DNA from: Myxococcales bacterium
GTDB taxonomy: Bacteria > Myxococcota_A > Polyangia > Polyangiales > Polyangiaceae
Assembly: GCA_012514535.1 (NCBI GenBank)
Contig: JAAZAA010000261.1
Coordinates: 1 to 64,000, forward strand
Direction: 5' to 3'
Length of the DNA stretch: 64,000 bases
In this document: piece after piece, positions 1-64,000 of the stretch
Position numbering within the stretch: position 1 is the stretch's first letter
How the letters are laid out: each line of letters begins with the position of its first letter
The notes under the pieces: model-generated
Databases searched by the model: none
What the model was told of the DNA's origin: nothing
Seen by the model: the letters and a program-made list of their open reading frames with translations, nothing else
Translations under genes and position numbers: made by a program

Positions 1-2
1 AG

Positions 3-96
3 CTCGGGTTTTGGCGAGGCTTTCGCGAGCACCGGAGCGGAACGTACGTGGGTACTTGAGCACCGGAGCGCAGCGGAAACGAAGCCAAAACCCGAG
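3..96. repeat. 13-bp perfect inverted repeat with internal direct repeat
   Basis: The 13 bases at 3-15 (CTCGGGTTTTGGC) recur in reverse complement at 84-96. Between the arms a 13-bp direct repeat (GAGCACCGGAGCG) lies at 27-39 and 58-70. No gene is visible here. It could be a long-loop hairpin after a gene lying left of the window, or a small repetitive element. The arms do not extend into a longer terminal repeat. Confidence 0.5.
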
Positions 97-101
97 ATCG
101 G

Positions 102-135
102 CGGGCGTCCTGGTCCGTTAAGATACCGGCGATGG
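102..135 (+). promoter_or_regulatory. First copy of a duplicated 34-bp promoter-like block
   Basis: These 34 bases are identical to 8471-8504. The block contains TTAAGAT, read as a -10 element TAAGAT at 119-124. Seven bases later comes an ATG (132-134), the spacing expected if transcription begins at or next to the start codon (leaderless). In this copy the ATG opens only an eight-codon frame that stops at TGA near 158. Two 17-bp direct repeats follow at 135-151 and 157-173. The second copy sits in front of a glycosyltransferase gene. Confidence 0.45.
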
Positions 136-173
136 ACCGCAGGGTCGTCGCCGGGTGACCGCAGGGTCGTCGC

Positions 174-331
174 GAACCCTGGGTCAGAGAGGGGCGCTCG
201 CCGTGGACGCGCGCCCTGGTGATTCCCCGGAGAAACGGCCGGTCGTCGACGCTCGCAACAGTCGCGGCAGGCCAACTCCATCCTCCGAGCTGGACGTCCC
301 GGACGAACTGTGCGCGCCCCTCGGCCGGTAA
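174..331. other. Intergenic stretch, nothing recognised
   Basis: No frame here shows the codon bias of the neighbouring genes, and no RNA gene or strong hairpin is visible. It separates the duplicated promoter-like block from the promoter of the MBOAT gene. Confidence 0.4.
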
Positions 332-360
332 TTGACGGTTTCGGGGGGGCCTGATAACTC
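332..360 (+). promoter_or_regulatory. Putative sigma70-type promoter of the acylation operon
   Basis: TTGACG (332-337) is followed after 17 bp by TAACTC (355-360), preceded by TG at 352-353, giving an extended -10 pattern. Expected initiation is near 367, about 34 bases before the MBOAT start at 401. The -10 hexamer matches poorly, so the call rests on the -35, the spacing and the TG. Confidence 0.4.
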
Positions 361-400
361 AGGCAACGCGGCAGACGCAGGTCCGCGAGCACTCGGCGCC

Positions 401-1867
401 ATGGTTTTCAATTCGTTCCACTACCTGGCGTTTTTCCCCGCGGTCGTCGTCGGCTACTTCCTGCTGCCGCAGCGCGCCCGCGTCGCCTGGCTCCTGCTCG
501 CCAGCCTGTACTTCGTGGGGGTGGCGAGCCCCGTCGCCGCGCTGCAGACGCTCGCGATCGTCGCCCTGGGTTGGCTGATGGGGCGCGCGATCGGCTCCGC
601 TGCGGACAAGGAGCGAAAGCACAAACTGCTCACCCTCGGCGTGCTCGCCCTCGTCGCCAACCTGGTCGTCTTCAAGTACGCGGGGTTCCTCAACGAGTCG
701 CTGCGCTCCTTCTTCGGATGGTTCGGGGGCGACTATCCGGTGCCCGTCCTCCAGCTACTGCTGCCTCTCGGCATCTCCTTCTACACGTTCCAGGTCATCG
801 CGTACCTGGTCGACGTGGCGCGCGGAGAGAAGCCCGAGCAGAGCTTCACCAGCTTCGGCCTCTTCGTCACCTTCTTCCCGAAGTTCGTCTCGGGGCCCAT
901 CGAGCGAGGGAAGAAGCTGCTCCCGCAGCTGCGGGTGAAGCACGAGCTCGACTACGCGAGGATCGTGGGCGGCGTCGAGCTGATGGCGTGGGGGTTCTTC
1001 AAGAAGATCGTCGTCGCCGATCGCCTCGGCCCCTTCGTGGCCCGCGTCTACGACGATCCGCGGAGCTTCGACGGCGTCGGCATGACGTTGGCCACCTGGC
1101 TGTTCGCGTTCCAGGTCTATTGCGATTTCAGCGGGTACACGGACATCGCCCGCGGGTCGGCCCGCGTGATGGGCTTCGAGCTGACGGAGAACTTCAACCG
1201 CCCCTACTTCGCGACCAGCGTGTCGGACTTCTGGAAGCGCTGGCACATCTCGCTCACGAGCTGGCTGACCGACTACATCTACACGCCCCTCACCCGCCAG
1301 CGGCGCTTCAAGATCAAATTCTATTATACGATCTTGATCAGCCTGTTCATCACGTTCGTGGTCAGCGGGTTCTGGCACGGCGCCGAGTGGACCTTCGTCG
1401 CCTGGGGCGCCTTGCACGGAGCGTATCTGGTCTGCTCGACCCTCACGCAGAAGTGGCGGGCGCGGGTCGCCAAGGCGCTGAAGCTCCAGCAGGTGCCGCG
1501 GCTGCACAAAGCCTGGAAGGTGGGGGTGACGTTCTCCCTCGTCTGCTTCGCGTACGTCTTCTTCCAGGCGCACAGCATGAGCGACGCCTATTACATCCTG
1601 ACGCACCTGTTCACGGGTTGGGGGAGCGCTGCGGCGGGGGTGAAGGCCGTCCTGGACGGGCAGTGGATCGAGCTCGGCTTCGGGCTCTGCGGGGCGGCGC
1701 TGGTCCTGCTCCTGGAGTCGGGGCAGACGACGGGGAACGTCCAGGAGCGGCTGGCGGCGCGGCCCGCCTGGGTGCGCTGGTGTTTCTATCAGGTGTGCGC
1801 CATCGGCATCCTGCTCTTCGGCGCGCTGTACGACACGAAGCAGAGCTTCATTTACTTCCAGTTCTGA
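401..1867 (+). CDS. MBOAT-family membrane O-acyltransferase (AlgI/DltB-like)
   Basis: A polytopic inner-membrane acyltransferase of about 488 residues that would move an acyl group across the membrane onto a cell-surface glycan. The MBOAT core is clear: FWKRWHISLT at 277-286, then GFWHGAEW with His326, and a second conserved His339 in the next segment. Many hydrophobic helices fill the rest. The start is the ATG at 401; the longer frame from 332 adds a non-hydrophobic leader that overlaps the likely promoter. The next gene starts two bases after the stop. The family includes AlgI (alginate O-acetylation) and DltB (D-alanylation). With SGNH, ACP and ligase genes following, the DltB-like role is favoured. 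The acyl group is unknown. Confidence 0.9.
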   Translation: MVFNSFHYLAFFPAVVVGYFLLPQRARVAWLLLASLYFVGVASPVAALQTLAIVALGWLMGRAIGSAADKERKHKLLTLGVLALVANLVVFKYAGFLNESLRSFFGWFGGDYPVPVLQLLLPLGISFYTFQVIAYLVDVARGEKPEQSFTSFGLFVTFFPKFVSGPIERGKKLLPQLRVKHELDYARIVGGVELMAWGFFKKIVVADRLGPFVARVYDDPRSFDGVGMTLATWLFAFQVYCDFSGYTDIARGSARVMGFELTENFNRPYFATSVSDFWKRWHISLTSWLTDYIYTPLTRQRRFKIKFYYTILISLFITFVVSGFWHGAEWTFVAWGALHGAYLVCSTLTQKWRARVAKALKLQQVPRLHKAWKVGVTFSLVCFAYVFFQAHSMSDAYYILTHLFTGWGSAAAGVKAVLDGQWIELGFGLCGAALVLLLESGQTTGNVQERLAARPAWVRWCFYQVCAIGILLFGALYDTKQSFIYFQF

Positions 1868-1868
1868 G

Positions 1869-3089
1869 ATGAGCCAGACCCCCTCAGCTGCTCGCTCGAC
1901 GACGAAGCCCACGACGGAGCCCGCGACGGAGCCGACGGCAGCGCCGCGCTCGGAGGCCACGTCGGCCGCCGCGCCCGGGCCGGGTCGGGGACGGGCGCCG
2001 TCGTCGTCCGCGGGGACGTCGGCGACGGCGTCATCGGCGACGAGCGTCGCGGCGCCGCGCGGGTGGAAGGCGGTCCTGCGCTTGATCACGCTCGGGGTGA
2101 TCTTCGTCGCGGTGCCGGCGTCGTTGGCGTTGGCCACGGTGTGGCTCGTCCCGGAGGGCAACGACTACGCCCTCGCGACGCGCCTGAAGCACGAGCGGCT
2201 GGCGGGAGCGGGAGCGACGCGGAGCAAGGTGGTCTTCGTGGGTGGCTCGAACCTGGCTTACGGCCAGGACAGCGCGGCGCTCGAAGACGCGACGGGCCGC
2301 TACGTCGTGAACATGGGCATGAACGGCTACTTCGGTGTGCGCTTCATGCTCGAGGAGGTGAAGCCCGACCTGCGCGCCGGCGATCTGGTCGTCATGGCCT
2401 TCGAGTACGACAGCTTCTACAAGTCCGCGGACGGCACCGCCTCGGATCTGTTGATGGCCGTGAAGGCGCGCCCGGAGAACCTCGCGTTCTTGACCTGGTC
2501 CCAGCGCCTCGACGTGCTCCAGGCGGTCCCCTACGTCGCCCAGCACAAGCTGGTGCGCCTGGTGCGCGAAGTGGGGCGCGGGGCGCGAGACTGGGTGCGC
2601 GGCTACTCCGCCGAGGATCCGACGGCGCTCTTCGATCGCATCGAGTCTCTGGCGGGCTTCGAGGCCCGTGGGGATCTCGTGAGCCACCGGGGCGTGGAGT
2701 GGGCGGACGCCCCGAACCCGGGCTACGACCTGAGCCACTTGGAGATCGACGCGGGGGTGATCGCGCGCATGCAGGAGTTCGCGCGGGTCATGCGGGAGGC
2801 GGGCGTCACGGTCTTCGTCTCCTACAGCCCCGTGGCCGAGAGCTTCTACGGCGAGCACCAAGGCGCGATCCGTCGCCTGCACGAAACCCTGCGGACGGCG
2901 TCCCTCGAGGTGCCGAGCCCCCCCGAGGCCTTCGTCATGCCGGACGCCTGGTTCTTCGACACGGTCTACCACCTGAAGGAGGAGCGCCGACACGAGCGGG
3001 CCCGTCGTCTCCTGGGGGACATCGAAGCCGCGCTGGGCGCCGCCACCGCGCCCGGCGTGGTGGCGGTCGACGCTCCGGAGGCGCCATGA
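1869..3089 (+). CDS. Membrane-anchored SGNH-hydrolase-like protein (DltD/AlgJ-type partner)
   Basis: A protein of 406 residues with a Ser/Thr/Ala/Pro-rich cytoplasmic leader of about 65 residues, one membrane segment at about 68-93, and a periplasmic domain. That domain opens with VVFVGGSN (residues 121-128), matching the first block of SGNH/GDSL hydrolases. It ends with FFDTVYHL, matching the Asp-His block. Such proteins partner MBOAT acyltransferases and either finish acyl transfer or edit it. Position right after the MBOAT gene (1-bp gap) supports that role. Which residue is catalytic cannot be proved from sequence alone. Confidence 0.75.
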   Translation: MSQTPSAARSTTKPTTEPATEPTAAPRSEATSAAAPGPGRGRAPSSSAGTSATASSATSVAAPRGWKAVLRLITLGVIFVAVPASLALATVWLVPEGNDYALATRLKHERLAGAGATRSKVVFVGGSNLAYGQDSAALEDATGRYVVNMGMNGYFGVRFMLEEVKPDLRAGDLVVMAFEYDSFYKSADGTASDLLMAVKARPENLAFLTWSQRLDVLQAVPYVAQHKLVRLVREVGRGARDWVRGYSAEDPTALFDRIESLAGFEARGDLVSHRGVEWADAPNPGYDLSHLEIDAGVIARMQEFARVMREAGVTVFVSYSPVAESFYGEHQGAIRRLHETLRTASLEVPSPPEAFVMPDAWFFDTVYHLKEERRHERARRLLGDIEAALGAATAPGVVAVDAPEAP

Positions 3090-3102
3090 CCCCCTGCACG
3101 CA

Positions 3103-3192
3103 AGGACCCCAAAGAGACCGATCGGTCGCTTTTGTCTCCCTAGGACCCCGAAGAGACCGATCGGTCGCTTTTGTCTCCCTAGGACCCCGAAG
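3103..3192. repeat. 39-bp tandem repeat, 2.3 copies, each with a 12-bp palindrome
   Basis: Units lie at 3103-3141 and 3142-3180 with one internal mismatch, and a partial third begins at 3181. Each full unit carries the perfect palindrome GACCGATCGGTC, so two palindromes lie exactly 39 bp apart, on the same helix face only if the helical repeat allows. They lie between the SGNH-like gene and the ACP gene. They may be operator sites, or simply a minisatellite. Confidence 0.7.
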
Positions 3193-3207
3193 CGGGCCGA
3201 GGGGGGT

Positions 3208-3253
3208 GACCGTGCCGTTTGGAGCGACCGTGCCGTTTGGAGCGACCCTGCCG
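3208..3253. repeat. 18-bp tandem repeat, about 2.5 copies
   Basis: The unit GACCGTGCCGTTTGGAGC occurs at 3208-3225 and 3226-3243, with a partial third at 3244-3253. It follows the 39-bp repeat in the same gap. The rest of the gap to 3348 shows only the Shine-Dalgarno GGAGG just before the ACP start. Confidence 0.7.
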
Positions 3254-3348
3254 CCGGGAGCGGTTCGGGCGCTCTGCCGGATTGGCTCGATCGAGGAAGC
3301 CGCCGATACTCGAGGGGCGTCTGCCCCCTTTGGCTGGAGGAACGACCG

Positions 3349-3594
3349 ATGGAAAAACAAGAAATCTTGAGTGCGATTCAGAAGCTGGTGGCGGACATCC
3401 TCGAGCAGAAGGGGCTCGACGTCGTGACCCTCGACGCGTCCACGGAGCTGCTCGGCGGCGAGCTCGGCATCGACTCCCTGGATCTCGCCACCCTGGTGCG
3501 CGAGCTCGAGGAGACCACCGGGCGGGATCCCTTCAGCGAGGGATTCATCGAGTTTCGTACCGCGGGTGAGCTCGCCGACCTGTACGTGCGATGA
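3349..3594 (+). CDS. Acyl carrier protein (DltC-like role)
   Basis: An 81-residue carrier protein of normal ACP length. The phosphopantetheine site is Ser43 in LGIDSLDL, followed by the usual helix III region. A Shine-Dalgarno GGAGG precedes the ATG at good spacing. The stop overlaps the start of the ligase gene by four bases (ATGA), so the two are probably translationally coupled and made together. It is likely a dedicated carrier loaded by that ligase rather than the housekeeping AcpP, because no fatty-acid synthesis genes flank it except one SDR reductase. Confidence 0.9.
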   Translation: MEKQEILSAIQKLVADILEQKGLDVVTLDASTELLGGELGIDSLDLATLVRELEETTGRDPFSEGFIEFRTAGELADLYVR

Positions 3595-4925
3595 CGTCGG
3601 CGCCTGGTTTGCCGCTCGAGGCGGGGGACGGGGCGGCGCTGGTGGCCCGTGGCGCCGCGGTCGTCTCGCGGGAGGAGCTGCGGCGTCGCTCCGACGAGCT
3701 CGCGGAGCGCCTCCGGCAGGAGGGCATCGGGCGCGTGATGGTCGTCAGCGACGATCCCGTCGACGTGCTCCGGGCGATCGACGCTTGCGCGCGGGCGGGG
3801 GCCGATCTCTGGGTCGCGCACACGAACCTCCCGGGCGCGATGGTGGAGGAGCTCTCGCGGGAGTTCCGCGTCCAGCTCCAGATCGGCGCCCAGGACGAAG
3901 CCCGCTCCGTCGCCGCGCCGACCGCCGACACCGAGCCGGCCACCGACGGCGACGGCGCGCCCCAGGCGCGCATCTTCATGATGACCTCGGGCACCACCGG
4001 GCGCCCCAAGGTGGCGACCCACACTCTCGGTTCCCTCCTCGCGAAGGTCCGCACCAGCGCGAGTGTGTCCGCCAACCGGGAGGGCCGCTGGTTGCTCACC
4101 TACCAGCCGACGGGTTTCGCGGGGGTGCAGGTCATGCTCACCGCGGCCCTGTCCCACGGGCTCATCGTCGTCCCGGAGGAGCGGAGCCCGCAGGGGTTCT
4201 TCGAGGCGGCGCGGCGGTGGGAGGTCGCCCAGATCAGCGGCACGCCGACGTTCTGGCGCTCCTTTCTCATGGCGACGCCGCCCGGGGCCCTCGAGCTGCG
4301 TCAGATCACCCTCGGCGGGGAGGCGGTGGACCAGGCGACCCTCGATCGCCTGAAGGAGCGCTTCCCGACGGCGCGGATCACGCACATCTACGCGTCGACG
4401 GAGGCGGGCGTCGTCTTCGCCGTGCACGACGGCCTCGAGGGTTTCCCGAAGAGCTGGCTGGAGCAGCCCGTGCAGGGGGTCGAGCTGCGGCTGCGGGACG
4501 ATCTGCTGCAGATCAAGACGCCGAACGCCATGCAGGGTTACCTGACGGAGGCGGCGCAGCCGCTGCTCGAGGGGGGCTGGGTGGCGACCGCGGATCGCTG
4601 TGAGATCGTCGGTGACCGCGTGCGGATCCTCGGGCGCCAGGACTCGACGATCAACGTGGGGGGCTCGAAGGTCTATCCCCTCGCCATCGAGGGGTTCCTG
4701 TTGGGATTGCCCGGCGTGGTCGAGGCGAAGGTGTACGCGGTCCCCAATCCCATCAGCGGGGCCCTCGTCGGCGCCGACGTCGTGCTCGCGCCGGGGTCGG
4801 AGCCGAGCGAGGCCAAGAAGGCGATCCTCGCCCGGTGTCGGGCGGAGCTGGCGACCTACCAGGTGCCGCGGGTGTTCCGCGTGGTCGACGCGATCCAGGT
4901 GGGGACCTCCGGCAAGAAAGGATGA
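3591..4925 (+). CDS. AMP-forming acyl/aminoacyl-ACP ligase, ANL superfamily (DltA-like role)
   Basis: A 444-residue adenylate-forming enzyme that would activate a carboxylic acid with ATP and load it on the carrier protein. Visible motifs: P-loop MTSGTTGRPK at 131-140, YASTE at 267-271, TADR at 333-336, GRQD at 348-351, and a C-terminal GTSGKKG carrying the conserved lysine. The region before the P-loop is short (about 130 residues), which makes the protein smaller than typical ANL enzymes. It overlaps the ACP gene and the SDR gene by four bases each. The substrate cannot be read from the sequence. Confidence 0.85.
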   Translation: MTSAPGLPLEAGDGAALVARGAAVVSREELRRRSDELAERLRQEGIGRVMVVSDDPVDVLRAIDACARAGADLWVAHTNLPGAMVEELSREFRVQLQIGAQDEARSVAAPTADTEPATDGDGAPQARIFMMTSGTTGRPKVATHTLGSLLAKVRTSASVSANREGRWLLTYQPTGFAGVQVMLTAALSHGLIVVPEERSPQGFFEAARRWEVAQISGTPTFWRSFLMATPPGALELRQITLGGEAVDQATLDRLKERFPTARITHIYASTEAGVVFAVHDGLEGFPKSWLEQPVQGVELRLRDDLLQIKTPNAMQGYLTEAAQPLLEGGWVATADRCEIVGDRVRILGRQDSTINVGGSKVYPLAIEGFLLGLPGVVEAKVYAVPNPISGALVGADVVLAPGSEPSEAKKAILARCRAELATYQVPRVFRVVDAIQVGTSGKKG

Positions 4926-5671
4926 CGATGCAACGCAAACACGTCTTGGTGACCGGAGGCAGCCGCGGGCTCGGCGCGCACCTCATCCGCGGGCTCTTGG
5001 CCGACGGCTACCGCGTGTCGACCTGCAGCCGCACGCGTACGCCGGTGATCGAGGAGCTGCTCGGGCAACCGGAGGTCAGTGATCGGTTCTTCTGGGGCCC
5101 CTGTCAGGTGGGCGTCGCCGAGGAGGTGGACACCTTCGTGCGCGACGCGGTCGCCTGGGCCGGCGCGGACGGCCTCTACGGGGTCATCAACAACGCTGGC
5201 ATCGCCCAGGCGGGCATCCTCGCGTCGTTCCCGAACGTGGAGAGCGAGAAGATCCTCCAGGTGAACCTGCTCGGGGCCATCCAGGTGGCGCGCGCCGCGT
5301 CCCAGTACCTGCTCAAGGCCAAGGACGGCGGGCGCATCATCAACATCAGCTCCATCATCGGGACGCGCGGCTACAACGGGCTGGCGGCCTACAGCGCGTC
5401 CAAGGCGGGCATGGATGGCCTCACGCGGGCGCTGGCGCGGGAGCTGGGGCGGCGCGGCATCACCGTGAACAGCGTCGCCCCCGGCTACATGAAGACCGAC
5501 ATGTCCTCGACGTTGAACGCGGGGCAGCTGGCGCAGATCGTCAACCGCACCCCGCTGCGTCGTCTGGCGTCGGAGGAGGACGTGCTCGGCCTCGTCCGCT
5601 TCCTCCTGAGCGACGCGGCGGCCATGATCACCGGGCAGACGATCCTGGTGGACGGTGGAGTGAGCTGTTGA
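4922..5671 (+). CDS. SDR-family 3-oxoacyl-ACP reductase-like enzyme (FabG-like)
   Basis: A 249-residue NAD(P)-dependent short-chain dehydrogenase. The nucleotide-binding motif TGGSRGLG is at 11-18, NNAG at 90-93, and the catalytic set is Ser144, Tyr157 and Lys161 (YSASK). The end GQTILVDGG is typical of FabG-like enzymes. The start at 4922 forms an ATGA overlap with the ligase gene; a longer frame from 4835 lies inside that gene. In this setting it may reduce a ligase-loaded 3-oxoacyl-ACP to a hydroxyacyl group before transfer. A sugar-modifying role is also possible. Confidence 0.85.
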   Translation: MTMQRKHVLVTGGSRGLGAHLIRGLLADGYRVSTCSRTRTPVIEELLGQPEVSDRFFWGPCQVGVAEEVDTFVRDAVAWAGADGLYGVINNAGIAQAGILASFPNVESEKILQVNLLGAIQVARAASQYLLKAKDGGRIINISSIIGTRGYNGLAAYSASKAGMDGLTRALARELGRRGITVNSVAPGYMKTDMSSTLNAGQLAQIVNRTPLRRLASEEDVLGLVRFLLSDAAAMITGQTILVDGGVSC

Positions 5672-5714
5672 GGCGGACGACGGCGGCGAGCGTCCGCCGA
5701 ACGCTGAGGGGCTG

Positions 5715-7019
5715 ATGCGGGCCGTCGCGATCTACGCTGCGTATTCGATCGTCTGCCTCGGGCTGTTCCTGCTGCAGGCGCGCCGGGCGAGCCGGGACGG
5801 GCGCGCCGCGTCCGTGTGGCCTCTGGTCACGGCGGCGGTGGTGGCCCTCTCGGCGGGCATGTTCGTCGTGTCGGAGCCGCACCGGCCCTTCGAAGACTTC
5901 GTGGAGGCGTACTACGCGGGCGGCGTCAGCGTGCTCGAGGGGCGCACGCAGGTGGAGGAGCTCTTCGCGCGCGGGGTCCACGGCTTCGTCAACCTGCCCA
6001 TCCTGGCGTTCGTGTTCGCGCCGCTGGCGATCTTTCCCTCGGACGTCGCCAGCGTCCTCTTCACGGTGGCCGGCATCCTGGCGTGCATGGTGGCCTGGCG
6101 GCAGCTGGTGCTCCTCGCGGACCTCGACGAGGCGGGGGCGGTCACCCTGGCGTTCTTGTTCGCCCTGAACGGCCCCCTCATGAACAGCCTCCGGGAGGGG
6201 AACACCAGCCATTTCGCCCTGGCGGCGTTCACCGCAGCCCTGGTCGCCCTGCGCCAGGATCGGCAGATCCGGGCCGGCGCGCTGCTCGGGGCGGCCGCCT
6301 TGTTCAAGCTGCCGCTGCTCCTGTTCGGGGTCTATTTCGCCCTGCGGGGTCGGGTGCGCGCGGCCCTCGGTGGGGGGCTGGTGGTGGGGGGCGCGGTGGG
6401 CCTCTCGATCCTGGTCTTCGGGTGGGACGCCCACGTCGTTTGGCATGAGCGCTTCGTGGCGCACGCGGCGGATCACCCCGTCAGCGCGTTCAACGTGCAG
6501 TCCGTACCCGCCCTGGTGGCCCGCTGGGTCCGGGAGGGCGGGGGCCTGTACGACTGGGACGGCTACCCGGTGGGGGCGTCCCTGCGCCGGGTCGCGTCTC
6601 TGCCCACGATGGCGTTCTTTGCGAGCGCCGCGGTGGCGGCCGTCGTGTCGAAGGGGCCGCCGGCGCGGTGGTTCACGGTGTCCGAGCGCGAGCGGGAGGC
6701 CGAACAGCTGATGGTGCTCGTGCTCGCGTGCATCGCGAGCCCGCTCGCCTGGTCCCACTACTACGCCTGGATGCTGGCGCCGGCGGCGTTCGTCCTGGCG
6801 AAGTCGAAGGGGCTCGTGCGCAGCTCCCTCGACCGCGCCCTCGCCTGGGGAGCCGTCCTGGTGGTCTCGCTGCCGGTCGTGTGGCCTCCCGCGCCGCCGG
6901 GCGGGCTGCTCGAGCGGCTCTACGTGCTCCTGCTGTCGCACTATCTCTTCGGCGGTGCGCTGCTGTTCGCCCTGTTGTGCGCGTGGCGCTGGCGCCTCGG
7001 GCGCGCGCCGACCTCGTGA
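5715..7019 (+). CDS. Polytopic membrane protein, GT87/DUF2029-like glycosyltransferase
   Basis: A 434-residue integral membrane protein with about ten hydrophobic helices. PFEDFVEAYYAGG at about residues 58-70 fits the acidic first-loop signature of GT-C mannosyltransferases of the GT87/DUF2029 family. SPLAWSHYYAW near residue 340 fits their late conserved segment. Such enzymes use polyprenyl-phosphate sugars on the outer face of the membrane. It follows the SDR gene by 43 bp on the same strand. A polymerase (Wzy-like) function is an alternative, as no other polymerase was found. Confidence 0.65.
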   Translation: MRAVAIYAAYSIVCLGLFLLQARRASRDGRAASVWPLVTAAVVALSAGMFVVSEPHRPFEDFVEAYYAGGVSVLEGRTQVEELFARGVHGFVNLPILAFVFAPLAIFPSDVASVLFTVAGILACMVAWRQLVLLADLDEAGAVTLAFLFALNGPLMNSLREGNTSHFALAAFTAALVALRQDRQIRAGALLGAAALFKLPLLLFGVYFALRGRVRAALGGGLVVGGAVGLSILVFGWDAHVVWHERFVAHAADHPVSAFNVQSVPALVARWVREGGGLYDWDGYPVGASLRRVASLPTMAFFASAAVAAVVSKGPPARWFTVSEREREAEQLMVLVLACIASPLAWSHYYAWMLAPAAFVLAKSKGLVRSSLDRALAWGAVLVVSLPVVWPPAPPGGLLERLYVLLLSHYLFGGALLFALLCAWRWRLGRAPTS

Positions 7020-7030
7020 CGTCCGCTGGC

Positions 7031-7080
7031 TCGACCAACGGAGTCGATCGCAGGGTCGACCAACGGGGTCGACCGCGGTG
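7031..7080. repeat. 25-bp imperfect tandem repeat between convergent genes
   Basis: Two units at 7031-7055 and 7056-7080 share TCGACCAACGGNGTCGA and end the gap between two convergent genes. Each unit can fold by pairing TCGAC with GTCGA. A weak bidirectional transcription stop is possible, but there is no T tract. Confidence 0.45.
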
Positions 7081-7095
7081 GCGCGCGGGGGACGC

Positions 7096-8169
7096 TCAGT
7101 CCTGGAGCTTCTCGGGGGTGAGCGAAGCGTGAGAGGCGCGGGGCGGGGGGCGGACGCTGTCGTAGCCACGTGCCCGAGCCACGCGCGCGCGACGGAGGCG
7201 CCACGCGCCGAGGGCGACCAGGCCCACGATCACCGCGAGCCAGAAGGTCACGAGCCGGACCAACACCGTGAGGGCGGCCGCGACGCTCAGAGCAGAGCTC
7301 GAACCCGCGAGCACCACGAGCATGCCGGCCATGGACGCCTCCGTCGCCCCGAGCCCGCCGGGGACGAGGGCCAACGCACCGGCGAGGAGGGGCGCGCAGT
7401 AGGCGACGATCCCATCGACCACGGAGATGGCGAACTCCGGGAACGCCTGGGCGAGCAGCCAGACGGTGACGCTCTGGATGCCCCAGGCGACGAGGGAGAG
7501 CCCGAGCGCCGGCAGGTAAGCGCTCGGCACCACCAGAGCACCGAGGGCCTCGAAGGAGCTCTGGAGCTTCGCGCGGCGCGGCGCCACGAGGCGCGCGTTC
7601 AGGACGCGCGCGGGAATGTAGTCGAACACGCGCGGCAGGAAGCCGACCAGCAGGGCGAGGACGACGCCCCCGACGACGGTGACGATGCCGGGCGCCAGCG
7701 CCCCCGGCACGAACATGAGCGCGACCCCACCGAGCAGCACGACCGCGACGAGATCCGCGAGGCGCTCGAACATGACGATGGGCGCGCTCTGCGCCACCGG
7801 CACCTCGAAGGAGTCTTTCAGGAGTAACGACTTGATGACCTCGCCCGCCTTGGCAGGGGTGATGGTCATCGCCAGGCCCACGAAGCTCACCAAGACGCCA
7901 TCGGTGAAGGGCACGTTCGAGCGGACCCTGCGCAGGAGCGCGTGCCAGCGGACCGCTCGGAGGAAGAAGCTCGCCAGCGACAGCAGGCAGGCAAAGACGA
8001 TGGCCCGACCGGAGACGCGGCTCATCTCCCGGACCGTGGCGTCCGCATCCGCGAGGAGGAAGAGGGCCAGGTAAGCCGCGATGGCGACCACGACGACGGG
8101 GACGAGCTTGCGGCCGAGGTGGCGGGGGAAAAGGTCCTTGTCGTCGGCCAGCGTGGATGGCGTCTCCAT
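7096..8169 (-). CDS. Lysylphosphatidylglycerol-synthase-type transmembrane protein (flippase-like)
   Basis: About 357 residues with eight or so membrane helices, matching the TM domain family shared by MprF and YbhN (PF03706). Family signals seen are FFLRAVRWHALLRR, SFVGLAMTITPAKAGEVIKS and PGGLGATEASM. There is no soluble synthase domain, so it is a stand-alone transmembrane unit. Relatives are proposed to flip lipid-linked molecules or assist glycosyl transfer. The start at 8169 is preferred over 8202 because GGGAG stands a few bases before it. It is convergent with the GT87-like gene. The substrate is unknown. Confidence 0.75.
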   Translation of the reverse strand: METPSTLADDKDLFPRHLGRKLVPVVVVAIAAYLALFLLADADATVREMSRVSGRAIVFACLLSLASFFLRAVRWHALLRRVRSNVPFTDGVLVSFVGLAMTITPAKAGEVIKSLLLKDSFEVPVAQSAPIVMFERLADLVAVVLLGGVALMFVPGALAPGIVTVVGGVVLALLVGFLPRVFDYIPARVLNARLVAPRRAKLQSSFEALGALVVPSAYLPALGLSLVAWGIQSVTVWLLAQAFPEFAISVVDGIVAYCAPLLAGALALVPGGLGATEASMAGMLVVLAGSSSALSVAAALTVLVRLVTFWLAVIVGLVALGAWRLRRARVARARGYDSVRPPPRASHASLTPEKLQD

Positions 8170-8201
8170 CGAATCTCCCGAGGCGGTCCAGCCTCTCCGC
8201 A

Positions 8202-8215
8202 TTGACGATCGTCAA
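8202..8215. promoter_or_regulatory. 14-bp palindrome TTGACGATCGTCAA upstream of the minus-strand flippase-like gene
   Basis: A perfect palindrome 33 bp before the start codon at 8169. A near copy (TTGACGCTCGTCAA) lies at 49087-49100, also ahead of a minus-strand gene. Read on the minus strand it supplies a TTGACG -35 box, so a regulator bound here could block RNA polymerase. The rest of the gap 8170-8470 shows no gene. Confidence 0.45.
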
Positions 8216-8470
8216 GACAGCGTCTCGTGCACTCAGGAACCGGTCAAGCGTTATTGGGCCGTCTCCCCAGGGAAACGGCGCTGACGACAGGAGGTCCTCT
8301 TCAAGGCGATCGGACACCGGGGGCGGTCGTTGAGGGGTGTTTTCCGGAACGACCCATGGCAGGACTCGAATCCCGGTTTCGAGCACCGCACCGAGAGGGC
8401 CGACCTCCAGCCCGACGCTCCGAGCGCAGAACAGCATCCCCGATACCTCAGCGCGGGCGCGCCCATCGAG

Positions 8471-8504
8471 CGGGCGTCCTGGTCCGTTAAGATACCGGCG
8501 ATGG
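8471..8504 (+). promoter_or_regulatory. Second copy of the 34-bp block: likely leaderless promoter of the GT4 gene
   Basis: Identical to 102-135. TAAGAT (8488-8493) is followed by exactly seven bases and then ATG at 8501, so the start codon itself may be the first transcribed base. There is no Shine-Dalgarno sequence ahead of this ATG, as expected for a leaderless message. Confidence 0.5.
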
Positions 8505-9676
8505 CGCAGACACCCGCAGCGGAGCGGATCCCACGAGCAGATACCGAAATGACGGCGCATCACTACTGCTTCTTCGCCGAACGTCAGGTGGGCATCGGCA
8601 GCGCGGCGCAGGCCATCGAGCCCTATGTCCGCGCGGCTGGTCACACGTGGTGCGATGTCACCTATGTGGAGGAGGGCGGGCTGATCGAGCGGTTGCCAGG
8701 GCCGAAGCGCGGCAAAGGCACGCTGCGCGGCTTCGTGCAGGTGGCGCGGACGTTGCGGCGCCGGCGCTACGACGGGCTCTTCTTTTTGACCCACAACCCG
8801 GCGGTGTTTCACCCCTGGGCGCTCATGCGTTTCCCGACGTTGCTGTGGACCGACGTGACTCCTGCGCAGCTGGACGGACAGGCGGAGCAATACGGACACA
8901 CGGTCGACCGGGCCGAGGTCGTGCGTCGGCTGAAGCGAGCTGCCGTTCGGAGCACGTTCCACCGGGCTCGGCTCGTGGTGGGCTGGTCGCGCTGGGCGCG
9001 TCGCTCCTTCGTGGACGACTATGGCGTCGCCGAGGCGCGGACCCGGGTGGTGCCCCCGGGGATCGATCTGGCGCGTTGGCGGCTCCCGGAGCGGGGACCG
9101 AGCGAGGGGTTGCCTCGGCTGCTGTTCGTCGGGGGCGACTTCGAGCGCAAGGGCGGGCGGCTCCTGCTCGAGGTGTTTCGGGAGCATTTCCGCGGTCGCG
9201 CGGAGCTGGATTTGGTGACCAGAGATCCCGTCGCCGAGGAGCCCGGCGTGCGCGTTCACAGGGGACTCACCGCCGGCAGTGAGGCGCTGCTCGAGCTCTA
9301 CCGGGCGGCCAGCGCGTTCGTCTTGCCGACCCAGGGGGACTGTTTCTCGATCGCGTCCCTCGAGGCGATGGCCATGGGGTTGCCCGTGGTGGTGTCGGAC
9401 GTCGGCGGCATCTCGGACATCGTCGAGGTGGAGCGCAGCGGGTTCCTCATGCCTCCTCGGGACGGCCGGGCCCTCCGCGAAGCGCTGGAGCGCCTCGCCG
9501 GGGACGGCAACCTGCGTCAGCAGCTGGGGCACCGGGGGCGCGCCCTGGTCGAGGAGAAGTTCGATGCCAGCAGGTCCGCGGACACCCTGATGTCATTGCT
9601 GCGACAAGCCGTCGACTCGGCGCCGGAGGGTGGCGCGGAGACGGCTCGGAGCGCCGTGCTTCGTGCTAGCAGGTGA
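8501..9676 (+). CDS. GT-B glycosyltransferase, family 4
   Basis: About 391 residues. The C-terminal Rossmann half is typical of GT4 retaining enzymes: LLFVGGDFERKGG, then FVLPTQGDCFSIASLEAMAMGLPVV with the conserved Glu, then GGISDIVE and GFLMPP. The N-terminal acceptor half is less conserved. It would add one sugar to a lipid-linked repeat unit on the cytoplasmic face. The start at 8501 matches the leaderless promoter block; an internal ATG at 8549 (MTAHHYCFF) is an alternative that trims 16 unconserved residues. The flippase gene starts three bases after its stop. Confidence 0.85.
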   Translation: MAQTPAAERIPRADTEMTAHHYCFFAERQVGIGSAAQAIEPYVRAAGHTWCDVTYVEEGGLIERLPGPKRGKGTLRGFVQVARTLRRRRYDGLFFLTHNPAVFHPWALMRFPTLLWTDVTPAQLDGQAEQYGHTVDRAEVVRRLKRAAVRSTFHRARLVVGWSRWARRSFVDDYGVAEARTRVVPPGIDLARWRLPERGPSEGLPRLLFVGGDFERKGGRLLLEVFREHFRGRAELDLVTRDPVAEEPGVRVHRGLTAGSEALLELYRAASAFVLPTQGDCFSIASLEAMAMGLPVVVSDVGGISDIVEVERSGFLMPPRDGRALREALERLAGDGNLRQQLGHRGRALVEEKFDASRSADTLMSLLRQAVDSAPEGGAETARSAVLRASR

Positions 9677-9679
9677 GCG

Positions 9680-11209
9680 ATGGAGTCCGTCGAGCTCGAG
9701 CCCGCGCCCGTGGCGTCCCCCGCGCCCGTGGCGCCCCCTGCGTCCGACCGCGCCGCGACCACGCGCCTGGTGGCGAAGAACACGCTCTGGCTCGCCGGAG
9801 GGCAGATCATCGGCATGCCCCTCGGCATCCTCACCAGCGCGCTGTTGGCGCGTTGGCTCGGCGCCGAGGACTACGGCTTCTTCTTTCTCGTCACCACCAT
9901 GGCGGGCTTCGCCGCCACCTTCAGCGAGTTCGGGCAAGGGGGCGCCGCGCAGCGCGCCGTGGCGCGGGATCGGAGCGCGGCGGGGACTCTCCTCACGAGC
10001 GCGCTCGCGCTGCGACTGGGGAGCTTCGTCGTCGCTCACATCGTGCTCGCCGTCGCCTACTGGGTGCTCGACTATCCGTCCCACGTGGGCATCGCCCTGG
10101 CCATCGTCACGGGGCAGACCTTGCTGTTCCAGTTCGGCCAGACGGCGGCGTTGGCCGCGCGCGCCTATGAACGCTCCGAGTTCGTCGCGCGCAACACGCT
10201 GATCCTTCAGTTTGCCACGTTGGTCGCGATCGTGCCCGCGCTGCTGCTCGGCGGGGGGCTCGTGGGCGTGATGGTGGCGCAGCTCGTGGCGGCGGCGGTG
10301 GCCAGCTGGATCGACTGGCGCCTGCTGGCGCGTCTGGGCATCCAGCTGCGGCGCGCCCAGGTCGCCACGATGCGCCTCCTCGCCCGGGAGGGGGTGGGCT
10401 TCCTCGTGCTCGGCGGCGTCGTGGTGCTCCAGTGGAACGTCAACGCCGTGATGCTCTCGAAGCTCGCCGGTGCGGAGGTGATGGGTTGGTACGCGGCTGC
10501 CCAGCGCTTGGTGGGGTTCCTCATCTTCCCCTGCAGCGCGGTGATCGGATCGCTCTACCCGACCTTGTGCCGGCTCGTCGCGGAGGACCCCGAGGAGGCC
10601 GCCGCCACGACCCGATCGGCGCTGGGCGTCATGTCCTGGGTGGTGTTGCCCGTGGCGCTGGGCTGCGCCCTGTTCCCGGATATCGGCATCCAGATCTTCA
10701 GCCGGGAGAGCTTCGAGCCCGCGGAGGACAACCTCCGGATCTCCGCGCTGGTGATCTTCTTCCTGTACTTCGTGATGGTGCTGGCCACCTACGTCAACGC
10801 GCTCGGCTTGCAGCGGGTGTGGGCCTTGCTCCAGCTCGGCAGCGTGGCGATCAGCTCGGCCCTGAACGTCCTGCTCATCCCGATGTTCCAGGACTCCATG
10901 GGCAACGGCGGGCTCGGGGTCGTCACCGCGACGGTCGTCTCGGAGGGGTTCCTCGTGTTCGCCGCGCTCCGCCTGGCCCCGACCCGGCTGCTCAACGCGT
11001 CGTTCTTCCGCTCCTTCGGCCTGGCGCTGCTCGCGGCGGCGTGCATGGCGATCGTGGGTCTGGTGTTGCGCCCGCTCGTCACCTCCTGGGTGGCCGCACC
11101 CATCGCCGTCGTCGTCTACGTGGTGTGCCTGCGGGTCACGGGCGTGTTGAACCCGGCGACCATCGCCATGGTGCGCGACATGGTGCGGCGGCGGAAGGCG
11201 CGGGCCTGA
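9680..11209 (+). CDS. Wzx-type polysaccharide flippase (MOP superfamily)
   Basis: A 509-residue polytopic protein with about 12-14 membrane helices and the repeated two-half organisation of the MOP exporters. The first helix pair carries KNTLWLAGGQIIGMPLG and ALLARWLGAEDYG, a standard Wzx/RfbX opening. It would flip undecaprenyl-linked repeat units to the periplasm. The first 35 residues are an Ala/Pro-rich leader; ATG at 9680 is three bases after the GT4 stop, which suggests co-translation. It fits the Wzx role of this Wzx/Wzy-type locus. Confidence 0.85.
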   Translation: MESVELEPAPVASPAPVAPPASDRAATTRLVAKNTLWLAGGQIIGMPLGILTSALLARWLGAEDYGFFFLVTTMAGFAATFSEFGQGGAAQRAVARDRSAAGTLLTSALALRLGSFVVAHIVLAVAYWVLDYPSHVGIALAIVTGQTLLFQFGQTAALAARAYERSEFVARNTLILQFATLVAIVPALLLGGGLVGVMVAQLVAAAVASWIDWRLLARLGIQLRRAQVATMRLLAREGVGFLVLGGVVVLQWNVNAVMLSKLAGAEVMGWYAAAQRLVGFLIFPCSAVIGSLYPTLCRLVAEDPEEAAATTRSALGVMSWVVLPVALGCALFPDIGIQIFSRESFEPAEDNLRISALVIFFLYFVMVLATYVNALGLQRVWALLQLGSVAISSALNVLLIPMFQDSMGNGGLGVVTATVVSEGFLVFAALRLAPTRLLNASFFRSFGLALLAAACMAIVGLVLRPLVTSWVAAPIAVVVYVVCLRVTGVLNPATIAMVRDMVRRRKARA

Positions 11210-11243
11210 TCGGTGGGCTGAGCGAACGGCGTCGCCGGGCTGG

Positions 11244-12443
11244 TCAGAGACGCCAGGGGTTGGGGCGGTAGGTGATCCCGGCGAAGGCCATCCAGAGCGT
11301 CGAGGCGGAGATGTTCTCTCCGAACAGCTGTCGGCTCGCGGTGACGTTGGCGTCGACGGAGATCTCCCGGGACCAACGCTGGGATGCCCCCGCGGCCACC
11401 GCGGCGATCGTGAGCGCGTTCGGGGTGCTCTGGTCCAGGGACGTCATGCCGCTCCCGCCCACGAACCAGGTGAAGCGACGGCGCTCCTCCGTGAACGCCA
11501 GGTTGACGTAGCCCCGCTGATCGAGCCTCCCGGACAACCAATCGACGGTCGGCGCGACGCCCACCGCGGCGGTGAGCGCGGCGCGCGCGCCCTCTCCCGA
11601 CCAGCGGCTCATGAGGCTGGCCTCGCCGACGGGCAACCACGTGTCGAGGGGTTCACGCCCCTCCTCCGGCACGTCGGCCTCTCGGGCGTAGGCGAGTCCC
11701 GCGGCGAGCTGCCCCGAGGTCGCGCTGGAGAACACGTGGGCCCAGGTCTCGCGCAAGCTCAAGACGTAGACCTGCGCCCGGCCCGACGTGGTGGTCCGCT
11801 GGGCGTCGAGGCCGTGGGTCAAGGTGTCGCGCCGGGTGAGCGTTTGACTCAGGCCGGCGCCGGCGGCTTGTTGGTATTGGCGCGGATAGAGGGTCTCCGT
11901 CGCGGAGCCCAGACCTCCGTGAGCGGAGTAGGAGGCGTACTCGTGGAGGCGGAGCCGCGGGCTCAAGGTCTGCCCGAGGGCGAGGGAGGTCCGCGTCGAG
12001 CCGAACCAGACGACCGTGTCGTAGAAGGCGCTCCCGCTCGCGGCGCTCCCCGGAGGGAGCGGCACCGTCGGCGTCTGGTCCGAGGGGCCCGCGGGGTCGA
12101 GGGGCTGAGGGACCAGGGTGAGCCGCAGGTTGTTGCGAGCCAGGACCGCGCTCTGCTGCAAGCTCACGAAGCCGCGGCGGTAGGTGTGGTTCACGGTCCC
12201 GTCGAAGGCCTGCGCGAACCCCACCGCTTGCTCCGGAGTCCCCACGGAGAGCAGGAGCAGCATGGGGGCGTACCCGATCGTCGCCGAGTTGCGCTGCCCG
12301 GAGATGGAGAGCTGCAAGCTCGCGCTCTCGACGAGGTCGACGCGGGGGGCGCCGTCCCCGAAGGTGCGCACGCGGGTCTCGACGCGGTCCTCGAAGCCGA
12401 CCACGACGAGCGGCGCGAGGAGGACTGCCAGCGATCCCGTCAT
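11244..12443 (-). CDS. Outer-membrane beta-barrel, probable partner of the OPX lipoprotein
   Basis: A 399-residue protein with a signal peptide (about residues 1-16) followed by alternating amphipathic strands with many aromatic and Arg residues and short turns, the look of an OM beta-barrel. It ends ITYRPNPWRL and has no enzymatic motif. Its gene starts 10 bp after the OPX gene stop, same strand. In Myxococcus xanthus, short OPX proteins that cannot span the outer membrane work with separate Wzp beta-barrels encoded nearby. This pair has the same layout, so a polysaccharide-secretion porin is inferred. Confidence 0.65.
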   Translation of the reverse strand: MTGSLAVLLAPLVVVGFEDRVETRVRTFGDGAPRVDLVESASLQLSISGQRNSATIGYAPMLLLLSVGTPEQAVGFAQAFDGTVNHTYRRGFVSLQQSAVLARNNLRLTLVPQPLDPAGPSDQTPTVPLPPGSAASGSAFYDTVVWFGSTRTSLALGQTLSPRLRLHEYASYSAHGGLGSATETLYPRQYQQAAGAGLSQTLTRRDTLTHGLDAQRTTTSGRAQVYVLSLRETWAHVFSSATSGQLAAGLAYAREADVPEEGREPLDTWLPVGEASLMSRWSGEGARAALTAAVGVAPTVDWLSGRLDQRGYVNLAFTEERRRFTWFVGGSGMTSLDQSTPNALTIAAVAAGASQRWSREISVDANVTASRQLFGENISASTLWMAFAGITYRPNPWRL

Positions 12444-12453
12444 GGTCCCGGCT

Positions 12454-13122
12454 TCATTCGACCACGACGACGTCGCCAGACATCATCAGGAAGTCACGGG
12501 CATGGGGCGCACCTCGGATGATGTCCTCGTAGTCGAAGCGGATGCGTTGGTCGCCGCGGAGCACGTAGATGGAGGACTCGTCGGCGAACTCGTTCAGGCC
12601 GCCCGCTTGCGCGAGCACCTCGATGAGGCGCACCGGGCCCTCGAGCTTGAACCGTCCATTGCCGCGCGCCTCACCGAGGACGGTCACCACGACGGGGGAC
12701 TGATCGATGGTCACGGTGACGTGAGGGGTCGTGACGTAGGCGGCGAGGGCCTTCTCCAGGTCCCGAGCGAGCGCCTGGGGCGCCTTGCCCGCGGCGACGA
12801 CCTCGCCGAGCAACGGGAGGGTGATGGTGCCCCGGGGCGAGACCCGCGCGCCCTTCGCCGACAGCGCGGCCTCCCCGAAGACGACCACGGAGACGTCGTC
12901 GCCGACGCGCACGATCTCCGGCGGCTGGGGGGGCGGAGTGTCCGTGGGCGCGTAGCGAAAGCCGTCGACGTAGACTCCGCGATCCTTGCAGCCCAGCAGG
13001 GACGAGGCCGAGAGCAGGGCGAACAACGCCAAGGTCGGGAAGGACGACGTCGGGGAGGACAGGCGACGCGAGAATGGTACGCGGCGCGGGAACGACAACG
13101 GGCGGCGGCGAGGGAATCGCAT
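12454..13122 (-). CDS. Short OPX polysaccharide-export lipoprotein (Wza-like, no C-terminal helix)
   Basis: A 222-residue lipoprotein. An unusually long Arg-rich n-region and hydrophobic segment lead to the lipobox LLGC with Cys45. A polysaccharide export sugar-binding domain follows (about 75-150: VRVGDDVSVVVFGE, GTITLPLLGEV), then one SLBB-type domain (about 155-222: VTVLGEARGNGRF, LAQAGGLNEFA). It stops right after the SLBB region. The C-terminal amphipathic helix with which Wza crosses the outer membrane is absent. It is divergent from the co-polymerase gene, 326 bp away. Confidence 0.85.
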   Translation of the reverse strand: MRFPRRRPLSFPRRVPFSRRLSSPTSSFPTLALFALLSASSLLGCKDRGVYVDGFRYAPTDTPPPQPPEIVRVGDDVSVVVFGEAALSAKGARVSPRGTITLPLLGEVVAAGKAPQALARDLEKALAAYVTTPHVTVTIDQSPVVVTVLGEARGNGRFKLEGPVRLIEVLAQAGGLNEFADESSIYVLRGDQRIRFDYEDIIRGAPHARDFLMMSGDVVVVE

Positions 13123-13448
13123 CGGAAAGCTCGTCTGCTGACCCTAGCGTCTACCATGGCGGGCGGAGCGGGCGCGAGCGGGTGTCGGTGGACTCCCCCC
13201 CCTTCGCCGGCCCCCTTTGCCGGTGACCGGTCGCCCCGCCGCGCGACGCGACTGATTCCCTGGGGCAACGAGCCGGTGAGCGCCCCCGTGGGCGGACGGT
13301 CGGCGCTCCCCGAGCCCGCTGGATGACCGGCGTGCCACCGGCGCGGGCCTCGAGCACGGCCCCCGCTCCATGGCGGTGGCTCTCGACCGAGCGCGCGTGA
13401 TACGTTGACGTCGCGCAAGTAGCCCATGGAGCGCTGCGCCATCGACGC
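13123..13448. other. Divergent intergenic region between OPX and PCP genes
   Basis: This 326-bp gap must hold promoters in both directions. Nothing in it has clear coding bias. TTGACG at about 13405 lacks a convincing -10 partner for the plus-strand gene. No strong hairpin or RNA gene was seen. Confidence 0.4.
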
Positions 13449-14933
13449 ATGACGGACGACGATCTGGATCTGGACGAGCAGGACGGGGGCGAAGGCTCCC
13501 CGATACACCCGCTCGAAATCGCGGCGTTCGTGCTCTCGGCCACGCGTCGCCGGTGGTGGTTGGCGGCCCTGGTGTTCCTGAGCGTCGCGGCGCTGGGGAT
13601 CACCGCGGGCGTCCTGCTGCCGAAGAAGTACGAGACCCTCTCCCGCGTGCTCGTCGGCGAGGGGGCGTTCATGGTGCACGTGAACCCCGAGCGGAAGGTG
13701 CCGCGGGTCGACGAGTTCCGTGGCCTGCAGGAGCGGATCTTCCGTCAGGAGAACCTGCGCGAGATCGTGCGGGAGGCCGAGCTCGAGCGGCTCTGGACGG
13801 AGCGCCGCCCCACGCTGCTCCGCTTCAAGGATTGGCTCCTCCGCAACGGGTTGGATCGCCAGGACGAGCGGACCCGCATCCGCACCCTGATGGCGACCCT
13901 CGGTCAGCGCCTGGTCGTGGAGACCGACCACTCCACGACGATCACCTTCAAGGCGATGTGGTCCGATCCGGAGACCGCCGCGCGGATCGTGGAGGTCACG
14001 CGGGACCGCTTTTTCCAGGAGCGGCTCGACGGTGAGCTGGACGTGCTGCGGGAGGCCCTGAAGATCCAGGAAGAGCAGGCGAAGGCGGCCGCCCGCGACG
14101 TCGACCGCTTCCTCAAGCGGGTGGAGAAGGCGAGCTGGTACGAACCGCCCACTCCAGAGCCGACCCCGTCCGGTGCCGATGCGAAGCCGCGCGTGGTGGA
14201 GGTCGTGAGCCCGGTGCGGACCGAGGTCAAGCTCGAGCCGGATCCGCTCCTCGTGGGCAAACTCGAGAAGGTGCGGCAGCGGATCCGCGAGACGAAGGAG
14301 CCCTGGCAGCGGCGCCTGACGGAGCTCAAGCTGCAGCTGACGGACCTGAGCGCGACCTACGCCGAGAAGCACCCCCTGATCATCCATCAGAAGGCGCGCA
14401 TCGAAGAGGCGTCCGTCCCGCCCCCGGAGCTCGACGCGCTCAAGGCGGAGGAGAGCGAGCTGCTGGCGAAGATCGAGGCCTTCTCCAAGGCTCCTACCGA
14501 CGAAGGCGGGGCCAAGCGGACGGTGCGCGTCAACGCGCCGGAGGTCGCCGCTCCCACCAAGACGGGCCCGGTGCGCATCGAGCAGTCCGCAGCGATTTCG
14601 GCGGAGCAGGCCAAGCTGATCACCGCGATCAACAAGTACAACGAGCTCAGCGAGCGCGTCGCCAGCACGCACCTGGAGATCGCGACGGCGGAGACGGCCT
14701 TCAAGCACCGGTACCTCGTCACGGTCGACGTGGAGGTCCCCGTCGCCCCCCTCAAGCCCAAGCTGCCGCTGTTCATCGGGCTGGGCAGCGTGGTGTTCGG
14801 CTTCCTGTTGAGCCTCGCGATCGGGCCGCTCGTCGAGCTCTTGCGGGGGCGGCTGCTGGCGCCGTGGCAGGTCAAGACCTTGGGGCTGCCGCTCCTGGGC
14901 GACGTGCCCATGGAGCGCAGCGGCGGCCGCTGA
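13449..14933 (+). CDS. Wzz-type polysaccharide co-polymerase (PCP), no kinase domain
   Basis: A 494-residue inner-membrane protein: acidic N-terminus, first membrane helix at about 36-58, a long periplasmic part with extended coiled-coil stretches (about 200-430) broken by a Pro-rich insert near 235-260, and a second helix near 445-470 after a PLKPKLPLFIG motif typical of Wzz/GNVR proteins. It would control chain length and bridge to the OPX protein. The tail after TM2 is only about 25 residues, so the tyrosine-kinase domain often fused to such proteins is absent; compare the CpsD-like domain at 17825-19861. Confidence 0.85.
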   Translation: MTDDDLDLDEQDGGEGSPIHPLEIAAFVLSATRRRWWLAALVFLSVAALGITAGVLLPKKYETLSRVLVGEGAFMVHVNPERKVPRVDEFRGLQERIFRQENLREIVREAELERLWTERRPTLLRFKDWLLRNGLDRQDERTRIRTLMATLGQRLVVETDHSTTITFKAMWSDPETAARIVEVTRDRFFQERLDGELDVLREALKIQEEQAKAAARDVDRFLKRVEKASWYEPPTPEPTPSGADAKPRVVEVVSPVRTEVKLEPDPLLVGKLEKVRQRIRETKEPWQRRLTELKLQLTDLSATYAEKHPLIIHQKARIEEASVPPPELDALKAEESELLAKIEAFSKAPTDEGGAKRTVRVNAPEVAAPTKTGPVRIEQSAAISAEQAKLITAINKYNELSERVASTHLEIATAETAFKHRYLVTVDVEVPVAPLKPKLPLFIGLGSVVFGFLLSLAIGPLVELLRGRLLAPWQVKTLGLPLLGDVPMERSGGR

Positions 14934-15020
14934 TGGTGCCGGGCGCTGTGGTGCCGGGCGCTGACGGTGGCGGGCGCTGTGGTGCCGGGCGCTGTGGTGC
15001 CGGGCGTTGACGGTGGCGGC
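14931..15020. repeat. 15/16-bp tandem repeats, about six units
   Basis: Units of the form TGNNGGTGCCGGGCGC follow each other from the PCP stop codon, which is inside the first unit, to about 15020. The rest of the gap to 15277 is GC-rich and shows nothing recognisable. Confidence 0.65.
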
Positions 15021-15277
15021 GAGCCGAGGGGGGCTGGTCGTCGCGGGCCGCGGCGACCGGCGCCGAGGATCGACGCGGGGCATCGGCGGCGCCTGCGGTG
15101 CTGGGGGGGAACCCAGGGACGCGCGGTGGGTAGCTGTGACCTGCCTCCCTCCGAGGCGGACGCGCGCGTTCGATGTCCGCAACCAAGGTGCAGCCGAGCC
15201 CGCCGCGGGCAACGCCCACCACCGGCGGCGCTGCGGGGCGCCGCTACGTCCTCGGTGACGCCACCGCGGTGACCGCG

Positions 15278-16471
15278 TCAGGCGCTGCGGTCCGTGCGCT
15301 CCCACTCCCCGTGGGCGCCGTGACGCGCGAAGCTCGCGTACAGAGGGAGCTTCCAGAGGACGTAGCGCGGGATGCGCAGGACCTCCGCGGGCGGGAGCAG
15401 CTGGCGACCGTCGACGAGCCAGGCCAGGAGGACTCCCGCGCCGAGCACCGCGCAGCCTCCCGCCGCCACGGCGAAGGGGAGGACCGGGCCACCGACGAGC
15501 GCGACTCCGGCCGTGCCCAGCGCGGCGCCGGACTGGAGGAGCACGAGGAGCGCGAGGGGCGGGACGGCGGAGTCGAGGCCCTGGGCGATGAGCCCCAGGT
15601 CGGCGCGCAGCAGGCCTTGCACGAGCAGGCGCGGCGAGGTGCCGAAGAGGATCGCCAGACCCCCGTGCTCCCAGCGGCGGCGCTGCTTGAAGCTCGCGGG
15701 GGCGTTCTGGGCGAGCTCGCCGACGACGAGGGTGTCTTCGTCGAGCAGCGGCGGCGCGCCGCGCAGGGCGAGCTCGTGCCCCAACAGCCGATCCTCGGCG
15801 AGGAAGCCATGGGTGGCGGGCGCGTCGCGATACACGGGCCACGGGAAGGCCATCCCCGTGCCCGTGAGCTCGCAAGGCAACCCGAGACGCCGCAGCCCGC
15901 GAGGTCGAACGAGGTTGCGCACCAGGAACGCGAAGGCGGAGATCCCCGACAGGTCGTTGTTCCCCGCGGGCCTCTCGAGAAGGTAGACCGCCTGGGTCGG
16001 GCGCCCGCTCGCCAGGGCCTCGAGGGCGAGGCCGCGCAGGCTGCCCCGGGCGACGCGGCAGTCCGCGTCCATCACGACGACCACGTTGGGCGGATCCGTC
16101 GTCAGGTGCTCGGCGCCGTAGCTCAGCGCGTAGCCCTTGCCCCGTCGCTCGGCGTCGCGGCGCTCCAACACCTCCGCGCCCGCTTCGCGGGCGAGCGTGG
16201 CCGTGTCGTCCGAGCAATTGTCCGCGATCACGACGAGGCGATCCTCGGGGCCGAGCTCTGCGAGGAGGTGGCGCACGGTGGCCTCGATACCGGCGGCTTC
16301 GTCGTGGGCGGGGACCAGCACCGCCATGCGGAAGTCTCGGGTGGGCAGCGCGCGGGGCGCCTTCCTGCGGGGCAGGTACGAAGCGAGCACTTCGGTCGTG
16401 AAGATCGCGGAGGGCGCCGCCACGAGGGCAGCGCCCAGCGAAAGTCCGATCGAGAGCAGAGGCGCGGGCAT
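15278..16471 (-). CDS. Membrane-bound family 2 glycosyltransferase
   Basis: About 397 residues: an N-terminal membrane helix, a GT-A domain and two or three helices near the C-terminus. Motifs in order: VLVPAHDEAAGIEATV, the nucleotide Asp in ADNCSDDTA, the metal-binding MDADC, the ED of LAEDRLLG, and QRRRW in place of QxxRW. That set is typical of processive or membrane GT2 enzymes. The start is ambiguous: 16471 has GAGG close by and gives a short periplasmic end, 16483 adds four residues, and 16606 is unlikely. It is divergent from the GT26 gene and belongs to the polysaccharide locus. Confidence 0.8.
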   Translation of the reverse strand: MPAPLLSIGLSLGAALVAAPSAIFTTEVLASYLPRRKAPRALPTRDFRMAVLVPAHDEAAGIEATVRHLLAELGPEDRLVVIADNCSDDTATLAREAGAEVLERRDAERRGKGYALSYGAEHLTTDPPNVVVVMDADCRVARGSLRGLALEALASGRPTQAVYLLERPAGNNDLSGISAFAFLVRNLVRPRGLRRLGLPCELTGTGMAFPWPVYRDAPATHGFLAEDRLLGHELALRGAPPLLDEDTLVVGELAQNAPASFKQRRRWEHGGLAILFGTSPRLLVQGLLRADLGLIAQGLDSAVPPLALLVLLQSGAALGTAGVALVGGPVLPFAVAAGGCAVLGAGVLLAWLVDGRQLLPPAEVLRIPRYVLWKLPLYASFARHGAHGEWERTDRSA

Positions 16472-16670
16472 GGCCCTCAACATATCAAATGGCGGTGTTC
16501 CGCGGCGCAGGGAACGACGCGGGCGATGCTCCGAAAACCTGTTTCCCTTGGTGGAACGGCCGGGCCCCTCCCGCCCGAGCGGTGGCGGCGAGCCGGTCGA
16601 GCTCAAGAGCCCGGAGATTCTGCGCGGGAGGGCTTGTCACGCTCCGCGACTTCGGGTGAGGTGGGCTGCC

Positions 16671-17750
16671 ATGACCCTCGAGACACCGCGGGTACGCATC
16701 GGACAGGTGCCCCTCGACCCCGTCACGCTGACGGAGGCGGTGGATCGCATCGTGGAGCTCGCCCGCTCGGGGCGCGGCGGGACCGTCTTCACGCCGAACG
16801 TCGATCACATCGTCGTGGCCGACGAGAACCCAGCGTTCCAGGACGCTTATGCGAATGTGAGCCTCTCGTTGGTGGACGGGACGCCCGTGTTCTGGGCGGC
16901 GCGCCTCCTGCGCTTCGGGATCCCCGAGAAGGTGTCCGGTTCGGATTTGTTCGAGCCGCTCGTCGAGCGCGCAGCTCGCGAGGGCTTGCCGGTGTTCCTG
17001 TTGGGTGGGCTCCCGGGGGTCGCCGAGATGGCGCGGGACAACCTCGTGGCGCGCCACCCAGGGCTGCGCGTCGTGGGGTTGTGTGCGCCGCGCATCGACG
17101 CCGCGGGACACGCGGAGGACGAGGCCGCCCTGGTCGAGACGATCCGCGCCACGGAGCCCGCCATCGTGTTCGTGGCCTGCGGCGCGCCGAAGTCGGAGCT
17201 CTTCTCCGACCGCCAGCGGGCCGCGCTGCGCCCCGCGGTCCTCGTCTGCGTGGGCGCGGCCATCGACTTCGCCGCGGGCACCGCGCAGCGCGCGCCGCGC
17301 TGGGTCTCCCGGGTGGGCCTCGAGTGGGCCTATCGACTCGCGCGGGAGCCGCGCCGTCTGGCGCGCCGCTACCTGCTGCGGGATCCGAAGTTCCTCTGGA
17401 TCTTCGCGCGGCAGCTCACGGACGCCCTGGTCCCGGCGCGTGGCCGCCTCGCGCCGCCCGCCGAAGGACAGGTGGCGTTCGCCGAGGAGCCTCCGCGCTC
17501 GGAGGTCCGCGGTCCCGCGCTGGTCGCCGAAGAGGCCCCCGCGGAGAGCGGGCTCACCGCGCGGGGCGACGCAGGGAGCGCGGCTCAGTCGACCAGCGCT
17601 CTGGTCTCTGGTGAGCCGTCCCACTCTGGCGTGGTCCAGCCGAGCGCCGGGACGACGCCGCCTGCGCACGGGACGTCCGCGCCGTCCCTGCAACCCGCGC
17701 AATCGACGACCGCCCGCGCGCAGGTCACCGACGAGAGCCAGGTGCCCTGA
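16671..17750 (+). CDS. WecG/TagA/CpsF-family glycosyltransferase (GT26) with disordered tail
   Basis: About 359 residues, of which the first 245 are the GT26 domain: TPNVDHIVVADENPAFQDAY, SLVDGTPVFWAARLL, GLPVFLLGG, CGAPKSELF, VGAAIDFAAGTAQRAPRW and GLEWAYRLAREPRRLARRY are all family segments. Enzymes of this family add a hexose or ManNAc-type sugar to an undecaprenyl-linked acceptor. GAGGTGG lies at good spacing from the ATG at 16671. The last 110 or so residues are low complexity (Ala, Ser, Pro, Glu), an unusual extension for the family. A palindrome follows the gene. Confidence 0.85.
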   Translation: MTLETPRVRIGQVPLDPVTLTEAVDRIVELARSGRGGTVFTPNVDHIVVADENPAFQDAYANVSLSLVDGTPVFWAARLLRFGIPEKVSGSDLFEPLVERAAREGLPVFLLGGLPGVAEMARDNLVARHPGLRVVGLCAPRIDAAGHAEDEAALVETIRATEPAIVFVACGAPKSELFSDRQRAALRPAVLVCVGAAIDFAAGTAQRAPRWVSRVGLEWAYRLAREPRRLARRYLLRDPKFLWIFARQLTDALVPARGRLAPPAEGQVAFAEEPPRSEVRGPALVAEEAPAESGLTARGDAGSAAQSTSALVSGEPSHSGVVQPSAGTTPPAHGTSAPSLQPAQSTTARAQVTDESQVP

Positions 17751-17763
17751 CGACGAGCGCTCC

Positions 17764-17775
17764 CTCGTCGACGAG
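17764..17775. terminator. Palindrome between convergent genes, possible bidirectional terminator
   Basis: CTCGTCGACGAG is a perfect 12-bp palindrome. It is flanked by further GACGAG/CTCGTC pairs, between the GT26 stop (17750) and the stop of the minus-strand gene at 17825. No T tract is present. Confidence 0.4.
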
Positions 17776-17824
17776 CAGTCGACGAGCGCCGCCCGCCGCT
17801 GGGTGCGGTGCGAGCGCTCGCGGT

Positions 17825-19861
17825 TCACCCGGGCAGGCGGAGCGTGCGGATCACCTTGTCCTCGAGGCGCCGCCAGTGCGCGGCCCGGACCTGCTCCGAG
17901 GTGCTCGTCGCGCTGATGGCGAGCGCCGCGTCGCAGACGTCCCGGAGCGCCTGTTCGTCCACGGGCGATGGCCGCGCCGGGGCGATGAGCAAGACGAGGC
18001 GATAGCGCCTGCGGAGGGCGTCGACGACCTCCGGGAACTCCTGAGACCAGAGCAGGCCCGGGGAGCGGATACGCCCCTCGAGCAGCAGGTGGAAGCCGAG
18101 ATCCGCGTCCATCACCGTCCAGGGACCGGATTGAGCGCTGCGCACGACCCCGTGGATCTGCTCGGACAGGCCCTTCCCGAAGGGCACCTCGACGTTGAGC
18201 AGCTCCCGGAGCCGCGGTCGCTCGAAATCCGTCTCCCCGAGCACGACCTCGCCCGGTCGGCTGGCGCTGACCTGGCTGGCCAACTCCACCGCGGCCCGCG
18301 CCAGGAGCTCTGCGTCGGGGGGCGGAGCGGTGAGCAGCACCACTCGCCCGGAGGTCTCCGCGGAGTCGAGGAGCTCACGCCCCACGCCGCGCAGGTGCGT
18401 CGTGAGCTTTGCCCGGGGCAAGGTGGCGGGGCGAATGCGCTGGACGGAGATGGGGCGGGGGGGAGGCGCGGAGGACGACGACGTCTGTTGTCCGGGCCAG
18501 CTGGCAGAGGTCAGGGTGGTCGAGGTCGCGGTGCCCGAGGTCGCAGCGCTCGAGGTCGCGTCGCGCGGAGGCGCGTCGTCCGGGCGGGGCGCGCTCGGGG
18601 TGGCGGTGTTCGAAACGAGCGTGGCCGAGGTCGGGCTGGTCGCGGACGCGCCGTCCGACGTCGCGGTGTCGAAAGCGGGCCCGTTCGAGACGAGGGTCGT
18701 CGAGGTCGGGCTGGCGGTGGTCGGGGGGGCGGCGATCGGGTGAGCGGGGGGCGACGCCAAGGAGTTGCCCGCTGCATCGAAGAGCGGCGCCGCCATTCCC
18801 CATTTCAGGGTCTCCTTCCCCACGATGATCCCCGACGAGCTGGATCCGGCGGGGGGCAGCTGGGCCGCCGGACGAACGCCGACCTGGCGAGGATCGGGGA
18901 GCGTGCCGAGCACCTCCGAGGGACCGATGCCGCGCACCGTGCGGCTGAGGGGGTGCCCTGCGAGGGGCGCCGCGTCGGGCGCCTGGAGAGAGCCGATGCC
19001 GCGCACGGTGCGGCTGGAAGAGGTGAGCGGTTTGTGAGTTGCGCCGAGGGGTCCTGGCGGTGGGCTCGGGATGCCGAGGCCGCGCTGCGTGCGTGGCCCC
19101 TCCGGTGCTGGGGGGAGGGGATCCAGCGGAGGCGGGGACACGTCGGTGGGCACTCGCGGCGCGCGGGGGATGGGATCGCTGTGCGGGGGTCCCGAAGAGG
19201 TGCGCCCCTCGCGCGCCTTGTCGCTCGGGGCATGGGAGGAAAGCGAGTAACGCCCCGCGTTGACGTCGACGGCGCCCTTGAACCCCATGCCCCGGGGCTC
19301 CGACGATCGGCTCCGGCCTCCGCCGGAGGGAGGTGCCGAGCTCGAGGGCTCGCGTGCGGAGGCGTCCTCGGAGCGATCGTCCCGAGAGCGCTGCACGGCG
19401 AGGTTCCCCGCGGAAGAACGGCGCGCGCGCCCTTGCCCGGCGCTGACCTCCGTATCGTCGCGGCCGGTCCCGCCTCGGGGCGCGCTCGACACCTCGGTGC
19501 CCTGGACGACGACGATCGTCTTCGGCGTCGTCTTCGGCGTCTGCTCGTCGTCGCGGGCCCGCTCGTCGCCCACCGCTCTCTTCCGCTCCCGGGTCCGGGG
19601 GCGCCGACCCCGCCGGCGGGCCAAGAGCCAGCCGAGGCCCCCGCAGCCCACCAGAACGGCCCCCAGGACGAGCAACGCCGCGGCCCCCACCGAACTCTGG
19701 GCCGAAGCCCCGTCGCCGGGCCCGCCGTCGCCGGAGCCCAGCCCGACGGAGCCCAGCTCGACGGAGCCCAGCTCGACGGAGCCCAGCTCGACGGCTGCAC
19801 TCTTCGAGTCCGGTGAATCGGTCGTCGGCAAGGACAGCGAGGACGTCAGGACGAGTGACAT
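17825..19861 (-). CDS. Membrane protein with disordered linker and degenerate BY-kinase (CpsD-like) domain
   Basis: A 678-residue protein: repeats of VELGS near residues 24-40, one membrane helix at about 59-82 followed by a basic stretch, a disordered Pro/Ser/Thr linker of nearly 400 residues with three RT-RG-G repeats (RTQRGLG, RTVRGIG twice), then a C-terminal domain (about 480-678). That domain tracks CpsD/Wzc kinases. A Walker A site is expected at VVLLTAPPPDAELLARAA, but the GKS/T is absent. The Walker A' region reads VVLGETDFERPRLRELL where kinases have a D-D-R-P-like motif. No Tyr cluster ends it. It is likely an inactive ATPase-like partner of the kinase-less PCP. Confidence 0.6.
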   Translation of the reverse strand: MSLVLTSSLSLPTTDSPDSKSAAVELGSVELGSVELGSVGLGSGDGGPGDGASAQSSVGAAALLVLGAVLVGCGGLGWLLARRRGRRPRTRERKRAVGDERARDDEQTPKTTPKTIVVVQGTEVSSAPRGGTGRDDTEVSAGQGRARRSSAGNLAVQRSRDDRSEDASAREPSSSAPPSGGGRSRSSEPRGMGFKGAVDVNAGRYSLSSHAPSDKAREGRTSSGPPHSDPIPRAPRVPTDVSPPPLDPLPPAPEGPRTQRGLGIPSPPPGPLGATHKPLTSSSRTVRGIGSLQAPDAAPLAGHPLSRTVRGIGPSEVLGTLPDPRQVGVRPAAQLPPAGSSSSGIIVGKETLKWGMAAPLFDAAGNSLASPPAHPIAAPPTTASPTSTTLVSNGPAFDTATSDGASATSPTSATLVSNTATPSAPRPDDAPPRDATSSAATSGTATSTTLTSASWPGQQTSSSSAPPPRPISVQRIRPATLPRAKLTTHLRGVGRELLDSAETSGRVVLLTAPPPDAELLARAAVELASQVSASRPGEVVLGETDFERPRLRELLNVEVPFGKGLSEQIHGVVRSAQSGPWTVMDADLGFHLLLEGRIRSPGLLWSQEFPEVVDALRRRYRLVLLIAPARPSPVDEQALRDVCDAALAISATSTSEQVRAAHWRRLEDKVIRTLRLPG
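19734..19793. repeat. 15-bp tandem repeat, four units, in frame
   Basis: Units of GAGCCCAGCTCGACG (first unit with one change) run from 19734 to 19793 inside the CpsD-like gene. They encode the VELGS repeats before its membrane helix. Confidence 0.85.
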
Positions 19862-20195
19862 GGCTGGCTCGTGGGTTGTAGGTCGGAGGCGTGAGTGACC
19901 GATGAACTATGCCAGGCGGCCCCGAGCGCCAGGATTTCCGTCCCGCCGAGGGAGGAGGAGGACGTCCGAGCCAGTCTCAGGTTCATCTACCATGTAGGTT
20001 TTCTGGGGCCACATTACCACATGTCAATTCCCCCGAACGCGGGGGTACGGGGGGAGAAATCGCCCGTGGAGCGCTTTTTTTTGCCGAGAATTCGCGTGTC
20101 CATTCGGCAACTGCATTAAGCTAGAGGAGTGCAGGCCGCTCGTGAACGAGGGGTCGAGATTCGAGGTAACGGACGCGAAGACCACGGAGAACGAA
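19862..20195. other. Intergenic region with a GC hairpin and a T8 run
   Basis: This 334-bp gap is locally richer in A/T than its surroundings. It contains a perfect hairpin, CCCCCG (20030-20035), loop AACG, CGGGGG (20040-20045), and a run of eight T at about 20075-20082 after AGCGCT. No RNA gene or ORF with codon bias was recognised. It must contain the promoter of the minus-strand CpsD-like gene and possibly one for the small membrane protein. Confidence 0.45.
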
Positions 20196-20456
20196 ATGGG
20201 GTCACCGGAACGAATGGGAATGGGCTGGTCGCTCTGGGTCGTGGGGTGGTCCTTGCTCGTCGGCGGGGCCGCCTTCGTGCTGCCTGTGTTCTTCGTGTTC
20301 GGTGCGACCGGCGCCCTGTGGGCGGGCGGCGTGGTCGTGGCGTTGTCGTTGATCCTCGGCTGGTTGTCGGCAGAGGCCGGGCGCGCCGTCAACGCTGATT
20401 CCGGTCGGGTCGTCGAGCCCGTGCTCGCCGAGCGGGCGACCTCCAAGGGACGCTGA
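20196..20456 (+). CDS. Small two-helix membrane protein, unknown function
   Basis: About 86 residues with two hydrophobic helices (MGWSLWVVGWSLLVGGAAFVLP with VFFVFGATG, then WAGGVVVALSLILGWLSAE) and a short polar tail. The ATG at 20196 has GGAGA five bases ahead; an upstream GTG at 20142 lacks this. The stop is followed at once by a good hairpin. No family was recognised. It stands alone between the polysaccharide genes and galE. Confidence 0.55.
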   Translation: MGSPERMGMGWSLWVVGWSLLVGGAAFVLPVFFVFGATGALWAGGVVVALSLILGWLSAEAGRAVNADSGRVVEPVLAERATSKGR

Positions 20457-20482
20457 GCGGACCCGCGGGCCCGTCCGCTTTC
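20456..20482 (+). terminator. Hairpin terminator after the small membrane protein
   Basis: AGCGGAC (20456-20462) pairs perfectly with GTCCGCT (20473-20479) across a GC-rich 10-base loop and is followed by TTT. It begins at the last base of the stop codon. Confidence 0.6.
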
Positions 20483-20593
20483 GGGCGGGCCCCGAGCCGT
20501 ACGCTCGCCCTCCTCCCCTGGTTTTCCGCGCTCCGACGCCGCGGATGCATTTCCCTGGCCCGTCGCGGGGCGATTCGCGGTAGGCGATCCGCC

Positions 20594-21595
20594 ATGCAGG
20601 TACTGGTCACCGGCGGAGCTGGTTACATCGGGTCCCACGCGCTCCGCGCGCTGCTTCGCAGCGGTCACACCCCCGTCGCCCTCGACAACCTGAGCCGCGG
20701 TCACCGGGAGGCCGTGCCCTCGGACGTCCCCTTCATCGAGCTCGACGTGCGTGACACCGAGGCGTTGACGCAGGCGCTCTCCGCGCACCGCATCGAGTGC
20801 GTCATGCACTTCGCCGCCTTCGCCTACGTGGGCGAGTCCGTGGCGGAGCCGCTGGCGTACTACGACAACAACACGCGCGGCACCCTGAGCGTGCTCGAGG
20901 CGATGGAGCGCGCGGAGGTGACGCGCCTCGTCTTCTCGAGCACCTGCGCCTCCTACGGGGTGCCCGAAGAGCTGCCCATCCGCGAGACGACCCCGCAGGC
21001 GCCGATCAACCCGTACGGCTCGTCGAAGCTCATGTCGGAGATCATGATCCGCGACTACGCCGCGAAGACGCCGAGCTTCGCCCACGCGGCGCTGCGCTAC
21101 TTCAACGTTGCGGGTGCCGCGGAGGACGGATCGGTGGGAGAGGATCACGATCCGGAGACGCACCTGATCCCCGTGATCTTGCAGGCCGCGCTGGGGCGGC
21201 GGGAGGGCGTCACCATCTTCGGCGAGGACTACCCGACCCCCGACGGCACCTGCGTGCGGGACTACATCCACGTGGAGGACCTGGTGGAGGCGCACGTCCG
21301 CGTGATGGAGGCCCTCGAACCGGGCGACGCCCGCGTCTACAACCTGGGCATCGGGAGAGGCTACAGCGTCCGGGAGATCATCGACGCGGCCGAGCGAGTG
21401 GTGGGCAAGCCGCTGACCGTGGCGCGGGGCCCGCGCCGCCCCGGAGATCCTCCGAGCCTGTACGCGGACGCCAGCAAGATCGAGCGGGAGCTCGGGTGGC
21501 GCGCGCGGCGTACGGACATCGAGGAGATCATCCGGAGCGCGTACCGGTGGTTCCAGGAGCATCCTCGGGGATACGAGTCCAGCCGATCGAAGTGA
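20594..21595 (+). CDS. galE: UDP-glucose 4-epimerase
   Basis: A 333-residue extended SDR that interconverts UDP-glucose and UDP-galactose, supplying sugar donors to the locus. NAD is bound by TGGAGYIGSH at 6-15; the catalytic pair is Tyr141 and Lys145 in NPYGSSK, with SST at 115-117. GxxxPDGTxxRDYIHVxD near residue 220 and LGxGxGYSVxEII near 255 are GalE signatures. Length and start agree with the family. It could also act on UDP-GlcNAc; substrate choice cannot be settled from sequence. Confidence 0.9.
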   Translation: MQVLVTGGAGYIGSHALRALLRSGHTPVALDNLSRGHREAVPSDVPFIELDVRDTEALTQALSAHRIECVMHFAAFAYVGESVAEPLAYYDNNTRGTLSVLEAMERAEVTRLVFSSTCASYGVPEELPIRETTPQAPINPYGSSKLMSEIMIRDYAAKTPSFAHAALRYFNVAGAAEDGSVGEDHDPETHLIPVILQAALGRREGVTIFGEDYPTPDGTCVRDYIHVEDLVEAHVRVMEALEPGDARVYNLGIGRGYSVREIIDAAERVVGKPLTVARGPRRPGDPPSLYADASKIERELGWRARRTDIEEIIRSAYRWFQEHPRGYESSRSK

Positions 21596-21694
21596 GGGCG
21601 CTTCGAAGGGCGTCTCCGGGGGCGCTCGAAGCGGCCGGCGCGCGGTGATGAGCGCTCGTCGGCGCGGCTGCGTGTCACCCGCGAGAAGCGCCGT

Positions 21695-24622
21695 TCAGGG
21701 GAGGAGCGCCCGGAGCTCTGCGCCGAGCCGATTGACGCTGGCGGGATCGAGTTCCCGTGCGCGCTGCGCCCAGCGCTGAGCGCCCTCCCGCTGCTCGAGA
21801 TCGAAGAGGACCTGCGCCAGGCCGGCCGCTGCGGTCGCGTTCTTCGGATCCAGGGTCACGGCGCGCCGAAAGAAGCGCTCGGCGCGGGGCAAGTCGCTGC
21901 TGCGGACGGCCCGCTGCGCGGCCTGTGTGTGGCTGCGGCTCACCGCCTCGAGCTTTGCCGTCTCCGCGCCGGTGAGCTGCATCGTGGCGAGCCAATGGCG
22001 GCGGGCCTTGGCGACGTCGCCGCGTTGGTTCGCGATGTCGCCGAGCAGCTCCTGGGCAGAGCGATTCTTTGGATCGTGCTGGAGGGCGATCTCCGCCCAG
22101 TGTTGGGCGTTCGCGAGGGAGCGATCGGTGAGATATAGCTGAGCGAGCCCCTCGCTGGCGGGGCCGGCGGGCTCGAGGAGCGCCGCCTTGCACATGAGGA
22201 GGCGAGCCTCCTCCACGTTGCCCGCGACGAGCTGTTTGCGGGCGCGGTGCAGGTAGCGGGACGCCATGGCTCGGGACTCGCCGGCGACGGAGACGGACTC
22301 GTCGCAGGGGCTCATGTGGACGTCCGGGCTCACCTGGAACAGCTGGCGCTCCCGCGCGTCGGTGTCGTCCGGCGGGGGAGGGGCGGGGGGAGCAGGCGCG
22401 CTGTCGGTGCTGTCGGCGCTGTCGGTGGGCGCCGCCGGCTCGCTCGTCCGCGGTTCCGGAGGCGAGAGCTCCGCGGGCGCAGCTCCTTGAAGCACGGGGT
22501 CGGGTGTCTCGGGATCCTTGCCTCGGGCGAGGGCGGCGACGAAGGGAGCGATCAGGAGCAGGACGCCGACCCCGAGGGCCGCGTGCCGGCGCGGCGGCGA
22601 GAGCTCGCGCCAGCGGGGAGCGACCCAGCGCCGGAGCTGCGACCAGCTCTGCTGGACCCGCTGCGCGCCGGAACGGACGAGCCCCCGGAGAGCTCCCAGG
22701 GGCGTGCCGTCCGTGGAGGCGACGGAGGGCTCCCCGGCTGCTCGAGTTCCCGCTGCTCGAAGACCCGCTGCTCGATGGGGCGCGGGGGGCGGCGTCGGAG
22801 TCGACGCGCGATCGGTGGCCTGGGTGATGAGCTCCTCGAGAGAGACGCCGGGATCGGGCGAGAGCTGCGACGCCTGGAGCGCGCTGGCGTGGACCTGGCA
22901 CTCCGGGTGAGCGACGAGCCAGTCGAGAGCCTGCTCGGCCGTCAGCGGGATCGGCTGGCTGCCGTCGAGGCGGGCGCTCAGGGCACGACCTCCGAACAGA
23001 TCCCACGACAGCCGATCCTCGCCCTCCACGCAGGTGAGGCGCGTGGGACGCGCGCGATCGCCGAGCACCGTGAGCAGCCGCAGCACCCCGAGCTGATCGA
23101 GGCGCAGCTGGATCTCTGCTCCGGTGGCGAGGCGCTCCCGGAGGGTGGTCTCCTCGACGTCGAGGGGAAGCAGCAGGGGGACGAGGGCGCTGAGATCCAC
23201 GTCCCCGGAGCTCTCCCGGAAGAGCCGCGCCAGGGGCAGGACCAGGACGCGGACGTGACGCAGGAACGGATCCCGTCGCAGGGCTTCGAGCCAGGCCGCG
23301 TGCGCCAGGAGGCTGCCTTCGTCGACCACGAGCCCGTGGGGTGCGAGGCGTCGGAGCAAGTGCCAGCGGGTGCCTTCCAGATCGGGAGAGACGAGCTGGG
23401 TCGTCACGCCGCGGCGCCGGAGCTCCTCGGCGACGGCGCCGGCGCGGGTCAGATCCGTGTCCACCAGGCCGAGGCGCAGGGGCGGGAGCGCTCGCTCGTC
23501 GAAGGTGAGCGAGAGGCTCGCTGCGGCCGCTTCGCCGCCGCCGGAGGTCGCGTCGAGGGGGCGGAGGTCGTGTGCTGGGCGAGCGCCAGCGGTCGCCGGG
23601 GGCGGAGGGTTCGATGAGGCAGGGCGAAGGGCGGACGCCGCGGGAGGCGGTCGCGAAGAGGTGGTGCGAGCGGCGGGTGGTGGGTTCGATGAGGCAGGGC
23701 GAAGGGCGGACGCCGCGGGTGGTGGCCGCGAAGAGATCGTGCGAGCGGGTGGTGGGTTCGACGAGGCGCGGCGTGGGGCCGTGGGAGCGTCGTGTTCGGT
23801 GGTCGGGGTGGTTTTCTCGCCGACGTGCGCGCTCTGGTCGGGTTGCGCCGCCGTCGCAGCTGCTTGCGCAGGGGTATGTGCGCCCCGCGCGGCGGGCGGC
23901 GGCCTCGAGGAGGGGCGCGCGGCGGAGATGCGTCGTTCCCTGGTGGCCGCAGGGGAGGGCTTCGCGGCGGCGTGTGAGCTCCGAGCGTCGCTCGCGGTCG
24001 CCGCGGGGGGCTTCGCGGCGACGTCGTCGGTGCGGGCCGTGGTCGCGGGGGGTTCCGCCGGGAGGTGTGCGCCTGGGTCCGCGGGTGCCGCTGGCGTGGA
24101 GGCTTTCGCGGAGAGGCGGGTGCTCTGGTCGTTGCGCGCCGCCGTGGTGGGTGTCTTGGCGGAGAGGCGGGCGCTCTGGTCGTTGCGCGCCGCCGTGGTG
24201 GGTGTCTTGGCTGGGACGTGCGCGTTCCGTGCGGGCGCCACGGAGGGGGTGCGCTGGAGGGGTTCTCCGCGGGCCGCACGTTCCCCGAACTCGGTGATGC
24301 GCGCCGCGAGCAGCGGGGCCGGGGTCCCCCGGGAGAGCACCGCGCCGATGACCCGCTCTCCGCGAGCCCGCAGCGCCCGATGCTCCTTCCAGTCCGCGAG
24401 GAGCACGAGGGGCGTCAGCGGTTCCTGACGACCGAGGAGCTCGAGGATGCGATCGAGGTCCCCCGAGGACAGCGCCACGACCAAATCCGGCGCGACGGCG
24501 ATCACCGCGGGTTCGAGCTGCTCGAGGGAGGTGGTCTCCACGAAGGCGCCCTTCGCGGCGAGCTGCTCCTCGAGCCCGCGTGGGAGCTCGGCAGCATTGA
24601 CCAAGAGCAGTGTCGCTTCCAT
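21695..24622 (-). CDS. Large receiver-like/PATAN-like/TM/TPR protein, unknown function
   Basis: A 975-residue protein in five parts. Residues 1-110 look like a receiver-type fold without a clear phosphorylation Asp set. Residues 115-370 are low complexity with 17-residue (KTPTTAARNDQS) and 23-residue (SSRPPPAASALRPASSN) repeats. A second receiver-like stretch (LRLGLVDTDLTRAG onwards) and a DUF4388/PATAN-like stretch fill about 390-620. One membrane helix lies at about 679-701. The C-terminal 190 residues hold TPR-like repeats. If the N-terminus is cytoplasmic, the TPR part is periplasmic. No operon partner is visible. It may link a cytoplasmic signal to an envelope complex. Confidence 0.6.
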   Translation of the reverse strand: MEATLLLVNAAELPRGLEEQLAAKGAFVETTSLEQLEPAVIAVAPDLVVALSSGDLDRILELLGRQEPLTPLVLLADWKEHRALRARGERVIGAVLSRGTPAPLLAARITEFGERAARGEPLQRTPSVAPARNAHVPAKTPTTAARNDQSARLSAKTPTTAARNDQSTRLSAKASTPAAPADPGAHLPAEPPATTARTDDVAAKPPAATASDARSSHAAAKPSPAATRERRISAARPSSRPPPAARGAHTPAQAAATAAQPDQSAHVGEKTTPTTEHDAPTAPRRASSNPPPARTISSRPPPAASALRPASSNPPPAARTTSSRPPPAASALRPASSNPPPPATAGARPAHDLRPLDATSGGGEAAAASLSLTFDERALPPLRLGLVDTDLTRAGAVAEELRRRGVTTQLVSPDLEGTRWHLLRRLAPHGLVVDEGSLLAHAAWLEALRRDPFLRHVRVLVLPLARLFRESSGDVDLSALVPLLLPLDVEETTLRERLATGAEIQLRLDQLGVLRLLTVLGDRARPTRLTCVEGEDRLSWDLFGGRALSARLDGSQPIPLTAEQALDWLVAHPECQVHASALQASQLSPDPGVSLEELITQATDRASTPTPPPAPHRAAGLRAAGTRAAGEPSVASTDGTPLGALRGLVRSGAQRVQQSWSQLRRWVAPRWRELSPPRRHAALGVGVLLLIAPFVAALARGKDPETPDPVLQGAAPAELSPPEPRTSEPAAPTDSADSTDSAPAPPAPPPPDDTDARERQLFQVSPDVHMSPCDESVSVAGESRAMASRYLHRARKQLVAGNVEEARLLMCKAALLEPAGPASEGLAQLYLTDRSLANAQHWAEIALQHDPKNRSAQELLGDIANQRGDVAKARRHWLATMQLTGAETAKLEAVSRSHTQAAQRAVRSSDLPRAERFFRRAVTLDPKNATAAAGLAQVLFDLEQREGAQRWAQRARELDPASVNRLGAELRALLP
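24109..24210. repeat. 51-bp tandem repeat, two units, in frame
   Basis: Two nearly identical 51-bp units (24109-24159 and 24160-24210) encode 17-residue repeats of the disordered linker of the 975-residue protein. A 69-bp type repeat of the same gene lies near 23640-23770. Confidence 0.75.
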
Positions 24623-24833
24623 CCCCAGACCAGAGACTCACAGGCTACCGGTCGAGGCTCGTTCCGTCACCCCTACCCGCGGATCCGGGGTGCGCCGCGC
24701 GGTGAAGGGCGCTTTCGCGGCCCACTTTCTGCGACATGCCGCTCCATGGGCCCCCGATCGGCGTGTCCCGTGCGCGCGCACGGACTCACCATCTGGTCAT
24801 CTTTCCAGTGCCCGCGCCGCGGGAGGGACGGCC

Positions 24834-25310
24834 TCAGGTCCGAGGGTGGCGCGGCGGCGGCGTCGTACGTGAGCGCCTGTACACGTCGATCATGTAGTCG
24901 ATGTTCGCGGACAAGAGCGCGCGCCAGCACTTCTCGACGTGGTCGTCGAACTCCGGATCGATCTCCCGGGCGGTGGCGACGAGGGAGTCGAGCCAGAGGG
25001 CGTACAGGCTGGGGCCGATGTCGAACCTCCTGCGCGAATGGCTCTCCGCGATGTGCTGGAGGTGCTCCACGCCGTCCTCTTCGCCGAGCGCCGCGCGGGC
25101 CACCATGTACAGCGAGCTCTCCAGCACCTTTCGCTGGCGGTCGAAATCCGTCCCAGCGAACTTCCGCGGCACCTCCGGAGAGCTCTGCAAGAACTTGTCG
25201 TAGAAGGTCTGCAGAAAGCCGTCGTGCCGTAGGCAGCGAGCGAGGCTCGCCTCGAAGGTCGCGATCATGGATCCATCCATCTCAGGAGAGCCCGTCGTTG
25301 GTGTCGTCAT
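24834..25310 (-). CDS. Single-domain bacterial globin
   Basis: A 158-residue heme protein. His91 in ESHSRRRFDIGPSLY fits the proximal (F8) His, with the Phe-x3-Pro-x2-Tyr pattern downstream. The helical pattern and length fit a myoglobin-like globin, not the shorter truncated class. GGAGGA stands right before the ATG at 25310, so the longer frame from 25355 is not used. The last 15 residues are a Pro/Arg tail. It lies 3' of the sulfate/porin operon on the same strand, 270 bp away. A role in O2 or NO handling is inferred from family. Confidence 0.75.
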   Translation of the reverse strand: MTTPTTGSPEMDGSMIATFEASLARCLRHDGFLQTFYDKFLQSSPEVPRKFAGTDFDRQRKVLESSLYMVARAALGEEDGVEHLQHIAESHSRRRFDIGPSLYALWLDSLVATAREIDPEFDDHVEKCWRALLSANIDYMIDVYRRSRTTPPPRHPRT

Positions 25311-25506
25311 CTTCCTCCGCGGTCCCCTCGCCCGGCTCCCCGAAGCCGCCGCCACGGCAACGCAGCCCGTCGTGTCCCTGGGGTGGCCGAACCCGCGCCG
25401 CCTCGGTCCGCGGGGCGCCCGCGCCCACCGCAGCGACGCCGCCGGACGCCAGGGCGAGCACGAAGACGGTCCTGGCGCTTGGCCTTTGGACCAGAGGGTC
25501 GGTCAT
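25282..25506 (-). CDS. Possible small secreted protein ahead of the globin gene
   Basis: A frame of about 74 residues with a hydrophobic stretch (TVFVLALASGGVAAVGAGA) that could be a signal peptide, followed by an acidic tail (EEDDDTNDG). It overlaps the globin start by 29 bp. There is no Shine-Dalgarno ahead of the ATG at 25506. It fills an otherwise empty 270-bp gap. It may be a chance ORF. Confidence 0.3.
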   Translation of the reverse strand: MTDPLVQRPSARTVFVLALASGGVAAVGAGAPRTEAARVRPPQGHDGLRCRGGGFGEPGEGTAEEDDDTNDGLS

Positions 25507-25580
25507 CAAATCAGACGCAGACTAACACCGGAGCGATCCCCGGTCACGATGCCTCCATCGCCCGCGCCGCGCGGCGGTCC

Positions 25581-27164
25581 TCAAAAGCTCGCGTCGAGCT
25601 GGAGGCGCGCCAGGTGCACGACGGGGAGGGAGCCGTCCCCGGAGCGGCGCACGTAGTCCCCCTGCAGCTTCAGGTAGTGACCGTTCAGGTACAGGTTCAG
25701 GCCAGCGCCGAGCTCCCGGCCCAGGCCGCGGCTCTGGGCGACGAGCGCCGGGTCGGTGCCTTCGAAGGCTCGCAGCTCGTCGTAGCGGGCCACCACCTCG
25801 ACGTGTTCGTTCAGCATGAGGCCCCCTTGGGCCAGGTAGCCCCACGCGGAGCGGGACCACTCCCGGAGAGCCTCGTCGTCGACGACGCCGTCCCGATGGT
25901 CGCGCGCGGCGTGTCGATAGAGCAGTTCGCCCACCAAGGAGAGGCCGCGGTACTTGAACACGAGGTCCGCGGCGCCGTGCACGTAGTCGAAGCCGCCCAG
26001 CTCGTAGGAGGGGCCCAGGGTGCTGCGCTGCCGACCCGCGTTGGCGTTGTAGGCGCCGGCGACGGACAGGGCGAGGCGGGGGGCGGGGAGGCGCGCCAGG
26101 TCTCCTTCCACGTCGTCGTCGAAGGGGCCGAGGGGGCGGAGGGACAGGCGTCCCACGTACAGAGGGCTCGGTGGCGTCGTGCCTCCCACGTAGTTCCTGC
26201 CGGAGCCGCCAAAGACGCCCAGCGCGTAACCCAACCTGCCGCTCGATCCGAACAGGTCCTGGGAGAACACCATCACACCCACGTCACGATCGAGGTTGAG
26301 CTCGAGCACGGCGAGGGGGCGATCCACCAGCTGCAGCGCGAACTCACGGGTCGTCCGGGCGCGATCGAAGGGCACGAAGAACTGGCCTGCACGCAGGTTC
26401 AGATCACGGAGACCCACGTACTCGGCGAAGGCGTCGAAGATGGGGGTGGGAGAGCTCGGGTCGTACTCCGCGGGGCCGAAGGCGAGCTGGACGAGGTAAC
26501 GGAAATCCGGGGTGAGGAGGTGCCCGTGGGTGATGAAGCGAACGGTGCGGATGTTGATCTCGTTGCTCACGTCACCAGCCGTCCAGCTCACCGTGTCGCG
26601 CAGCTGGAAGCGAGCGCGGAGGCCGATCGCGAAGGTGCCGTCTTGGCGGCGGAAGCTGATGCCTCGTCCCGCCTCCGCCGCGATCCCCACGGGCGGTCCC
26701 GGATCCGGGGGGACGGCCTGCACGGGGAAGAGGGGACGCGGAGCGGGAGCCTCCTCCGCCTGGACGCCGGGGGGTAAGGCGCGGGCGTCCGTCGTCGGAG
26801 GAGGCGCGGGCAAGGGGGCGGAGTGGGCCGAAGCGGAGCTGGACGACGCAGACTTGGCCGGCGCAAACTTGGCCGGCTCAGGACGGGCGGTTGGGGGGTG
26901 GGCCGGCGCGGGTGCCGAGGGCCGAGCCTCTTCCCCGTCGTCGGCAGCGGTGTCGGGCTCGGCGACGAAGGGGCGTTCGGTGACGTCGTCGCCTGGGGCC
27001 GCGGTGAGGTCCGCCGAGGGGTGGGGCGGCTCTTGCGTCGTCGAGGGCGCGTACGTCGGCGGCTCCTGGGCGTGCGCTCGGGCCGCGAGGAGCACCAGGG
27101 GGAGGACGAAGGACGGACTCACCCGTCGCCGGCGCGGAGCCGTGCCCTGCAGGGAGGTAGACAT
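25581..27164 (-). CDS. OprO/OprP-type phosphate-selective porin family protein
   Basis: About 527 residues: signal peptide ending near AHAQ (residue 33), a disordered Pro/Ala-rich linker of some 130 residues, then a beta-barrel. Family cues are GISFRRQDGTFAIGLRARFQLR, VRFITHGHLLTPDFRYLVQLAF, LNLRAGQFFVPFDRARTT and DRDVGVMVFSQ. Its gene starts 5 bp after the cysA stop, with GAAGG before the ATG, so it is the last gene of the sulfate-transport operon. It probably lets oxyanions across the outer membrane; sulfate selectivity is inferred from context only. Confidence 0.8.
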   Translation of the reverse strand: MSTSLQGTAPRRRRVSPSFVLPLVLLAARAHAQEPPTYAPSTTQEPPHPSADLTAAPGDDVTERPFVAEPDTAADDGEEARPSAPAPAHPPTARPEPAKFAPAKSASSSSASAHSAPLPAPPPTTDARALPPGVQAEEAPAPRPLFPVQAVPPDPGPPVGIAAEAGRGISFRRQDGTFAIGLRARFQLRDTVSWTAGDVSNEINIRTVRFITHGHLLTPDFRYLVQLAFGPAEYDPSSPTPIFDAFAEYVGLRDLNLRAGQFFVPFDRARTTREFALQLVDRPLAVLELNLDRDVGVMVFSQDLFGSSGRLGYALGVFGGSGRNYVGGTTPPSPLYVGRLSLRPLGPFDDDVEGDLARLPAPRLALSVAGAYNANAGRQRSTLGPSYELGGFDYVHGAADLVFKYRGLSLVGELLYRHAARDHRDGVVDDEALREWSRSAWGYLAQGGLMLNEHVEVVARYDELRAFEGTDPALVAQSRGLGRELGAGLNLYLNGHYLKLQGDYVRRSGDGSLPVVHLARLQLDASF

Positions 27165-27169
27165 CGCCT

Positions 27170-28264
27170 TCAGATCACGTAGTCGTGGCGCGGGGCGACC
27201 TTGACGTGGCGCAGCCGCACGACAACCTCGTCGCCGAGGTCGATGGCGCGCTCCTCGAGCTCGTGGTGCGGCATCTGCACGGAGATGAGATCGCCATCCC
27301 GCAGCAGCACCGACACCTTGGCGTGTCCACCGACGCGGACCAGACGTTCGACGCGACCGACGGGGCCGAGGTTCGGGCCCGCGCCGAGGCGCTCGAGCTG
27401 GACGTCGTGGGGGCGCACGTAGGCCTCCACCGCGGCGCCGTCCACCAGGCCGTGTCCTGGCGCCGCGAGGGCCTGCGCCGAGAACTCGGCGGCGAAACCA
27501 CCCCGGAGCTCGGCGCGGCCCCGATGGACGCTGCCCGTGAGGACCTTGGCGCCGCCCAGGAAGGACGCGACGAAGGCGTTGGCGGGGTTCTCGTAGAGGT
27601 CGGCGGGCCTCCCCGCTTGTTCGACCCGGCCGCCACGCAGCAACACGACGTGCTCGGAGAGCTCGAGCGCCTCCTCCTGGTCGTGGGTGACGAGGAGGGT
27701 GGTCACCTGGGTTTGCTCGTGGAAGCGGTGTAGCCACTCGCGCAGCTCGAGGCGGACCTGCGTGTCGAGGGCGCCGAAGGGCTCGTCGAGGAGGAGCACG
27801 CGCGGGTTCGGGGCGAGGGCACGGGCGAGGGCGACGCGCTGACGTTGCCCGCCGGAGAGCTGCGTGGGCAGTCGGTTGCGGTAGTCGGCGAGCTGCACCA
27901 GCTCGAGCAGCTCCTCGACGCGCTCGCGGATCACGCGCGGATCTGCGCGGCGGACGCTGAGCCCGAAGCCGACGTTCTCGGACACGGTCATGTGGTCGAA
28001 GAGGGCGTAGTTCTGGAAGACGAACCCGACCTGCCGCTCCCGTACCGGCGTCGCCGTGACGTCGTGACCGTGGATCTCGACCGCGCCGCCGTCGAGGGCC
28101 TCCAACCCGGCGACGAGCCGGAGCACGGTGGACTTGCCGGATCCGGACGGCCCCAGCAGGGACGTGATGCCATGCGCAGGCGCCTGGAAGGAGACGGCGT
28201 CGACCGCGAGGACCTCCCGGCGGGAACCGAAGCGCTTGATGAGCCCAGTGACTCGAACGGACAT
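27170..28264 (-). CDS. cysA: Sulfate/thiosulfate ABC transporter ATP-binding subunit
   Basis: A 364-residue importer ATPase. Walker A GPSGSGKST, Q-loop in FVFQNYALFDHMTV, signature LSGGQ, Walker B VLLLDEPF and switch His in LLVTHD are intact. The last 130 residues form the regulatory TOBE-like domain. ALFDHMTVSENV and the gene order sbp-cysT-cysW-cysA mark it as CysA. GGAGAAAGC stands before the ATG at 28264; the longer frame runs into cysW. It powers uptake through CysT and CysW. Confidence 0.92.
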   Translation of the reverse strand: MSVRVTGLIKRFGSRREVLAVDAVSFQAPAHGITSLLGPSGSGKSTVLRLVAGLEALDGGAVEIHGHDVTATPVRERQVGFVFQNYALFDHMTVSENVGFGLSVRRADPRVIRERVEELLELVQLADYRNRLPTQLSGGQRQRVALARALAPNPRVLLLDEPFGALDTQVRLELREWLHRFHEQTQVTTLLVTHDQEEALELSEHVVLLRGGRVEQAGRPADLYENPANAFVASFLGGAKVLTGSVHRGRAELRGGFAAEFSAQALAAPGHGLVDGAAVEAYVRPHDVQLERLGAGPNLGPVGRVERLVRVGGHAKVSVLLRDGDLISVQMPHHELEERAIDLGDEVVVRLRHVKVAPRHDYVI

Positions 28265-28323
28265 GCTTTCTCCAATGTTCGGTGAGGAGACGCTGAAGGG
28301 GAGACGAGGTGGTGCGCGGGTCC

Positions 28324-29250
28324 TCAGCCCGCCGGCACCGTGCGCGCGACGGTGGGGGGCGCGGCTCCCGTGGCGAGATCCGCGGTGCGCCGCTCCGCCC
28401 GCCACTCGACCCATTGCTTGAGCACGAGGGTGACGATCGCCAGCAGGGCGAGCAGCGACGACACGGCGAAGGCGCCGACGAAGGCGTACTCTCCGTAGAG
28501 GACCTCCACGTGGAGGGGCAGGGTGTTCGTCTCGCCCCGGATGTGGCCGGACACGACGCTGACGGCGCCGAACTCGCCCATCGCGCGGGCGTTGCACAGG
28601 ATGACGCCGTAGATCACCCCCCACTTCACCTTGGGGAGCGTCACGCGCCAGAGGATTTGCCAGCCCGTCGCCCCGAGGGTGAGGGCGGCCTCCTCCTCGT
28701 CGCTCCCCTGCGCCTGCATCACCGCGAGCACCTCGCGGGTCACCAGGGGGAAGGTGATGAACGTCGTGGCGAGCACGATGCCCGGCACCGCGAAGATGAT
28801 GCGGACGTCCCAGGCGGAGAGCAGCGACCCGAACCAGCCCTGCGCCCCGAAGAGCAGCACGAAGATCAGCCCCGCGATCACCGGGGAGACGCTGAACGGG
28901 AGATCGATGAGCGTGACGAGGGCGCTCTTGCCCGGGAACTCGTACTTCGACAACAGCCACGCGCTCGTGACGCCGAAGACGAGGTTCAGGGGGACGGCGA
29001 TGCCCGCGGCGAGCAGCGTCAGGCGCACCGCGGACAGCGTCTCGTCGTCGGCGAGCGCGTCCAGGTACGCGTCGAGGCCGTCCGCGAAGGCCGACGAAAA
29101 CACGATGACGAGCGGCACCAACAGGAAGGCGCAGACGAAGAGCAGGGCGACGCCGATGAGGAGCCAGCGGATCAGCGGTGCCTCCTCCGCGGTGTCCTGG
29201 CGCCCCGCGCGGCGGCCGTGCCCTCCGAGCCGGGAGACCGAATGACTCAT
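28324..29250 (-). CDS. cysW: Sulfate/thiosulfate ABC transporter permease CysW
   Basis: A 308-residue permease with six membrane helices and the EAA loop region ([27 protein letters not shown]) that docks on Cys[20 protein letters not shown] and [28 protein letters not shown] are CysW signatures. The start at 29250 overlaps the cysT stop by four bases (ATGA). Confidence 0.92.
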
Positions 29251-30065
29251 GACGCCCCCCGGACGCGGCGCTGCAGCAGATTGATCGCGAGCAACGCCAG
29301 GAAGGAGACGCCCAGCATGACGCAGGCGATGGCGGTCGCGCCCGCGTAGTCGTACTGCTCGAGCTTGGTGACGATCAGGAGCGGGGCGATCTCCGTCTTC
29401 ATCGGCATGTTCCCGGAGATGAAGACGACGGAGCCGTACTCGCCGACCCCGCGCGCGAAGGCGAGGGCGAAGCCCGTGAGCGCAGCGGGGTAGAGCCCCG
29501 GGAGGAGCACGCGACGAAAGGTCTGCCAGCGCGTCGCACCCAGGATCGCGGCGGCCTCTTCGAGGCTCGGATCGAGCTCTTCGAGCACCGGCTGGACCGT
29601 GCGGATGACGAACGGGATCCCGATGAAGGTCAAGGCGATGAAGATGCCGAGGGGCGTGAACGCCACGCGCACCCCGAGGCGGCCCAGGGGCTCTCCGAGG
29701 GGGCCGTTCGGCGCGTACGCTGCGGTCAGCGCGATGCCGGCCACGGCGGTGGGCAGCGCGAAGGGCAGATCGACGAAGGCGTCGACGAGCTTGCGCCCGG
29801 GGAAGCGGTACCGGACGAGCACCCACGCCACGAGCACCCCGAACACGGCGTTCACGGCGGCGGCGAGCAGGGCGAGCCCGAAGGTGAGGCGGTACGAGGC
29901 GACGGCCCGCTCGTCGAGCGCGCTCCGCCAGAACTCGGTGAAGCCCAGCCCACCCGCCTTCACCGCCAGGGCCGAGAGGGGGAGCAGCACCAACAGGCCG
30001 AGATAGAAGACCGTGTAACCCAAGCTGAGGCCGAAGCCCGGGAGCACGCCGCGTCGTCGCAACAT
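29247..30065 (-). CDS. cysT: Sulfate/thiosulfate ABC transporter permease CysT
   Basis: A 272-residue permease, six helices, with the EAA loop [53 protein letters not shown] and [28 protein letters not shown] are highly specific for CysT (CysU). It starts 18 bp after sbp and is coupled to cysW through an ATGA overlap. With CysW it forms the membrane channel. Confidence 0.92.
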
Positions 30066-30083
30066 CGCCGCCAGGTCCTCTCG

Positions 30084-31118
30084 TCAGCGTGCGCGAGCCG
30101 CCTTGGCGCCCGGCTGGTAGATGCGATCGAACACTCCGCCGTCGGCGAAGTGCTTCTCGTGGGCCTCGCGCCAGCTGCCGGCGATCTCCCGCACCGTGAA
30201 GCGGGTGACCTCGGCGAACTGGTCCGCGAACTCCGCCGCGGCGCTGGCGCCCGACGGGCGGTAGAAGTGCTTGCCCGCGATGCGCTGCGCCTGGGGCGTG
30301 TAGAGGAACTCGAGGTAGGCCTGGGCCACCTTTCGGGTGCCGTGCTTGTCGGCGTAGGTGTCCACCAGGGCGACGGGCGGCTCCGCGAGGATGCTCACGG
30401 AGGGGACGACCAGCTCGAGGTCGGCCTTGTCTCCGAGCTCCTTGAGGGAGAGCAGGGCCTCGTTCTCCCAGGTGAGCAGCACGTCCCCGATGCCCCGCTC
30501 CGCGAAGGTCGTCGTGGCGCCGCGCGCGCCGGAGTCCAGCACGGGCACGTTGCCGTAGAGGCGCGCGAGGAAGTTCTGGGCGGCGCCCTCTTCGCCGAAC
30601 TCACGGAGCGCGTAGCCCCACGCGGCGAGGTAGTTGTAACGAGCACCCCCCGACGTCTTGGGGTTCGGGGTGATCACGCTCACTCCCTCGCGCACCAGAT
30701 CCTTCCAGTCGCGGATCCCCTTGGGGTTCCCCTTCCGGACGAGGAAGACGATGGTGGAGGTGTAGGGCGCGCTGTCATGGGGCAGGCGGGTCTGCCAGTC
30801 CTTGGGGAGGAGCCCGGCCCGCTCGTGCATCGCGTCGATGTCGAACGCGATCGCCAGGGTGACCACGTCCGCCTCCAGCCCGTCGATCACGGCGCGCGCC
30901 TGTTTGCCCGCCCCGCCGTGCGATTGACGGATGCGGACGCTCTGGCCGGTCGTCTTCTCCCAATGAGCGGAAAACTCGGCGTTGATCTCCCCGTAGAGCT
31001 CCCGGGTCGGGTCGTAGCTGACGTTGAGGAGCGTGACGTCGGCTGCCCCGTCCTTGCGGCACGACAACACGCCGAGGCAGAGGACGAGCAGGGTGGAGAG
31101 GGCGGCGGCGATTCTCAT
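30084..31118 (-). CDS. sbp: Sulfate-binding protein of the ABC transporter (lipoprotein)
   Basis: A 344-residue periplasmic binding protein. The N-terminus is a lipoprotein signal with LGVLSC at residues 15-20, so it is probably tethered to the inner membrane, unlike the soluble Sbp of enterobacteria. Family signatures are present: [18 protein letters not shown] near the start and [19 protein letters not shown] mid-protein. Sulfate versus thiosulfate preference cannot be told. It is the first gene of the operon and has its own upstream TTGACA. Confidence 0.9.
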
Positions 31119-31174
31119 GGGGTGACCTCGGGGCGGGGTGCCTGGCCCGCTAGAACTCTACTAAAACGATAGAG

Positions 31175-31203
31175 AGCATCGGGTGAGGGCTCGGGGGTGT
31201 CAA
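31175..31203 (-). promoter_or_regulatory. Putative promoter of the sulfate-transport operon
   Basis: Read on the minus strand: a perfect -35 TTGACA (31203-31198), 17-bp spacer, and a weak -10 GATGCT (31180-31175). It lies 57 bp before the sbp start. The strength of the -35 carries the call. No known sulfur-responsive riboswitch was recognised in the leader. Confidence 0.4.
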
Positions 31204-31238
31204 GGGTGGGTCATTGGGGGAGGGGTCTCGATTTCTCC

Positions 31239-31268
31239 TTGACCCGCCTCCGTCGAATAGTCTATCAA
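31239..31268 (+). promoter_or_regulatory. Putative promoter reading toward the tRNA-like gene
   Basis: TTGACC (31239-31244) and TATCAA (31263-31268) are 18 bp apart. Downstream on the same strand lie a structured stretch (31294-31367) and the tRNA-like gene (31399-31470). The local A/T content is higher than in the flanking genes. Confidence 0.4.
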
Positions 31269-31293
31269 GTCGATCAACAAAATGCTCGCGGTT

Positions 31294-31367
31294 GTTCTCG
31301 GGTGCATGCCGGCCCCCGAATCCGGCTGAAATCCCGAAGAAAGTTACCCGGGGTGTACACCGAGAAC
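31294..31367 (+). ncRNA. Possible structured RNA upstream of the tRNA-like gene
   Basis: Ends pair as a 10-bp helix with one bulged G: GTTCTCGGGTG from 31294 with CACCGAGAAC ending at 31367. Inside, GCCGG (31308-31312) pairs with CCGGC (31322-31326), which suggests a junction or nested hairpins. No Rfam class was recognised. It could be a leader of the tRNA transcript or an independent small RNA. Confidence 0.35.
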
Positions 31368-31398
31368 GGATTGATTCCCGAATAGAACAACCCTTCCA

Positions 31399-31470
31399 GC
31401 TCCTCGCACCTGGACGGTGACGTGGCCTGCAAAGCCAGACGTTTCGGGTTCGATTCCCGGCAGGAGCACC
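31399..31470 (+). tRNA. Atypical tRNA-Cys(GCA)-like gene
   Basis: The 3' half is canonical: anticodon loop CTGCAAA (31427-31433) with anticodon GCA (31429-31431), variable loop ACGTT, T arm TCGGG-TTCGATT-CCCGG, acceptor strand ending GGAGC, discriminator A and encoded CC (CCA not complete). The 5' half is odd. GCTCCTC pairs with six of seven acceptor bases (C-C mismatch at 7-66). The D arm is only CACC-TGGAC-GGTG with a five-base loop, and position 8 is not T. The first anticodon-stem pair is G-G. It may be a divergent working tRNA or a decaying copy. Confidence 0.55.
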
Positions 31471-31486
31471 GGAGGTCCTCTCCTCC
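31471..31486 (+). terminator. Weak hairpin directly after the tRNA-like gene
   Basis: GGAGG (31471-31475) pairs with CCTCC (31482-31486) across a six-base loop. There is no T tract, so it may serve 3' processing rather than termination. Confidence 0.3.
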
Positions 31487-31534
31487 ACGCAAAGAAGTCT
31501 AGTTAGGTGATGGGTTAAATTTCTTACAGCCCAA

Positions 31535-31557
31535 GGCGGTGGCAGGTGCTCACCGCC
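31535..31557 (+). promoter_or_regulatory. Leader hairpin upstream of the PstS-like gene
   Basis: GGCGGTG (31535-31541) pairs perfectly with CACCGCC (31551-31557). It ends 16 bases before the ATG at 31574, next to the GGAG Shine-Dalgarno at about 31562. An A/T-rich GGTTAAATTTC just upstream may hold the -10 box of this operon. Confidence 0.4.
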
Positions 31558-31573
31558 GGGCCGGAGACCCCGA

Positions 31574-32806
31574 ATGACCGCTCGTTCCCACTCCCACCCT
31601 CGATTCATCTCCACCAGTGCCTTCCTCGTCGCCTCGTCGCTGGCGAGCGGAGTCCTCGCGGCGCCGTGTCCGACGAATCTCCCCAACCCGATCTACGGGG
31701 CGGGCGGCAGCGCGGTGACCAACACCTTGGGCGCCGTGGCGCGCGCCCTCGCGAGCCTCCCCCCGGACCAGGCGGTGACGATCTTCTACAACGACCCGGG
31801 GGCGTGCGCGGGCTACGCGCACTTCGTCGCGCCGGAGATCAGCCAGCCCGACTCCTTCTGGTACTGGCCCGCGGACGGCGACCCGGTGCAATGCGAGCCG
31901 AACGGCGACGAGGAGCTGTCGTTCGCTCACATGGGCAACACGCCGGCGCTGTGCCCGGGAGGCGAGGATCTCCCCGCGGGCTTCGGTCGCTTCGTCGCGC
32001 CGGTGCAGACGATCAACGTCATCACCCACGCGGCGTCGAGCGAGGACTCCATCACGGCGGAGGCCCTCTACCACATCTATGGGTTCGGGCCGGGCGCTGC
32101 CGGGCGCAGCGTCGCGCCGTGGATCGAGCCGGCGGACGTGTACGGGCGCAGGACCAACTCCTTCGTCCATCAGATCGTCGCGAACCTCACCGGCGTGCCT
32201 TCGGGCAGCTTCAAGATCCCGGAGGACAACTTCCTGCGTACGAACGACGAGACCGTCGCGGCCGTCTTCCTGAAGGGCCAGACGAACGCGAATCGCCCGC
32301 TCGGCTACGTCTCCGGATCCGCGGCGGACGCCGGGGAAGGCCGCGGGGAGGTCAAGACCCTCGCGTACCGCGACTTCGATCAGACGTGCGCGTATCTGCC
32401 TCACTCGAGCCGCGACCGGAAGGACAACTACAACACACGCACGGGGCAGTACGCGCTGTGGACCCCGGCCTGGTTCTACGCGAAGACGACGGACGACGGT
32501 AAGATCGCCAATCCCCTCGTCGCGAACCTGATCGGCTGGTTCGACGGGACGCTGGAGGCACCGGGTGATCTCGACGTCGTCGAGCTCGTCATCCAAGCCG
32601 GCGACGTGCCCTTGTGCGCCATGCAGGCGATCCGCCCCGACGGCGACCTGAGCCCGATTACGTCGTACGCGCCGGAGAACCCCTGCAATGGATATTACGA
32701 GTTCGTGAAGACCGGTCAGACCGATTACGTGTCTTGCTCCGACTCCACGGACTGCAACGAGGCCGAAGGTGAGCAGTGCCGCTACGGCTTCTGCGAGGCG
32801 TACTGA
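31574..32806 (+). CDS. Secreted PstS-like substrate-binding protein with Cys-rich tail
   Basis: A 410-residue exported protein; signal peptide ends at about LAAP (residue 31). The opening IYGAGGSAVTNTLGAVARAL...VTIFYNDPGACAGY resembles the first strand and ligand loop of PstS-type proteins, and the middle FVHQIVANLTG and GYVSGSAAD fit their second lobe. The end carries CSDSTDCNEAEGEQC and YGFC, a cysteine motif common in myxobacterial secreted proteins but foreign to PstS. It is the first gene of a nine-gene plus-strand cluster with TonB components. No ABC permease accompanies it. A periplasmic or surface ligand-binding role is inferred. Confidence 0.55.
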   Translation: MTARSHSHPRFISTSAFLVASSLASGVLAAPCPTNLPNPIYGAGGSAVTNTLGAVARALASLPPDQAVTIFYNDPGACAGYAHFVAPEISQPDSFWYWPADGDPVQCEPNGDEELSFAHMGNTPALCPGGEDLPAGFGRFVAPVQTINVITHAASSEDSITAEALYHIYGFGPGAAGRSVAPWIEPADVYGRRTNSFVHQIVANLTGVPSGSFKIPEDNFLRTNDETVAAVFLKGQTNANRPLGYVSGSAADAGEGRGEVKTLAYRDFDQTCAYLPHSSRDRKDNYNTRTGQYALWTPAWFYAKTTDDGKIANPLVANLIGWFDGTLEAPGDLDVVELVIQAGDVPLCAMQAIRPDGDLSPITSYAPENPCNGYYEFVKTGQTDYVSCSDSTDCNEAEGEQCRYGFCEAY

Positions 32807-32820
32807 CTTGGGAGACGAAG

Positions 32821-33360
32821 ATGACGAACGAACGACACGGTGCGATCCCTGGCGCGGATCGTGAGACGGACCGCGCGCGCGCCACGCAGACGACCTCCCG
32901 CGCTCCGGAAGCGGCGACCGACCCGGTGCGGAGCCGCTGGCCTCTACGCCTGGCCTCCTCGTTGGCGCTCTGCGCCCTCCTCGTCGCGGCGTGCAGTGGG
33001 AAAGAGAACCCCACTCCGGGAGACGAAGATCCCATCACGCCGACGCCGACGACGGGCGGATCCTCGGGGAAGGGCTCCGGGGGCGGCGCGGGGGCTGGTC
33101 CCGTGGGCTCTGGGGGGGGCACCGGGGGTGCGATCTTCGAGGAGCCCGACCGCGAAGAGTGCTCCGACGAGCCCGACGGTGAGCAGCCCAACAGCCACCC
33201 GGCTTCCCATCGAGGCACGCCCTGCTGGAACGTCGCCGACTGCAAGATCGTCTCGCGCGAGCAGGTGATCAATCAGTGCAACTCCAAAGGGAGCAGCTGC
33301 TTCCCCTTCACTCGAAGCATCGAGGGCTACACGCCGGGAGATCCGCTCCCGCCCCTCTGA
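32821..33360 (+). CDS. Cys-rich lipoprotein, unknown function
   Basis: About 179 residues from the ATG at 32821 (GGGAGACGAAG before it). A 45-residue polar leader precedes a lipoprotein signal with ALLVAAC. A Gly/Ser/Thr-rich linker follows, then a C-terminal part of 80 residues with six cysteines (EECSD, PCWNVADC, NQCNSKGSSC). It starts 14 bp after the PstS-like gene. Its cysteine pattern suggests a disulfide-stabilised periplasmic or surface domain. No family recognised. Confidence 0.65.
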   Translation: MTNERHGAIPGADRETDRARATQTTSRAPEAATDPVRSRWPLRLASSLALCALLVAACSGKENPTPGDEDPITPTPTTGGSSGKGSGGGAGAGPVGSGGGTGGAIFEEPDREECSDEPDGEQPNSHPASHRGTPCWNVADCKIVSREQVINQCNSKGSSCFPFTRSIEGYTPGDPLPPL

Positions 33361-33443
33361 CCACGTGACGGCGCGGCGCCCGCGTGCCCCTCCGAGCGAG
33401 GGGACGCGGAGCCGTCCGTGCCCTTTTCGATCCTGGATCGCCT

Positions 33444-35075
33444 GTGACACGTCGAACCCATTTTCTTCGCCCGATCCGCCCAGCGCTCTTTCTGGCTCTG
33501 TTCGTCTCGATGCCCGCCGCTGCTCAGGCTCCGTCTGCGGAGTGGGAGGAAGCGGAGGACGAGGAGGACGCGAGCTCGGACGAACCGGACGACCTCGAGA
33601 CGTCGGCGGCGTCCGAGTCCGCCGCGCCTTCGGTCGAGGGGGCAGAGCCTGTGCCAGCGGAGGACGCCGATCCGACGACGGGACAGGAAGCGCCCGCGCG
33701 GACGCCAACGAGCGCGGTTCAAGCCGCCGAGGCCGCCACGAGCGCCGACGTCGACGAGGCCCGTGGAGGCGGTGAGGCGGCCTCGGGGCAGGCGACGGAC
33801 GTGCCCCCCGCCGCGCCCACTCCGGCTCCGAGCGTGGCGACCCCGCAGAGCCCCGTCGGGGGGGCGGACGCGCCGCGCAGCCTCGTCGCCGAGGGGAGCA
33901 ACTACTGGCGCCCGATCCGGCGCGGGCTCTCGTGGTGGGGCTTCGCTCAGGCGCAGTACCACTCCAGCCAGCTCTCCGAGGATCAGCTGGCGCCGGGGGG
34001 CGCCCCCTTGAACCGCAACCAGTTCGAGCTGCGGCGGGCCCGCCTGCGCATCGATCACGGCTGGGAGAACGCGGCCGCCACCTTCGAGATGGACGGATCG
34101 ACCGTCAACGGGCTGGCGATCGGCGTGCGGCGCGCGGAGGCTTCGCTCCTCCACCGCGGCGACGGAGACGACGACGCACCGCCGCTGGTCGTCGTCACCG
34201 CGGGCATCACGGACCTGCCCTTTGGGGCCGAGCTCGGCGAGTCCCAGCGGGACCGGGTGTTCATGGAGCGCAGCATCGGGTCCCTCGCGCTCTTCCCGTC
34301 GGAGGCGGACATCGGGCTGAAGGTGTGGGGCGCCTATCGCTTCGTCAGCTACGCCGCGGCGGTGGTGAATGGCCAGCCGTTGAGCGGCTCGGGCTTCGCC
34401 CGCGATCCGAACGCGGCCAAGGACGTCGTGGCACGAGTCGGCGCTCGCGCCCCGATCCGCGATGACCTGCGCCTCGACGGCGGGCTCTCCGTCTACACGG
34501 GGCGCGGCTTCAGCCCGGGGCGAGACGCGACGAAGGACTCGATCGTCTGGATCGACGAGAACAACAGCGGCACCGCGGAGCCCTACGAGTTCATCGGGGT
34601 GACGGGCTCGGCGGCCATCCCGTCCCGCAACTTCGATCGCTGGGCCCTGGGCCTCGACCTCGCGGCTGCGCTCGACACGCGCCTCGGGCAGACCCGCCTG
34701 AGCGGCGAGGTGGTGGTCGCGTCGAACATGGACCGCAACCTCCTCGTGTCCGATCCGGTGCTCATCAGCCGAGACGCGCGGCAGCTCCTGTTGACCTTGT
34801 CCCTCGTCCAGCAGATCACCGACTACGGGCTCATCGGCTTTCGCGCCGCGTACTACGATCCGGACAGCGATCTGATCGAGCAGCGCGCTGGCGTCTTCCA
34901 TCTGCGCGATCAGACCTTCTGGGTCTTGTCGCCGACCGTCGGTCTCACGCTACCGCACGGCCGCCTGGTCGCGCAGTACGACTTCATCCGGGATTTCCTC
35001 GGACGAGACGAGCGCGGCGTCCCGACGGACGTGCGCAACGATCAGCTCACCATTCGACTGCAGGTGGATCTATGA
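33444..35075 (+). CDS. Outer-membrane porin-like beta-barrel
   Basis: About 543 residues. GTG at 33444 gives a compact signal peptide (TRRTHFLRPIRPALFLALFVSMPAAAQA); a GTG at 33384 would add an unhelpful leader. An acidic disordered linker of about 125 residues comes next, then a barrel of OprP/porin type: WWGFAQAQYHSS, NQFELRRARLRIDH, VVTAGITDLPFGAE, GLKVWGAYRF. It ends with an aromatic-poor IRLQVDL strand. It resembles in plan the porin at 25581-27164. The stop overlaps the next gene by four bases (ATGA). Confidence 0.7.
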   Translation: MTRRTHFLRPIRPALFLALFVSMPAAAQAPSAEWEEAEDEEDASSDEPDDLETSAASESAAPSVEGAEPVPAEDADPTTGQEAPARTPTSAVQAAEAATSADVDEARGGGEAASGQATDVPPAAPTPAPSVATPQSPVGGADAPRSLVAEGSNYWRPIRRGLSWWGFAQAQYHSSQLSEDQLAPGGAPLNRNQFELRRARLRIDHGWENAAATFEMDGSTVNGLAIGVRRAEASLLHRGDGDDDAPPLVVVTAGITDLPFGAELGESQRDRVFMERSIGSLALFPSEADIGLKVWGAYRFVSYAAAVVNGQPLSGSGFARDPNAAKDVVARVGARAPIRDDLRLDGGLSVYTGRGFSPGRDATKDSIVWIDENNSGTAEPYEFIGVTGSAAIPSRNFDRWALGLDLAAALDTRLGQTRLSGEVVVASNMDRNLLVSDPVLISRDARQLLLTLSLVQQITDYGLIGFRAAYYDPDSDLIEQRAGVFHLRDQTFWVLSPTVGLTLPHGRLVAQYDFIRDFLGRDERGVPTDVRNDQLTIRLQVDL

Positions 35076-36061
35076 GAGCGTCTCAGCTCTTCGCTGGAGC
35101 CTGGGCTCTGATCGCGACGACCGGGTGCGCCGATCGGCTGCTGACGCAGGGGCTCGAGGAGCCCATCTCGGTGCAGGACGCCCAGTTCATCGAGGGTGAG
35201 CTGCCGGGACTCCCGCCCCTCACCAGGGAGCAGGTCGACGAGGGCGTCGCGCCCGTTCGACCGAACTCCCTCGCCGCCACGGCGGGGACGACCAGGCTGC
35301 GGCCGCACCTGGGTGGCGTGGTGTTCTCCGGGTACGTTTCCGATGACGCGGTCGCCCTGGCGCTGCGGATCGAGGGGCAAGGCAGCGGCTACTGGGTCTT
35401 CCCCGCGGGGGCCCTCGATCCGAGCGTGCCCGGCTCGCTCACCTGGCGCCGCAACGTCGATTTCCACGCGATCCCCCCCGGCCGCCATCGCCTGCTGGTG
35501 GCGGCGATCGACGCCGAAGGGCGGAGCGGCACGCAGGTGTCCTCCAGCCTGTGCATCCACTCACCCATCTACGACAACGGCAACGCCTGCGATCCGCGTC
35601 GCGCGCCGCCAGCCACGGTGATCAGCCTGACCTGGGACCGCCCGGTCGATCTCGACCTCGTCGTCACCACGCCCACGGGGGACGTCATCGACGCCAAGGA
35701 TCCCGCGTCGGGGCCATTCGGGCCCCCGCCCCAGCAGCGCCTCGATCGGAGCGCGCCGGGCGCGGGCTATCTGGATCTGGACTCGAACCGAGACTGCGTG
35801 CTCGACGGAGTGCAGCGCGAGAACGTGATCTTCGAGGCGCCGCTGCCGGGCCGGTATCGCGTGTACGCCAACCTGTACGACGCCTGCGGCGAGGCGTCCG
35901 CGCGCTACGAGCTGACGGTCAATACCCGCGCTCCGGGGGCGGAGGAGGGCACGTTCGAGGTCGCCCAGAGCAAGCGTCTCGTGGGCAACGTCATCGACCT
36001 GCAGGCGAACTCTGGCGACCGCCGCGGGACCTACATCACGGAGTTCGTGCTGGGCGAGTGA
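35072..36061 (+). CDS. Lipoprotein with DUF2135-like beta domain
   Basis: A 329-residue lipoprotein (IATTGC, Cys19). The second half contains ISLTWDRPVDLDLVVTTPTGDVI and GRYRVYANLYDACGEASARYELTV, which look like a DUF2135/YfaP-type beta-sandwich often found beside TonB genes in Gram-negative bacteria. The first half is not recognised. It is translationally coupled to the porin gene upstream and followed 39 bp later by exbB, which suggests it works with the outer-membrane complex. Confidence 0.65.
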   Translation: MRASQLFAGAWALIATTGCADRLLTQGLEEPISVQDAQFIEGELPGLPPLTREQVDEGVAPVRPNSLAATAGTTRLRPHLGGVVFSGYVSDDAVALALRIEGQGSGYWVFPAGALDPSVPGSLTWRRNVDFHAIPPGRHRLLVAAIDAEGRSGTQVSSSLCIHSPIYDNGNACDPRRAPPATVISLTWDRPVDLDLVVTTPTGDVIDAKDPASGPFGPPPQQRLDRSAPGAGYLDLDSNRDCVLDGVQRENVIFEAPLPGRYRVYANLYDACGEASARYELTVNTRAPGAEEGTFEVAQSKRLVGNVIDLQANSGDRRGTYITEFVLGE

Positions 36062-36100
36062 GCCCTGGCGCTGGCCTGTCCTACTCGAAAGAGAACAACC

Positions 36101-36862
36101 ATGCTGATCGAACGTCTAATGAAGCTGGCCCTGCTCGGGAGCGAGTGGGTGCTCTATCTCCTCCTGGCGCTCTCCGTGCTCTCCATCGCCACGATGGTCG
36201 AGCGCTGGATCTACTTCGCGCGGCGGCGCGGCAACCCGGAGAAGCTCCGCGGGCAGCTCGTCGCGCGCCTCGACCTGGCCGACGTCGCTGGGGCCGGGCG
36301 GCTGCTCGCCGAGGACCGCTCCGTGCAGGCTCGGATCGCGCGGGTCGCCCTGCGTTGGCTCGCGGCGGGCCCGGACGCTCTCGCCGATGCGGTCGACGCG
36401 GAGCTGGCGCGCGTGCGCGCCGAGCTGGAGAAGGGCACGAACCTGCTCGGGACGCTCGGGAACAACGCGCCGTTCATCGGGCTCTTCGGGACGGTGCTCG
36501 GGGTGATCATCGCCTTCCACGCGCTAGGGGACGCGGGCGGGAACGCGGGGGCGATGGGCGGGGTCATGGCGGGCATCGCGGAGGCGCTCGTCGCCACGGG
36601 GGTCGGCCTCTTCGTCGCGCTGCCGGCGGTGGTGGCCTACAACGCGATTCAGAAGAGGATCGGCGAGGTGGAGGCCGACGCGGTGGTGCTGGTGAAGCTC
36701 ATCAGCGCGTACGCCAAGGCGGACGCGACCGTCGTGGAGCGGGCGCGGGAGCTCGACGAGCGCCTCCGCGACGAGGTGCTGGAGAGCAGGACGGTCTCGG
36801 CCGCTCCAGCGCAGGTGCCCGGCGGATCCGTGCTCGCGGTCGCGGGCGGTGAGGAGGGCTGA
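36101..36862 (+). CDS. exbB: ExbB-type proton channel subunit (MotA/TolQ/ExbB)
   Basis: A 253-residue inner-membrane protein with three helices. The first (LALLGSEWVLYLLLALSVLSIATMVERW) opens the protein. The second and third bracket GTNLLGTLGNNAPFIGLFGTVLGVIIAF and EALVATGVGLFVALPAVVAYN, the diagnostic ExbB/TolQ segments. With the next gene product it would use proton motive force to energise TonB. It is directly upstream of exbD and tonB. Confidence 0.9.
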   Translation: MLIERLMKLALLGSEWVLYLLLALSVLSIATMVERWIYFARRRGNPEKLRGQLVARLDLADVAGAGRLLAEDRSVQARIARVALRWLAAGPDALADAVDAELARVRAELEKGTNLLGTLGNNAPFIGLFGTVLGVIIAFHALGDAGGNAGAMGGVMAGIAEALVATGVGLFVALPAVVAYNAIQKRIGEVEADAVVLVKLISAYAKADATVVERARELDERLRDEVLESRTVSAAPAQVPGGSVLAVAGGEEG

Positions 36863-36865
36863 GCC

Positions 36866-37279
36866 GTGGCCTCCGTCCAGATGGGATCGCGCGGTGGCCG
36901 CGGGGGGATCGTGGGCATCAACGTGACGCCCTTCGTCGACATCACCCTCGTGCTGCTCATCATCATGATGGTCTCGTCGACGTACATCGTGTCGCAGTCG
37001 CTCAAGGTGGAGCTGCCGAAGACGGCGACCTCCGACGAGAGCGTGTCGCGGACGTATGTGGTCAGCGTGGCCGCGGAGGGGAAGCTCTCGTTCAACGACG
37101 AGCCGGTCACCGTCCAGGCGCTCCAGGAGCGGCTCCGCGCCGCCAGCAAGAGCGAGGACGTGAACCTCGTCATCGCGGCGGACAGGAAGGCGTACCACGA
37201 GCAGGTCGTCGAGGTGATCGACACCGCGAAGCTCGCGGGCGTGACCAAGTTCGCCATCAACGTGCAGCGCTCGAAGTAA
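36866..37279 (+). CDS. exbD: ExbD-type proton channel subunit
   Basis: A 137-residue single-pass protein. GINVTPFVDITLVLLIIMMV carries the conserved membrane Asp (Asp22), followed by VELPKT and a periplasmic domain with LVIAADRKAYHEQVVEVID. GTG start, three bases after exbB. The partner of ExbB; TolR is the alternative, but the adjacent tonB argues for ExbD. Confidence 0.9.
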   Translation: MASVQMGSRGGRGGIVGINVTPFVDITLVLLIIMMVSSTYIVSQSLKVELPKTATSDESVSRTYVVSVAAEGKLSFNDEPVTVQALQERLRAASKSEDVNLVIAADRKAYHEQVVEVIDTAKLAGVTKFAINVQRSK

Positions 37280-37299
37280 GAACGCGGAGCATCTCGAAC

Positions 37300-38013
37300 A
37301 TGTCGGTTCGTTGGGTACTCACGGGCGGGAGCGTCCTCGCTCACGCCGGGATCGTGCTTGCGCTCGGGGAGATCCGCCCTCCGGAGATCAGCGTCGCGAC
37401 GGCGGTGCAGATCGTGGAGACGCCGACGGTGGAGCCGCCCGCGCCTCCCGAGGTGGAGCCGGAGCCGCCCCCGCCTCCGCCCGTCGATCCACCCCAGGAA
37501 CGCCCCGCGGCACCCCAGGCGAGCGCTCCGGCAGCTCCACCGCCCGAGGCAGCTCCACGGGCGGAGCAGGCGCCGGCGGAGCTGCCCGACTTCGGCCTCG
37601 AGCTGAGCGGGGGCGGAGAGGGCGGCCCGGGGCTCGCGGTCGCGCGGCCTCGGGAGGCGAGCGCGCCGCCGCCACGAACCGCGCAGAAGACCCTGGCCCC
37701 GGAGACCCCCGCGCGCCGCGCCGCCAGCGACCCCTGCGAAGAGGGGCGCGCGAAGCCGAAGCTCGTCCACCTACCGCAGCCCGCGTACACCGAGTCCGCC
37801 CGCGCCGCGGGCATCGAAGGCAAGGTGCGCGTCCAGATGACCGTCGACGAAGCCGGGAAGGTCATCGACGTGAAGGCCCTCGCGGGCCTCGGTCACGGCC
37901 TCGACGAAGCCGCGCTCCAGGCGGCCCGCGCGGCGACCTTCGAGGCCGCCGTGCGTTGCGGCAAGCCGACGCGCTCGACGTTCACCATCGCCATTCGCTT
38001 CTCCGCCTCTTGA
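37300..38013 (+). CDS. tonB: TonB energy transducer
   Basis: A 237-residue protein: short cytoplasmic tip, membrane helix at about 6-24, a Pro-rich spacer (about 42-90, PPAPPEVEPEPPPPPP), and a C-terminal TonB domain at about 155-237 (QPAYTESARAAGIEGKVRVQMTVDEAGKV). It spans the periplasm to contact receptors. It lies between exbD and the receptor gene, 20 bp and 17 bp from each. Confidence 0.9.
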   Translation: MSVRWVLTGGSVLAHAGIVLALGEIRPPEISVATAVQIVETPTVEPPAPPEVEPEPPPPPPVDPPQERPAAPQASAPAAPPPEAAPRAEQAPAELPDFGLELSGGGEGGPGLAVARPREASAPPPRTAQKTLAPETPARRAASDPCEEGRAKPKLVHLPQPAYTESARAAGIEGKVRVQMTVDEAGKVIDVKALAGLGHGLDEAALQAARAATFEAAVRCGKPTRSTFTIAIRFSAS

Positions 38014-38030
38014 AGGCTGGCTCTCTGTCC

Positions 38031-40811
38031 ATGACGTCGCCCCATTTCCTTGGCTTCCGCGCTTCGCGCACCCTGCGGCCCTCGCCTCCGCTCGTCGCCG
38101 TGTTCATCGCCTGCGTCGTCGGGGCGCGGCCGGCCCCAGCTCAGCCGGCGCCCTCTGCGGCGGCGCCCTCTGCGGCGGCGCCCTCTCCGGCGGCCCGGGA
38201 AGGCCGCGGCGCGCCGCAGCGAACCGGCGATCGTCCTCGCTTGACGAAGCCTCCCGCGCTGCTCGAGTTCGTCGAGGCGGCGTACCCGGAGGAGGAGCTG
38301 GCCAACGGTCGCGCGGCGACGGTGGTGCTGCAGGTCGCCATCTCCGCGGAGGGGCGCGTCGACGACGTCACGGTCGTGGAGTCCGCCGGGCCAGCGTTCG
38401 ACGAGGCCGCGCGCGCCGCCGTGCAGCAGTTCGCGTTCAGCCCAGCGGAGATCGACGGCAAGCCCGCCGCGGTCAGGATCACCTATCGCTACGAGTTCAC
38501 TCCCCGGATCGAGGCACCCACGACGGGGAACCTGCGGGGCGTGGTGTTGGACAAGGAGAGCGGAGAGCCCCTGGCGGGCGTCGGGGTGGAGCTCGAAGGC
38601 CCAAAGCTCGAGAGACCGAGCGCCGTGGTGACGGACGCCCGCGGGGAGTTTTCCTTCGGGGATCTCCCCGCCGGCGAGGTCACCGTGACCCTCACCCGAG
38701 CGGACTCGCCCCCGGTGCGGACGACCGAGAGCGTGGACGCGGGGAGGACGCTCGAGGTGCGCTACGAGCTCGAGCTCGTCCCGGCGCCGAGCGAGGGGGC
38801 CGCGGACGACGAGGACGAGGACGACTTCGAGCTCGTGGTGCTCGCGCCCCGGCTGGTGAAGCAGTCCGTCAGCACCGAGGTGAGCGCGGAGGAGGCACGC
38901 CGCGTCCCGGGCACCCAGGGGGACGTGCTCAAGGTGGTGGAGAACCTCCCGGGCGTCGCTCGCGCGAGCGCGGGCTCCGGTGAGGTGGTGGTGTGGGGCG
39001 CGGCGCCTCAGGACACGCGCACCTACGTCGGCGCGGTGCGCGTGCCCATGCTGTATCACTTCGGCGGGTTGCGCTCGATCCTCCACAACGACGGGGTGCG
39101 CTCCGTCGAGCTCGTCCCCGGCGGGTATGGCGTGGCCCACGGGCGCGGCCTGGGCGGCCTCGTGCGCGTTGCGCTCCGCGACCCCGCCCAGGACCGCCTG
39201 CGTGGCAGCGCGCAGATCGATCTGCTCGACGCGGCCGTCGCCGCCGCGGGCCCCATCGACGAGAAGTGGAGCTTCGCGGTGTCGGGGCGCCGGAGCCACA
39301 TCGCGGACGCCGCGGGGCTGCTGAACGATCAGAGCTTTCAGCAGTTCTTCACGCTGCCTCGGTACTTCGACGGCCAGGCGCGCCTGCGGCGGACCATCGC
39401 CCAGGGCGAGTGGGTGGAGTTCGGCGCGCTGCTGTCGGGGGACGTGCAGCAGCGGACGCAGCCGAGCAGCGATCTGTCCCGGAGGGTCGCGGAGCGCCGC
39501 ACCCTGCATTTCCAGCGCTATGACATCGCCTACCGGAAGCAGCTGGCGGACGGCGCGGAGGTGGACCTCGCGCCCTGGTACGGGCGTGATCGCGCGGGCC
39601 GATACGGCGCCTTCGGTGGTGTCCCGACCCTCGCCGAGAGCGAGTCGCACCTCGCGGGCCTCCGCGCCGAGTGGCGCGGGAAGCTCGGCCCGGAGCTCCT
39701 GGCTCGTACTGGGTTCGATTTCGAGCTCGTGCACAGCCTGTCCCGGCGGAGCGGCTCCATCACGTCGCCGCCCCGTGAGGGCGACCCTTACGTCTTCGGA
39801 CGGGCGCCAGCGGATCAGGTCAACTTCGATGAGTGGAAGAGCACGATCGCCAGCGCGGCGCCCTACGCGGAAGTGGATTGGGCGCCCTGGGGAGACAAGC
39901 TCCACTTCACGCCCGGGGTGCGCGTGGAGCCCTATCTCATCAGCCTGCAGCGGCGGCGTCCGGCGAACCCGAACTTCCCCGACCTCGGCCTGTATCAAAG
40001 AGACGTCTCCGTGCAGCCGCGGCTCGCGGTCCGCTACGCGGCGCTGGAGGGGCTCGAGCTGGAGGTGGCCGCGGGGCGCTACAGCCAGCCGCCCCTCGCG
40101 GACGATCTGTCCGCGGTCTTCGGGAACCCCGCGCTGGGCCTCTCGCGGGGCTCTCACCTGCTGGGGAGCGCTGCCTACGAGGTGCGGAAGGACGTGAAGG
40201 TCGAGGTCACGGTCTTCCATACTCGCTCCGAGCGCCTCGCCGCTCGCAACCCGGCGGCGGCGCCGAACGTCGCGGAGGCGCTGATCCAGGAGGGCGAAGG
40301 GCGCTCCCTGGGCGCGCAGTTCTTGTTGCGGCGCGACAAGGGGGACGGCGCCTTCTTCGGTTGGCTCGCGTACACGATCCTCGAGAGCGAGCGGAAGGAC
40401 TCCGCGACCGCGGCCTGGCGGCCCTTCGACTACGACCAGACGCACGTGCTCACGGCGCTCGGATCCTACGACCTGGGCGCGGGGTTCGAGGTGGGCGCGC
40501 GAGTCCGTCTGGCGTCGGGCTTCCCGCGCACGCCGGTGACGGGCGTGTACTACGACGCGCGGCGCGGGACGCACGAGCCGCTCCTCGGCGAGTACAACTC
40601 GGACCGGATCCCTCTATTTTTGCAGGTGGACGCCCGAGGCGCAAAGCGCTTCGACCTGGGGGGCAGCGAGCTCGAAATCTATCTGGACGTCCAGAACGTC
40701 ACGAACCGGGAGAACCCGGAGGAGATCGCGTACGCGCCGGACTACTCCGAGCGCCGCTACGTCCTCGGGTTGCCGATCCTGCCGGTCCTCGGGGCCCGCT
40801 GGAGTTTCTGA
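38031..40811 (+). CDS. TonB-dependent receptor with N-terminal TonB-C-like and carboxypeptidase-regulatory domains
   Basis: A 926-residue OM receptor. Order: signal peptide (to about 37), Ala/Pro repeats, TonB-C-like domain at 78-156 (AAYPEEELANGRAATVVLQVAISAEGRV), carboxypeptidase-regulatory-like domain at 165-247, acidic linker at 255-266, probable TonB box FELVVLAPR at 266-274, plug at about 280-385 (VENLPGVARAS, GGLRSILHNDGVRSVELVPGGYG), then the beta-barrel to the terminal RWSF. The start at 38031 follows the tonB stop by 17 bp; the longer frame lies in tonB. The TonB-C-like domain in front of the plug is unusual. Ligand unknown; the neighbourhood points to an anion or its carrier. Confidence 0.85.
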   Translation: MTSPHFLGFRASRTLRPSPPLVAVFIACVVGARPAPAQPAPSAAAPSAAAPSPAAREGRGAPQRTGDRPRLTKPPALLEFVEAAYPEEELANGRAATVVLQVAISAEGRVDDVTVVESAGPAFDEAARAAVQQFAFSPAEIDGKPAAVRITYRYEFTPRIEAPTTGNLRGVVLDKESGEPLAGVGVELEGPKLERPSAVVTDARGEFSFGDLPAGEVTVTLTRADSPPVRTTESVDAGRTLEVRYELELVPAPSEGAADDEDEDDFELVVLAPRLVKQSVSTEVSAEEARRVPGTQGDVLKVVENLPGVARASAGSGEVVVWGAAPQDTRTYVGAVRVPMLYHFGGLRSILHNDGVRSVELVPGGYGVAHGRGLGGLVRVALRDPAQDRLRGSAQIDLLDAAVAAAGPIDEKWSFAVSGRRSHIADAAGLLNDQSFQQFFTLPRYFDGQARLRRTIAQGEWVEFGALLSGDVQQRTQPSSDLSRRVAERRTLHFQRYDIAYRKQLADGAEVDLAPWYGRDRAGRYGAFGGVPTLAESESHLAGLRAEWRGKLGPELLARTGFDFELVHSLSRRSGSITSPPREGDPYVFGRAPADQVNFDEWKSTIASAAPYAEVDWAPWGDKLHFTPGVRVEPYLISLQRRRPANPNFPDLGLYQRDVSVQPRLAVRYAALEGLELEVAAGRYSQPPLADDLSAVFGNPALGLSRGSHLLGSAAYEVRKDVKVEVTVFHTRSERLAARNPAAAPNVAEALIQEGEGRSLGAQFLLRRDKGDGAFFGWLAYTILESERKDSATAAWRPFDYDQTHVLTALGSYDLGAGFEVGARVRLASGFPRTPVTGVYYDARRGTHEPLLGEYNSDRIPLFLQVDARGAKRFDLGGSELEIYLDVQNVTNRENPEEIAYAPDYSERRYVLGLPILPVLGARWSF

Positions 40812-40824
40812 TGGAGGGGGCGAG

Positions 40825-41970
40825 ATGGGCTTTCGAGATGGAGTCTTCGAGATGACGCGAACCGTGCCTCCTTCGTCGCGCTACCCGTCGGCGTCCTTCG
40901 TCCCGATCGCCGTGACCCTGGCGACCGTCGCGACCCTGGCGACCAACGGGGGGTGCGTTCCCACCTTCGACGACGACCTGTCGAGCGTCGAGCGACCCCG
41001 CATCTTGGCGGTGCAGGCGACGCCGGCGGAGGTGCGGCCGGGCGAGCGGGTCGAGCTGTCGGCGTTGGTGGCCGGTGGCGACGGGGTGGAGGTCCCGGAG
41101 CTGCGCTGGGCCCTTTGCCACGCACGAAAGCCGCTGACGGAGCTCGGACCTGCCGCGCAGGAGTGCCTCGAGCTCCTGGGGCGCGACGAGGAAATCCTGG
41201 AGCCCTTGGGCTCGGGGCTCGAGGTGGGGGCGTCCTTGCCGGACGATGCGTGCCGGCAGTTCGGTCCCGACGCTCCGTTCGCGGACGACGGCACCTTGGC
41301 GGGGCGCCCCGTGGATCCTGACGTCACCGGCGGATACCACCAGCCGGTGGTCGTCGGCGGGGCGCAGGAGGGCGCGGAGGGGCTGGGCGCCGTGCTGGGG
41401 ACGGTTCGCCTGAGCTGCGGCGCGCGCAACGTGACGGACGCCGAGGCGATCCGCTTCAACGCGGGATACCGCCCCAACGAGAACCCGGCGATGGAGCGGC
41501 TCGAGATCACGCGCGGCGGAGAGGTCTCGATCCTCGAGGCGGGCTCGGGAGAGAGCGTCCGGGTGAGCCCCGGCGAACGGGTCGAGCTGCGGGTGGTCTG
41601 GCCCGAGTGCCCCACGGAGCCCGTCTGCGGAGACGGCATGTGCACCGCGGGAGAGAACCAGGTGACCTGCGCCGAAGACTGCCGTGACGCGCCGCGAGGC
41701 TGCGCGGGCGCGGAGTCGTACCTGTGGGCGAACCCGGAGACGCGCCGCGTCGAGGAGCGCCGGGAGGCGATGTCCGTGGCCTGGTACGCCACGGGGGGCG
41801 CGTTCGAGCATGAACGAACGGGGCGGAGCGAGTTCGAAGGGGATGAGCCCAGCTCGTCGAATCGGTGGGTCGCGTCCTCTCGGGCGGGCACCGTGCAGGT
41901 CTGGATCGTCCTCAGGGACGAGCGCGGAGGCGTGGGGTGGGCGCGGTATCTCGTCGAAGTGGGCGGCTGA
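40825..41970 (+). CDS. Lipoprotein with CGDG-type Cys motif
   Basis: A 381-residue lipoprotein. GGAGG stands well before the ATG at 40825; the hydrophobic stretch VPIAVTLATVATLATNGGC sets the lipidated Cys near 43-44. The protein begins with an Ig-like region (ILAVQATPAEVRPGERVELSALV). Near residue 275 it has VCGDGMCTAGENQVTCAEDC, a cysteine motif widespread in secreted myxobacterial proteins. It is the last gene of the TonB cluster, 13 bp after the receptor gene. It is probably an outer-membrane accessory of that receptor. Confidence 0.7.
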   Translation: MGFRDGVFEMTRTVPPSSRYPSASFVPIAVTLATVATLATNGGCVPTFDDDLSSVERPRILAVQATPAEVRPGERVELSALVAGGDGVEVPELRWALCHARKPLTELGPAAQECLELLGRDEEILEPLGSGLEVGASLPDDACRQFGPDAPFADDGTLAGRPVDPDVTGGYHQPVVVGGAQEGAEGLGAVLGTVRLSCGARNVTDAEAIRFNAGYRPNENPAMERLEITRGGEVSILEAGSGESVRVSPGERVELRVVWPECPTEPVCGDGMCTAGENQVTCAEDCRDAPRGCAGAESYLWANPETRRVEERREAMSVAWYATGGAFEHERTGRSEFEGDEPSSSNRWVASSRAGTVQVWIVLRDERGGVGWARYLVEVGG

Positions 41971-42116
41971 GCGCGATGCGCGAGCTGCTGACGGCCCTGC
42001 GCCGCATCGGCGAGGCCGCGGTGCCCCCCGAGCGACCGGACGTCCGCGGGGAGCGCGCCCGGCGGGGCGTCGAGACCTTGAAGCGGGCCATCCAGCGCGT
42101 GCGCCCGCCGGGTGGC

Positions 42117-43052
42117 TCAACGCCTCCGAGCCACGAGGGTGGAGAACGGGATCGAGACCTCACGGGTGACGAGCTCGAACCCGTGGGCATCGAACCAGGC
42201 GCGGTGATCGGTGATCGAGTGCCAGTCGGCGAGGAAGGGTTCGTAGACGAAGCGGGCGAGGGCGTGGAAGTACAGGGCGCGCCAACCGTGATCCCGGAAC
42301 AGGCGCCAGCGGCTCGGCGCCCGCAGATGGTCCGGGCAGGGATCGGTGATGCAGAGCACGCCACCCGGTCGCAGGATGCGACGCAGCTCGTCGAGGGCCC
42401 CCAGCGCGGTGGCGCCGGGCAGCTCGTGGAACAGGAAGCAGGCCCCCGCCGCGTCGAAGTAGCCGTCGGGGAACGTCGTCCGCTCGATGACGCCCTGGGT
42501 GAACCGCGCCTCCGGTGTCCGGCGCACCGCCCGCTGGAGCATGTAGGGCGATGGATCGATGCCCCACACCTCGCCGAATCCGGCGCGGGACAGGGTGTTC
42601 GCCAGGCGGCCGCTTCCGCAGCCCACGTCGAGCGCGCGGCGCGGCGCTGAGGGAGCGATGCTGGTCGGCGCGGCGCTGGTCGGCGCGGCGCTGGTCGGCG
42701 CGGCGCTGGTCGGCGCGGTGACGTCGCCCTCTGGCGCGCGCAGCTCGGTCAGCATGTGCTCGACCATGCGCTCGCGGGCACGTTGCACGCCGCCCAGCAT
42801 GACCAGCTCGAAGCCGCGGTCGTACCCCTCGACGATGTCGAGGGAGTAGTAGCCGTTGGGGAGCCCGTGGAATGCCTCACGGGCGTAGTCGGGCACCGGG
42901 TGGGGGAGCGCCAACTCGGCGGGCAGCTCGGCGCGCTCGAAGCGTCGCCGGGGGGCCGTGAGCATCCAGCGGATGAGGCGGGGGAGGTGTTTGAGGTGAT
43001 CCGGCCACGCCTTGGGGAGGGGTTCGTCGCGCCAGACGGTGGGCAAGTTCAC
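42117..43052 (-). CDS. Class I SAM-dependent methyltransferase
   Basis: A 311-residue enzyme starting at GTG 43052. Motif I is RALDVGCGSGRLA, motif II region GIDPSPYML, then GYFDAAGACFLFHEL and LRRILRPGGVLCITDP, as in ubiquinone/UbiE-type methyltransferases. About 120 residues precede motif I, including a 15-bp-repeat-encoded APTSA stretch. The substrate is unknown. The 146 bp between it and the lipoprotein gene contain no convincing gene. Confidence 0.8.
   Translation of the reverse strand: MNLPTVWRDEPLPKAWPDHLKHLPRLIRWMLTAPRRRFERAELPAELALPHPVPDYAREAFHGLPNGYYSLDIVEGYDRGFELVMLGGVQRARERMVEHMLTELRAPEGDVTAPTSAAPTSAAPTSAAPTSIAPSAPRRALDVGCGSGRLANTLSRAGFGEVWGIDPSPYMLQRAVRRTPEARFTQGVIERTTFPDGYFDAAGACFLFHELPGATALGALDELRRILRPGGVLCITDPCPDHLRAPSRWRLFRDHGWRALYFHALARFVYEPFLADWHSITDHRAWFDAHGFELVTREVSIPFSTLVARRR
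42661..42720. repeat. 15-bp tandem repeat, four units, in frame
   Basis: CTGGTCGGCGCGGCG is repeated at 42661-42720 (last unit with one change) inside the methyltransferase gene, coding for APTSA repeats just before its SAM-binding motif. Confidence 0.85.
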
Positions 43053-43309
43053 TGATAGATTCCGTGCTCCTACAGCGGTCCCAGTTGCGTTGACCGTGCC
43101 TCCGGGGCCCGCGTCTGCACCTGGCGCTCATTGTTGATTTTGCGGCGATCCACGCAAGGGGCCGTCGCCGTCAGGGAAAACCGGGGTGCCCGGAGGGGGT
43201 GGGGGCGCCCCGGTGGGGCCCGGTTCCATCCCGCGAGGTCGCGCGAGACGCAAGGACGGGGGCGGCGCCCCTCGAAGACGTTGCCCGAAAGCGGGGGTCG
43301 ACGTCTTAC
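43053..43309. other. Intergenic region upstream of the methyltransferase gene
   Basis: Together with the repeat that follows, this gap spans 381 bp up to the stop of the sulfatase-like gene. It should contain the promoter of the minus-strand methyltransferase. TTGATTTTGC near 43133 is the most A/T-rich part. No gene or RNA was recognised. Confidence 0.35.
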
Positions 43310-43403
43310 GCCTTCCGCGCGCTGCCGGCGCGCCGTGCCTTCCGCGCGCTGTCGGCGCGCCGTGCCTTCCGCGCGCTGCCGGCGCGCCGTGCCTTCCGCG
43401 CGC
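43310..43403. repeat. 27-bp tandem repeat, 3.5 copies
   Basis: Units at 43310-43336, 43337-43363, 43364-43390 and a partial fourth differ by one base only. Each contains GGCGCGCC flanked by GC-rich arms able to form a hairpin. They sit just downstream of the sulfatase-like gene (stop at 43434, minus strand), where they could stop transcription. Confidence 0.8.
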
Positions 43404-43433
43404 ATCGCGAGGGCGGTCGGCGCGCGAGGGCGG

Positions 43434-45395
43434 TCAACGGACGAGGGGCGGGCGATAGCCGGGGCGGCGCAGGCGGTGGACGTCGATGAAGCGCTCCAGC
43501 TCCGCGAGGGGCCGCGCGACGGCCTCGGCGTCGTCGGCGAGGTTGTCGAGCTCGTCGGGATCGCGCTCGAGCTCGTAGAGCTCGTGCCGCCCCGTGCGCG
43601 TGTCCACGATGAGCTTCTTGCGCTCCGGGGTGATCCAGGCCTGCATGAGGCGGGTCTCCGCCAGGATGGGGCGCTCGAGCACCGGGTCTTCGCCGCGCAG
43701 GTAGGGGACCAGGCTCTGGCCCATCATGGTGCCGGGCGTGGGCAGGCCGAAGACGTCGAGGATGGTGGGGCCCAGATCGACGAGGCTCACGAGGTCGTCC
43801 ACGCGTCGCGGCGTGGCCTGCGGCAGGACGAAGAGCAGGGGGACGCGCAGGGTCTCGTCGTACAGGGTGGTGCCGTGGGTGCGCGAGTCGTGCTCCCCGA
43901 AAGCCTCCCCGTGGTCGGCAGAGATGATGAGCAGTGTGCGCGCCGCGAGCCCGGTGTCGTCGAGGAGGCGCACGAGGCGGCCGAGCTGCGCGTCGACGAG
44001 GGCAACCTCCGAGAGATAGCGCGAGAACTGGGAGCCCTTCTTCGTGCCGAGGTCGTAGGGGGCGTGGGGATCCGAGAGGTGGGAGTAGACGAACGCGGCC
44101 TGCTGCCCCAGCTTCTTCACGCGGGGGAGGAGCTGGGCGAACACCGGCGCAGAGGGCGTGTAGCGGTGCTTGGCACCGTCGGTGAAGACGTGGACGTCCT
44201 CGTCGAAGCCGCCGAGGACGTTGCCGTTGCGCAGCCAGCCGATGGAGCGGAAGTTGATGGTCCGCACGCCGGCCTCGCGGAGGAGCTCCGGGAACCGCCG
44301 CGTCTCGTCCTCGGCGATCGTGTGATAGTTGTCCTTCTCTACCCAGTACTGCTGGGAGAAGTAGCTGCTCAGCATCAGGCCGGAGATGGACAGCTTGGTC
44401 AGGGTGCCCGTGGCGCGCGCGCTCGAGAACCACACGGCGCGGTCCCGGAGGGCGGCGAGCGTCGGCAAGCGTCGATCGTGCTTTCCGGAGGCCACGACGT
44501 CGGCGCGCAGGGCGTCGACGGTGATCAGGATGACCAGCGGCGGATCGGTGAACAGCGGCGGCTCCGAGGGAGGCACCGCGGGGGCCTGGGAACGATCGAC
44601 GAACCAGGGGTTCGTCGTCATGCCGTCCTCCAGCGACGGGCCGCGCCGCGGCAGGAGGCGCGCCTGGCTGGCGGCGATCCAGGGGGACATGACCGAGGCG
44701 GTCGACGTGGCGAGCAGCGACGCAGCGCGCGCCGAAGGGCGCACACTCGCGCCGAACAAGGCGAGGGGAGCGAGCGCGAGGAGCACGAAGCGTGGCCGCA
44801 CCGAGGCGAGCCTCCCCCGGAGCGGCGCCTCGGTCCACGCGGCGCTGGCGACCCCGACTGCGCCGGCGGTGAGGACGAGGTGGATGACGAAATAGTCGTT
44901 GGGCAGCGTGAGCGCGTTGATGGCCCCTGCCGCGACGATCGCGGCGCTGGCGACGGCTCGACCGAGGCGCGTGCGCAGTCGACGCCCGATCGCGACGCCC
45001 AGCACCGGAACCCCACTGAAGAGGAGCACACCGGCGGTGAGGGCGAGGGCCGGAGGCAGCGCGGACTGTCTCTGGGAGAAGTTGGTGAGATCCACCGGGA
45101 GCAGCAGCGCCCCGAGGAGCGCACAGGGGACGTACAGGGCGAGCGTGGTCGCGGCTCGGCGCATGCGCGGTGACGTGAGGGGCAGGCGCTCCAGCAGCTG
45201 CTCGCCGAGGGCGACGAGCAGCGCGGCGAGCAGCCCGGGGACGACGAAGTGGGTCAGGTCGAAGAGCGCGGCCTCCGCCCGGGTCGACCCAGGGGCGCTG
45301 AGCCAGCCCACCCCGTTGACGAGCCCCGCAGCGGAGAACGTGAGGGCGGCGGCGACGGGCGCGGTCAGGTGCGCGGGGGCGGGGCGGACGGACAT
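43434..45395 (-). CDS. Membrane-anchored sulfatase-like alkaline-phosphatase-superfamily enzyme
   Basis: About 653 residues from the ATG at 45395. Five to seven membrane helices occupy the first 230 residues. The catalytic domain follows: LVILITVDALRAD (metal Asp294), HLSDPHAPYDLG, and LLIISADHGEAFGEH. Where sulfatases carry the modified Cys/Ser in C/S-x-P-x-R it has GTLTKLSISGLML, so Thr333 (or a near Ser) would be the nucleophile, as in LtaS-like and phosphoethanolamine transferases. A transferase or hydrolase acting on lipid head groups or glycans at the membrane surface is plausible; a classic sulfatase is doubtful. Confidence 0.75.
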   Translation of the reverse strand: MSVRPAPAHLTAPVAAALTFSAAGLVNGVGWLSAPGSTRAEAALFDLTHFVVPGLLAALLVALGEQLLERLPLTSPRMRRAATTLALYVPCALLGALLLPVDLTNFSQRQSALPPALALTAGVLLFSGVPVLGVAIGRRLRTRLGRAVASAAIVAAGAINALTLPNDYFVIHLVLTAGAVGVASAAWTEAPLRGRLASVRPRFVLLALAPLALFGASVRPSARAASLLATSTASVMSPWIAASQARLLPRRGPSLEDGMTTNPWFVDRSQAPAVPPSEPPLFTDPPLVILITVDALRADVVASGKHDRRLPTLAALRDRAVWFSSARATGTLTKLSISGLMLSSYFSQQYWVEKDNYHTIAEDETRRFPELLREAGVRTINFRSIGWLRNGNVLGGFDEDVHVFTDGAKHRYTPSAPVFAQLLPRVKKLGQQAAFVYSHLSDPHAPYDLGTKKGSQFSRYLSEVALVDAQLGRLVRLLDDTGLAARTLLIISADHGEAFGEHDSRTHGTTLYDETLRVPLLFVLPQATPRRVDDLVSLVDLGPTILDVFGLPTPGTMMGQSLVPYLRGEDPVLERPILAETRLMQAWITPERKKLIVDTRTGRHELYELERDPDELDNLADDAEAVARPLAELERFIDVHRLRRPGYRPPLVR

Positions 45396-45472
45396 GGCGG
45401 GGCGGCCATGATAGCCCTGGTGTCCCCGGTTCCGCGCCAGCCCCACCCTTGAAGGCGCGGCGTCGCGCGAGT

Positions 45473-47722
45473 TTACGACGAGGCCGCGGGGGAGCTCGGC
45501 GCTGCGTGATCCGGCCCGCGATCGGCGCGTTCGCGGCTGGCGCGTTCGATCGCTTCCAGGGCGCGTGCCATCGGGAAGGGCTTCTCGAGCAGGGGACGTC
45601 CGGCGGTGGCGAGGAACGCCTCCGACTCCGAGCCGAAGGCGGCGCCCGTCATGAACACGAAGGCCGGCGCCCCCGGGTCATTCCGCGCACAGACCCGGGC
45701 ATAGAGAGATTCCCCGGACATCCCCGGCATGTGGAGGTCGCACAGGATGACGTCGAAGGAGTGTCCGGTGAGCAGCTCGAGAGCCTGGGCGCCGTCGTAG
45801 GCGACGCTCACGTCGTGGCGCCGGCCGAGCTCCGCCGCCAAGGTCCGGGCCAGGGGGCGTTCGTCGTCGACGATGAGGACTCGTCGCCGCGGGTGCGCCC
45901 GCGGAGCGTCGGACGGGCGCTCCGAGGAGCTGGGCGGGTGCTCCTCGGCGATCGTCTCCGTGGTGTCGGCCTCCGTGATGTCGGCCTCGTCGCCCCGCTC
46001 GTCGGCGGCGCGCTCTCCGGGGCGCTCGGACGTGCTGGCGGTGCGTTGGAGCGCGCTCGGTGGATCGGAGGAGCTGGGCGCGCGCCCGGAGCGGCTGGGC
46101 GGCGCGGTGAGCTTCGCGGCGTCGAGGGGCAGGCGCACGATGAAGCGCGCGCCGTAGGACTCCTCTCGGCTCACGTGGATGGGGCTCTCGACGGAGATGG
46201 TGCCGCCGGAGCTCTCGACGATCTCGCGACTGATGGACAGCCCCAGCCCCGTGCCCGCGTCGCCCTTCGTCGTGAAGAAGGGGAGCCAGATGCGATCGAC
46301 GAGCTCTGGAGTGATCCCCGCGCCCGTGTCCGCGATGGCGATCTCCACGTAGGACTCGCTGCTCCGGGTGGCCGCGGTGATCACGCGCTCCCGGTGCGTT
46401 TGCCGCGCCACGGCCTGGGCGGCGTTGACGAGCAAGTTGACGAGCACCTGACCGAGGCGCCCGTCGTTCATGAGCACGGGCGGCACGGGCCGCAAGTCGA
46501 GCACGATGCGCGCGTGCTCCATGATCTGCGCGCGGGTCAGGGTCAGCGCGCTCTCCAGGGCGTGGGTGACGTCGACGAAGGTGCGCTGCGCGGGCTCCTG
46601 CCGGGCCGGGTTGGCGAAGTAGCGCAGGTCACGGGCGATGACGGAGATGCGGTCCACGGACGCGCGGAGCTCCTCGATGAGCCGGCTCGCGTCGCGCGCC
46701 CCCGCGGAGCCGGAGATCGCCGGATCGGCGATCAGGCGGTCGAGCTGGGTGAGACCGAGGGTGAGGAACGCGGCGGGGTTGTTGATCTCGTGGGCCACCC
46801 CCGCGGCGATCATCCCCAGCGTGAACAGGCGATCGGCCTGGACGAGGCGGGTGCGCGCCTCGTGCTCGGCGCTGATGTCGACGAGGATGCCCTCGATGGC
46901 GACGACCTCCCCAGTGTCCGACAGCAGCGGGTAGACCGTGCTCCGTACGGCGATCTCGACGGGCTCGTCGGCGGGGCTACGGAACCAGCGCAGGCGTGCC
47001 TCGTAGGGGGCGGGGCGCCCACCGCCGCGCGCCTGAGCGAAGGCGAGATCGAAGGCCTGAGAGGATCCCGGGTCCGTGTGGGCGCGGCGGATGAAGTCCC
47101 GTGTGCGGAGGGCCTCGTCGAGGGGCACGCGCAGGAGCCGCTCCGCGTGGCGGTTGAGATACGAGAGCTGCCCCGTGTCCGGGTCGAGGCGGAAGATGAT
47201 CAAGGGCGCGTTGTCGAGCAGCGTCCTCAGCTCCTTCTCGAGGAGGCGAATGCGCGTGAGGTGCGAGGCGACCTCCTGCTCGGCGGCGACGAAGCGCGAG
47301 TCGTCTCGGATGAGCGCGTGGGCGACGAGCGGGGGGACTCCGCTGATGGTCTGGACGACGACGGACACGGGCAGTCGCCGCTCGACGCGCTGACGAGGGA
47401 GCACGAGCTCGAGACGTACGGGCAGCGGCGCCTCGCCGTGGGGGAGGCGCGGGAGCTCCGGGAACAGCTCGTGGATCGACGTGCCCAAGAGCTCGTCGCG
47501 AGAGAGGCGAGTGAGCGCGCAGGCCGCGTGGTTGGCCTCCACGACGCCGCCGTTCACGTCCCAGGCGAGCATGGCCTGCGACGATGTATCCAAAATGGCG
47601 GCCAGACGACGGCAGCGCGCGACGTCGTCGAGGGCGTCGACCTGGACCTCCCTCCGGTCGCTCTCCTCGCCCGAAACCCCGTTGCCTTGGACGGCGGAAT
47701 TCGCCAAAGTCGATCGGGTCAT
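45473..47722 (-). CDS. PAS-PAS histidine kinase with C-terminal receiver (hybrid)
   Basis: A 749-residue soluble hybrid kinase. Two PAS domains (about 40-145 and 163-285, the second with a PAC-like end), a HisKA region with His311 in AAGVAHEINNP, an HATPase domain (N-box NLLVNAAQAV, G1 DTGAGI, G2 GTGLGLS), a Ser/Glu-rich linker, and a receiver with the Asp at about residue 662 (LCDLHMPGM). There is no membrane segment, so the signal is cytoplasmic. It is divergent from a one-domain PAS gene, 75 bp away. No DNA-binding regulator is adjacent. Confidence 0.88.
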   Translation of the reverse strand: MTRSTLANSAVQGNGVSGEESDRREVQVDALDDVARCRRLAAILDTSSQAMLAWDVNGGVVEANHAACALTRLSRDELLGTSIHELFPELPRLPHGEAPLPVRLELVLPRQRVERRLPVSVVVQTISGVPPLVAHALIRDDSRFVAAEQEVASHLTRIRLLEKELRTLLDNAPLIIFRLDPDTGQLSYLNRHAERLLRVPLDEALRTRDFIRRAHTDPGSSQAFDLAFAQARGGGRPAPYEARLRWFRSPADEPVEIAVRSTVYPLLSDTGEVVAIEGILVDISAEHEARTRLVQADRLFTLGMIAAGVAHEINNPAAFLTLGLTQLDRLIADPAISGSAGARDASRLIEELRASVDRISVIARDLRYFANPARQEPAQRTFVDVTHALESALTLTRAQIMEHARIVLDLRPVPPVLMNDGRLGQVLVNLLVNAAQAVARQTHRERVITAATRSSESYVEIAIADTGAGITPELVDRIWLPFFTTKGDAGTGLGLSISREIVESSGGTISVESPIHVSREESYGARFIVRLPLDAAKLTAPPSRSGRAPSSSDPPSALQRTASTSERPGERAADERGDEADITEADTTETIAEEHPPSSSERPSDAPRAHPRRRVLIVDDERPLARTLAAELGRRHDVSVAYDGAQALELLTGHSFDVILCDLHMPGMSGESLYARVCARNDPGAPAFVFMTGAAFGSESEAFLATAGRPLLEKPFPMARALEAIERASRERADRGPDHAAPSSPAASS

Positions 47723-47797
47723 GCGGCGGCCCTGGGGCGCCGACGGGGAATCGACGACGAGACGAGCTGGTTTACCAGCGTGGAGGGAGAGCGACGA

Positions 47798-48298
47798 ATG
47801 TCGGGAAGTGAGGCGCCTGCTGTCGGGGCGGAGGACGACTCCGCGCGTTGCCTGCTGCCCAGGGAGGGGGCGGGCGCGGCGCTTCCGTTGGCATCGGAGA
47901 AGGCCGCTGACGGCGTGCTCGTGGTGGACAGCGAGGGGAAGATCGTCAGGTACAACCGGCGATTCCTCGCGCTGTGGAACATCCCCGCGGAGTTCGCCGC
48001 GTGTGTCAGCAACGAGCGGCTGATCTCGTTCGTGTTGGACCAGCTCGTCGATCCGGGGACGTTCTTGCGGGTCACCCGGGAGAACCAGGAGGATCCGTGC
48101 CGCGAGTACTTCTGTCGCCTCCGCTTCAGGGATGGCCGGGTCGTCGAGCGGTTCTCGAGGCCCCAGATCCGCAAGGGGCAGATCGTCGGGCGCATCCTCC
48201 GATTTCGCGACGTGACGGAGGAGGTGTTGTCGGAGGAGCTCGGCGCGGAGGTGGTCCGCCTCGAGCGCGGTAAGTCGGGGCTTCCCGACGAGGGCTGA
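47798..48298 (+). CDS. Stand-alone PAS-domain protein
   Basis: A 166-residue protein. After 45 unstructured residues comes one PAS domain: ASEKAADGVLVVDSEGKIVRYNRRFLALWNIP, then LRFRDGRVVERFSRPQ and IVGRILRFRDVTEE. No output domain follows. A GGAGGGAGA purine run precedes the ATG at 47798. It is divergent from the PAS-kinase gene and shares its 75-bp promoter region, so it could act as its sensor or inhibitor. Confidence 0.7.
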   Translation: MSGSEAPAVGAEDDSARCLLPREGAGAALPLASEKAADGVLVVDSEGKIVRYNRRFLALWNIPAEFAACVSNERLISFVLDQLVDPGTFLRVTRENQEDPCREYFCRLRFRDGRVVERFSRPQIRKGQIVGRILRFRDVTEEVLSEELGAEVVRLERGKSGLPDEG

Positions 48299-48312
48299 GG
48301 CGGAGCGGGGGA

Positions 48313-48333
48313 CCTTCCGAGCGCTTCGGGAGG
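48313..48333. terminator. Hairpin between convergent genes
   Basis: CCTTCCGA pairs with TCGGGAGG (one G-T pair) around the loop GCGCT. It lies between the PAS gene stop and the stop of the minus-strand cysteine hydrolase. There is no T tract on either side. Confidence 0.4.
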
Positions 48334-48421
48334 GACCCGCGCGCGGAGGGGCCGCGCCCGGGTGGGGTGCGCTGCTCCCGAGGAGGGAGGAGGTCCGAGG
48401 GAGAGCGCGTGGGCCACGGGA

Positions 48422-49036
48422 TCAGACGGCGTCCTCGAGTTTGCGGATCATCTCGTCGACGGAGAGGACCTGCGCGAAGAAGGAGCCGAGCACCGCGCAG
48501 GTAGCGCGCTGGAGCTCCTCCTTGGTGAGCCCCGCCATGTCTCGGGTGGCGGTCCCGTCGCTCATGAGGAAGACGCGGAAGTCGCGGGCGTTCGCTTCCC
48601 GGGCGGTGCTCTCCACGCACACGTTGGTCGCGATGCCCGTGAGGATCACGCCGTCGACGCCCCGCGCTCGCAGGATGAGCTCGAGGTCCGTCCCGTAGAA
48701 GGCTCCGAAGCGCGGCTTCTCCAACACGAGATCACCTGCCTCGACCTGAAGTGCCGGGTGCAAGGCAGCCGGAAAGGAGCCCTGGGCGATCAGCCCCTCC
48801 TTCACGGGCGGCACGATCTCCCCGAGGACCCCCACGTTCGAGCCGTCGGGGCGCGTCCTGTGGGCCGTGTGGATGACGAGGACCCCAGCCTTGCGGCACG
48901 CGGCGGACAGGCGATTCACCCGCTCGACGATTTCCAACCCTTCCGGCGCCGAGATGGGAAAGCCCTCGACGAATACGTTCTGCAAGTCGATGTTCAGCAG
49001 GGCCAGGGTGCGCGGAGTGACGCGGAAATCGACCAT
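48422..49036 (-). CDS. Cysteine hydrolase, isochorismatase/nicotinamidase family
   Basis: A 204-residue enzyme with the family triad: Asp17 (LLNIDLQN), Lys107 (VLEKPRFGAF) and Cys140 (GIATNVCVEST). The cis-peptide motif before the Cys (TGIATNVC) is intact. Relatives include RutB, N-carbamoylsarcosine amidase and isochorismatase; the substrate cannot be fixed. A GGAGGGAGAAGG stretch precedes the ATG at 49036. A 14-bp near-palindrome lies about 50 bp upstream. Confidence 0.85.
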   Translation of the reverse strand: MVDFRVTPRTLALLNIDLQNVFVEGFPISAPEGLEIVERVNRLSAACRKAGVLVIHTAHRTRPDGSNVGVLGEIVPPVKEGLIAQGSFPAALHPALQVEAGDLVLEKPRFGAFYGTDLELILRARGVDGVILTGIATNVCVESTAREANARDFRVFLMSDGTATRDMAGLTKEELQRATCAVLGSFFAQVLSVDEMIRKLEDAV

Positions 49037-49086
49037 CTAGTCCTTCTCCCTCCTGGCCTTCTACCGGGCCGATGGAGGCGCGTCCA

Positions 49087-49100
49087 TTGACGCTCGTCAA
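49087..49100. promoter_or_regulatory. 14-bp near-palindrome TTGACGCTCGTCAA upstream of the cysteine hydrolase gene
   Basis: It differs from the perfect palindrome at 8202-8215 at one central base. Both sites start with CATTGACG on the plus strand and stand 33-51 bp ahead of a minus-strand start codon. It may be a shared operator. Confidence 0.4.
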
Positions 49101-49188
49101 GCGTCGGAGCGGGGGCCGAGGGGCGTGGCGAGCGGCTTGTCGGTCGGTCATCGGGTCAAGGACAGGTTGGGGGCTCTGGCTGGGCTCG

Positions 49189-51015
49189 CTAGCGCCGCCC
49201 GCGGGGTGGTGGGCCGCTGCCGCCGGGGGCGAGGCCTTCTTGGTGGACGACCGTGTCGGGGAATGGGTCGCAGCGCAGGGCGCGGCGGTGCTTCTCTTCG
49301 CCTTTCAAGAAAAGCCCATACCAGGCCACGGAGTAGTAGTTGCGGAGGAGATGGGGGCGATAAATCCAGTCGCCGGAGTCGGTCCGCTCCCAGCTCATCG
49401 TCTCGTACGGGGCCCCGACGAACTCCGGGGCGAGCACCTCGTCTCCGAAGGGGAGGCGCGCGAGCACGTTGTCGAAAGCGACGCGGAGCTCCCCGGTGGC
49501 CCGGCGGTGCCGAGGGAACAGGTAATCGTCGTCGTCGGTGACGTCCCAGTGCGTCGCGTCGACGAGCCCGAGCAGGAGCTTGGCGCCCTCGGCCCGGTCG
49601 TAAGCGGTCTTCACGACGGGCTCGGGGATGTCTCGTGTCGGGGGAAAAATGCGCTCCCCGGGAAGGTGCAGGAAGTCGGAGGGATCGCCGCCGGGAACGA
49701 CGTTGGGATAGACGAGGAACGGGACGTCCGTGAAGAACGTCCGGCTCAGCGCGTCCTCGAAGGACAGGGAGAAGAAGTGCGGCCGCGTGAGGCCCTGGAA
49801 GCGTGGGGGCTCCCACGCCTTCGGGAGGCCATTGTTCCAGCTCATCCCCGTGACGAGCCCCTCGACGGAGCCGAGGGCGATCTGGGTGGTCATCGAGCCC
49901 AGGGAGAAGCCGGCCACGGCGACGCGATCGAGGCGCACGCGTCCCGCCAAGAAGCTCCCCGCTTGGGCGTCGAGGTCGCGCACTGCGTCGATGACGCTCA
50001 CGACGTCGTCCGTGCGCATCTCGAACAGCCGCTGCATCATCGAGTTCGCGAGATCCCAGCCTCCGGGCTGAAAAATGAGCCCCGTGATGCGGTCGGGGAC
50101 GGGCGCCTGGGAGAAGAGGATCTCGTAGGCGTCGTCCACGGCCTCGGGCCCGCCCGTTTGGAGCAATCGCGAGCCGGGGTCGTGGAACACCGCCGGCTGT
50201 CGGGAGTCCCCCGTGTGGTTCATCGCGACGACCACGTAGCCGTGGCTGGCCAGGTGCTCCGCCTCGCTCGTGAAGATTTCCCGGTGCGAGTCGGGGCGAA
50301 CGTTCCCGGTGAAGCCTCCGTGGGACATCACGACGAGGGGGAAGCGCCCGGGAGCGACCGGCGCCTCGAGGAGGCTGCCCCGGCGGCGCTGGGCGAGCTC
50401 GTCCAGCACGTCCCCGACCAGCTCCGCGTGCGCTCGGGGATCCCGCGTCGCCAGGGCCAGCACGGTCTCGCCGGAGGCGGTGACCAGTTCGGGGGAGACG
50501 CCGCGACGATCGAAGAGGGGGCGATCGCCGAGGGCGTAGTCGAGATAGGTGGCGTGGCGGAGTCCTGGGATCGTGCAGCGGGGCTGCTCCGCGGGCGGTC
50601 GGTGGGGATGATCCGGACGACATCCGGGCGGAGGGGCGACGGGGTACCACACCTCCGTGACCAGGGTGCGCGGCTCACCGATCTCCGCCAGGTGATCGAG
50701 CAAGGCCTTGTAGTCATCGGATCCGTACACTTCGTTCCAGGGATCGAAGGGGCGCGCCGGGTCGCGCACGAAGATCGTGCGCGACCCAACGAGGTATGGG
50801 CCCGATCGTGTGAGCGACGCGTGAGGTCCTTTGCCCGGCACCTCGGGTGCACACGCCTCCGGTGGTCCGGGCTTCCCTCCCGGGTGGGGCGGGCCGCCGC
50901 CGAGGGTCATCTCCGTCGAGCTCGAGGTCTCCGGGGGAGCTTCTCCACAGGCCAACGACAGGCTCGCTACGGCGCAGCCGATCCAGCAGGGCGCACTCCA
51001 GGTGGTCCGCTTCAC
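49189..51015 (-). CDS. Secreted alpha/beta-hydrolase lipoprotein, PAF-acetylhydrolase/dienelactone-hydrolase-like
   Basis: About 608 residues from GTG 51015, chosen because GGAGGAAG stands six bases before it and a lipoprotein signal (SLSLACGE) follows at once. The hydrolase core shows the oxyanion region FPLVVMSHGGFTGN and the nucleophile elbow VAGFSLGSM. A late His (DATHWDVTDDDDYLFP) may complete the triad. An extended lid region lies between them. The reading frame fits plasma PAF-acetylhydrolase-like enzymes that cut short ester chains. It is likely on the outer or inner membrane. The next gene upstream is divergent. Confidence 0.75.
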   Translation of the reverse strand: MKRTTWSAPCWIGCAVASLSLACGEAPPETSSSTEMTLGGGPPHPGGKPGPPEACAPEVPGKGPHASLTRSGPYLVGSRTIFVRDPARPFDPWNEVYGSDDYKALLDHLAEIGEPRTLVTEVWYPVAPPPGCRPDHPHRPPAEQPRCTIPGLRHATYLDYALGDRPLFDRRGVSPELVTASGETVLALATRDPRAHAELVGDVLDELAQRRRGSLLEAPVAPGRFPLVVMSHGGFTGNVRPDSHREIFTSEAEHLASHGYVVVAMNHTGDSRQPAVFHDPGSRLLQTGGPEAVDDAYEILFSQAPVPDRITGLIFQPGGWDLANSMMQRLFEMRTDDVVSVIDAVRDLDAQAGSFLAGRVRLDRVAVAGFSLGSMTTQIALGSVEGLVTGMSWNNGLPKAWEPPRFQGLTRPHFFSLSFEDALSRTFFTDVPFLVYPNVVPGGDPSDFLHLPGERIFPPTRDIPEPVVKTAYDRAEGAKLLLGLVDATHWDVTDDDDYLFPRHRRATGELRVAFDNVLARLPFGDEVLAPEFVGAPYETMSWERTDSGDWIYRPHLLRNYYSVAWYGLFLKGEEKHRRALRCDPFPDTVVHQEGLAPGGSGPPPRGRR

Positions 51016-51669
51016 GTACTTCCTCCCTTTGGTGGCGGGGTCCGCCACACCGCTCTTGGCCTCCGCCTGGCCAACCGCGCAGCGGCGCACGGGCCCTACG
51101 CCCGCGGCCGCCGCAGCGATCCCGTTCGAACACCGACGACCCTCGCGCTTCCCCGGAATCGTTCGGGGCGCGCGAGGACCATCCTTTCTAATTTACCTGA
51201 GGCGGCGTCGTGCTGGGAAGCATGTTTCGGCCGCCGGGCTCAAATGGGTGTGCGGGTCGGCGTGAGTGTCGTCGTGTGTCGTCGCTCGGCGTCGTCGCTT
51301 CTGCGTCGTCGTCGGGACGTCGTCCTTCGCGTTGGCGTCGGCGGCCGAGTCGTCGACGCGAGTGGGCGAGCACGCGGAGCTCGTGTTCGACGCGCGTCCG
51401 CGGAAGCGCTCTGGAGAACGGTTGGTCGGAGACCATCCCGGGCGCCCGTTCGACGCGCGAGCGGGGGCGCGCCCCTGGTGTTTCCGTGGGGACTGACGTT
51501 CGTCGGGGTGATGAAAGCGACGGCGTCGGAGAGCACCGTGATGCGGAGGAACGCGATGAGGCAGGGCGAGGAGGGGGCGCTCGGGAGCAAGGTGCGCAGG
51601 AGCAAGGCGCGCTGGAGCAAGGCGCGCTGGAGCAAGGCGCGCTGGAGTCACGCCCGTCGACTCGAGGGA
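51016..51669. other. Divergent 654-bp region, no convincing gene
   Basis: It separates the hydrolase lipoprotein (minus) from the TPR lipoprotein (plus). Much of 51230-51420 is low-complexity with repeated GTCGTC. An in-frame extension of the plus-strand gene up to ATG 51511 exists, but its encoded residues are the 15-bp repeat and basic filler. TAATTTACC at about 51189 is the only A/T-rich spot. No RNA gene seen. Confidence 0.4.
51586..51645. repeat. 15-bp tandem repeat, four units
   Basis: AGCAAGGCGCGCTGG is repeated at 51586-51645 (first unit with two changes). If the upstream ATG at 51511 were used, it would encode SKARW repeats in the protein leader. Confidence 0.85.
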
Positions 51670-53394
51670 GTGACATGGCCGTCCGGTGGCACCGGCGCAT
51701 CGTCGCGGCACGGCCTGCGGTGGAGAGCGTGGCGGGGCGCGGCGTGGCGTGGTGCGGCGTGGTCGGGAGCGGCGTGGTCGGGAGCGGCCCTGCTGTTCTT
51801 TGCGGTCGCCTGCGGGGGAGACCGGGCGACTCCGGCGCGCACGGGTGGAACGACTCCGGAGGCCTCCGGCGAGCAGGGCGACGTGCGCGCGGGGGAGGTC
51901 CGCGCGGCCCACGAGCACGGTCGCGTGAGTTTCCCCGTGTCTTGCTCGGACGAGGCGCGCGCCCACATCGAGGAGGGCGTGACCCACCTCCACCACATGA
52001 TGTACGAGCAAGCGGCGCCCGCCTTCGCCGCGGCGGCGCGAGCCGATGAGTCCTGCGCGATGGCGCACTGGGGGCTCGCCATGACGAGCTTCCGTCCGCT
52101 CTGGCGGCCGACGAGCGACGAGGATCTCGCGCGCGGTAAGGAAGAGGTGGCCGCCGCGCAGCGGCTGGACGCCCCGACGCCACGGGAACAGGGCTACATC
52201 AAGGCGGTGGCGGCGTTCTTCGCGGCGCCGGCGCCCGTGGTCGCGCTGCGGCCACGGGACCACGCGAGCCGCCTCGAGGCATGGAGAGACGCCCAGCGCA
52301 CCCTGCACGAGCTCGTCCCTGACGACGTCGACGCCGCGGCGTTCTACGCCCTCGCGGAGATCTCCTCCGCCCAGGCTCAGTCGGCCCCTGGCCGCGAGCG
52401 GGACTACACCCGGGAGCGCGACGCTGGTGCGCTGTTGGAGCGCTACTTCGAGCAGCACCCCGAGCACCCGGGGCTCTTCCATTACCTGATCCACGCCTAC
52501 GACAACCCGACCCTCGCCCCCCGGGCGGAGTCGATCGCGCGCCGCTACGATCGGCTCGCTCCCGACGTCCCCCACGCGTTGCACATGCCGAGCCACATCT
52601 TCGTGCGCACGGGACAATGGCAGGACGCGGCCGCATGGAACGAGCGCTCTGCGAGCGCTGCTCTGCGACATCCGGTGGAGGGGGTGACGTCGCTGCACTA
52701 CCCGCACGCCCTCGACTACATGATGTACGCGTACCTGCAGATGGGGGACACGGAGCGCGCCCAGCGAACCCTCGAGCGCGTCCGGGCCATCGACGCCGTG
52801 CAGGAGGACTTCGTCTCCGCCTACGGCATCGCGGCGGCGCAGGCGCGCTTCTACCTCGAGCAGCGGCGGTGGGCGGAGGCGGCGAGCCTCGAGCCGGGGC
52901 TCCCTGCGGTGCTGCCCTGGGAGAAGTTCCCGACGGCCTTGGCGCTGGTGCACTACGCTCGCGGGCTCGGGGCGGCCCGCGCCGGAGACCTGGCCCAGGC
53001 GGACGCCGAGCGGGCGCGCATCGACGAGATCGTCGCCCAGCTGCAGGCGGAGGGGGACGTGTATTGGGCGTCGATGACCAAGGCGCTGGGCAACGCGGTG
53101 GAAGCCTGGCGGCTGTACGAGCGCGGCGACGAGGAGGCGGGGCTGGCGTTGATGCGCGAGGCCGCGGACCTCGAAGACTCCCTCGACAAGCACCCCGTCA
53201 CGCCCGGAGAGGTGCTCCCCGTGCGGGAGCTGTACGCGGAGCTGCTCCTCCTCGAGGGGCGTCCGGCGGAGGCCCTGGCCGCCTTCCGGACGTCCCTCGA
53301 GCGGACCGCCCAGCGGCGCCACGCGCTGGCGGGGGTGCAGCGCGCCGAAGCCGCCCTGCGAGCGGGCGCTGCCCAGCCGACGCCCGGCCCCTAG
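51670..53394 (+). CDS. TPR-repeat lipoprotein, unknown function
   Basis: About 574 residues from GTG 51670; the start is uncertain, as ATG 51511 is also in frame. A hydrophobic stretch rich in Gly/Ala/Trp ends at FFAVAC, a lipobox. The mature protein is helical with TPR-like repeats: HIEEGVTHLHHMMYEQAAPAFAAAARADESCAMAHWGLAM, then repeats near YALAEIS, FHYLIHAYDNP, PHALHMPSHIFVRTGQWQDAA and ARFYLEQRRWAEAA. This matches a widespread TPR lipoprotein family of unknown role. It would sit in the periplasm as a binding scaffold. Confidence 0.7.
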   Translation: MTWPSGGTGASSRHGLRWRAWRGAAWRGAAWSGAAWSGAALLFFAVACGGDRATPARTGGTTPEASGEQGDVRAGEVRAAHEHGRVSFPVSCSDEARAHIEEGVTHLHHMMYEQAAPAFAAAARADESCAMAHWGLAMTSFRPLWRPTSDEDLARGKEEVAAAQRLDAPTPREQGYIKAVAAFFAAPAPVVALRPRDHASRLEAWRDAQRTLHELVPDDVDAAAFYALAEISSAQAQSAPGRERDYTRERDAGALLERYFEQHPEHPGLFHYLIHAYDNPTLAPRAESIARRYDRLAPDVPHALHMPSHIFVRTGQWQDAAAWNERSASAALRHPVEGVTSLHYPHALDYMMYAYLQMGDTERAQRTLERVRAIDAVQEDFVSAYGIAAAQARFYLEQRRWAEAASLEPGLPAVLPWEKFPTALALVHYARGLGAARAGDLAQADAERARIDEIVAQLQAEGDVYWASMTKALGNAVEAWRLYERGDEEAGLALMREAADLEDSLDKHPVTPGEVLPVRELYAELLLLEGRPAEALAAFRTSLERTAQRRHALAGVQRAEAALRAGAAQPTPGP

Positions 53395-53395
53395 A

Positions 53396-53426
53396 GCGAC
53401 GAACCGAAGGGCAGGCCGTTCGTCGC
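53396..53426 (+). terminator. Hairpin right after the TPR lipoprotein gene
   Basis: GCGACGAAC (53396-53404) pairs perfectly with GTTCGTCGC (53418-53426) across a 13-base loop, two bases after the stop. There is no T tract. Confidence 0.5.
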
Positions 53427-53480
53427 GACCAGAAGAAGAGCTAGAGCGCCGAACCGCGAGCACGACTGAGGATCGGGTGA

Positions 53481-53520
53481 GCCCATCGGGCCCCCCCCCG
53501 AGGGGTGGGGCCTGATGGGC
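53481..53520. terminator. 14-bp hairpin upstream of aspS
   Basis: The 14 bases at 53481-53494 pair with 53507-53520, with one G-T pair, around a 12-base C/G loop. It is the strongest hairpin seen in the window. It may end the upstream transcript or be part of the aspS leader. No T tract follows. Confidence 0.5.
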
Positions 53521-53830
53521 GGAGCTCTTCCGATGGCGAACCGAGCGGTGCTCGAGAACGTCCTCGATGCCCTGGAGCGGGCGCTGCCGCGCGGTGTGCC
53601 ATCCAGGAGTGCCGTCCAGGGGCGCCGCGCGCCTCCGTCGAGGGCGGAGGCCCCGTGCCGCGTGGGAGCGTGCGAGAGGCGTGGTCCCACCGGGCGGGAG
53701 GAGGAGCCGCGCAGCGGGCGCAGCGCCGCGCGGGCAGCGCTCCGTCGACGCGGGCCCGGCGAAAACCCAGGTTGAGGAGCCTCCCGGGGCGCGCTAAGAC
53801 CGCCGCCCCCCTCAGAAAAGGTACGACCAA
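53521..53830. other. Gap upstream of aspS, possible decayed ORF
   Basis: About 22 codons from ATG 53533 (MANRAVLENVLDALERALPRG) show strong G/C third positions, after which bias is lost. This could be a relic of a gene or chance. The aspS promoter should be in the last 100 bp; AAAAGG at 53816-53821 serves as Shine-Dalgarno region. Confidence 0.3.
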
Positions 53831-55726
53831 GTGGCGCGCTTCATCGACGAACTCAAACGCACCCATGATTGCGGCGCTCTGCGCAGCAGTGACGTTGGAC
53901 GGGAAGTGGTTCTGTTCGGGTGGGTGGCCAATCGGCGCGACCACGGCAACCTGATCTTCGTGGATCTGCGGGATCGGGGCGGCATCACGCAGATCGTGTT
54001 CGACCCGGAGGCGTCCAAGGAGGCCCACGGGGCGGCCGAGCAGCTCCGCAGCGAGTGGGTGATCGGCATCCGGGGCAAGGTGAAGGCCCGCGGCGAGCAG
54101 TACAGCCAGAAGGAAGGCAAGATGGTGAGCGCCGCCAACCCGCTCCTGCCCACCGGCGAGATCGAGGTGGAGGTGCTGGAGGTGGGCGTCTTCAACCGCA
54201 GCGAGACCCCGCCCTTCGAGCTCGCGGACAAGATCGACACCCGCGAAGAGGTGCGGCTGCAGTACCGCTACCTGGATCTGCGCCGCGCGCCCCTGCAGAA
54301 GGCGCTGCGGACCCGCCACGTCATCAACCAGGCCACCCGCAACTACCTGTCGGATCAGGGGTGCACCGAGGTGGAGACGCCCTTCCTGGTGAAGTACACC
54401 CCGGGAGGCGCCCGGAACTTCCTGGTCCCGAGCCGCATCCACCACGGCAAGTTCTACGCTCTGGCGGAGAGCCCGCAGCTCTTCAAGCAGCTGCTGATGG
54501 TGGCGGGCTTCGAGCGCTACTTCCAGATCGTGCGCTGCTTCCGGGACGAGGACTCGCGCCTCGATCGGCAGCCGGAGTTCACCCAGATCGACATCGAGAT
54601 GAGCTTCGTGAACCAGGACGACGTGTTCGGCCTGGTGGAGGGGCTCGTGTGCGCCATCTGGAAGGCGGCCCTCGGCGTCGATCTGACGAAGCAGTACCCG
54701 GGCGGCGTGTTCCCGCGCATGAAGTTCGAGGACTCGATGCGCGACTACGGCAACGACAAGCCGGACCTGCGCTTCGGGATGAAGCACTTCGACCTGACGG
54801 AGCTCGTCGTGGAGCACGGCGGAGGCGGCGTGCCCTTCTGGGAGCCGCTGGCGCAGAAGTTCCGGAGCGGCGAGTACCGGCGCGATCTCCCAGCGGAGAT
54901 CGTCAAGGCGATGGTGGTGCCCGCTAGCGGCAACCTGAGCCGCAAGGACGGTGACGAACTCGAGAAGCTCGCGAAGAGCATGGGCGCAGGTGGACTGGCT
55001 CGCGCGAAGGTCGCCGCCGACGGCACCTGGACCCAGACGCCCCTGAACAAGATGATGACCCCCGAGCTCCGGGATGCGATCACCCGCGCGGTGGGCGCCC
55101 AGGAAGGGGATCTGATCCTGTTCCAGTCGGGCAAGGCCCAGCTGGTCCACACGGTCATGGCCAACCTGCGGGTCTTCCTGGGCAAGAAGCTCGGGTACAT
55201 CCCCGAGGTCGGTCACGGCGGCGAGTGGAACTTCCTGTGGGTCGTGGAGCCGCCGCTCTTCGAGTACGACGACGAGAACAAGCGCTGGGCCGCCGCGCAT
55301 CACGCCTTCACGCGCCCCCACGACGACAGCGTGGACCTGATCGACAAGGACCCCGGGAAGGTCCTCTGCTATCGCTACGACCTCGTGCTCAACGGCTTCG
55401 AGATCGCCGGCGGCTCGATCCGTCTCCACGATCCCGTCGTGCAGCAGAAGGTGTTCCGCGCCCTCGGCATCGGTGAAGAGGAGGCCCGGCAGAAGTTCGG
55501 CTTCCTCCTCGACGCCCTGAAGCTCGGCGCGCCGCCGCACGGCGGCATCGCCCTCGGCATGGATCGCCTGGTGATGCTGCTGACGGAGCGCGAGAGCCTC
55601 CGCGACGTCATCGCCTTCCCGAAGACCCAGAAGGCCACCGATCTGATGAGCGACGCGCCGAGCGGCGTGGCGCCGGAGCAGCTGGTGGAGCTCGGTATCC
55701 GAGTCTTCGAGGGGAACGGGAGTTGA
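53831..55726 (+). CDS. aspS: Aspartyl-tRNA synthetase (probably non-discriminating)
   Basis: A 631-residue class II synthetase that charges tRNA-Asp. N-terminal OB-fold (VVLFGWVANRRDHGNLIFVDLRD), catalytic core with class II motifs (motif 2 FRDEDSRLDRQPEFTQIDIEM; motif 3 GIALGMDRLVMLL), and the GAD insertion domain typical of bacterial enzymes. His38 after RRD is the residue found in non-discriminating AspRS (His31 in Pseudomonas aeruginosa), where discriminating enzymes have Leu. It may therefore also charge tRNA-Asn, requiring GatCAB. GTG start. The next gene begins 25 bp later. Confidence 0.93.
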   Translation: MARFIDELKRTHDCGALRSSDVGREVVLFGWVANRRDHGNLIFVDLRDRGGITQIVFDPEASKEAHGAAEQLRSEWVIGIRGKVKARGEQYSQKEGKMVSAANPLLPTGEIEVEVLEVGVFNRSETPPFELADKIDTREEVRLQYRYLDLRRAPLQKALRTRHVINQATRNYLSDQGCTEVETPFLVKYTPGGARNFLVPSRIHHGKFYALAESPQLFKQLLMVAGFERYFQIVRCFRDEDSRLDRQPEFTQIDIEMSFVNQDDVFGLVEGLVCAIWKAALGVDLTKQYPGGVFPRMKFEDSMRDYGNDKPDLRFGMKHFDLTELVVEHGGGGVPFWEPLAQKFRSGEYRRDLPAEIVKAMVVPASGNLSRKDGDELEKLAKSMGAGGLARAKVAADGTWTQTPLNKMMTPELRDAITRAVGAQEGDLILFQSGKAQLVHTVMANLRVFLGKKLGYIPEVGHGGEWNFLWVVEPPLFEYDDENKRWAAAHHAFTRPHDDSVDLIDKDPGKVLCYRYDLVLNGFEIAGGSIRLHDPVVQQKVFRALGIGEEEARQKFGFLLDALKLGAPPHGGIALGMDRLVMLLTERESLRDVIAFPKTQKATDLMSDAPSGVAPEQLVELGIRVFEGNGS

Positions 55727-55751
55727 CGGAGAGGGTGGGAGACGGGGCCCC

Positions 55752-56984
55752 ATGGACAACGTCACCCACGGGTTGATCGGGCTCCTCGTCGCCGAAGCAG
55801 CCCTCCAGGTCCGTTTCGGCGCGACCCCCGCGCCCACCCGCTTCCGTACCGCGGCACTGTTTTGTTCCATCGCCGGCAACAACACGCCGGATCTGGACTT
55901 CGTCTACTCCGGGATCACGGAGGGCAAGCTCGGCTACCTCCTCCACCACCGGGGCCACACGCACACCGTGGGGGCCGTGCTGCCGATGGCGCTGCTCGCG
56001 CTCCTGCCGGTCCTGATCTGGGCGTGGCGGGCGCGGCCCGGGTGGAGCCGCGCCGACTGGCGCTTCCTCGTGCTCCTCGCGGTGCTGGCGCCCTTCTGCC
56101 ACATCGGGATGGACGCCATGAACAGCTACGGCGTCCACCCCCTGTGGCCCCTGTCGAATCGCTGGTTCTACGGCGACACCCTGTTCATCATCGAGCCCCT
56201 CCTGATCCTGAGCATCGGCTTGCTCCTGGCCCGGGAGGCGCGGACGCGGGTGGGGCGGTGGCTCTTGCTGCTGCCGCCGATCGTCGTGCTCGGGCTCTCC
56301 TGGATCGTGAGCTTGGTGTCCTGGCCTGGGGCGGTGACGCTCACCCTCTTCGCCTTGCTGTTGTGGTTCGGGGCCGCCTTCCTCGGCTCGCGGGGGCGGA
56401 TCGGGGGCGCGCTCGGGCTGACCGTCGGGGTGATGCTCCTCTTCGCGGGGACCCGGGGGCTGGTGGCGGGCCAGGTGCGGACGACCCTGCAAGAGGTGAC
56501 CCCGGAGGCGGTCTTGCACGACTTGATCCTGACGCCCCTGCCCGCCAACCCGCGGTGCTGGTCCTTCATCGCGGTTCAGACGGAGGGGGCGGACTTTTTG
56601 CTGCGGCGCGGCGACACGGCCCTGGTCCCTGCGTGGCTCCCGGTCGGAACCTGCGCCGACCGGGAGGAGCCGGACATGATCGCGCCTCTCGTGCCGGTGC
56701 GGAGCGTCTCCGAGACCCCGACGCTGCGTTGGAAAGGGGAGTTTCGAGCTCCCCTGGCCGAGCTCCAGCACCTGGCGGCGACGCGCTGCGACGCGGCGGC
56801 CATGCTGCGCTTCGCGCGGGCCCCCTTCTTCCTCGAACGGCCGGGGGGGCGCGTGATCCTCGGTGATCTGCGCTACGACCGGGGCCCGGAGCTCGGCTTC
56901 GCGGCCCTCGAGCTCGCCGAGGAGGGGGCCCCCTGTCCCCGCGCCGTGCCGCCCTGGCGGCCGCCACTCGCCGATCTGCTCTGA
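55752..56984 (+). CDS. YdjM/LexA-binding-like inner-membrane metal-dependent hydrolase family protein
   Basis: A 410-residue protein. The N-terminal half is the PF04307-type membrane domain: MDNVTHGLIGLLVAEA, FCSIAGNNTPDLDFVY, HHRGHTHTVGAVLP and DAMNSYGVHPLWP carry the His/Asp residues that would bind metal. Five or so membrane helices follow. The C-terminal 160 residues are soluble and not recognised. It starts 25 bp after aspS on the same strand. Activity of the family is not well defined. Confidence 0.75.
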   Translation: MDNVTHGLIGLLVAEAALQVRFGATPAPTRFRTAALFCSIAGNNTPDLDFVYSGITEGKLGYLLHHRGHTHTVGAVLPMALLALLPVLIWAWRARPGWSRADWRFLVLLAVLAPFCHIGMDAMNSYGVHPLWPLSNRWFYGDTLFIIEPLLILSIGLLLAREARTRVGRWLLLLPPIVVLGLSWIVSLVSWPGAVTLTLFALLLWFGAAFLGSRGRIGGALGLTVGVMLLFAGTRGLVAGQVRTTLQEVTPEAVLHDLILTPLPANPRCWSFIAVQTEGADFLLRRGDTALVPAWLPVGTCADREEPDMIAPLVPVRSVSETPTLRWKGEFRAPLAELQHLAATRCDAAAMLRFARAPFFLERPGGRVILGDLRYDRGPELGFAALELAEEGAPCPRAVPPWRPPLADLL

Positions 56985-57021
56985 GCGTCGGCCCTTGCCG
57001 GGGGTGCCCCCCTTGGGCACG

Positions 57022-58395
57022 ATGGCTCGACCGATGGGCGCGCGCATCCTGATCGTCGACGACAGCCCCACCATTCGCAAAGTCGTCGCCAGCATTCTCG
57101 AACGACGCGACTACGAGACGGCCGTGGCCGCGGACGGGGTCGAGGCGCTGGCGGTGTTGGCAGAACGACCGGCGGACCTGGTGCTCGTGGATTTCGTCAT
57201 GCCGCGGATGAACGGCTACCAGTTCTGCCGGGAGCTGCGTCTTCACGAGCGCTTCAAGGACGTGCCCGTGGTGCTCATGAGCGCCAAGGGAGACAAGATC
57301 CGCGGCAAGTTCGTCGAGCAGACCGGCGCCCTCGACGCCATCACCAAGCCGTTCGACGCGCGCGGGCTGGTCGCGGTGATCGAGAGCGCCCTGAAGAAGA
57401 GCGCGGAGGGCGGACGTCGGCCTGCCGGCGTCGAGTTCACGGAAGAAGAGCTGAGCTCTCGTCCGAGCGTCGAGCTGCCGTCGCTGCAGCGGATCAGCGC
57501 GGCGCAGGCCCTCGCGGAGGCCCTGGGAGATCTGCTCGTCCCCGAGCTCGAGACCCTGCAGGGGCTCAACGAGGAGACGGTGCGCACGGTGCTGCGTCGC
57601 GCGATCGACCCGGAGGCCGTGGCGGAGCTGTCCTCGGTGCTGCGGACGATCGATTTTGGGGAGCAGGCGGGCGAGGCCCTGTCCGGCGATCTCGCGGTGA
57701 TTTCCATCTCCGAGATCCTCCAGGTGCTCGACGTGCAGCGTCAGTCGGGGGCGCTCACGGTGACGAGCAAGAAGGCGCAGGTCGTGCTCTACATCCGCAA
57801 CGGCGACCTCGATTTCGCGAGCTACACGGGGCTGCCCGAGGAGTTCTTGCTGGGGCGCTATCTCGTCGACACGGGGGCGATCACGCGAGAGGCCCTCGAC
57901 CGCGCCCTGGCGGCACGGGAGGCGGGCGATGGGCGCGTGCTCGGGGACTACCTCGTCGACTCCGGCGCGGTGAGCGCCGAGGAGCTCACGAAGGCGCTCG
58001 TCCAGCAGACCTCCGAGCTCCTCTACGAGGTGGTGCGGTGGCGCAAGGGGCGCTTCCGGTTCCTCTACCAGGCGGAGAACGCCATGGCGCAGCAGGCGCA
58101 GCTCGGCCTGCCCACGGGGGGCCTCATCATGGAAGGCTTCCGCCGGGTGGACGAGTGGCGCCTCATCGAAGACAGCTTCGATTTCACGGACGTGCTGTTC
58201 CGCGACGAGATGGCGATCGAGCGTCTCATGGAGCAGGGCAAGCTCACGCCCCAGGAGCGCGCGGTGCTCGAGCACATCGATGGTGAAAATACCGTGGGTG
58301 AGGTCGTTGATGCCGCCGTGGGTAGCTCCTTCGAGGTCTGCAAGATTCTCTACCAGCTACTCAACTCGCGGCTCGTGAGACGCCGGGCCGCGTGA
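57022..58395 (+). CDS. Response regulator with PATAN/DUF4388 output domain
   Basis: About 457 residues. The receiver opens with RILIVDDSPTIRKVV; Asp57 (LVLVDFVMPRMNG) is the phosphorylation site and the Lys of AITKPFD is conserved. The output is a DUF4388/PATAN domain (GDLAVISISEILQVLDVQRQSGALTVTS...VLYIRNGDLDFASY), then repeats ending LLGRYLVDTGAI/VLGDYLVDSGAV and a C-terminal winged region. PATAN regulators occur in type IV pilus and gliding control in cyanobacteria and myxobacteria. It leads a run of chemosensory-like genes, so it could be their response output. Confidence 0.85.
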   Translation: MARPMGARILIVDDSPTIRKVVASILERRDYETAVAADGVEALAVLAERPADLVLVDFVMPRMNGYQFCRELRLHERFKDVPVVLMSAKGDKIRGKFVEQTGALDAITKPFDARGLVAVIESALKKSAEGGRRPAGVEFTEEELSSRPSVELPSLQRISAAQALAEALGDLLVPELETLQGLNEETVRTVLRRAIDPEAVAELSSVLRTIDFGEQAGEALSGDLAVISISEILQVLDVQRQSGALTVTSKKAQVVLYIRNGDLDFASYTGLPEEFLLGRYLVDTGAITREALDRALAAREAGDGRVLGDYLVDSGAVSAEELTKALVQQTSELLYEVVRWRKGRFRFLYQAENAMAQQAQLGLPTGGLIMEGFRRVDEWRLIEDSFDFTDVLFRDEMAIERLMEQGKLTPQERAVLEHIDGENTVGEVVDAAVGSSFEVCKILYQLLNSRLVRRRAA

Positions 58396-58431
58396 CCGGA
58401 GACGGCGGCGCGTGTGGTTCGAGGGGGGGGC

Positions 58432-59103
58432 GTGGACGCATCAGCGAGCGGTTCGGAGCGAGTGGCCGGCGTCATCGTGGACGCGGGGCGGGGCAGGGTC
58501 TTCGTGGGCGCGGACCAGGCGATCGGCGTGCTCGGCGGAGCGCGCCTCAGCCCCGTGGCGGGCGCGCCCTTGTCGATGTTCTGGTTCGAGGGGGAGGTGC
58601 TCGTCGCGCTCCCGTTTCTAGCCTGCGCTGGAGACGAGGGGCGTCCGGCGGCGCGGCGCGGGGGGCGCGCCGCCCAGGTGTTGATCGGTGAGTTGGGAGG
58701 GCGGCGTTACGGCCTCACGGACGTCATGGTCCTGGCGAGCGGCACCTTCGAGCGCGTCCCGCTCCCCCGCGCGCCGACGGCGGAGGTGAGGCCCGACGCC
58801 GTCTCGGGGGCGCAAGGTGCGGCGGAGGGCAGCGGCCGCCCCGTGGAGGGGCGCTCTGCGGAAGGCGGCGGCGGATCCGCGGAGGGGCAATCCGTGGGAG
58901 ACGCTCCCGCGGCGGATAGCTCTGCGGAAGGTGCAGTTCGCTTCGAGGGGAGCGTGATCCCTGCCTGTCGGCTCGCGCTCCCCCCGGCGCTGAGCGCGCG
59001 GCTGGCTCCCGCCGGGGGCGACGTGGACCAGGGCGCCCCGGAAGCGACGGCAAGGCGGTCTCCGGGGGGGACCGACGGAGCCGAGGACGTGGGGACCCCG
59101 TGA
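58432..59103 (+). CDS. Degenerate CheW-like protein
   Basis: About 223 residues from GTG 58432, which has a long G-rich Shine-Dalgarno; GTG 58414 is a possible alternative. Residues 8-110 (GVIVDAGRGRVFVGADQAIGVLGG..., QVLIGELGGRRYGLTDVMVLASGTFERVP) follow the CheW beta-barrel pattern without its strong signatures. The last 110 residues are low-complexity Gly/Glu/Ala. The next gene overlaps by four bases (GTGA). Call rests on fold pattern and gene order. Confidence 0.45.
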   Translation: MDASASGSERVAGVIVDAGRGRVFVGADQAIGVLGGARLSPVAGAPLSMFWFEGEVLVALPFLACAGDEGRPAARRGGRAAQVLIGELGGRRYGLTDVMVLASGTFERVPLPRAPTAEVRPDAVSGAQGAAEGSGRPVEGRSAEGGGGSAEGQSVGDAPAADSSAEGAVRFEGSVIPACRLALPPALSARLAPAGGDVDQGAPEATARRSPGGTDGAEDVGTP

Positions 59104-59870
59104 GCGCCGCGGAGCAGCTCCTGGGCGCGCTGCGCGAGACCCTCCGGAGCGCGGGGAAGCCCAAGCGCTTCGTGGCGGACGTCGCCGCCGTGCTCGCGGC
59201 GTACGGGGATCTGGAGCAGGTGCTCGCGGCGACGGAGCAGCGCTGGGTGCGGCTCCAGGAGACCTTGCGGGAGCGTTCCGGGGACGCGGAGCGCACCGCT
59301 TCGATGGCACGCGCCCTGCTGGCGCGAGCGCACGAGCTCCGTGGGGCGGTGGCCGCGGCGCGCAACGCCGTGGAGGGGGTGCGCCTGGCCGCCCTGAGCG
59401 CGGGACTCGAGGGAGCGCGGCGGGACGACGGGGGCGGTGCCGCCTTGATCCGCCTGAGCGACGAGGTCCGGGAACGATCCGCGGGGGCCGTCGAGGCCCT
59501 GGACGAGCTGGGGGCGACCCTCGAGCGCCTCGATCGGGATCGGGACAAGCTCAAAGAAGGGGCCGGGGGGCTCGAGCGGGAGCTGTCGATCCTGGCGGTG
59601 TGGAGCCGCGACGAAGGCATCGGGCTCGACGTCGCGCGCAGGGCGCTGGTGGCGCTCGGTGAAGCGATCGAGCGCGCCACGGGCACGGATCCGGAGCTCG
59701 CTCCTCTGCTCGCTTCCGCGGCGGAGCACGCGCGCGGCCTGGCGTCGGCGCTCTCGCAGCTCGGCTCTCGGGATGGCGCGCGGCTGGCGCTGCGGTCGCT
59801 GCAGCCGCTCCTGGAGCCCCTGGTGACGGTGCTCGGGGACATCTACGGCGAGGGACGCGAGGAGCGGTGA
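59100..59870 (+). CDS. Soluble MCP-signalling-like coiled-coil protein
   Basis: A 256-residue helical protein without membrane segments. Residues 85-140 (AVEGVRLAALSAGLEGARR...DEVRERSAGAVEALDELG) line up with the chemoreceptor hairpin tip, where receptors have ALNAAVEAARAGE...EVRNLAQRS. The contact residues for kinase are mostly lost. It is coupled to both neighbours by GTGA overlaps. No sensor domain is present. It could be a degenerate receptor that still nucleates an array. Confidence 0.55.
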   Translation: MSAAEQLLGALRETLRSAGKPKRFVADVAAVLAAYGDLEQVLAATEQRWVRLQETLRERSGDAERTASMARALLARAHELRGAVAAARNAVEGVRLAALSAGLEGARRDDGGGAALIRLSDEVRERSAGAVEALDELGATLERLDRDRDKLKEGAGGLERELSILAVWSRDEGIGLDVARRALVALGEAIERATGTDPELAPLLASAAEHARGLASALSQLGSRDGARLALRSLQPLLEPLVTVLGDIYGEGREER

Positions 59871-60709
59871 GGGGTGATCCGGAGCTGGAGCGGTGGCTCG
59901 ATGGGCTCGGGCTCCTGGACGTCGCGCAGGAAGAGCTCCTGGCGGTAGCGGAGCTGATCCGTTGGCAAGGGGCCCAGCTCCGGGGGCTGCGTGCGCGGCT
60001 CCTGGACGTCTCCGCGCTGCTCCTGGACGGGGCCGCCGCGGACGCTGGTCCCTCGGCACTCGGTGGGGTGGGCACCTCGTCGCCCGAGCGTTGGTCGTCT
60101 CTGCGGTCCCTCGAGCCGGAGGAGCGCGTCGAGGAGCCGGCGGAGGAGCCGGCGGAGAAGATCGCGCGGAGGCTCGAGGACCTCGTGACCTCCACCGCGC
60201 GCAGCGTCGCCGCGGTGCGCCGGGCGTCGGCTCACGTCCGTGGTGCGTCCCAGGAGCTCCGCCGGGAGCTCACGCGGCGCGGCGCGTCGGGGGATGACGA
60301 GCTGCTGTGGCTCCAGGTCGGGGAGGGGGCCTACGGGCTCCCCACCCGCTTCGTGGGAGGGCTCTTTCAGGGAGGGGCTCCGGGGGCGGAGGGGTCCTCC
60401 GCCGTGGTCCCGCTCGGTGAGCTCCTCGGGCTCGAGCGAGAGCGGCCCGCGGAGAGCCAGGTCGCGCTCCACGTCCCCGGGCTCGAGCCGATCACGATCG
60501 CGGTGGAGCGTGTCGGCGAGGTGGGGCAGGCTCGGGTGCACCCCATCCCGGACCTCGTGCGGCGCAGCGGCCCGTTCGCGGGAGCGGTGCGTGGCCCCGA
60601 AGATTCCTTGCGGCTGGTGCTCGACGCCCGGGCCGTCGTTCTCCGGGCGGTCCACCTCCGGGGCGCCGACGACATCCCGAGTCAGCCTTCCGATGACGAG
60701 CACCGATAG
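59867..60709 (+). CDS. CheA-P5/CheW-like protein without kinase domains
   Basis: A 280-residue protein. After an N-terminal helical stretch and coiled coil come residues 145-265 with the CheA regulatory (P5)/CheW fold: LLWLQVGEGAYGLPTRFVGGLFQ, VVPLGELLGLE, ITIAVERVGEVGQARVHPIPDLV, FAGAVRGPEDSLRLVLDARAVV. No Hpt (P1), dimerisation or ATPase domain is present, so it cannot phosphorylate. GTGA overlap with the MCP-like gene. Confidence 0.6.
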   Translation: MRGDPELERWLDGLGLLDVAQEELLAVAELIRWQGAQLRGLRARLLDVSALLLDGAAADAGPSALGGVGTSSPERWSSLRSLEPEERVEEPAEEPAEKIARRLEDLVTSTARSVAAVRRASAHVRGASQELRRELTRRGASGDDELLWLQVGEGAYGLPTRFVGGLFQGGAPGAEGSSAVVPLGELLGLERERPAESQVALHVPGLEPITIAVERVGEVGQARVHPIPDLVRRSGPFAGAVRGPEDSLRLVLDARAVVLRAVHLRGADDIPSQPSDDEHR

Positions 60710-61205
60710 AGACGACGAGCGCCGCGTGGAGCCCGCGGAGGAACCCGTGGGCGTCGCTCCGATCGTCGCGCCCTACGGCGCGGAGGATCACGGGGTGGTG
60801 ATGGAGCTCGCCGCCTCGGAACGGCTGCCCCTCGAGCCCGACGCGGAGGTCCGACGGGGTCATGCCCTGCTCTGGGTGGTGCGTCCCGCAGCTCGGGCGC
60901 CCGCTCAGGGCTATCTGCTCGCCTGGCGAGTGGCGGACGAGCTCGAGCTGCTCCACCTGGTGGTGCATCCGGCGGCGCGACGGCGCGGCTTCGGTGGGGC
61001 GCTCCTCGACGAGCTGCTCGCCCATGGCCGACGACGGGGTCTCGGCGCGGTCTACCTCGAGGTCCGGGTCTCCAATGAAGGGGCCCTGCGCTTGTACCGG
61101 AGCCGCGGCTTTCGGGAGGAAGGGCGGCGCCGGGGCTACTACGCGGACGGCGAAGACGCGCTCGTGCTCACGCTCCCCCTGTCCCGGGGCCCCGTCCCGG
61201 GGTGA
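60693..61205 (+). CDS. GNAT-family N-acetyltransferase (RimI-like)
   Basis: A 170-residue acetyltransferase. The acetyl-CoA motif is LHLVVHPAARRRGFGGALLDELL, followed by YLEVRVSNEGALRLYRSRGFREEGRRRGYYADGEDALVL, very close to RimI (ribosomal S18 acetylase). It overlaps the preceding gene by 17 bp and the next by four (GTGA). A protein N-terminal acetylase is likely; the target is not known. Confidence 0.82.
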   Translation: MTSTDRDDERRVEPAEEPVGVAPIVAPYGAEDHGVVMELAASERLPLEPDAEVRRGHALLWVVRPAARAPAQGYLLAWRVADELELLHLVVHPAARRRGFGGALLDELLAHGRRRGLGAVYLEVRVSNEGALRLYRSRGFREEGRRRGYYADGEDALVLTLPLSRGPVPG

Positions 61206-62746
61206 GTCGACGGACGAGAGTGATCCCGGGCGGCGGCGGAGGGCTGCGCTCCTCGGGTTTTGCCAGCGCCGCGTCCCTGGCGGACACTGGCGCCGTGCCG
61301 CCGCGTCCTTCGCTCCGCTGCGCTCCCTCGCCGCACGGCGCTTCGCCATCACGCCGCGCTTCGTCGCAGCACGCTCCCTCGTCGCGCGGTGCTTCGCCCT
61401 CGCTGGAGCGGCGCTCCCGCCGGGTGCGCGCCCTCGGGATCGGTGTCCTGTCCCTGAGCGTCTTGTCGATGGCGTGCCGGCGAGACGAGCCGAAGGGGGA
61501 CGGAGCGCCCTTGGCCGTTCCGAGCGTGCCCAGCCCCAACGCCCGCATCCTGCCGGCGCCCCTGGCCAGCTCTCGCGGCAGCGCCCCCGAGGTCTCCGCG
61601 GGGAGCGGAGGGGTGCCCGGGGTGGCGGCATCGGGGGCGTCCCTCGCCGCTGCCGCGCCACCGCGCCCCTTCCCGACGTCCGGTGAGCTCGTGCCCAACG
61701 GCTTCCCACCGCCAGCGGGAGCCCTCGTGGAGCTCCGGGGCGAGTTCACATGGCCGGAGCTCGAAGCCCGGACCCTCCCCATCTCCGCCCTCCCCGAGGC
61801 GGTGCTCCTGGATGGGACCGTGCGGTCGACGATCCTGTCGACCCGCCCCGAGCTGCGGCTGTTGCTGTCGCCCCACGGGCACCTCACCGTCGAGCTGGTC
61901 TCCCCCACCTTCTCTCTCCCGCCGGGGACGCAGCTCCGCGCGCAGATCGATCGCTTGGGCCACGTCGTCGTGTGGCCCGATCTCCGGAGCTACCGCGTCG
62001 CGCCCCCGGGATCCCTCCGCGCCCTCTTCAACGAGCGCCGCGTCGACGTGGCGCCGCTGTTCAGCGGGCACCCCGAGGAAGAAGCCCCCGGGCAGAAGCT
62101 CGGCCTGCCCACGGTGCGGCGCGTCGTGGAGGGCCCCATGGGACGGCTCACCCTCGAGTCCGCGGAGCTCCCTGCCGTGGGCAGCGGCGGCACCCTGGTG
62201 TGTCGCTTCTTGCTCGAGCTCGCGCGCCTGCGCCCGTCGGACGAGCTGTGTCCCCCCGGCGAGCTCCCCCTCGACGCCCACTACGTGTGGACGCGGGGGG
62301 GCGAGCTGTCGTTCCGGGGCGGGGGCCTGCAGCGCCACACGACGTGGCCCATCGACGTGCCCGCGGGGACCTTCGAGATCCCGCCGCAGATGCCCATCTT
62401 CAAGCCCGGGGAGCTGCCGCCGGAGCGCTCCCCGTTCCTGTGGGACGCGGACACGACCGCGGCCTTCTGGGGCCCCGCGGCGGCGGGCGCGGAGCTCGTG
62501 CTCACGAATCCCGGGGAGGTGCCCATGTACGTGATCGTGGAGCGCCTCCCCTTGGCCCGGGTCCCCGCCTTGGGCATGACCCGCTGGGCGGCGCCGCGGG
62601 CAGCGCACTCGGTGAGCTTCCGGGATTTCCTGGGCGAGAGCGTGTACGCGGCTCGTCGGGTCGAGAGCTCCGGAGAGCTCGTCCTGGGGCCTCGGCCCCC
62701 TCCGCCGGAGGTCCCGGAGGTCGAGGCGGCCGGGCTCACGCCCTGA
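61202..62746 (+). CDS. Lipoprotein, unknown function
   Basis: Up to 514 residues from GTG 61202 (GTGA overlap with the GNAT gene). A Ser/Arg-rich leader of 74 residues precedes a lipoprotein signal (GIGVLSLSVLSMAC). GTG 61424, in frame and directly before that signal, may be the true start. The mature protein has a Pro/Ala-rich linker, then about 330 residues with beta-rich character and few recognisable motifs (TVRSTILSTRPELRLLLSPHGHLTVELVSPTF, PAGTFEIPPQMPIFKPGELP). No family was recognised. Confidence 0.6.
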   Translation: MSRRTRVIPGGGGGLRSSGFASAASLADTGAVPPRPSLRCAPSPHGASPSRRASSQHAPSSRGASPSLERRSRRVRALGIGVLSLSVLSMACRRDEPKGDGAPLAVPSVPSPNARILPAPLASSRGSAPEVSAGSGGVPGVAASGASLAAAAPPRPFPTSGELVPNGFPPPAGALVELRGEFTWPELEARTLPISALPEAVLLDGTVRSTILSTRPELRLLLSPHGHLTVELVSPTFSLPPGTQLRAQIDRLGHVVVWPDLRSYRVAPPGSLRALFNERRVDVAPLFSGHPEEEAPGQKLGLPTVRRVVEGPMGRLTLESAELPAVGSGGTLVCRFLLELARLRPSDELCPPGELPLDAHYVWTRGGELSFRGGGLQRHTTWPIDVPAGTFEIPPQMPIFKPGELPPERSPFLWDADTTAAFWGPAAAGAELVLTNPGEVPMYVIVERLPLARVPALGMTRWAAPRAAHSVSFRDFLGESVYAARRVESSGELVLGPRPPPPEVPEVEAAGLTP

Positions 62747-62750
62747 GCGC

Positions 62751-63377
62751 TCAGATGCCGAGGGGTCTCAGCTCGGCGGCGTAGTCGTCGTCGTCGAACT
62801 CGAGCTCGTCGTACCCGCGGCGCACGAGCTCACCGCGTACGGCCTCCATGGCGATCTCCACCACCTCGAGGCGCGTGCTCAGGGAGAAGTACTCCTCCTC
62901 GTCGACGGGAGGCAGCAGATCGAGGCGTTCGCGGACCCGCTCGCGATCCTCTGCGGCCAGGCGCAGCGCGAAGTGGGGCCCCTCGTGATCGTCGCTGCCG
63001 ACGACGGCGTCGTAGCCCACCCCGATCGGGTTGAACGCCAGGAAGGCCGCCTTGCCGCAGAGCTGCCAGTCGTGCTGGTTGGCGGAGGGGATGCGCCAGA
63101 AGGCGCGGAGGTGTCGCCGCACCACCTCGCCGAAGTAGGCGCCCACGGCGGGCCCGATGAGCCCGAGCAGTGGCGGCCGTTGGGCGATGTCCTGGCGTAC
63201 CTGCCGCGCGTAGTGTTCGACGAGCGGCAAGGTCTCCGGCTCGAAATCGAGCTCGAAGCCGAGCGAACGCTGCACGTACTGCACGCACCCGAGCGCGAGC
63301 TCGACGATCGGTTCCGGAACGCCTTCGAAGTCGAAGGGGCTCTCGCTCGCCCCGTTGTCATCCTCGCTGTGGCTCAC
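62751..63377 (-). CDS. Hypothetical acidic protein
   Basis: A 208-residue soluble protein from GTG 63377, without signal or membrane segments. It is rich in Glu and Asp at both ends (MSHSEDDNGASE..., ELEFDDDDYAAEL). The middle (VVRRHLRAFWRIPSANQHDWQLCGKAAFLAFNPIGVGYDAVVG) looks like a compact domain. Convergent with the lipoprotein gene, 4 bp away. It could be conserved in related bacteria; no function can be given. Confidence 0.55.
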   Translation of the reverse strand: MSHSEDDNGASESPFDFEGVPEPIVELALGCVQYVQRSLGFELDFEPETLPLVEHYARQVRQDIAQRPPLLGLIGPAVGAYFGEVVRRHLRAFWRIPSANQHDWQLCGKAAFLAFNPIGVGYDAVVGSDDHEGPHFALRLAAEDRERVRERLDLLPPVDEEEYFSLSTRLEVVEIAMEAVRGELVRRGYDELEFDDDDYAAELRPLGI

Positions 63378-63611
63378 GGCTGCTCTGTATCACCTTCCCG
63401 CGGAACGCGCCGTACCAGGCCGGGGGATGGGGCGCGCCGCCCGGGCCCGAAGCGAGCGGCCCCCTCTAGCAGGGTCCGCGACGTACGTCAGCACCGATCG
63501 ACCCGTTTCGGGGGTTCCGTCGGGGTAGGTGGTGGTCCGAGCGGGGGTCGAGCCTTCGGTTGGCAGAGGAAACGGGCTGAACTCAGGTCGATGGGCCGAT
63601 CCGTGCTTGCT

Positions 63612-63650
63612 CTCGGGAGCGCCTCGCCGTGATACTCTGCCTCTCCCGAG
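63612..63650 (+). promoter_or_regulatory. 8-bp inverted repeat whose right arm covers the ribosome-binding site
   Basis: CTCGGGAG (63612-63619) and CTCCCGAG (63643-63650) are exact reverse complements; the right arm ends three bases before the ATG at 63654. TGATACTCT between them resembles an extended -10 box. It may be an operator or a chance repeat in GC-rich DNA. The rest of 63378-63611 shows nothing. Confidence 0.3.
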
Positions 63651-63653
63651 CAG

Positions 63654-64000
63654 ATGCGCATCGCAGTCCTCAGTGACATCCACGCAAATTACGAAGCTCT
63701 GAGCGCCGTGCTCGAGGTGCTGGAGCATTCGTCCATCGACGCGTACTACTGCCTCGGCGACACGGTCGGCTACGGCGGCTCGCCGAACGAGTGTTCGGAC
63801 ATCGTGCGGAAGCTCGCGAGCGCGACGATCCTCGGCAACCACGACGCCGCCGTCGCGGGCCGGATGGACTACTCGTACTACTACGAGGCCGCGCGCCAGG
63901 CGCTCGACACCCACTCTCGGCTGCTCACGCCCGAGAACATGGCGTGGCTGCGCGGGCTCCCGTACAAGCACGACCTGACCGACGTCGGGCTCACGCTCTG
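63654..64000 (+). CDS. Metallophosphoesterase, partial (runs off the window)
   Basis: The first 115 residues of a calcineurin-like phosphoesterase. Metal ligands are in place: Asp8 and His10 in LSDIH, Asp36 in YCLGDTVGYGG, and Asn62-His63 in GNHD. The order and spacing fit the YfcE/DUF-type bacterial phosphodiesterase branch with VGYG. The frame is open to the last base, so the 3' end lies beyond 64000. The start has no strong Shine-Dalgarno; an inverted repeat lies across its expected position. Confidence 0.88.
   Translation, partial: MRIAVLSDIHANYEALSAVLEVLEHSSIDAYYCLGDTVGYGGSPNECSDIVRKLASATILGNHDAAVAGRMDYSYYYEAARQALDTHSRLLTPENMAWLRGLPYKHDLTDVGLTL

Follow-up and report, generated by a model that had tools for sequence, protein, structure and literature searches.

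A probable Dlt-like acyl-transfer cassette of Gram-negative bacteria, with parts that differ from those of Dlt and almost certainly a cargo other than D-alanine

Introduction

The current view holds that no carrier protein takes part in MBOAT/SGNH pathways other than the Dlt system of Gram-positive bacteria (DltA, DltB, DltC, DltD and DltX), since those pathways draw on acyl-CoA (PMC12148441). The stretch of myxobacterial DNA analysed here (64,000 nucleotides, hereafter the window) raises the question of whether a Gram-negative polysaccharide locus can hold such a pathway fed by a carrier, and, if so, whether that pathway is Dlt itself. In the open-licence literature we found no description of an ACP-fed MBOAT outside Dlt and, if the reading proposed below is true, the cassette would be a clear Gram-negative exception to the carrier-free view.

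Results

A five-gene cassette ahead of glycan assembly genes

The five adjacent genes described in the initial annotation are all present, on the forward strand. The first encodes an MBOAT acyltransferase of AlgI/PatA type (401..1867; assigned from Pfam PF03062, the TIGR04091 score, alignments and trees), and the second a DltD-like SGNH-type protein with an N-terminal membrane anchor (1869..3089; structural model with Foldseek, and alignment A5). They are followed by an 81-aa acyl carrier protein with the phosphopantetheine site GIDSLD (3349..3594; Pfam PF00550, alignment A3 and an alignment with DltC), a 444-aa AMP-forming acyl ligase, presumed to load the ACP (3591..4925; Pfam, alignment with DltA, model), and a FabG-like SDR reductase (4922..5671; TIGR01830 score, alignment A4). 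The last three had been described as coupled by ATGA overlaps, which we located at 3591-3594 (ACP/ligase) and 4922-4925 (ligase/SDR). The polysaccharide setting was likewise confirmed, since a GT87 (GT-C) glycosyltransferase (5715..7019, forward strand; Pfam PF09594) and an LPG_synthase_TM / UPF0104 membrane protein, a candidate lipid-sugar translocase (7096..8202, reverse strand; Pfam PF03706), come after the cassette. Further on, both on the forward strand, lie a GT4 glycosyltransferase (8330..9676, start uncertain, at 8330 or later; Pfam) and a Wzx-like polysaccharide flippase (9680..11209; Pfam PF01943).

Absent from the initial annotation are the 259 bases that separate the SGNH and ACP genes and, within them, a 39-base tandem repeat with a palindrome, GACCGATCGGTC (3103..3188, forward strand). 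The RNA fold of this gap was unremarkable (z -1.1), a promoter and terminator scan gave no signal above chance, and a PADLOC search for a defence function returned no match. In the Myxococcales relative a GT87 gene occupies the same interval, and in the alphaproteobacterial relatives the SGNH and ACP genes abut or overlap.

The five-gene set recurs in two phyla

The gene-neighbourhood survey suggested by the initial annotation revealed a conserved five-gene operon in two phyla. Ten further loci carry the set, one in another Myxococcales MAG and nine in Alphaproteobacteria, often as a single tight operon; in L260, for example, the intergenic gaps from MBOAT through SGNH, ACP and ligase to SDR are 2, -4, -4 and 6 bases. 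A set shared by 11 loci in two phyla (the window, L075, L076, L077, L078, L079, L081, L082, L259, L260 and L261) is no accidental arrangement of genes. Among the carriers of the cassette are two culturable species, Hyphomonas polymorpha and Devosia faecipullorum. An MBOAT profile (A6) that is blind to the ligase recovered three new members of the cassette clade and all three had the full operon. Outside the clade, no ACP or ligase adjoined any MBOAT for which the neighbourhood was inspected. Such co-occurrence counts overstate the independent evidence, because the cassette loci share descent, and the pairwise identity correlations among the five proteins are weak to moderate (0.08-0.79) and contribute little. 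One further candidate, the G208 locus (L057/L131), was left out of the count because its MBOAT has the standard GG segment described below and lies 5 kb from the ACP-ligase-SDR triad.

The MBOAT is of AlgI/PatA type with a changed docking segment

The window MBOAT (488 aa from the ATG at 401) matches Pfam PF03062 with 96.5 bits and has its catalytic His in the motifs RWH and WHG; H281 and H325 are invariant in the MBOAT alignment. It is not a DltB equivalog, as it reaches 182 bits against TIGR04091 (DltB), for which the cut-off is 375. All intact cassette MBOATs end in FIYFQF or FIYFRF (FIYFQF in the window), which matches the acyl-shuttle motif FXYXXF (PMC12148441) in the manner of PatA and AlgI. 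With the shuttle motif thus fused to the MBOAT, a separate DltX would be unneeded, and the cassette has none. The pairs PatA/PatB, AlgI/AlgJ and WssH/WssI resemble the cassette in MBOAT type, catalytic His, C-terminal FXYXXF motif and neighbouring SGNH protein. Those pairs draw on acyl-CoA and lack a ligase or carrier of their own (PMC12148441), and what sets the cassette clade apart from them is its ACP, ligase and SDR together with one altered segment.

This segment, between the two His blocks, bears the DltC contacts in DltB (PMC11035591), where it is 46 aa long and has no GG. It is 39 aa long with GG in 63 of 65 non-cassette MBOATs and in PatA of N. gonorrhoeae. All 10 cassette MBOATs compared have instead 43 aa without GG, that is, the GG motif is gone and four residues have been added. 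The gonococcal PatA belongs to a family reportedly shown to use acetyl-CoA. Loss of GG is not exclusive to carrier users, because two MBOATs outside the clade (L169 and L253) also lack it and have no known carrier. If the carrier-fed reading is correct, ACP-linked and CoA-type enzymes that differ in this one segment would offer a natural comparison for how MBOATs choose their donor.

The cassette MBOATs form a single clade (support 100/100), which holds when the docking-segment columns are removed. DltB sits on a very long, separate branch, and the tree favours an origin independent of DltB; we do not claim it as established, because a grouping of DltB with the cassettes survives the AU test (p 0.39, or 0.31 without the docking-segment columns).

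The model of the second protein most resembles DltD

The SGNH-like protein has no Pfam, NCBIfam or PDB sequence match. Its model is of middling quality (mean pLDDT 74), and the top six Foldseek PDB matches are all DltD (probability 0.99-1.00, TM 0.39-0.46). The family keeps the Ser of GGSN together with Asp and His (GGSN, D298 and H302 are invariant in alignment A5), as expected of the SGNH partner of an AlgI/PatA-type MBOAT, and has a conserved D-T-V-[YF]-H motif.

The ligase lacks the D-alanine determinants

The ACP (37 bits against PP-binding, PF00550) carries the phosphopantetheine serine (DSL) of a dedicated carrier, as in Dlt, and matched none of the DltC models. The ligase has an AMP-binding domain (111 bits) and a C-terminal domain (44 bits). 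In DltA, Asp198 anchors the amino group and Cys270 selects D-alanine (PMC9338922); in the alignment with DltA, equivalents of both are missing in 23 of 23 ligases compared. Transfer of D-alanine was rejected on these residues, so the cargo is almost certainly other than D-alanine, as the initial annotation had suspected. The structural modelling it called for gave a good model (mean pLDDT 90.6), with feruloyl-CoA synthetase and MenE as nearest structures and DltA at rank 42; despite the quality of the model, the pocket gives no substrate, because these neighbours are general acyl/aryl ligases.

These results bear directly on whether a genuine Dlt system has been transferred to Gram-negatives, where it would add D-alanine or another amino acid. 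The four functional parts are identical in kind, the modelled SGNH protein resembles DltD in fold, and a Dlt-type modification has been reported in a Gram-negative, the dra locus of Bordetella pertussis being credited with D-alanylation (PMC4448142 citing Taneja 2013). Against this stand the missing amino anchor and D-alanine selector, the MBOAT score far under the DltB cut-off with its fused shuttle motif, the ACP unlike DltC and the added reductase, and we consider the transfer of a true Dlt system extremely improbable. The dra locus itself differs from the cassette in the D-alanine that it is reported to add. The likeness to Dlt that the initial annotation drew (an MBOAT, an SGNH protein whose model resembles DltD and a small carrier with its own AMP-forming ligase, with a carrier-bound donor proposed) therefore stands as a functional one and fails as one of family: there is no DltX, the MBOAT is of AlgI/PatA type, the ligase is not DltA, a FabG-like reductase is present and the locus is one for a glycan, not for teichoic acid. 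On our reading the cassette works like Dlt, but it is not a member of the Dlt family.

The ACP-ligase-SDR triad is widespread beside sugar-acylation genes

The SDR (170 bits against adh_short_C2) scores 197.7 bits against TIGR01830, below the FabG equivalog cut-off of 297.75; of the five proteins it is usually the best conserved. By strict adjacency, ACP, ligase and SDR follow each other in this order in the window and in 59 of 80 loci, with a median gap of -4. FabG-like SDRs have broad substrates. One might then suppose the same machine with an SDR that makes a free hydroxy acid or acts on the sugar, so that the cargo could be any small acid; the substrate cannot be read from the sequence, and both the diversity of these SDRs and the score below the cut-off leave room for this. 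Yet the SDR is a fixed neighbour of ligase and ACP, often by 4-base overlaps, and this adjacency and conservation fit a step on the carrier, so we think such alternative roles very unlikely.

Elsewhere the triad adjoins GNAT, hexapeptide and AAC(3)-like acyltransferases, deacetylases and NeuB. Being widespread without an MBOAT, it is not dedicated to MBOATs in general, which is the part of the initial annotation's own objection (ligase and ACP in unrelated loci) that was borne out; the partners in those loci are other sugar-acylation genes, so the word "unrelated" was not. Genes of these three kinds are frequent in lipid and secondary-metabolite pathways, and the triad might belong to a polyketide-like pathway that lies next to glycan genes by chance; polyketide loci were also the example given in the initial annotation's objection. 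We found no ketosynthase among the neighbouring proteins scanned, and most of the conserved neighbours that the survey identified serve glycans (transferases, deacetylases, epimerases, NeuB, Wzx/Wzy and GT87), which makes this origin highly doubtful. A precedent for the setting comes from the flagellar glycosylation islands of Aeromonas, which contain genes for an ACP, a 3-oxoacyl-ACP reductase and an AMP synthetase (PMC7874193), so that all three functions for making the donor are found there in a locus that modifies sugars; no MBOAT/SGNH pair is described in these islands and the gene order differs.

The partners of the triad also make it conceivable that two systems lie side by side. The MBOAT and SGNH protein would then be an ordinary acetyl-CoA-dependent O-acetyltransferase pair, and the triad would supply acyl-ACP to a separate acyltransferase that acts in the cytoplasm on a nucleotide sugar. 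Acyl-CoA is said to be the donor for every other bacterial MBOAT/SGNH pair studied, Dlt excepted (PMC12148441), and in L131/L057 a triad with its own GNAT-like neighbour lies 5 kb from an MBOAT-SGNH pair. However, the halves stay in one operon in all 11 loci, including a 4-base SGNH/ACP overlap, the scan of nearby window genes (5.7 to 13 kb) showed no GNAT or hexapeptide enzyme, and this docking-segment change is found only in cassette MBOATs, while the MBOAT of L131 keeps the standard GG form. On balance, we regard two separate systems as unlikely.

A proposed route for the acyl group

We consider it probable that the cassette is a carrier-fed transmembrane MBOAT/SGNH system that O-acylates an exported glycan; the group transferred would be a non-amino one, probably a 3-hydroxyacyl. 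The 259-base gap between the SGNH and ACP genes of the window counts against this reading. The initial proposal of Dlt-like transfer fed by a carrier and ligase in a polysaccharide locus is upheld by the operon in two phyla, the blind recovery of three full operons, the docking-segment change, the missing D-alanine determinants of the ligase and the partners of the triad. In this reading of the sequences, the ligase would adenylate a small carboxylic acid that bears no alpha-amino group, then pass it to the phosphopantetheine of the ACP, and the SDR would reduce an ACP-bound 3-oxoacyl to a 3-hydroxyacyl, the direction that we infer, with 3-hydroxybutyryl as our best guess. Esters of 3-hydroxybutanoyl occur on rhizobial EPS (PMC3233446). 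The gene content argues for acyl-ACP rather than acyl-CoA as the donor, and acyl-ACP would dock from the cytoplasm at the remodelled segment of the MBOAT. The MBOAT may then carry the acyl group across the membrane and hand it to the tyrosine in its C-terminal FIYFQF motif, from where the membrane-anchored SGNH protein would receive it on its serine and esterify a sugar in a lipid-linked glycan of the periplasm. Hyphomonas, Devosia and a myxobacterium are accordingly predicted to bear a non-acetyl ester on glycans that they export. More tentatively, we suggest that this might be a second, separately evolved carrier-fed transmembrane acyl-transfer system, in which an AlgI/PatA-type MBOAT switched from acyl-CoA to acyl-ACP through one docking segment and joined a mobile acyl-ACP module, placing a hydroxyacyl ester on Gram-negative exported glycans.

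Glycan genes beside the cassette

The acceptor glycan is plausibly decorated by the adjoining GT87, which is found in most cassette loci as a conserved companion. Beside Hyphomonas-type cassettes, GT87 occurs together with GtrA and UbiA-HAD genes, which recalls the three-component periplasmic pentofuranose systems (UbiA-type synthase, flippase and GT-C; PMC11127046). At the window the likeness consists of GT87 and UPF0104, and no UbiA-HAD gene was seen next to the cassette. We take these genes to be neighbours that possibly make the acceptor, outside the acyl machinery. Both window proteins have counterparts in L055, with 35% identity between the GT87 copies and 42% between the LPG_synthase_TM / UPF0104 protein and its neighbour there.

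Gene content and setting of the cassette

Base 1 of the window is also base 1 of contig C190 in an assembly of 5.77 Mb and 442 contigs, and close to this end lie the five adjacent genes named in the initial annotation, which coordinates and family scans confirmed as real (401-5671). They encode an MBOAT (401-1867; PF03062), an SGNH-like protein (1869-3089; DltD-like by structure model), an ACP (3349-3594; PP-binding), an AMP-forming ligase (3591-4925; AMP-binding and its C-terminal domain) and a FabG-like SDR (4922-5671). Family scans of the downstream genes identified GT87, an LPG_synthase_TM/UPF0104 protein encoded on the opposite strand, GT4, a Wzx-like flippase and a Poly_export/SLBB protein, gene content that marks the surroundings as a polysaccharide locus. 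A 39-base tandem repeat with the palindrome GACCGATCGGTC lies between the SGNH and ACP genes (3103-3188), and with up to 3 mismatches allowed the genome contains three further copies at other sites; in the Myxococcales relative L055 its place is occupied by GT87.

Sequence searches of Pfam, NCBIfam and PDB gave no match for the SGNH-like protein. An alignment of seven family members showed common GGSN and NMGMNG motifs, and an Asp and a His within D-T-V-[YF]-H, while the six best PDB structure matches of its model (mean pLDDT 74) were all DltD, with probability 0.99-1.00 and modest TM-scores of 0.39-0.46. On these motifs and model matches we accept a DltD-like SGNH protein as likely, not proven.

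The ligase lacks the D-Ala determinants of DltA

In DltA, Asp198 holds the D-Ala amino group and Cys270 selects D-Ala (L. plantarum numbering; PMC9338922). Across the window ligase and 22 aligned relatives, the Asp198 equivalent is either missing or another residue (F-AG), and Gly occupies the Cys270 position; the adenylation motifs are preserved, the C-terminal catalytic Lys among them. The structures nearest to the ligase model (mean pLDDT 90.6) are feruloyl-CoA synthetase, MenE and PchD; DltA ranks 42nd. On these residues and this model the ligase is not DltA, and its substrate is probably a carboxylic acid that lacks an alpha-amino group.

Conservation of the operon

A profile search of genome contigs with the ligase alignment yielded 80 loci, with a Myxococcales MAG as the closest named relative as regards the cassette. 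ACP, ligase and SDR occur together in this order in most of them, and by a strict count all three are adjacent on one strand in 59 (median gap -4). The full five-gene set is limited to the loci whose ligases are nearest to that of the window, namely L075 (Myxococcales), L076 (Devosia), and L077, L078, L079, L081 and L082 (Hyphomonadaceae or related Alphaproteobacteria), and in the tree these ligases cluster with that of the window (93/85) inside the wider family of this three-gene module. In the Terricaulis MAG (L078:7196-9737), frame changes, probably sequencing errors, split the MBOAT and SGNH genes; ACP, ligase and SDR are intact. In a more distant second ligase family of Myxococcota (L059-L074; 30-37% identity), the ligase gene is preceded by the SDR gene and lies near no MBOAT.

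In a blind test, a profile built solely from the cassette MBOATs was run against 105 genomes from the Hyphomonas family. Besides three clade members known before, it recovered three new ones (706-894 bits; the best non-member scored 470 bits), and at all three new loci SGNH, ACP, ligase and SDR lie in the same operon. At locus L260 the gene gaps are 2, -4, -4 and 6 bases, and the SGNH gene therefore overlaps the ACP gene. No ACP or ligase lies next to the MBOAT at any other MBOAT locus that was read, a negative that is local for most of one locus set, where the flank was only ~1.5 kb.

The MBOAT and its putative donor

The cassette MBOATs form a single clade (100/100) on a long stem, recovered also when the docking segment, a stretch between two His blocks, was left out of the tree. 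All intact members carry FIYFQF or FIYFRF at the C-terminus; this is the FXYXXF acyl-shuttle motif, which bears the acyl-tyrosine in PatA and in Dlt is located on the separate protein DltX (PMC12148441). They share this C-terminus with PatA-type MBOATs but differ in the docking segment, which has 39 residues with GG in 63 of 65 non-cassette MBOATs, and likewise in N. gonorrhoeae PatA, whose family has been shown to use acetyl-CoA. In all 10 intact cassette MBOATs it has 43 residues, and GG is replaced by TR or VR; that of DltB has 46, likewise without GG. In DltB, this stretch is a horizontal helix that docks DltC via Met302, Val305, Ile306, Met309 and Lys312, with Arg317 just beyond (PMC11035591). 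The altered segment fits, and does not prove, a donor switch from CoA to carrier protein. Two non-cassette MBOATs (L169 and L253) also lack GG, with longer segments of 45 and 57 residues, and their donors may differ too. The tree prefers an origin of the carrier-fed state independent of Dlt; by the AU test, a group that joins the cassette MBOATs to DltB is not rejected.

A possible route to an acylated glycan

Elsewhere, the neighbours of the ACP-ligase-SDR module include GNAT proteins, hexapeptide transferases, an AAC(3)-like acyltransferase, polysaccharide and PIG-L deacetylases, NeuB, a cytidylyltransferase of CMP-sugar type and sugar epimerases, and genes for an ACP, a 3-oxoacyl-ACP reductase and an AMP synthetase have been reported in Aeromonas flagellar glycosylation islands (PMC7874193). 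The economical reading is that the module would make acyl-ACP for decorating sugars with an exchangeable transferase, and that in the cassette clade the MBOAT-SGNH pair would be this transferase, shifting the reaction to the periplasm. A contrast is offered by the single locus L057/L131, where an MBOAT-SGNH pair with Wzy and Wzx is followed 5 kb on by the module and a GNAT-like gene, and the MBOAT retains the GG segment.

GT87 lies beside most full cassettes, adjoined in Hyphomonas-type loci by a UbiA-HAD protein and GtrA; since these are parts of periplasmic pentofuranose-adding systems (PMC11127046), the acceptor could plausibly be a periplasmic sugar. Acyl-ACP would serve as donor, the transferred group could be a 3-hydroxyacyl, as the FabG-like SDR suggests, and the acceptor would be a periplasmic glycan. 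Hydroxybutanoyl esters are known on R. leguminosarum exopolysaccharide (PMC3233446); nothing ties those enzymes to the cassette. The earlier reading of Dlt-like acyl transfer in a polysaccharide locus is supported, with the correction that the cassette works like Dlt but does not belong to it, its shuttle motif lying on the MBOAT and its ligase not being DltA. The most apt description is that of an AlgI/PatA-type MBOAT-SGNH system that has a dedicated supply of acyl-ACP.

Other features

Some PLSDB 'plasmid' records are clearly chromosomes (NZ_CP119142.1 and similar; one is a 2.17-Mb Neisseria gonorrhoeae record), which bears on judging mobility from PLSDB. The 20-base sequence GGTCCGTTAAGATACCGGCG, at 112-131 and 8481-8500, is an interspersed repeat, with 24 genome copies at up to 2 mismatches against 0 in a reversed control, several of them near contig starts. 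Several long ORFs of good coding character and without a Pfam match lie at 13449-21562 and 31574-36058.
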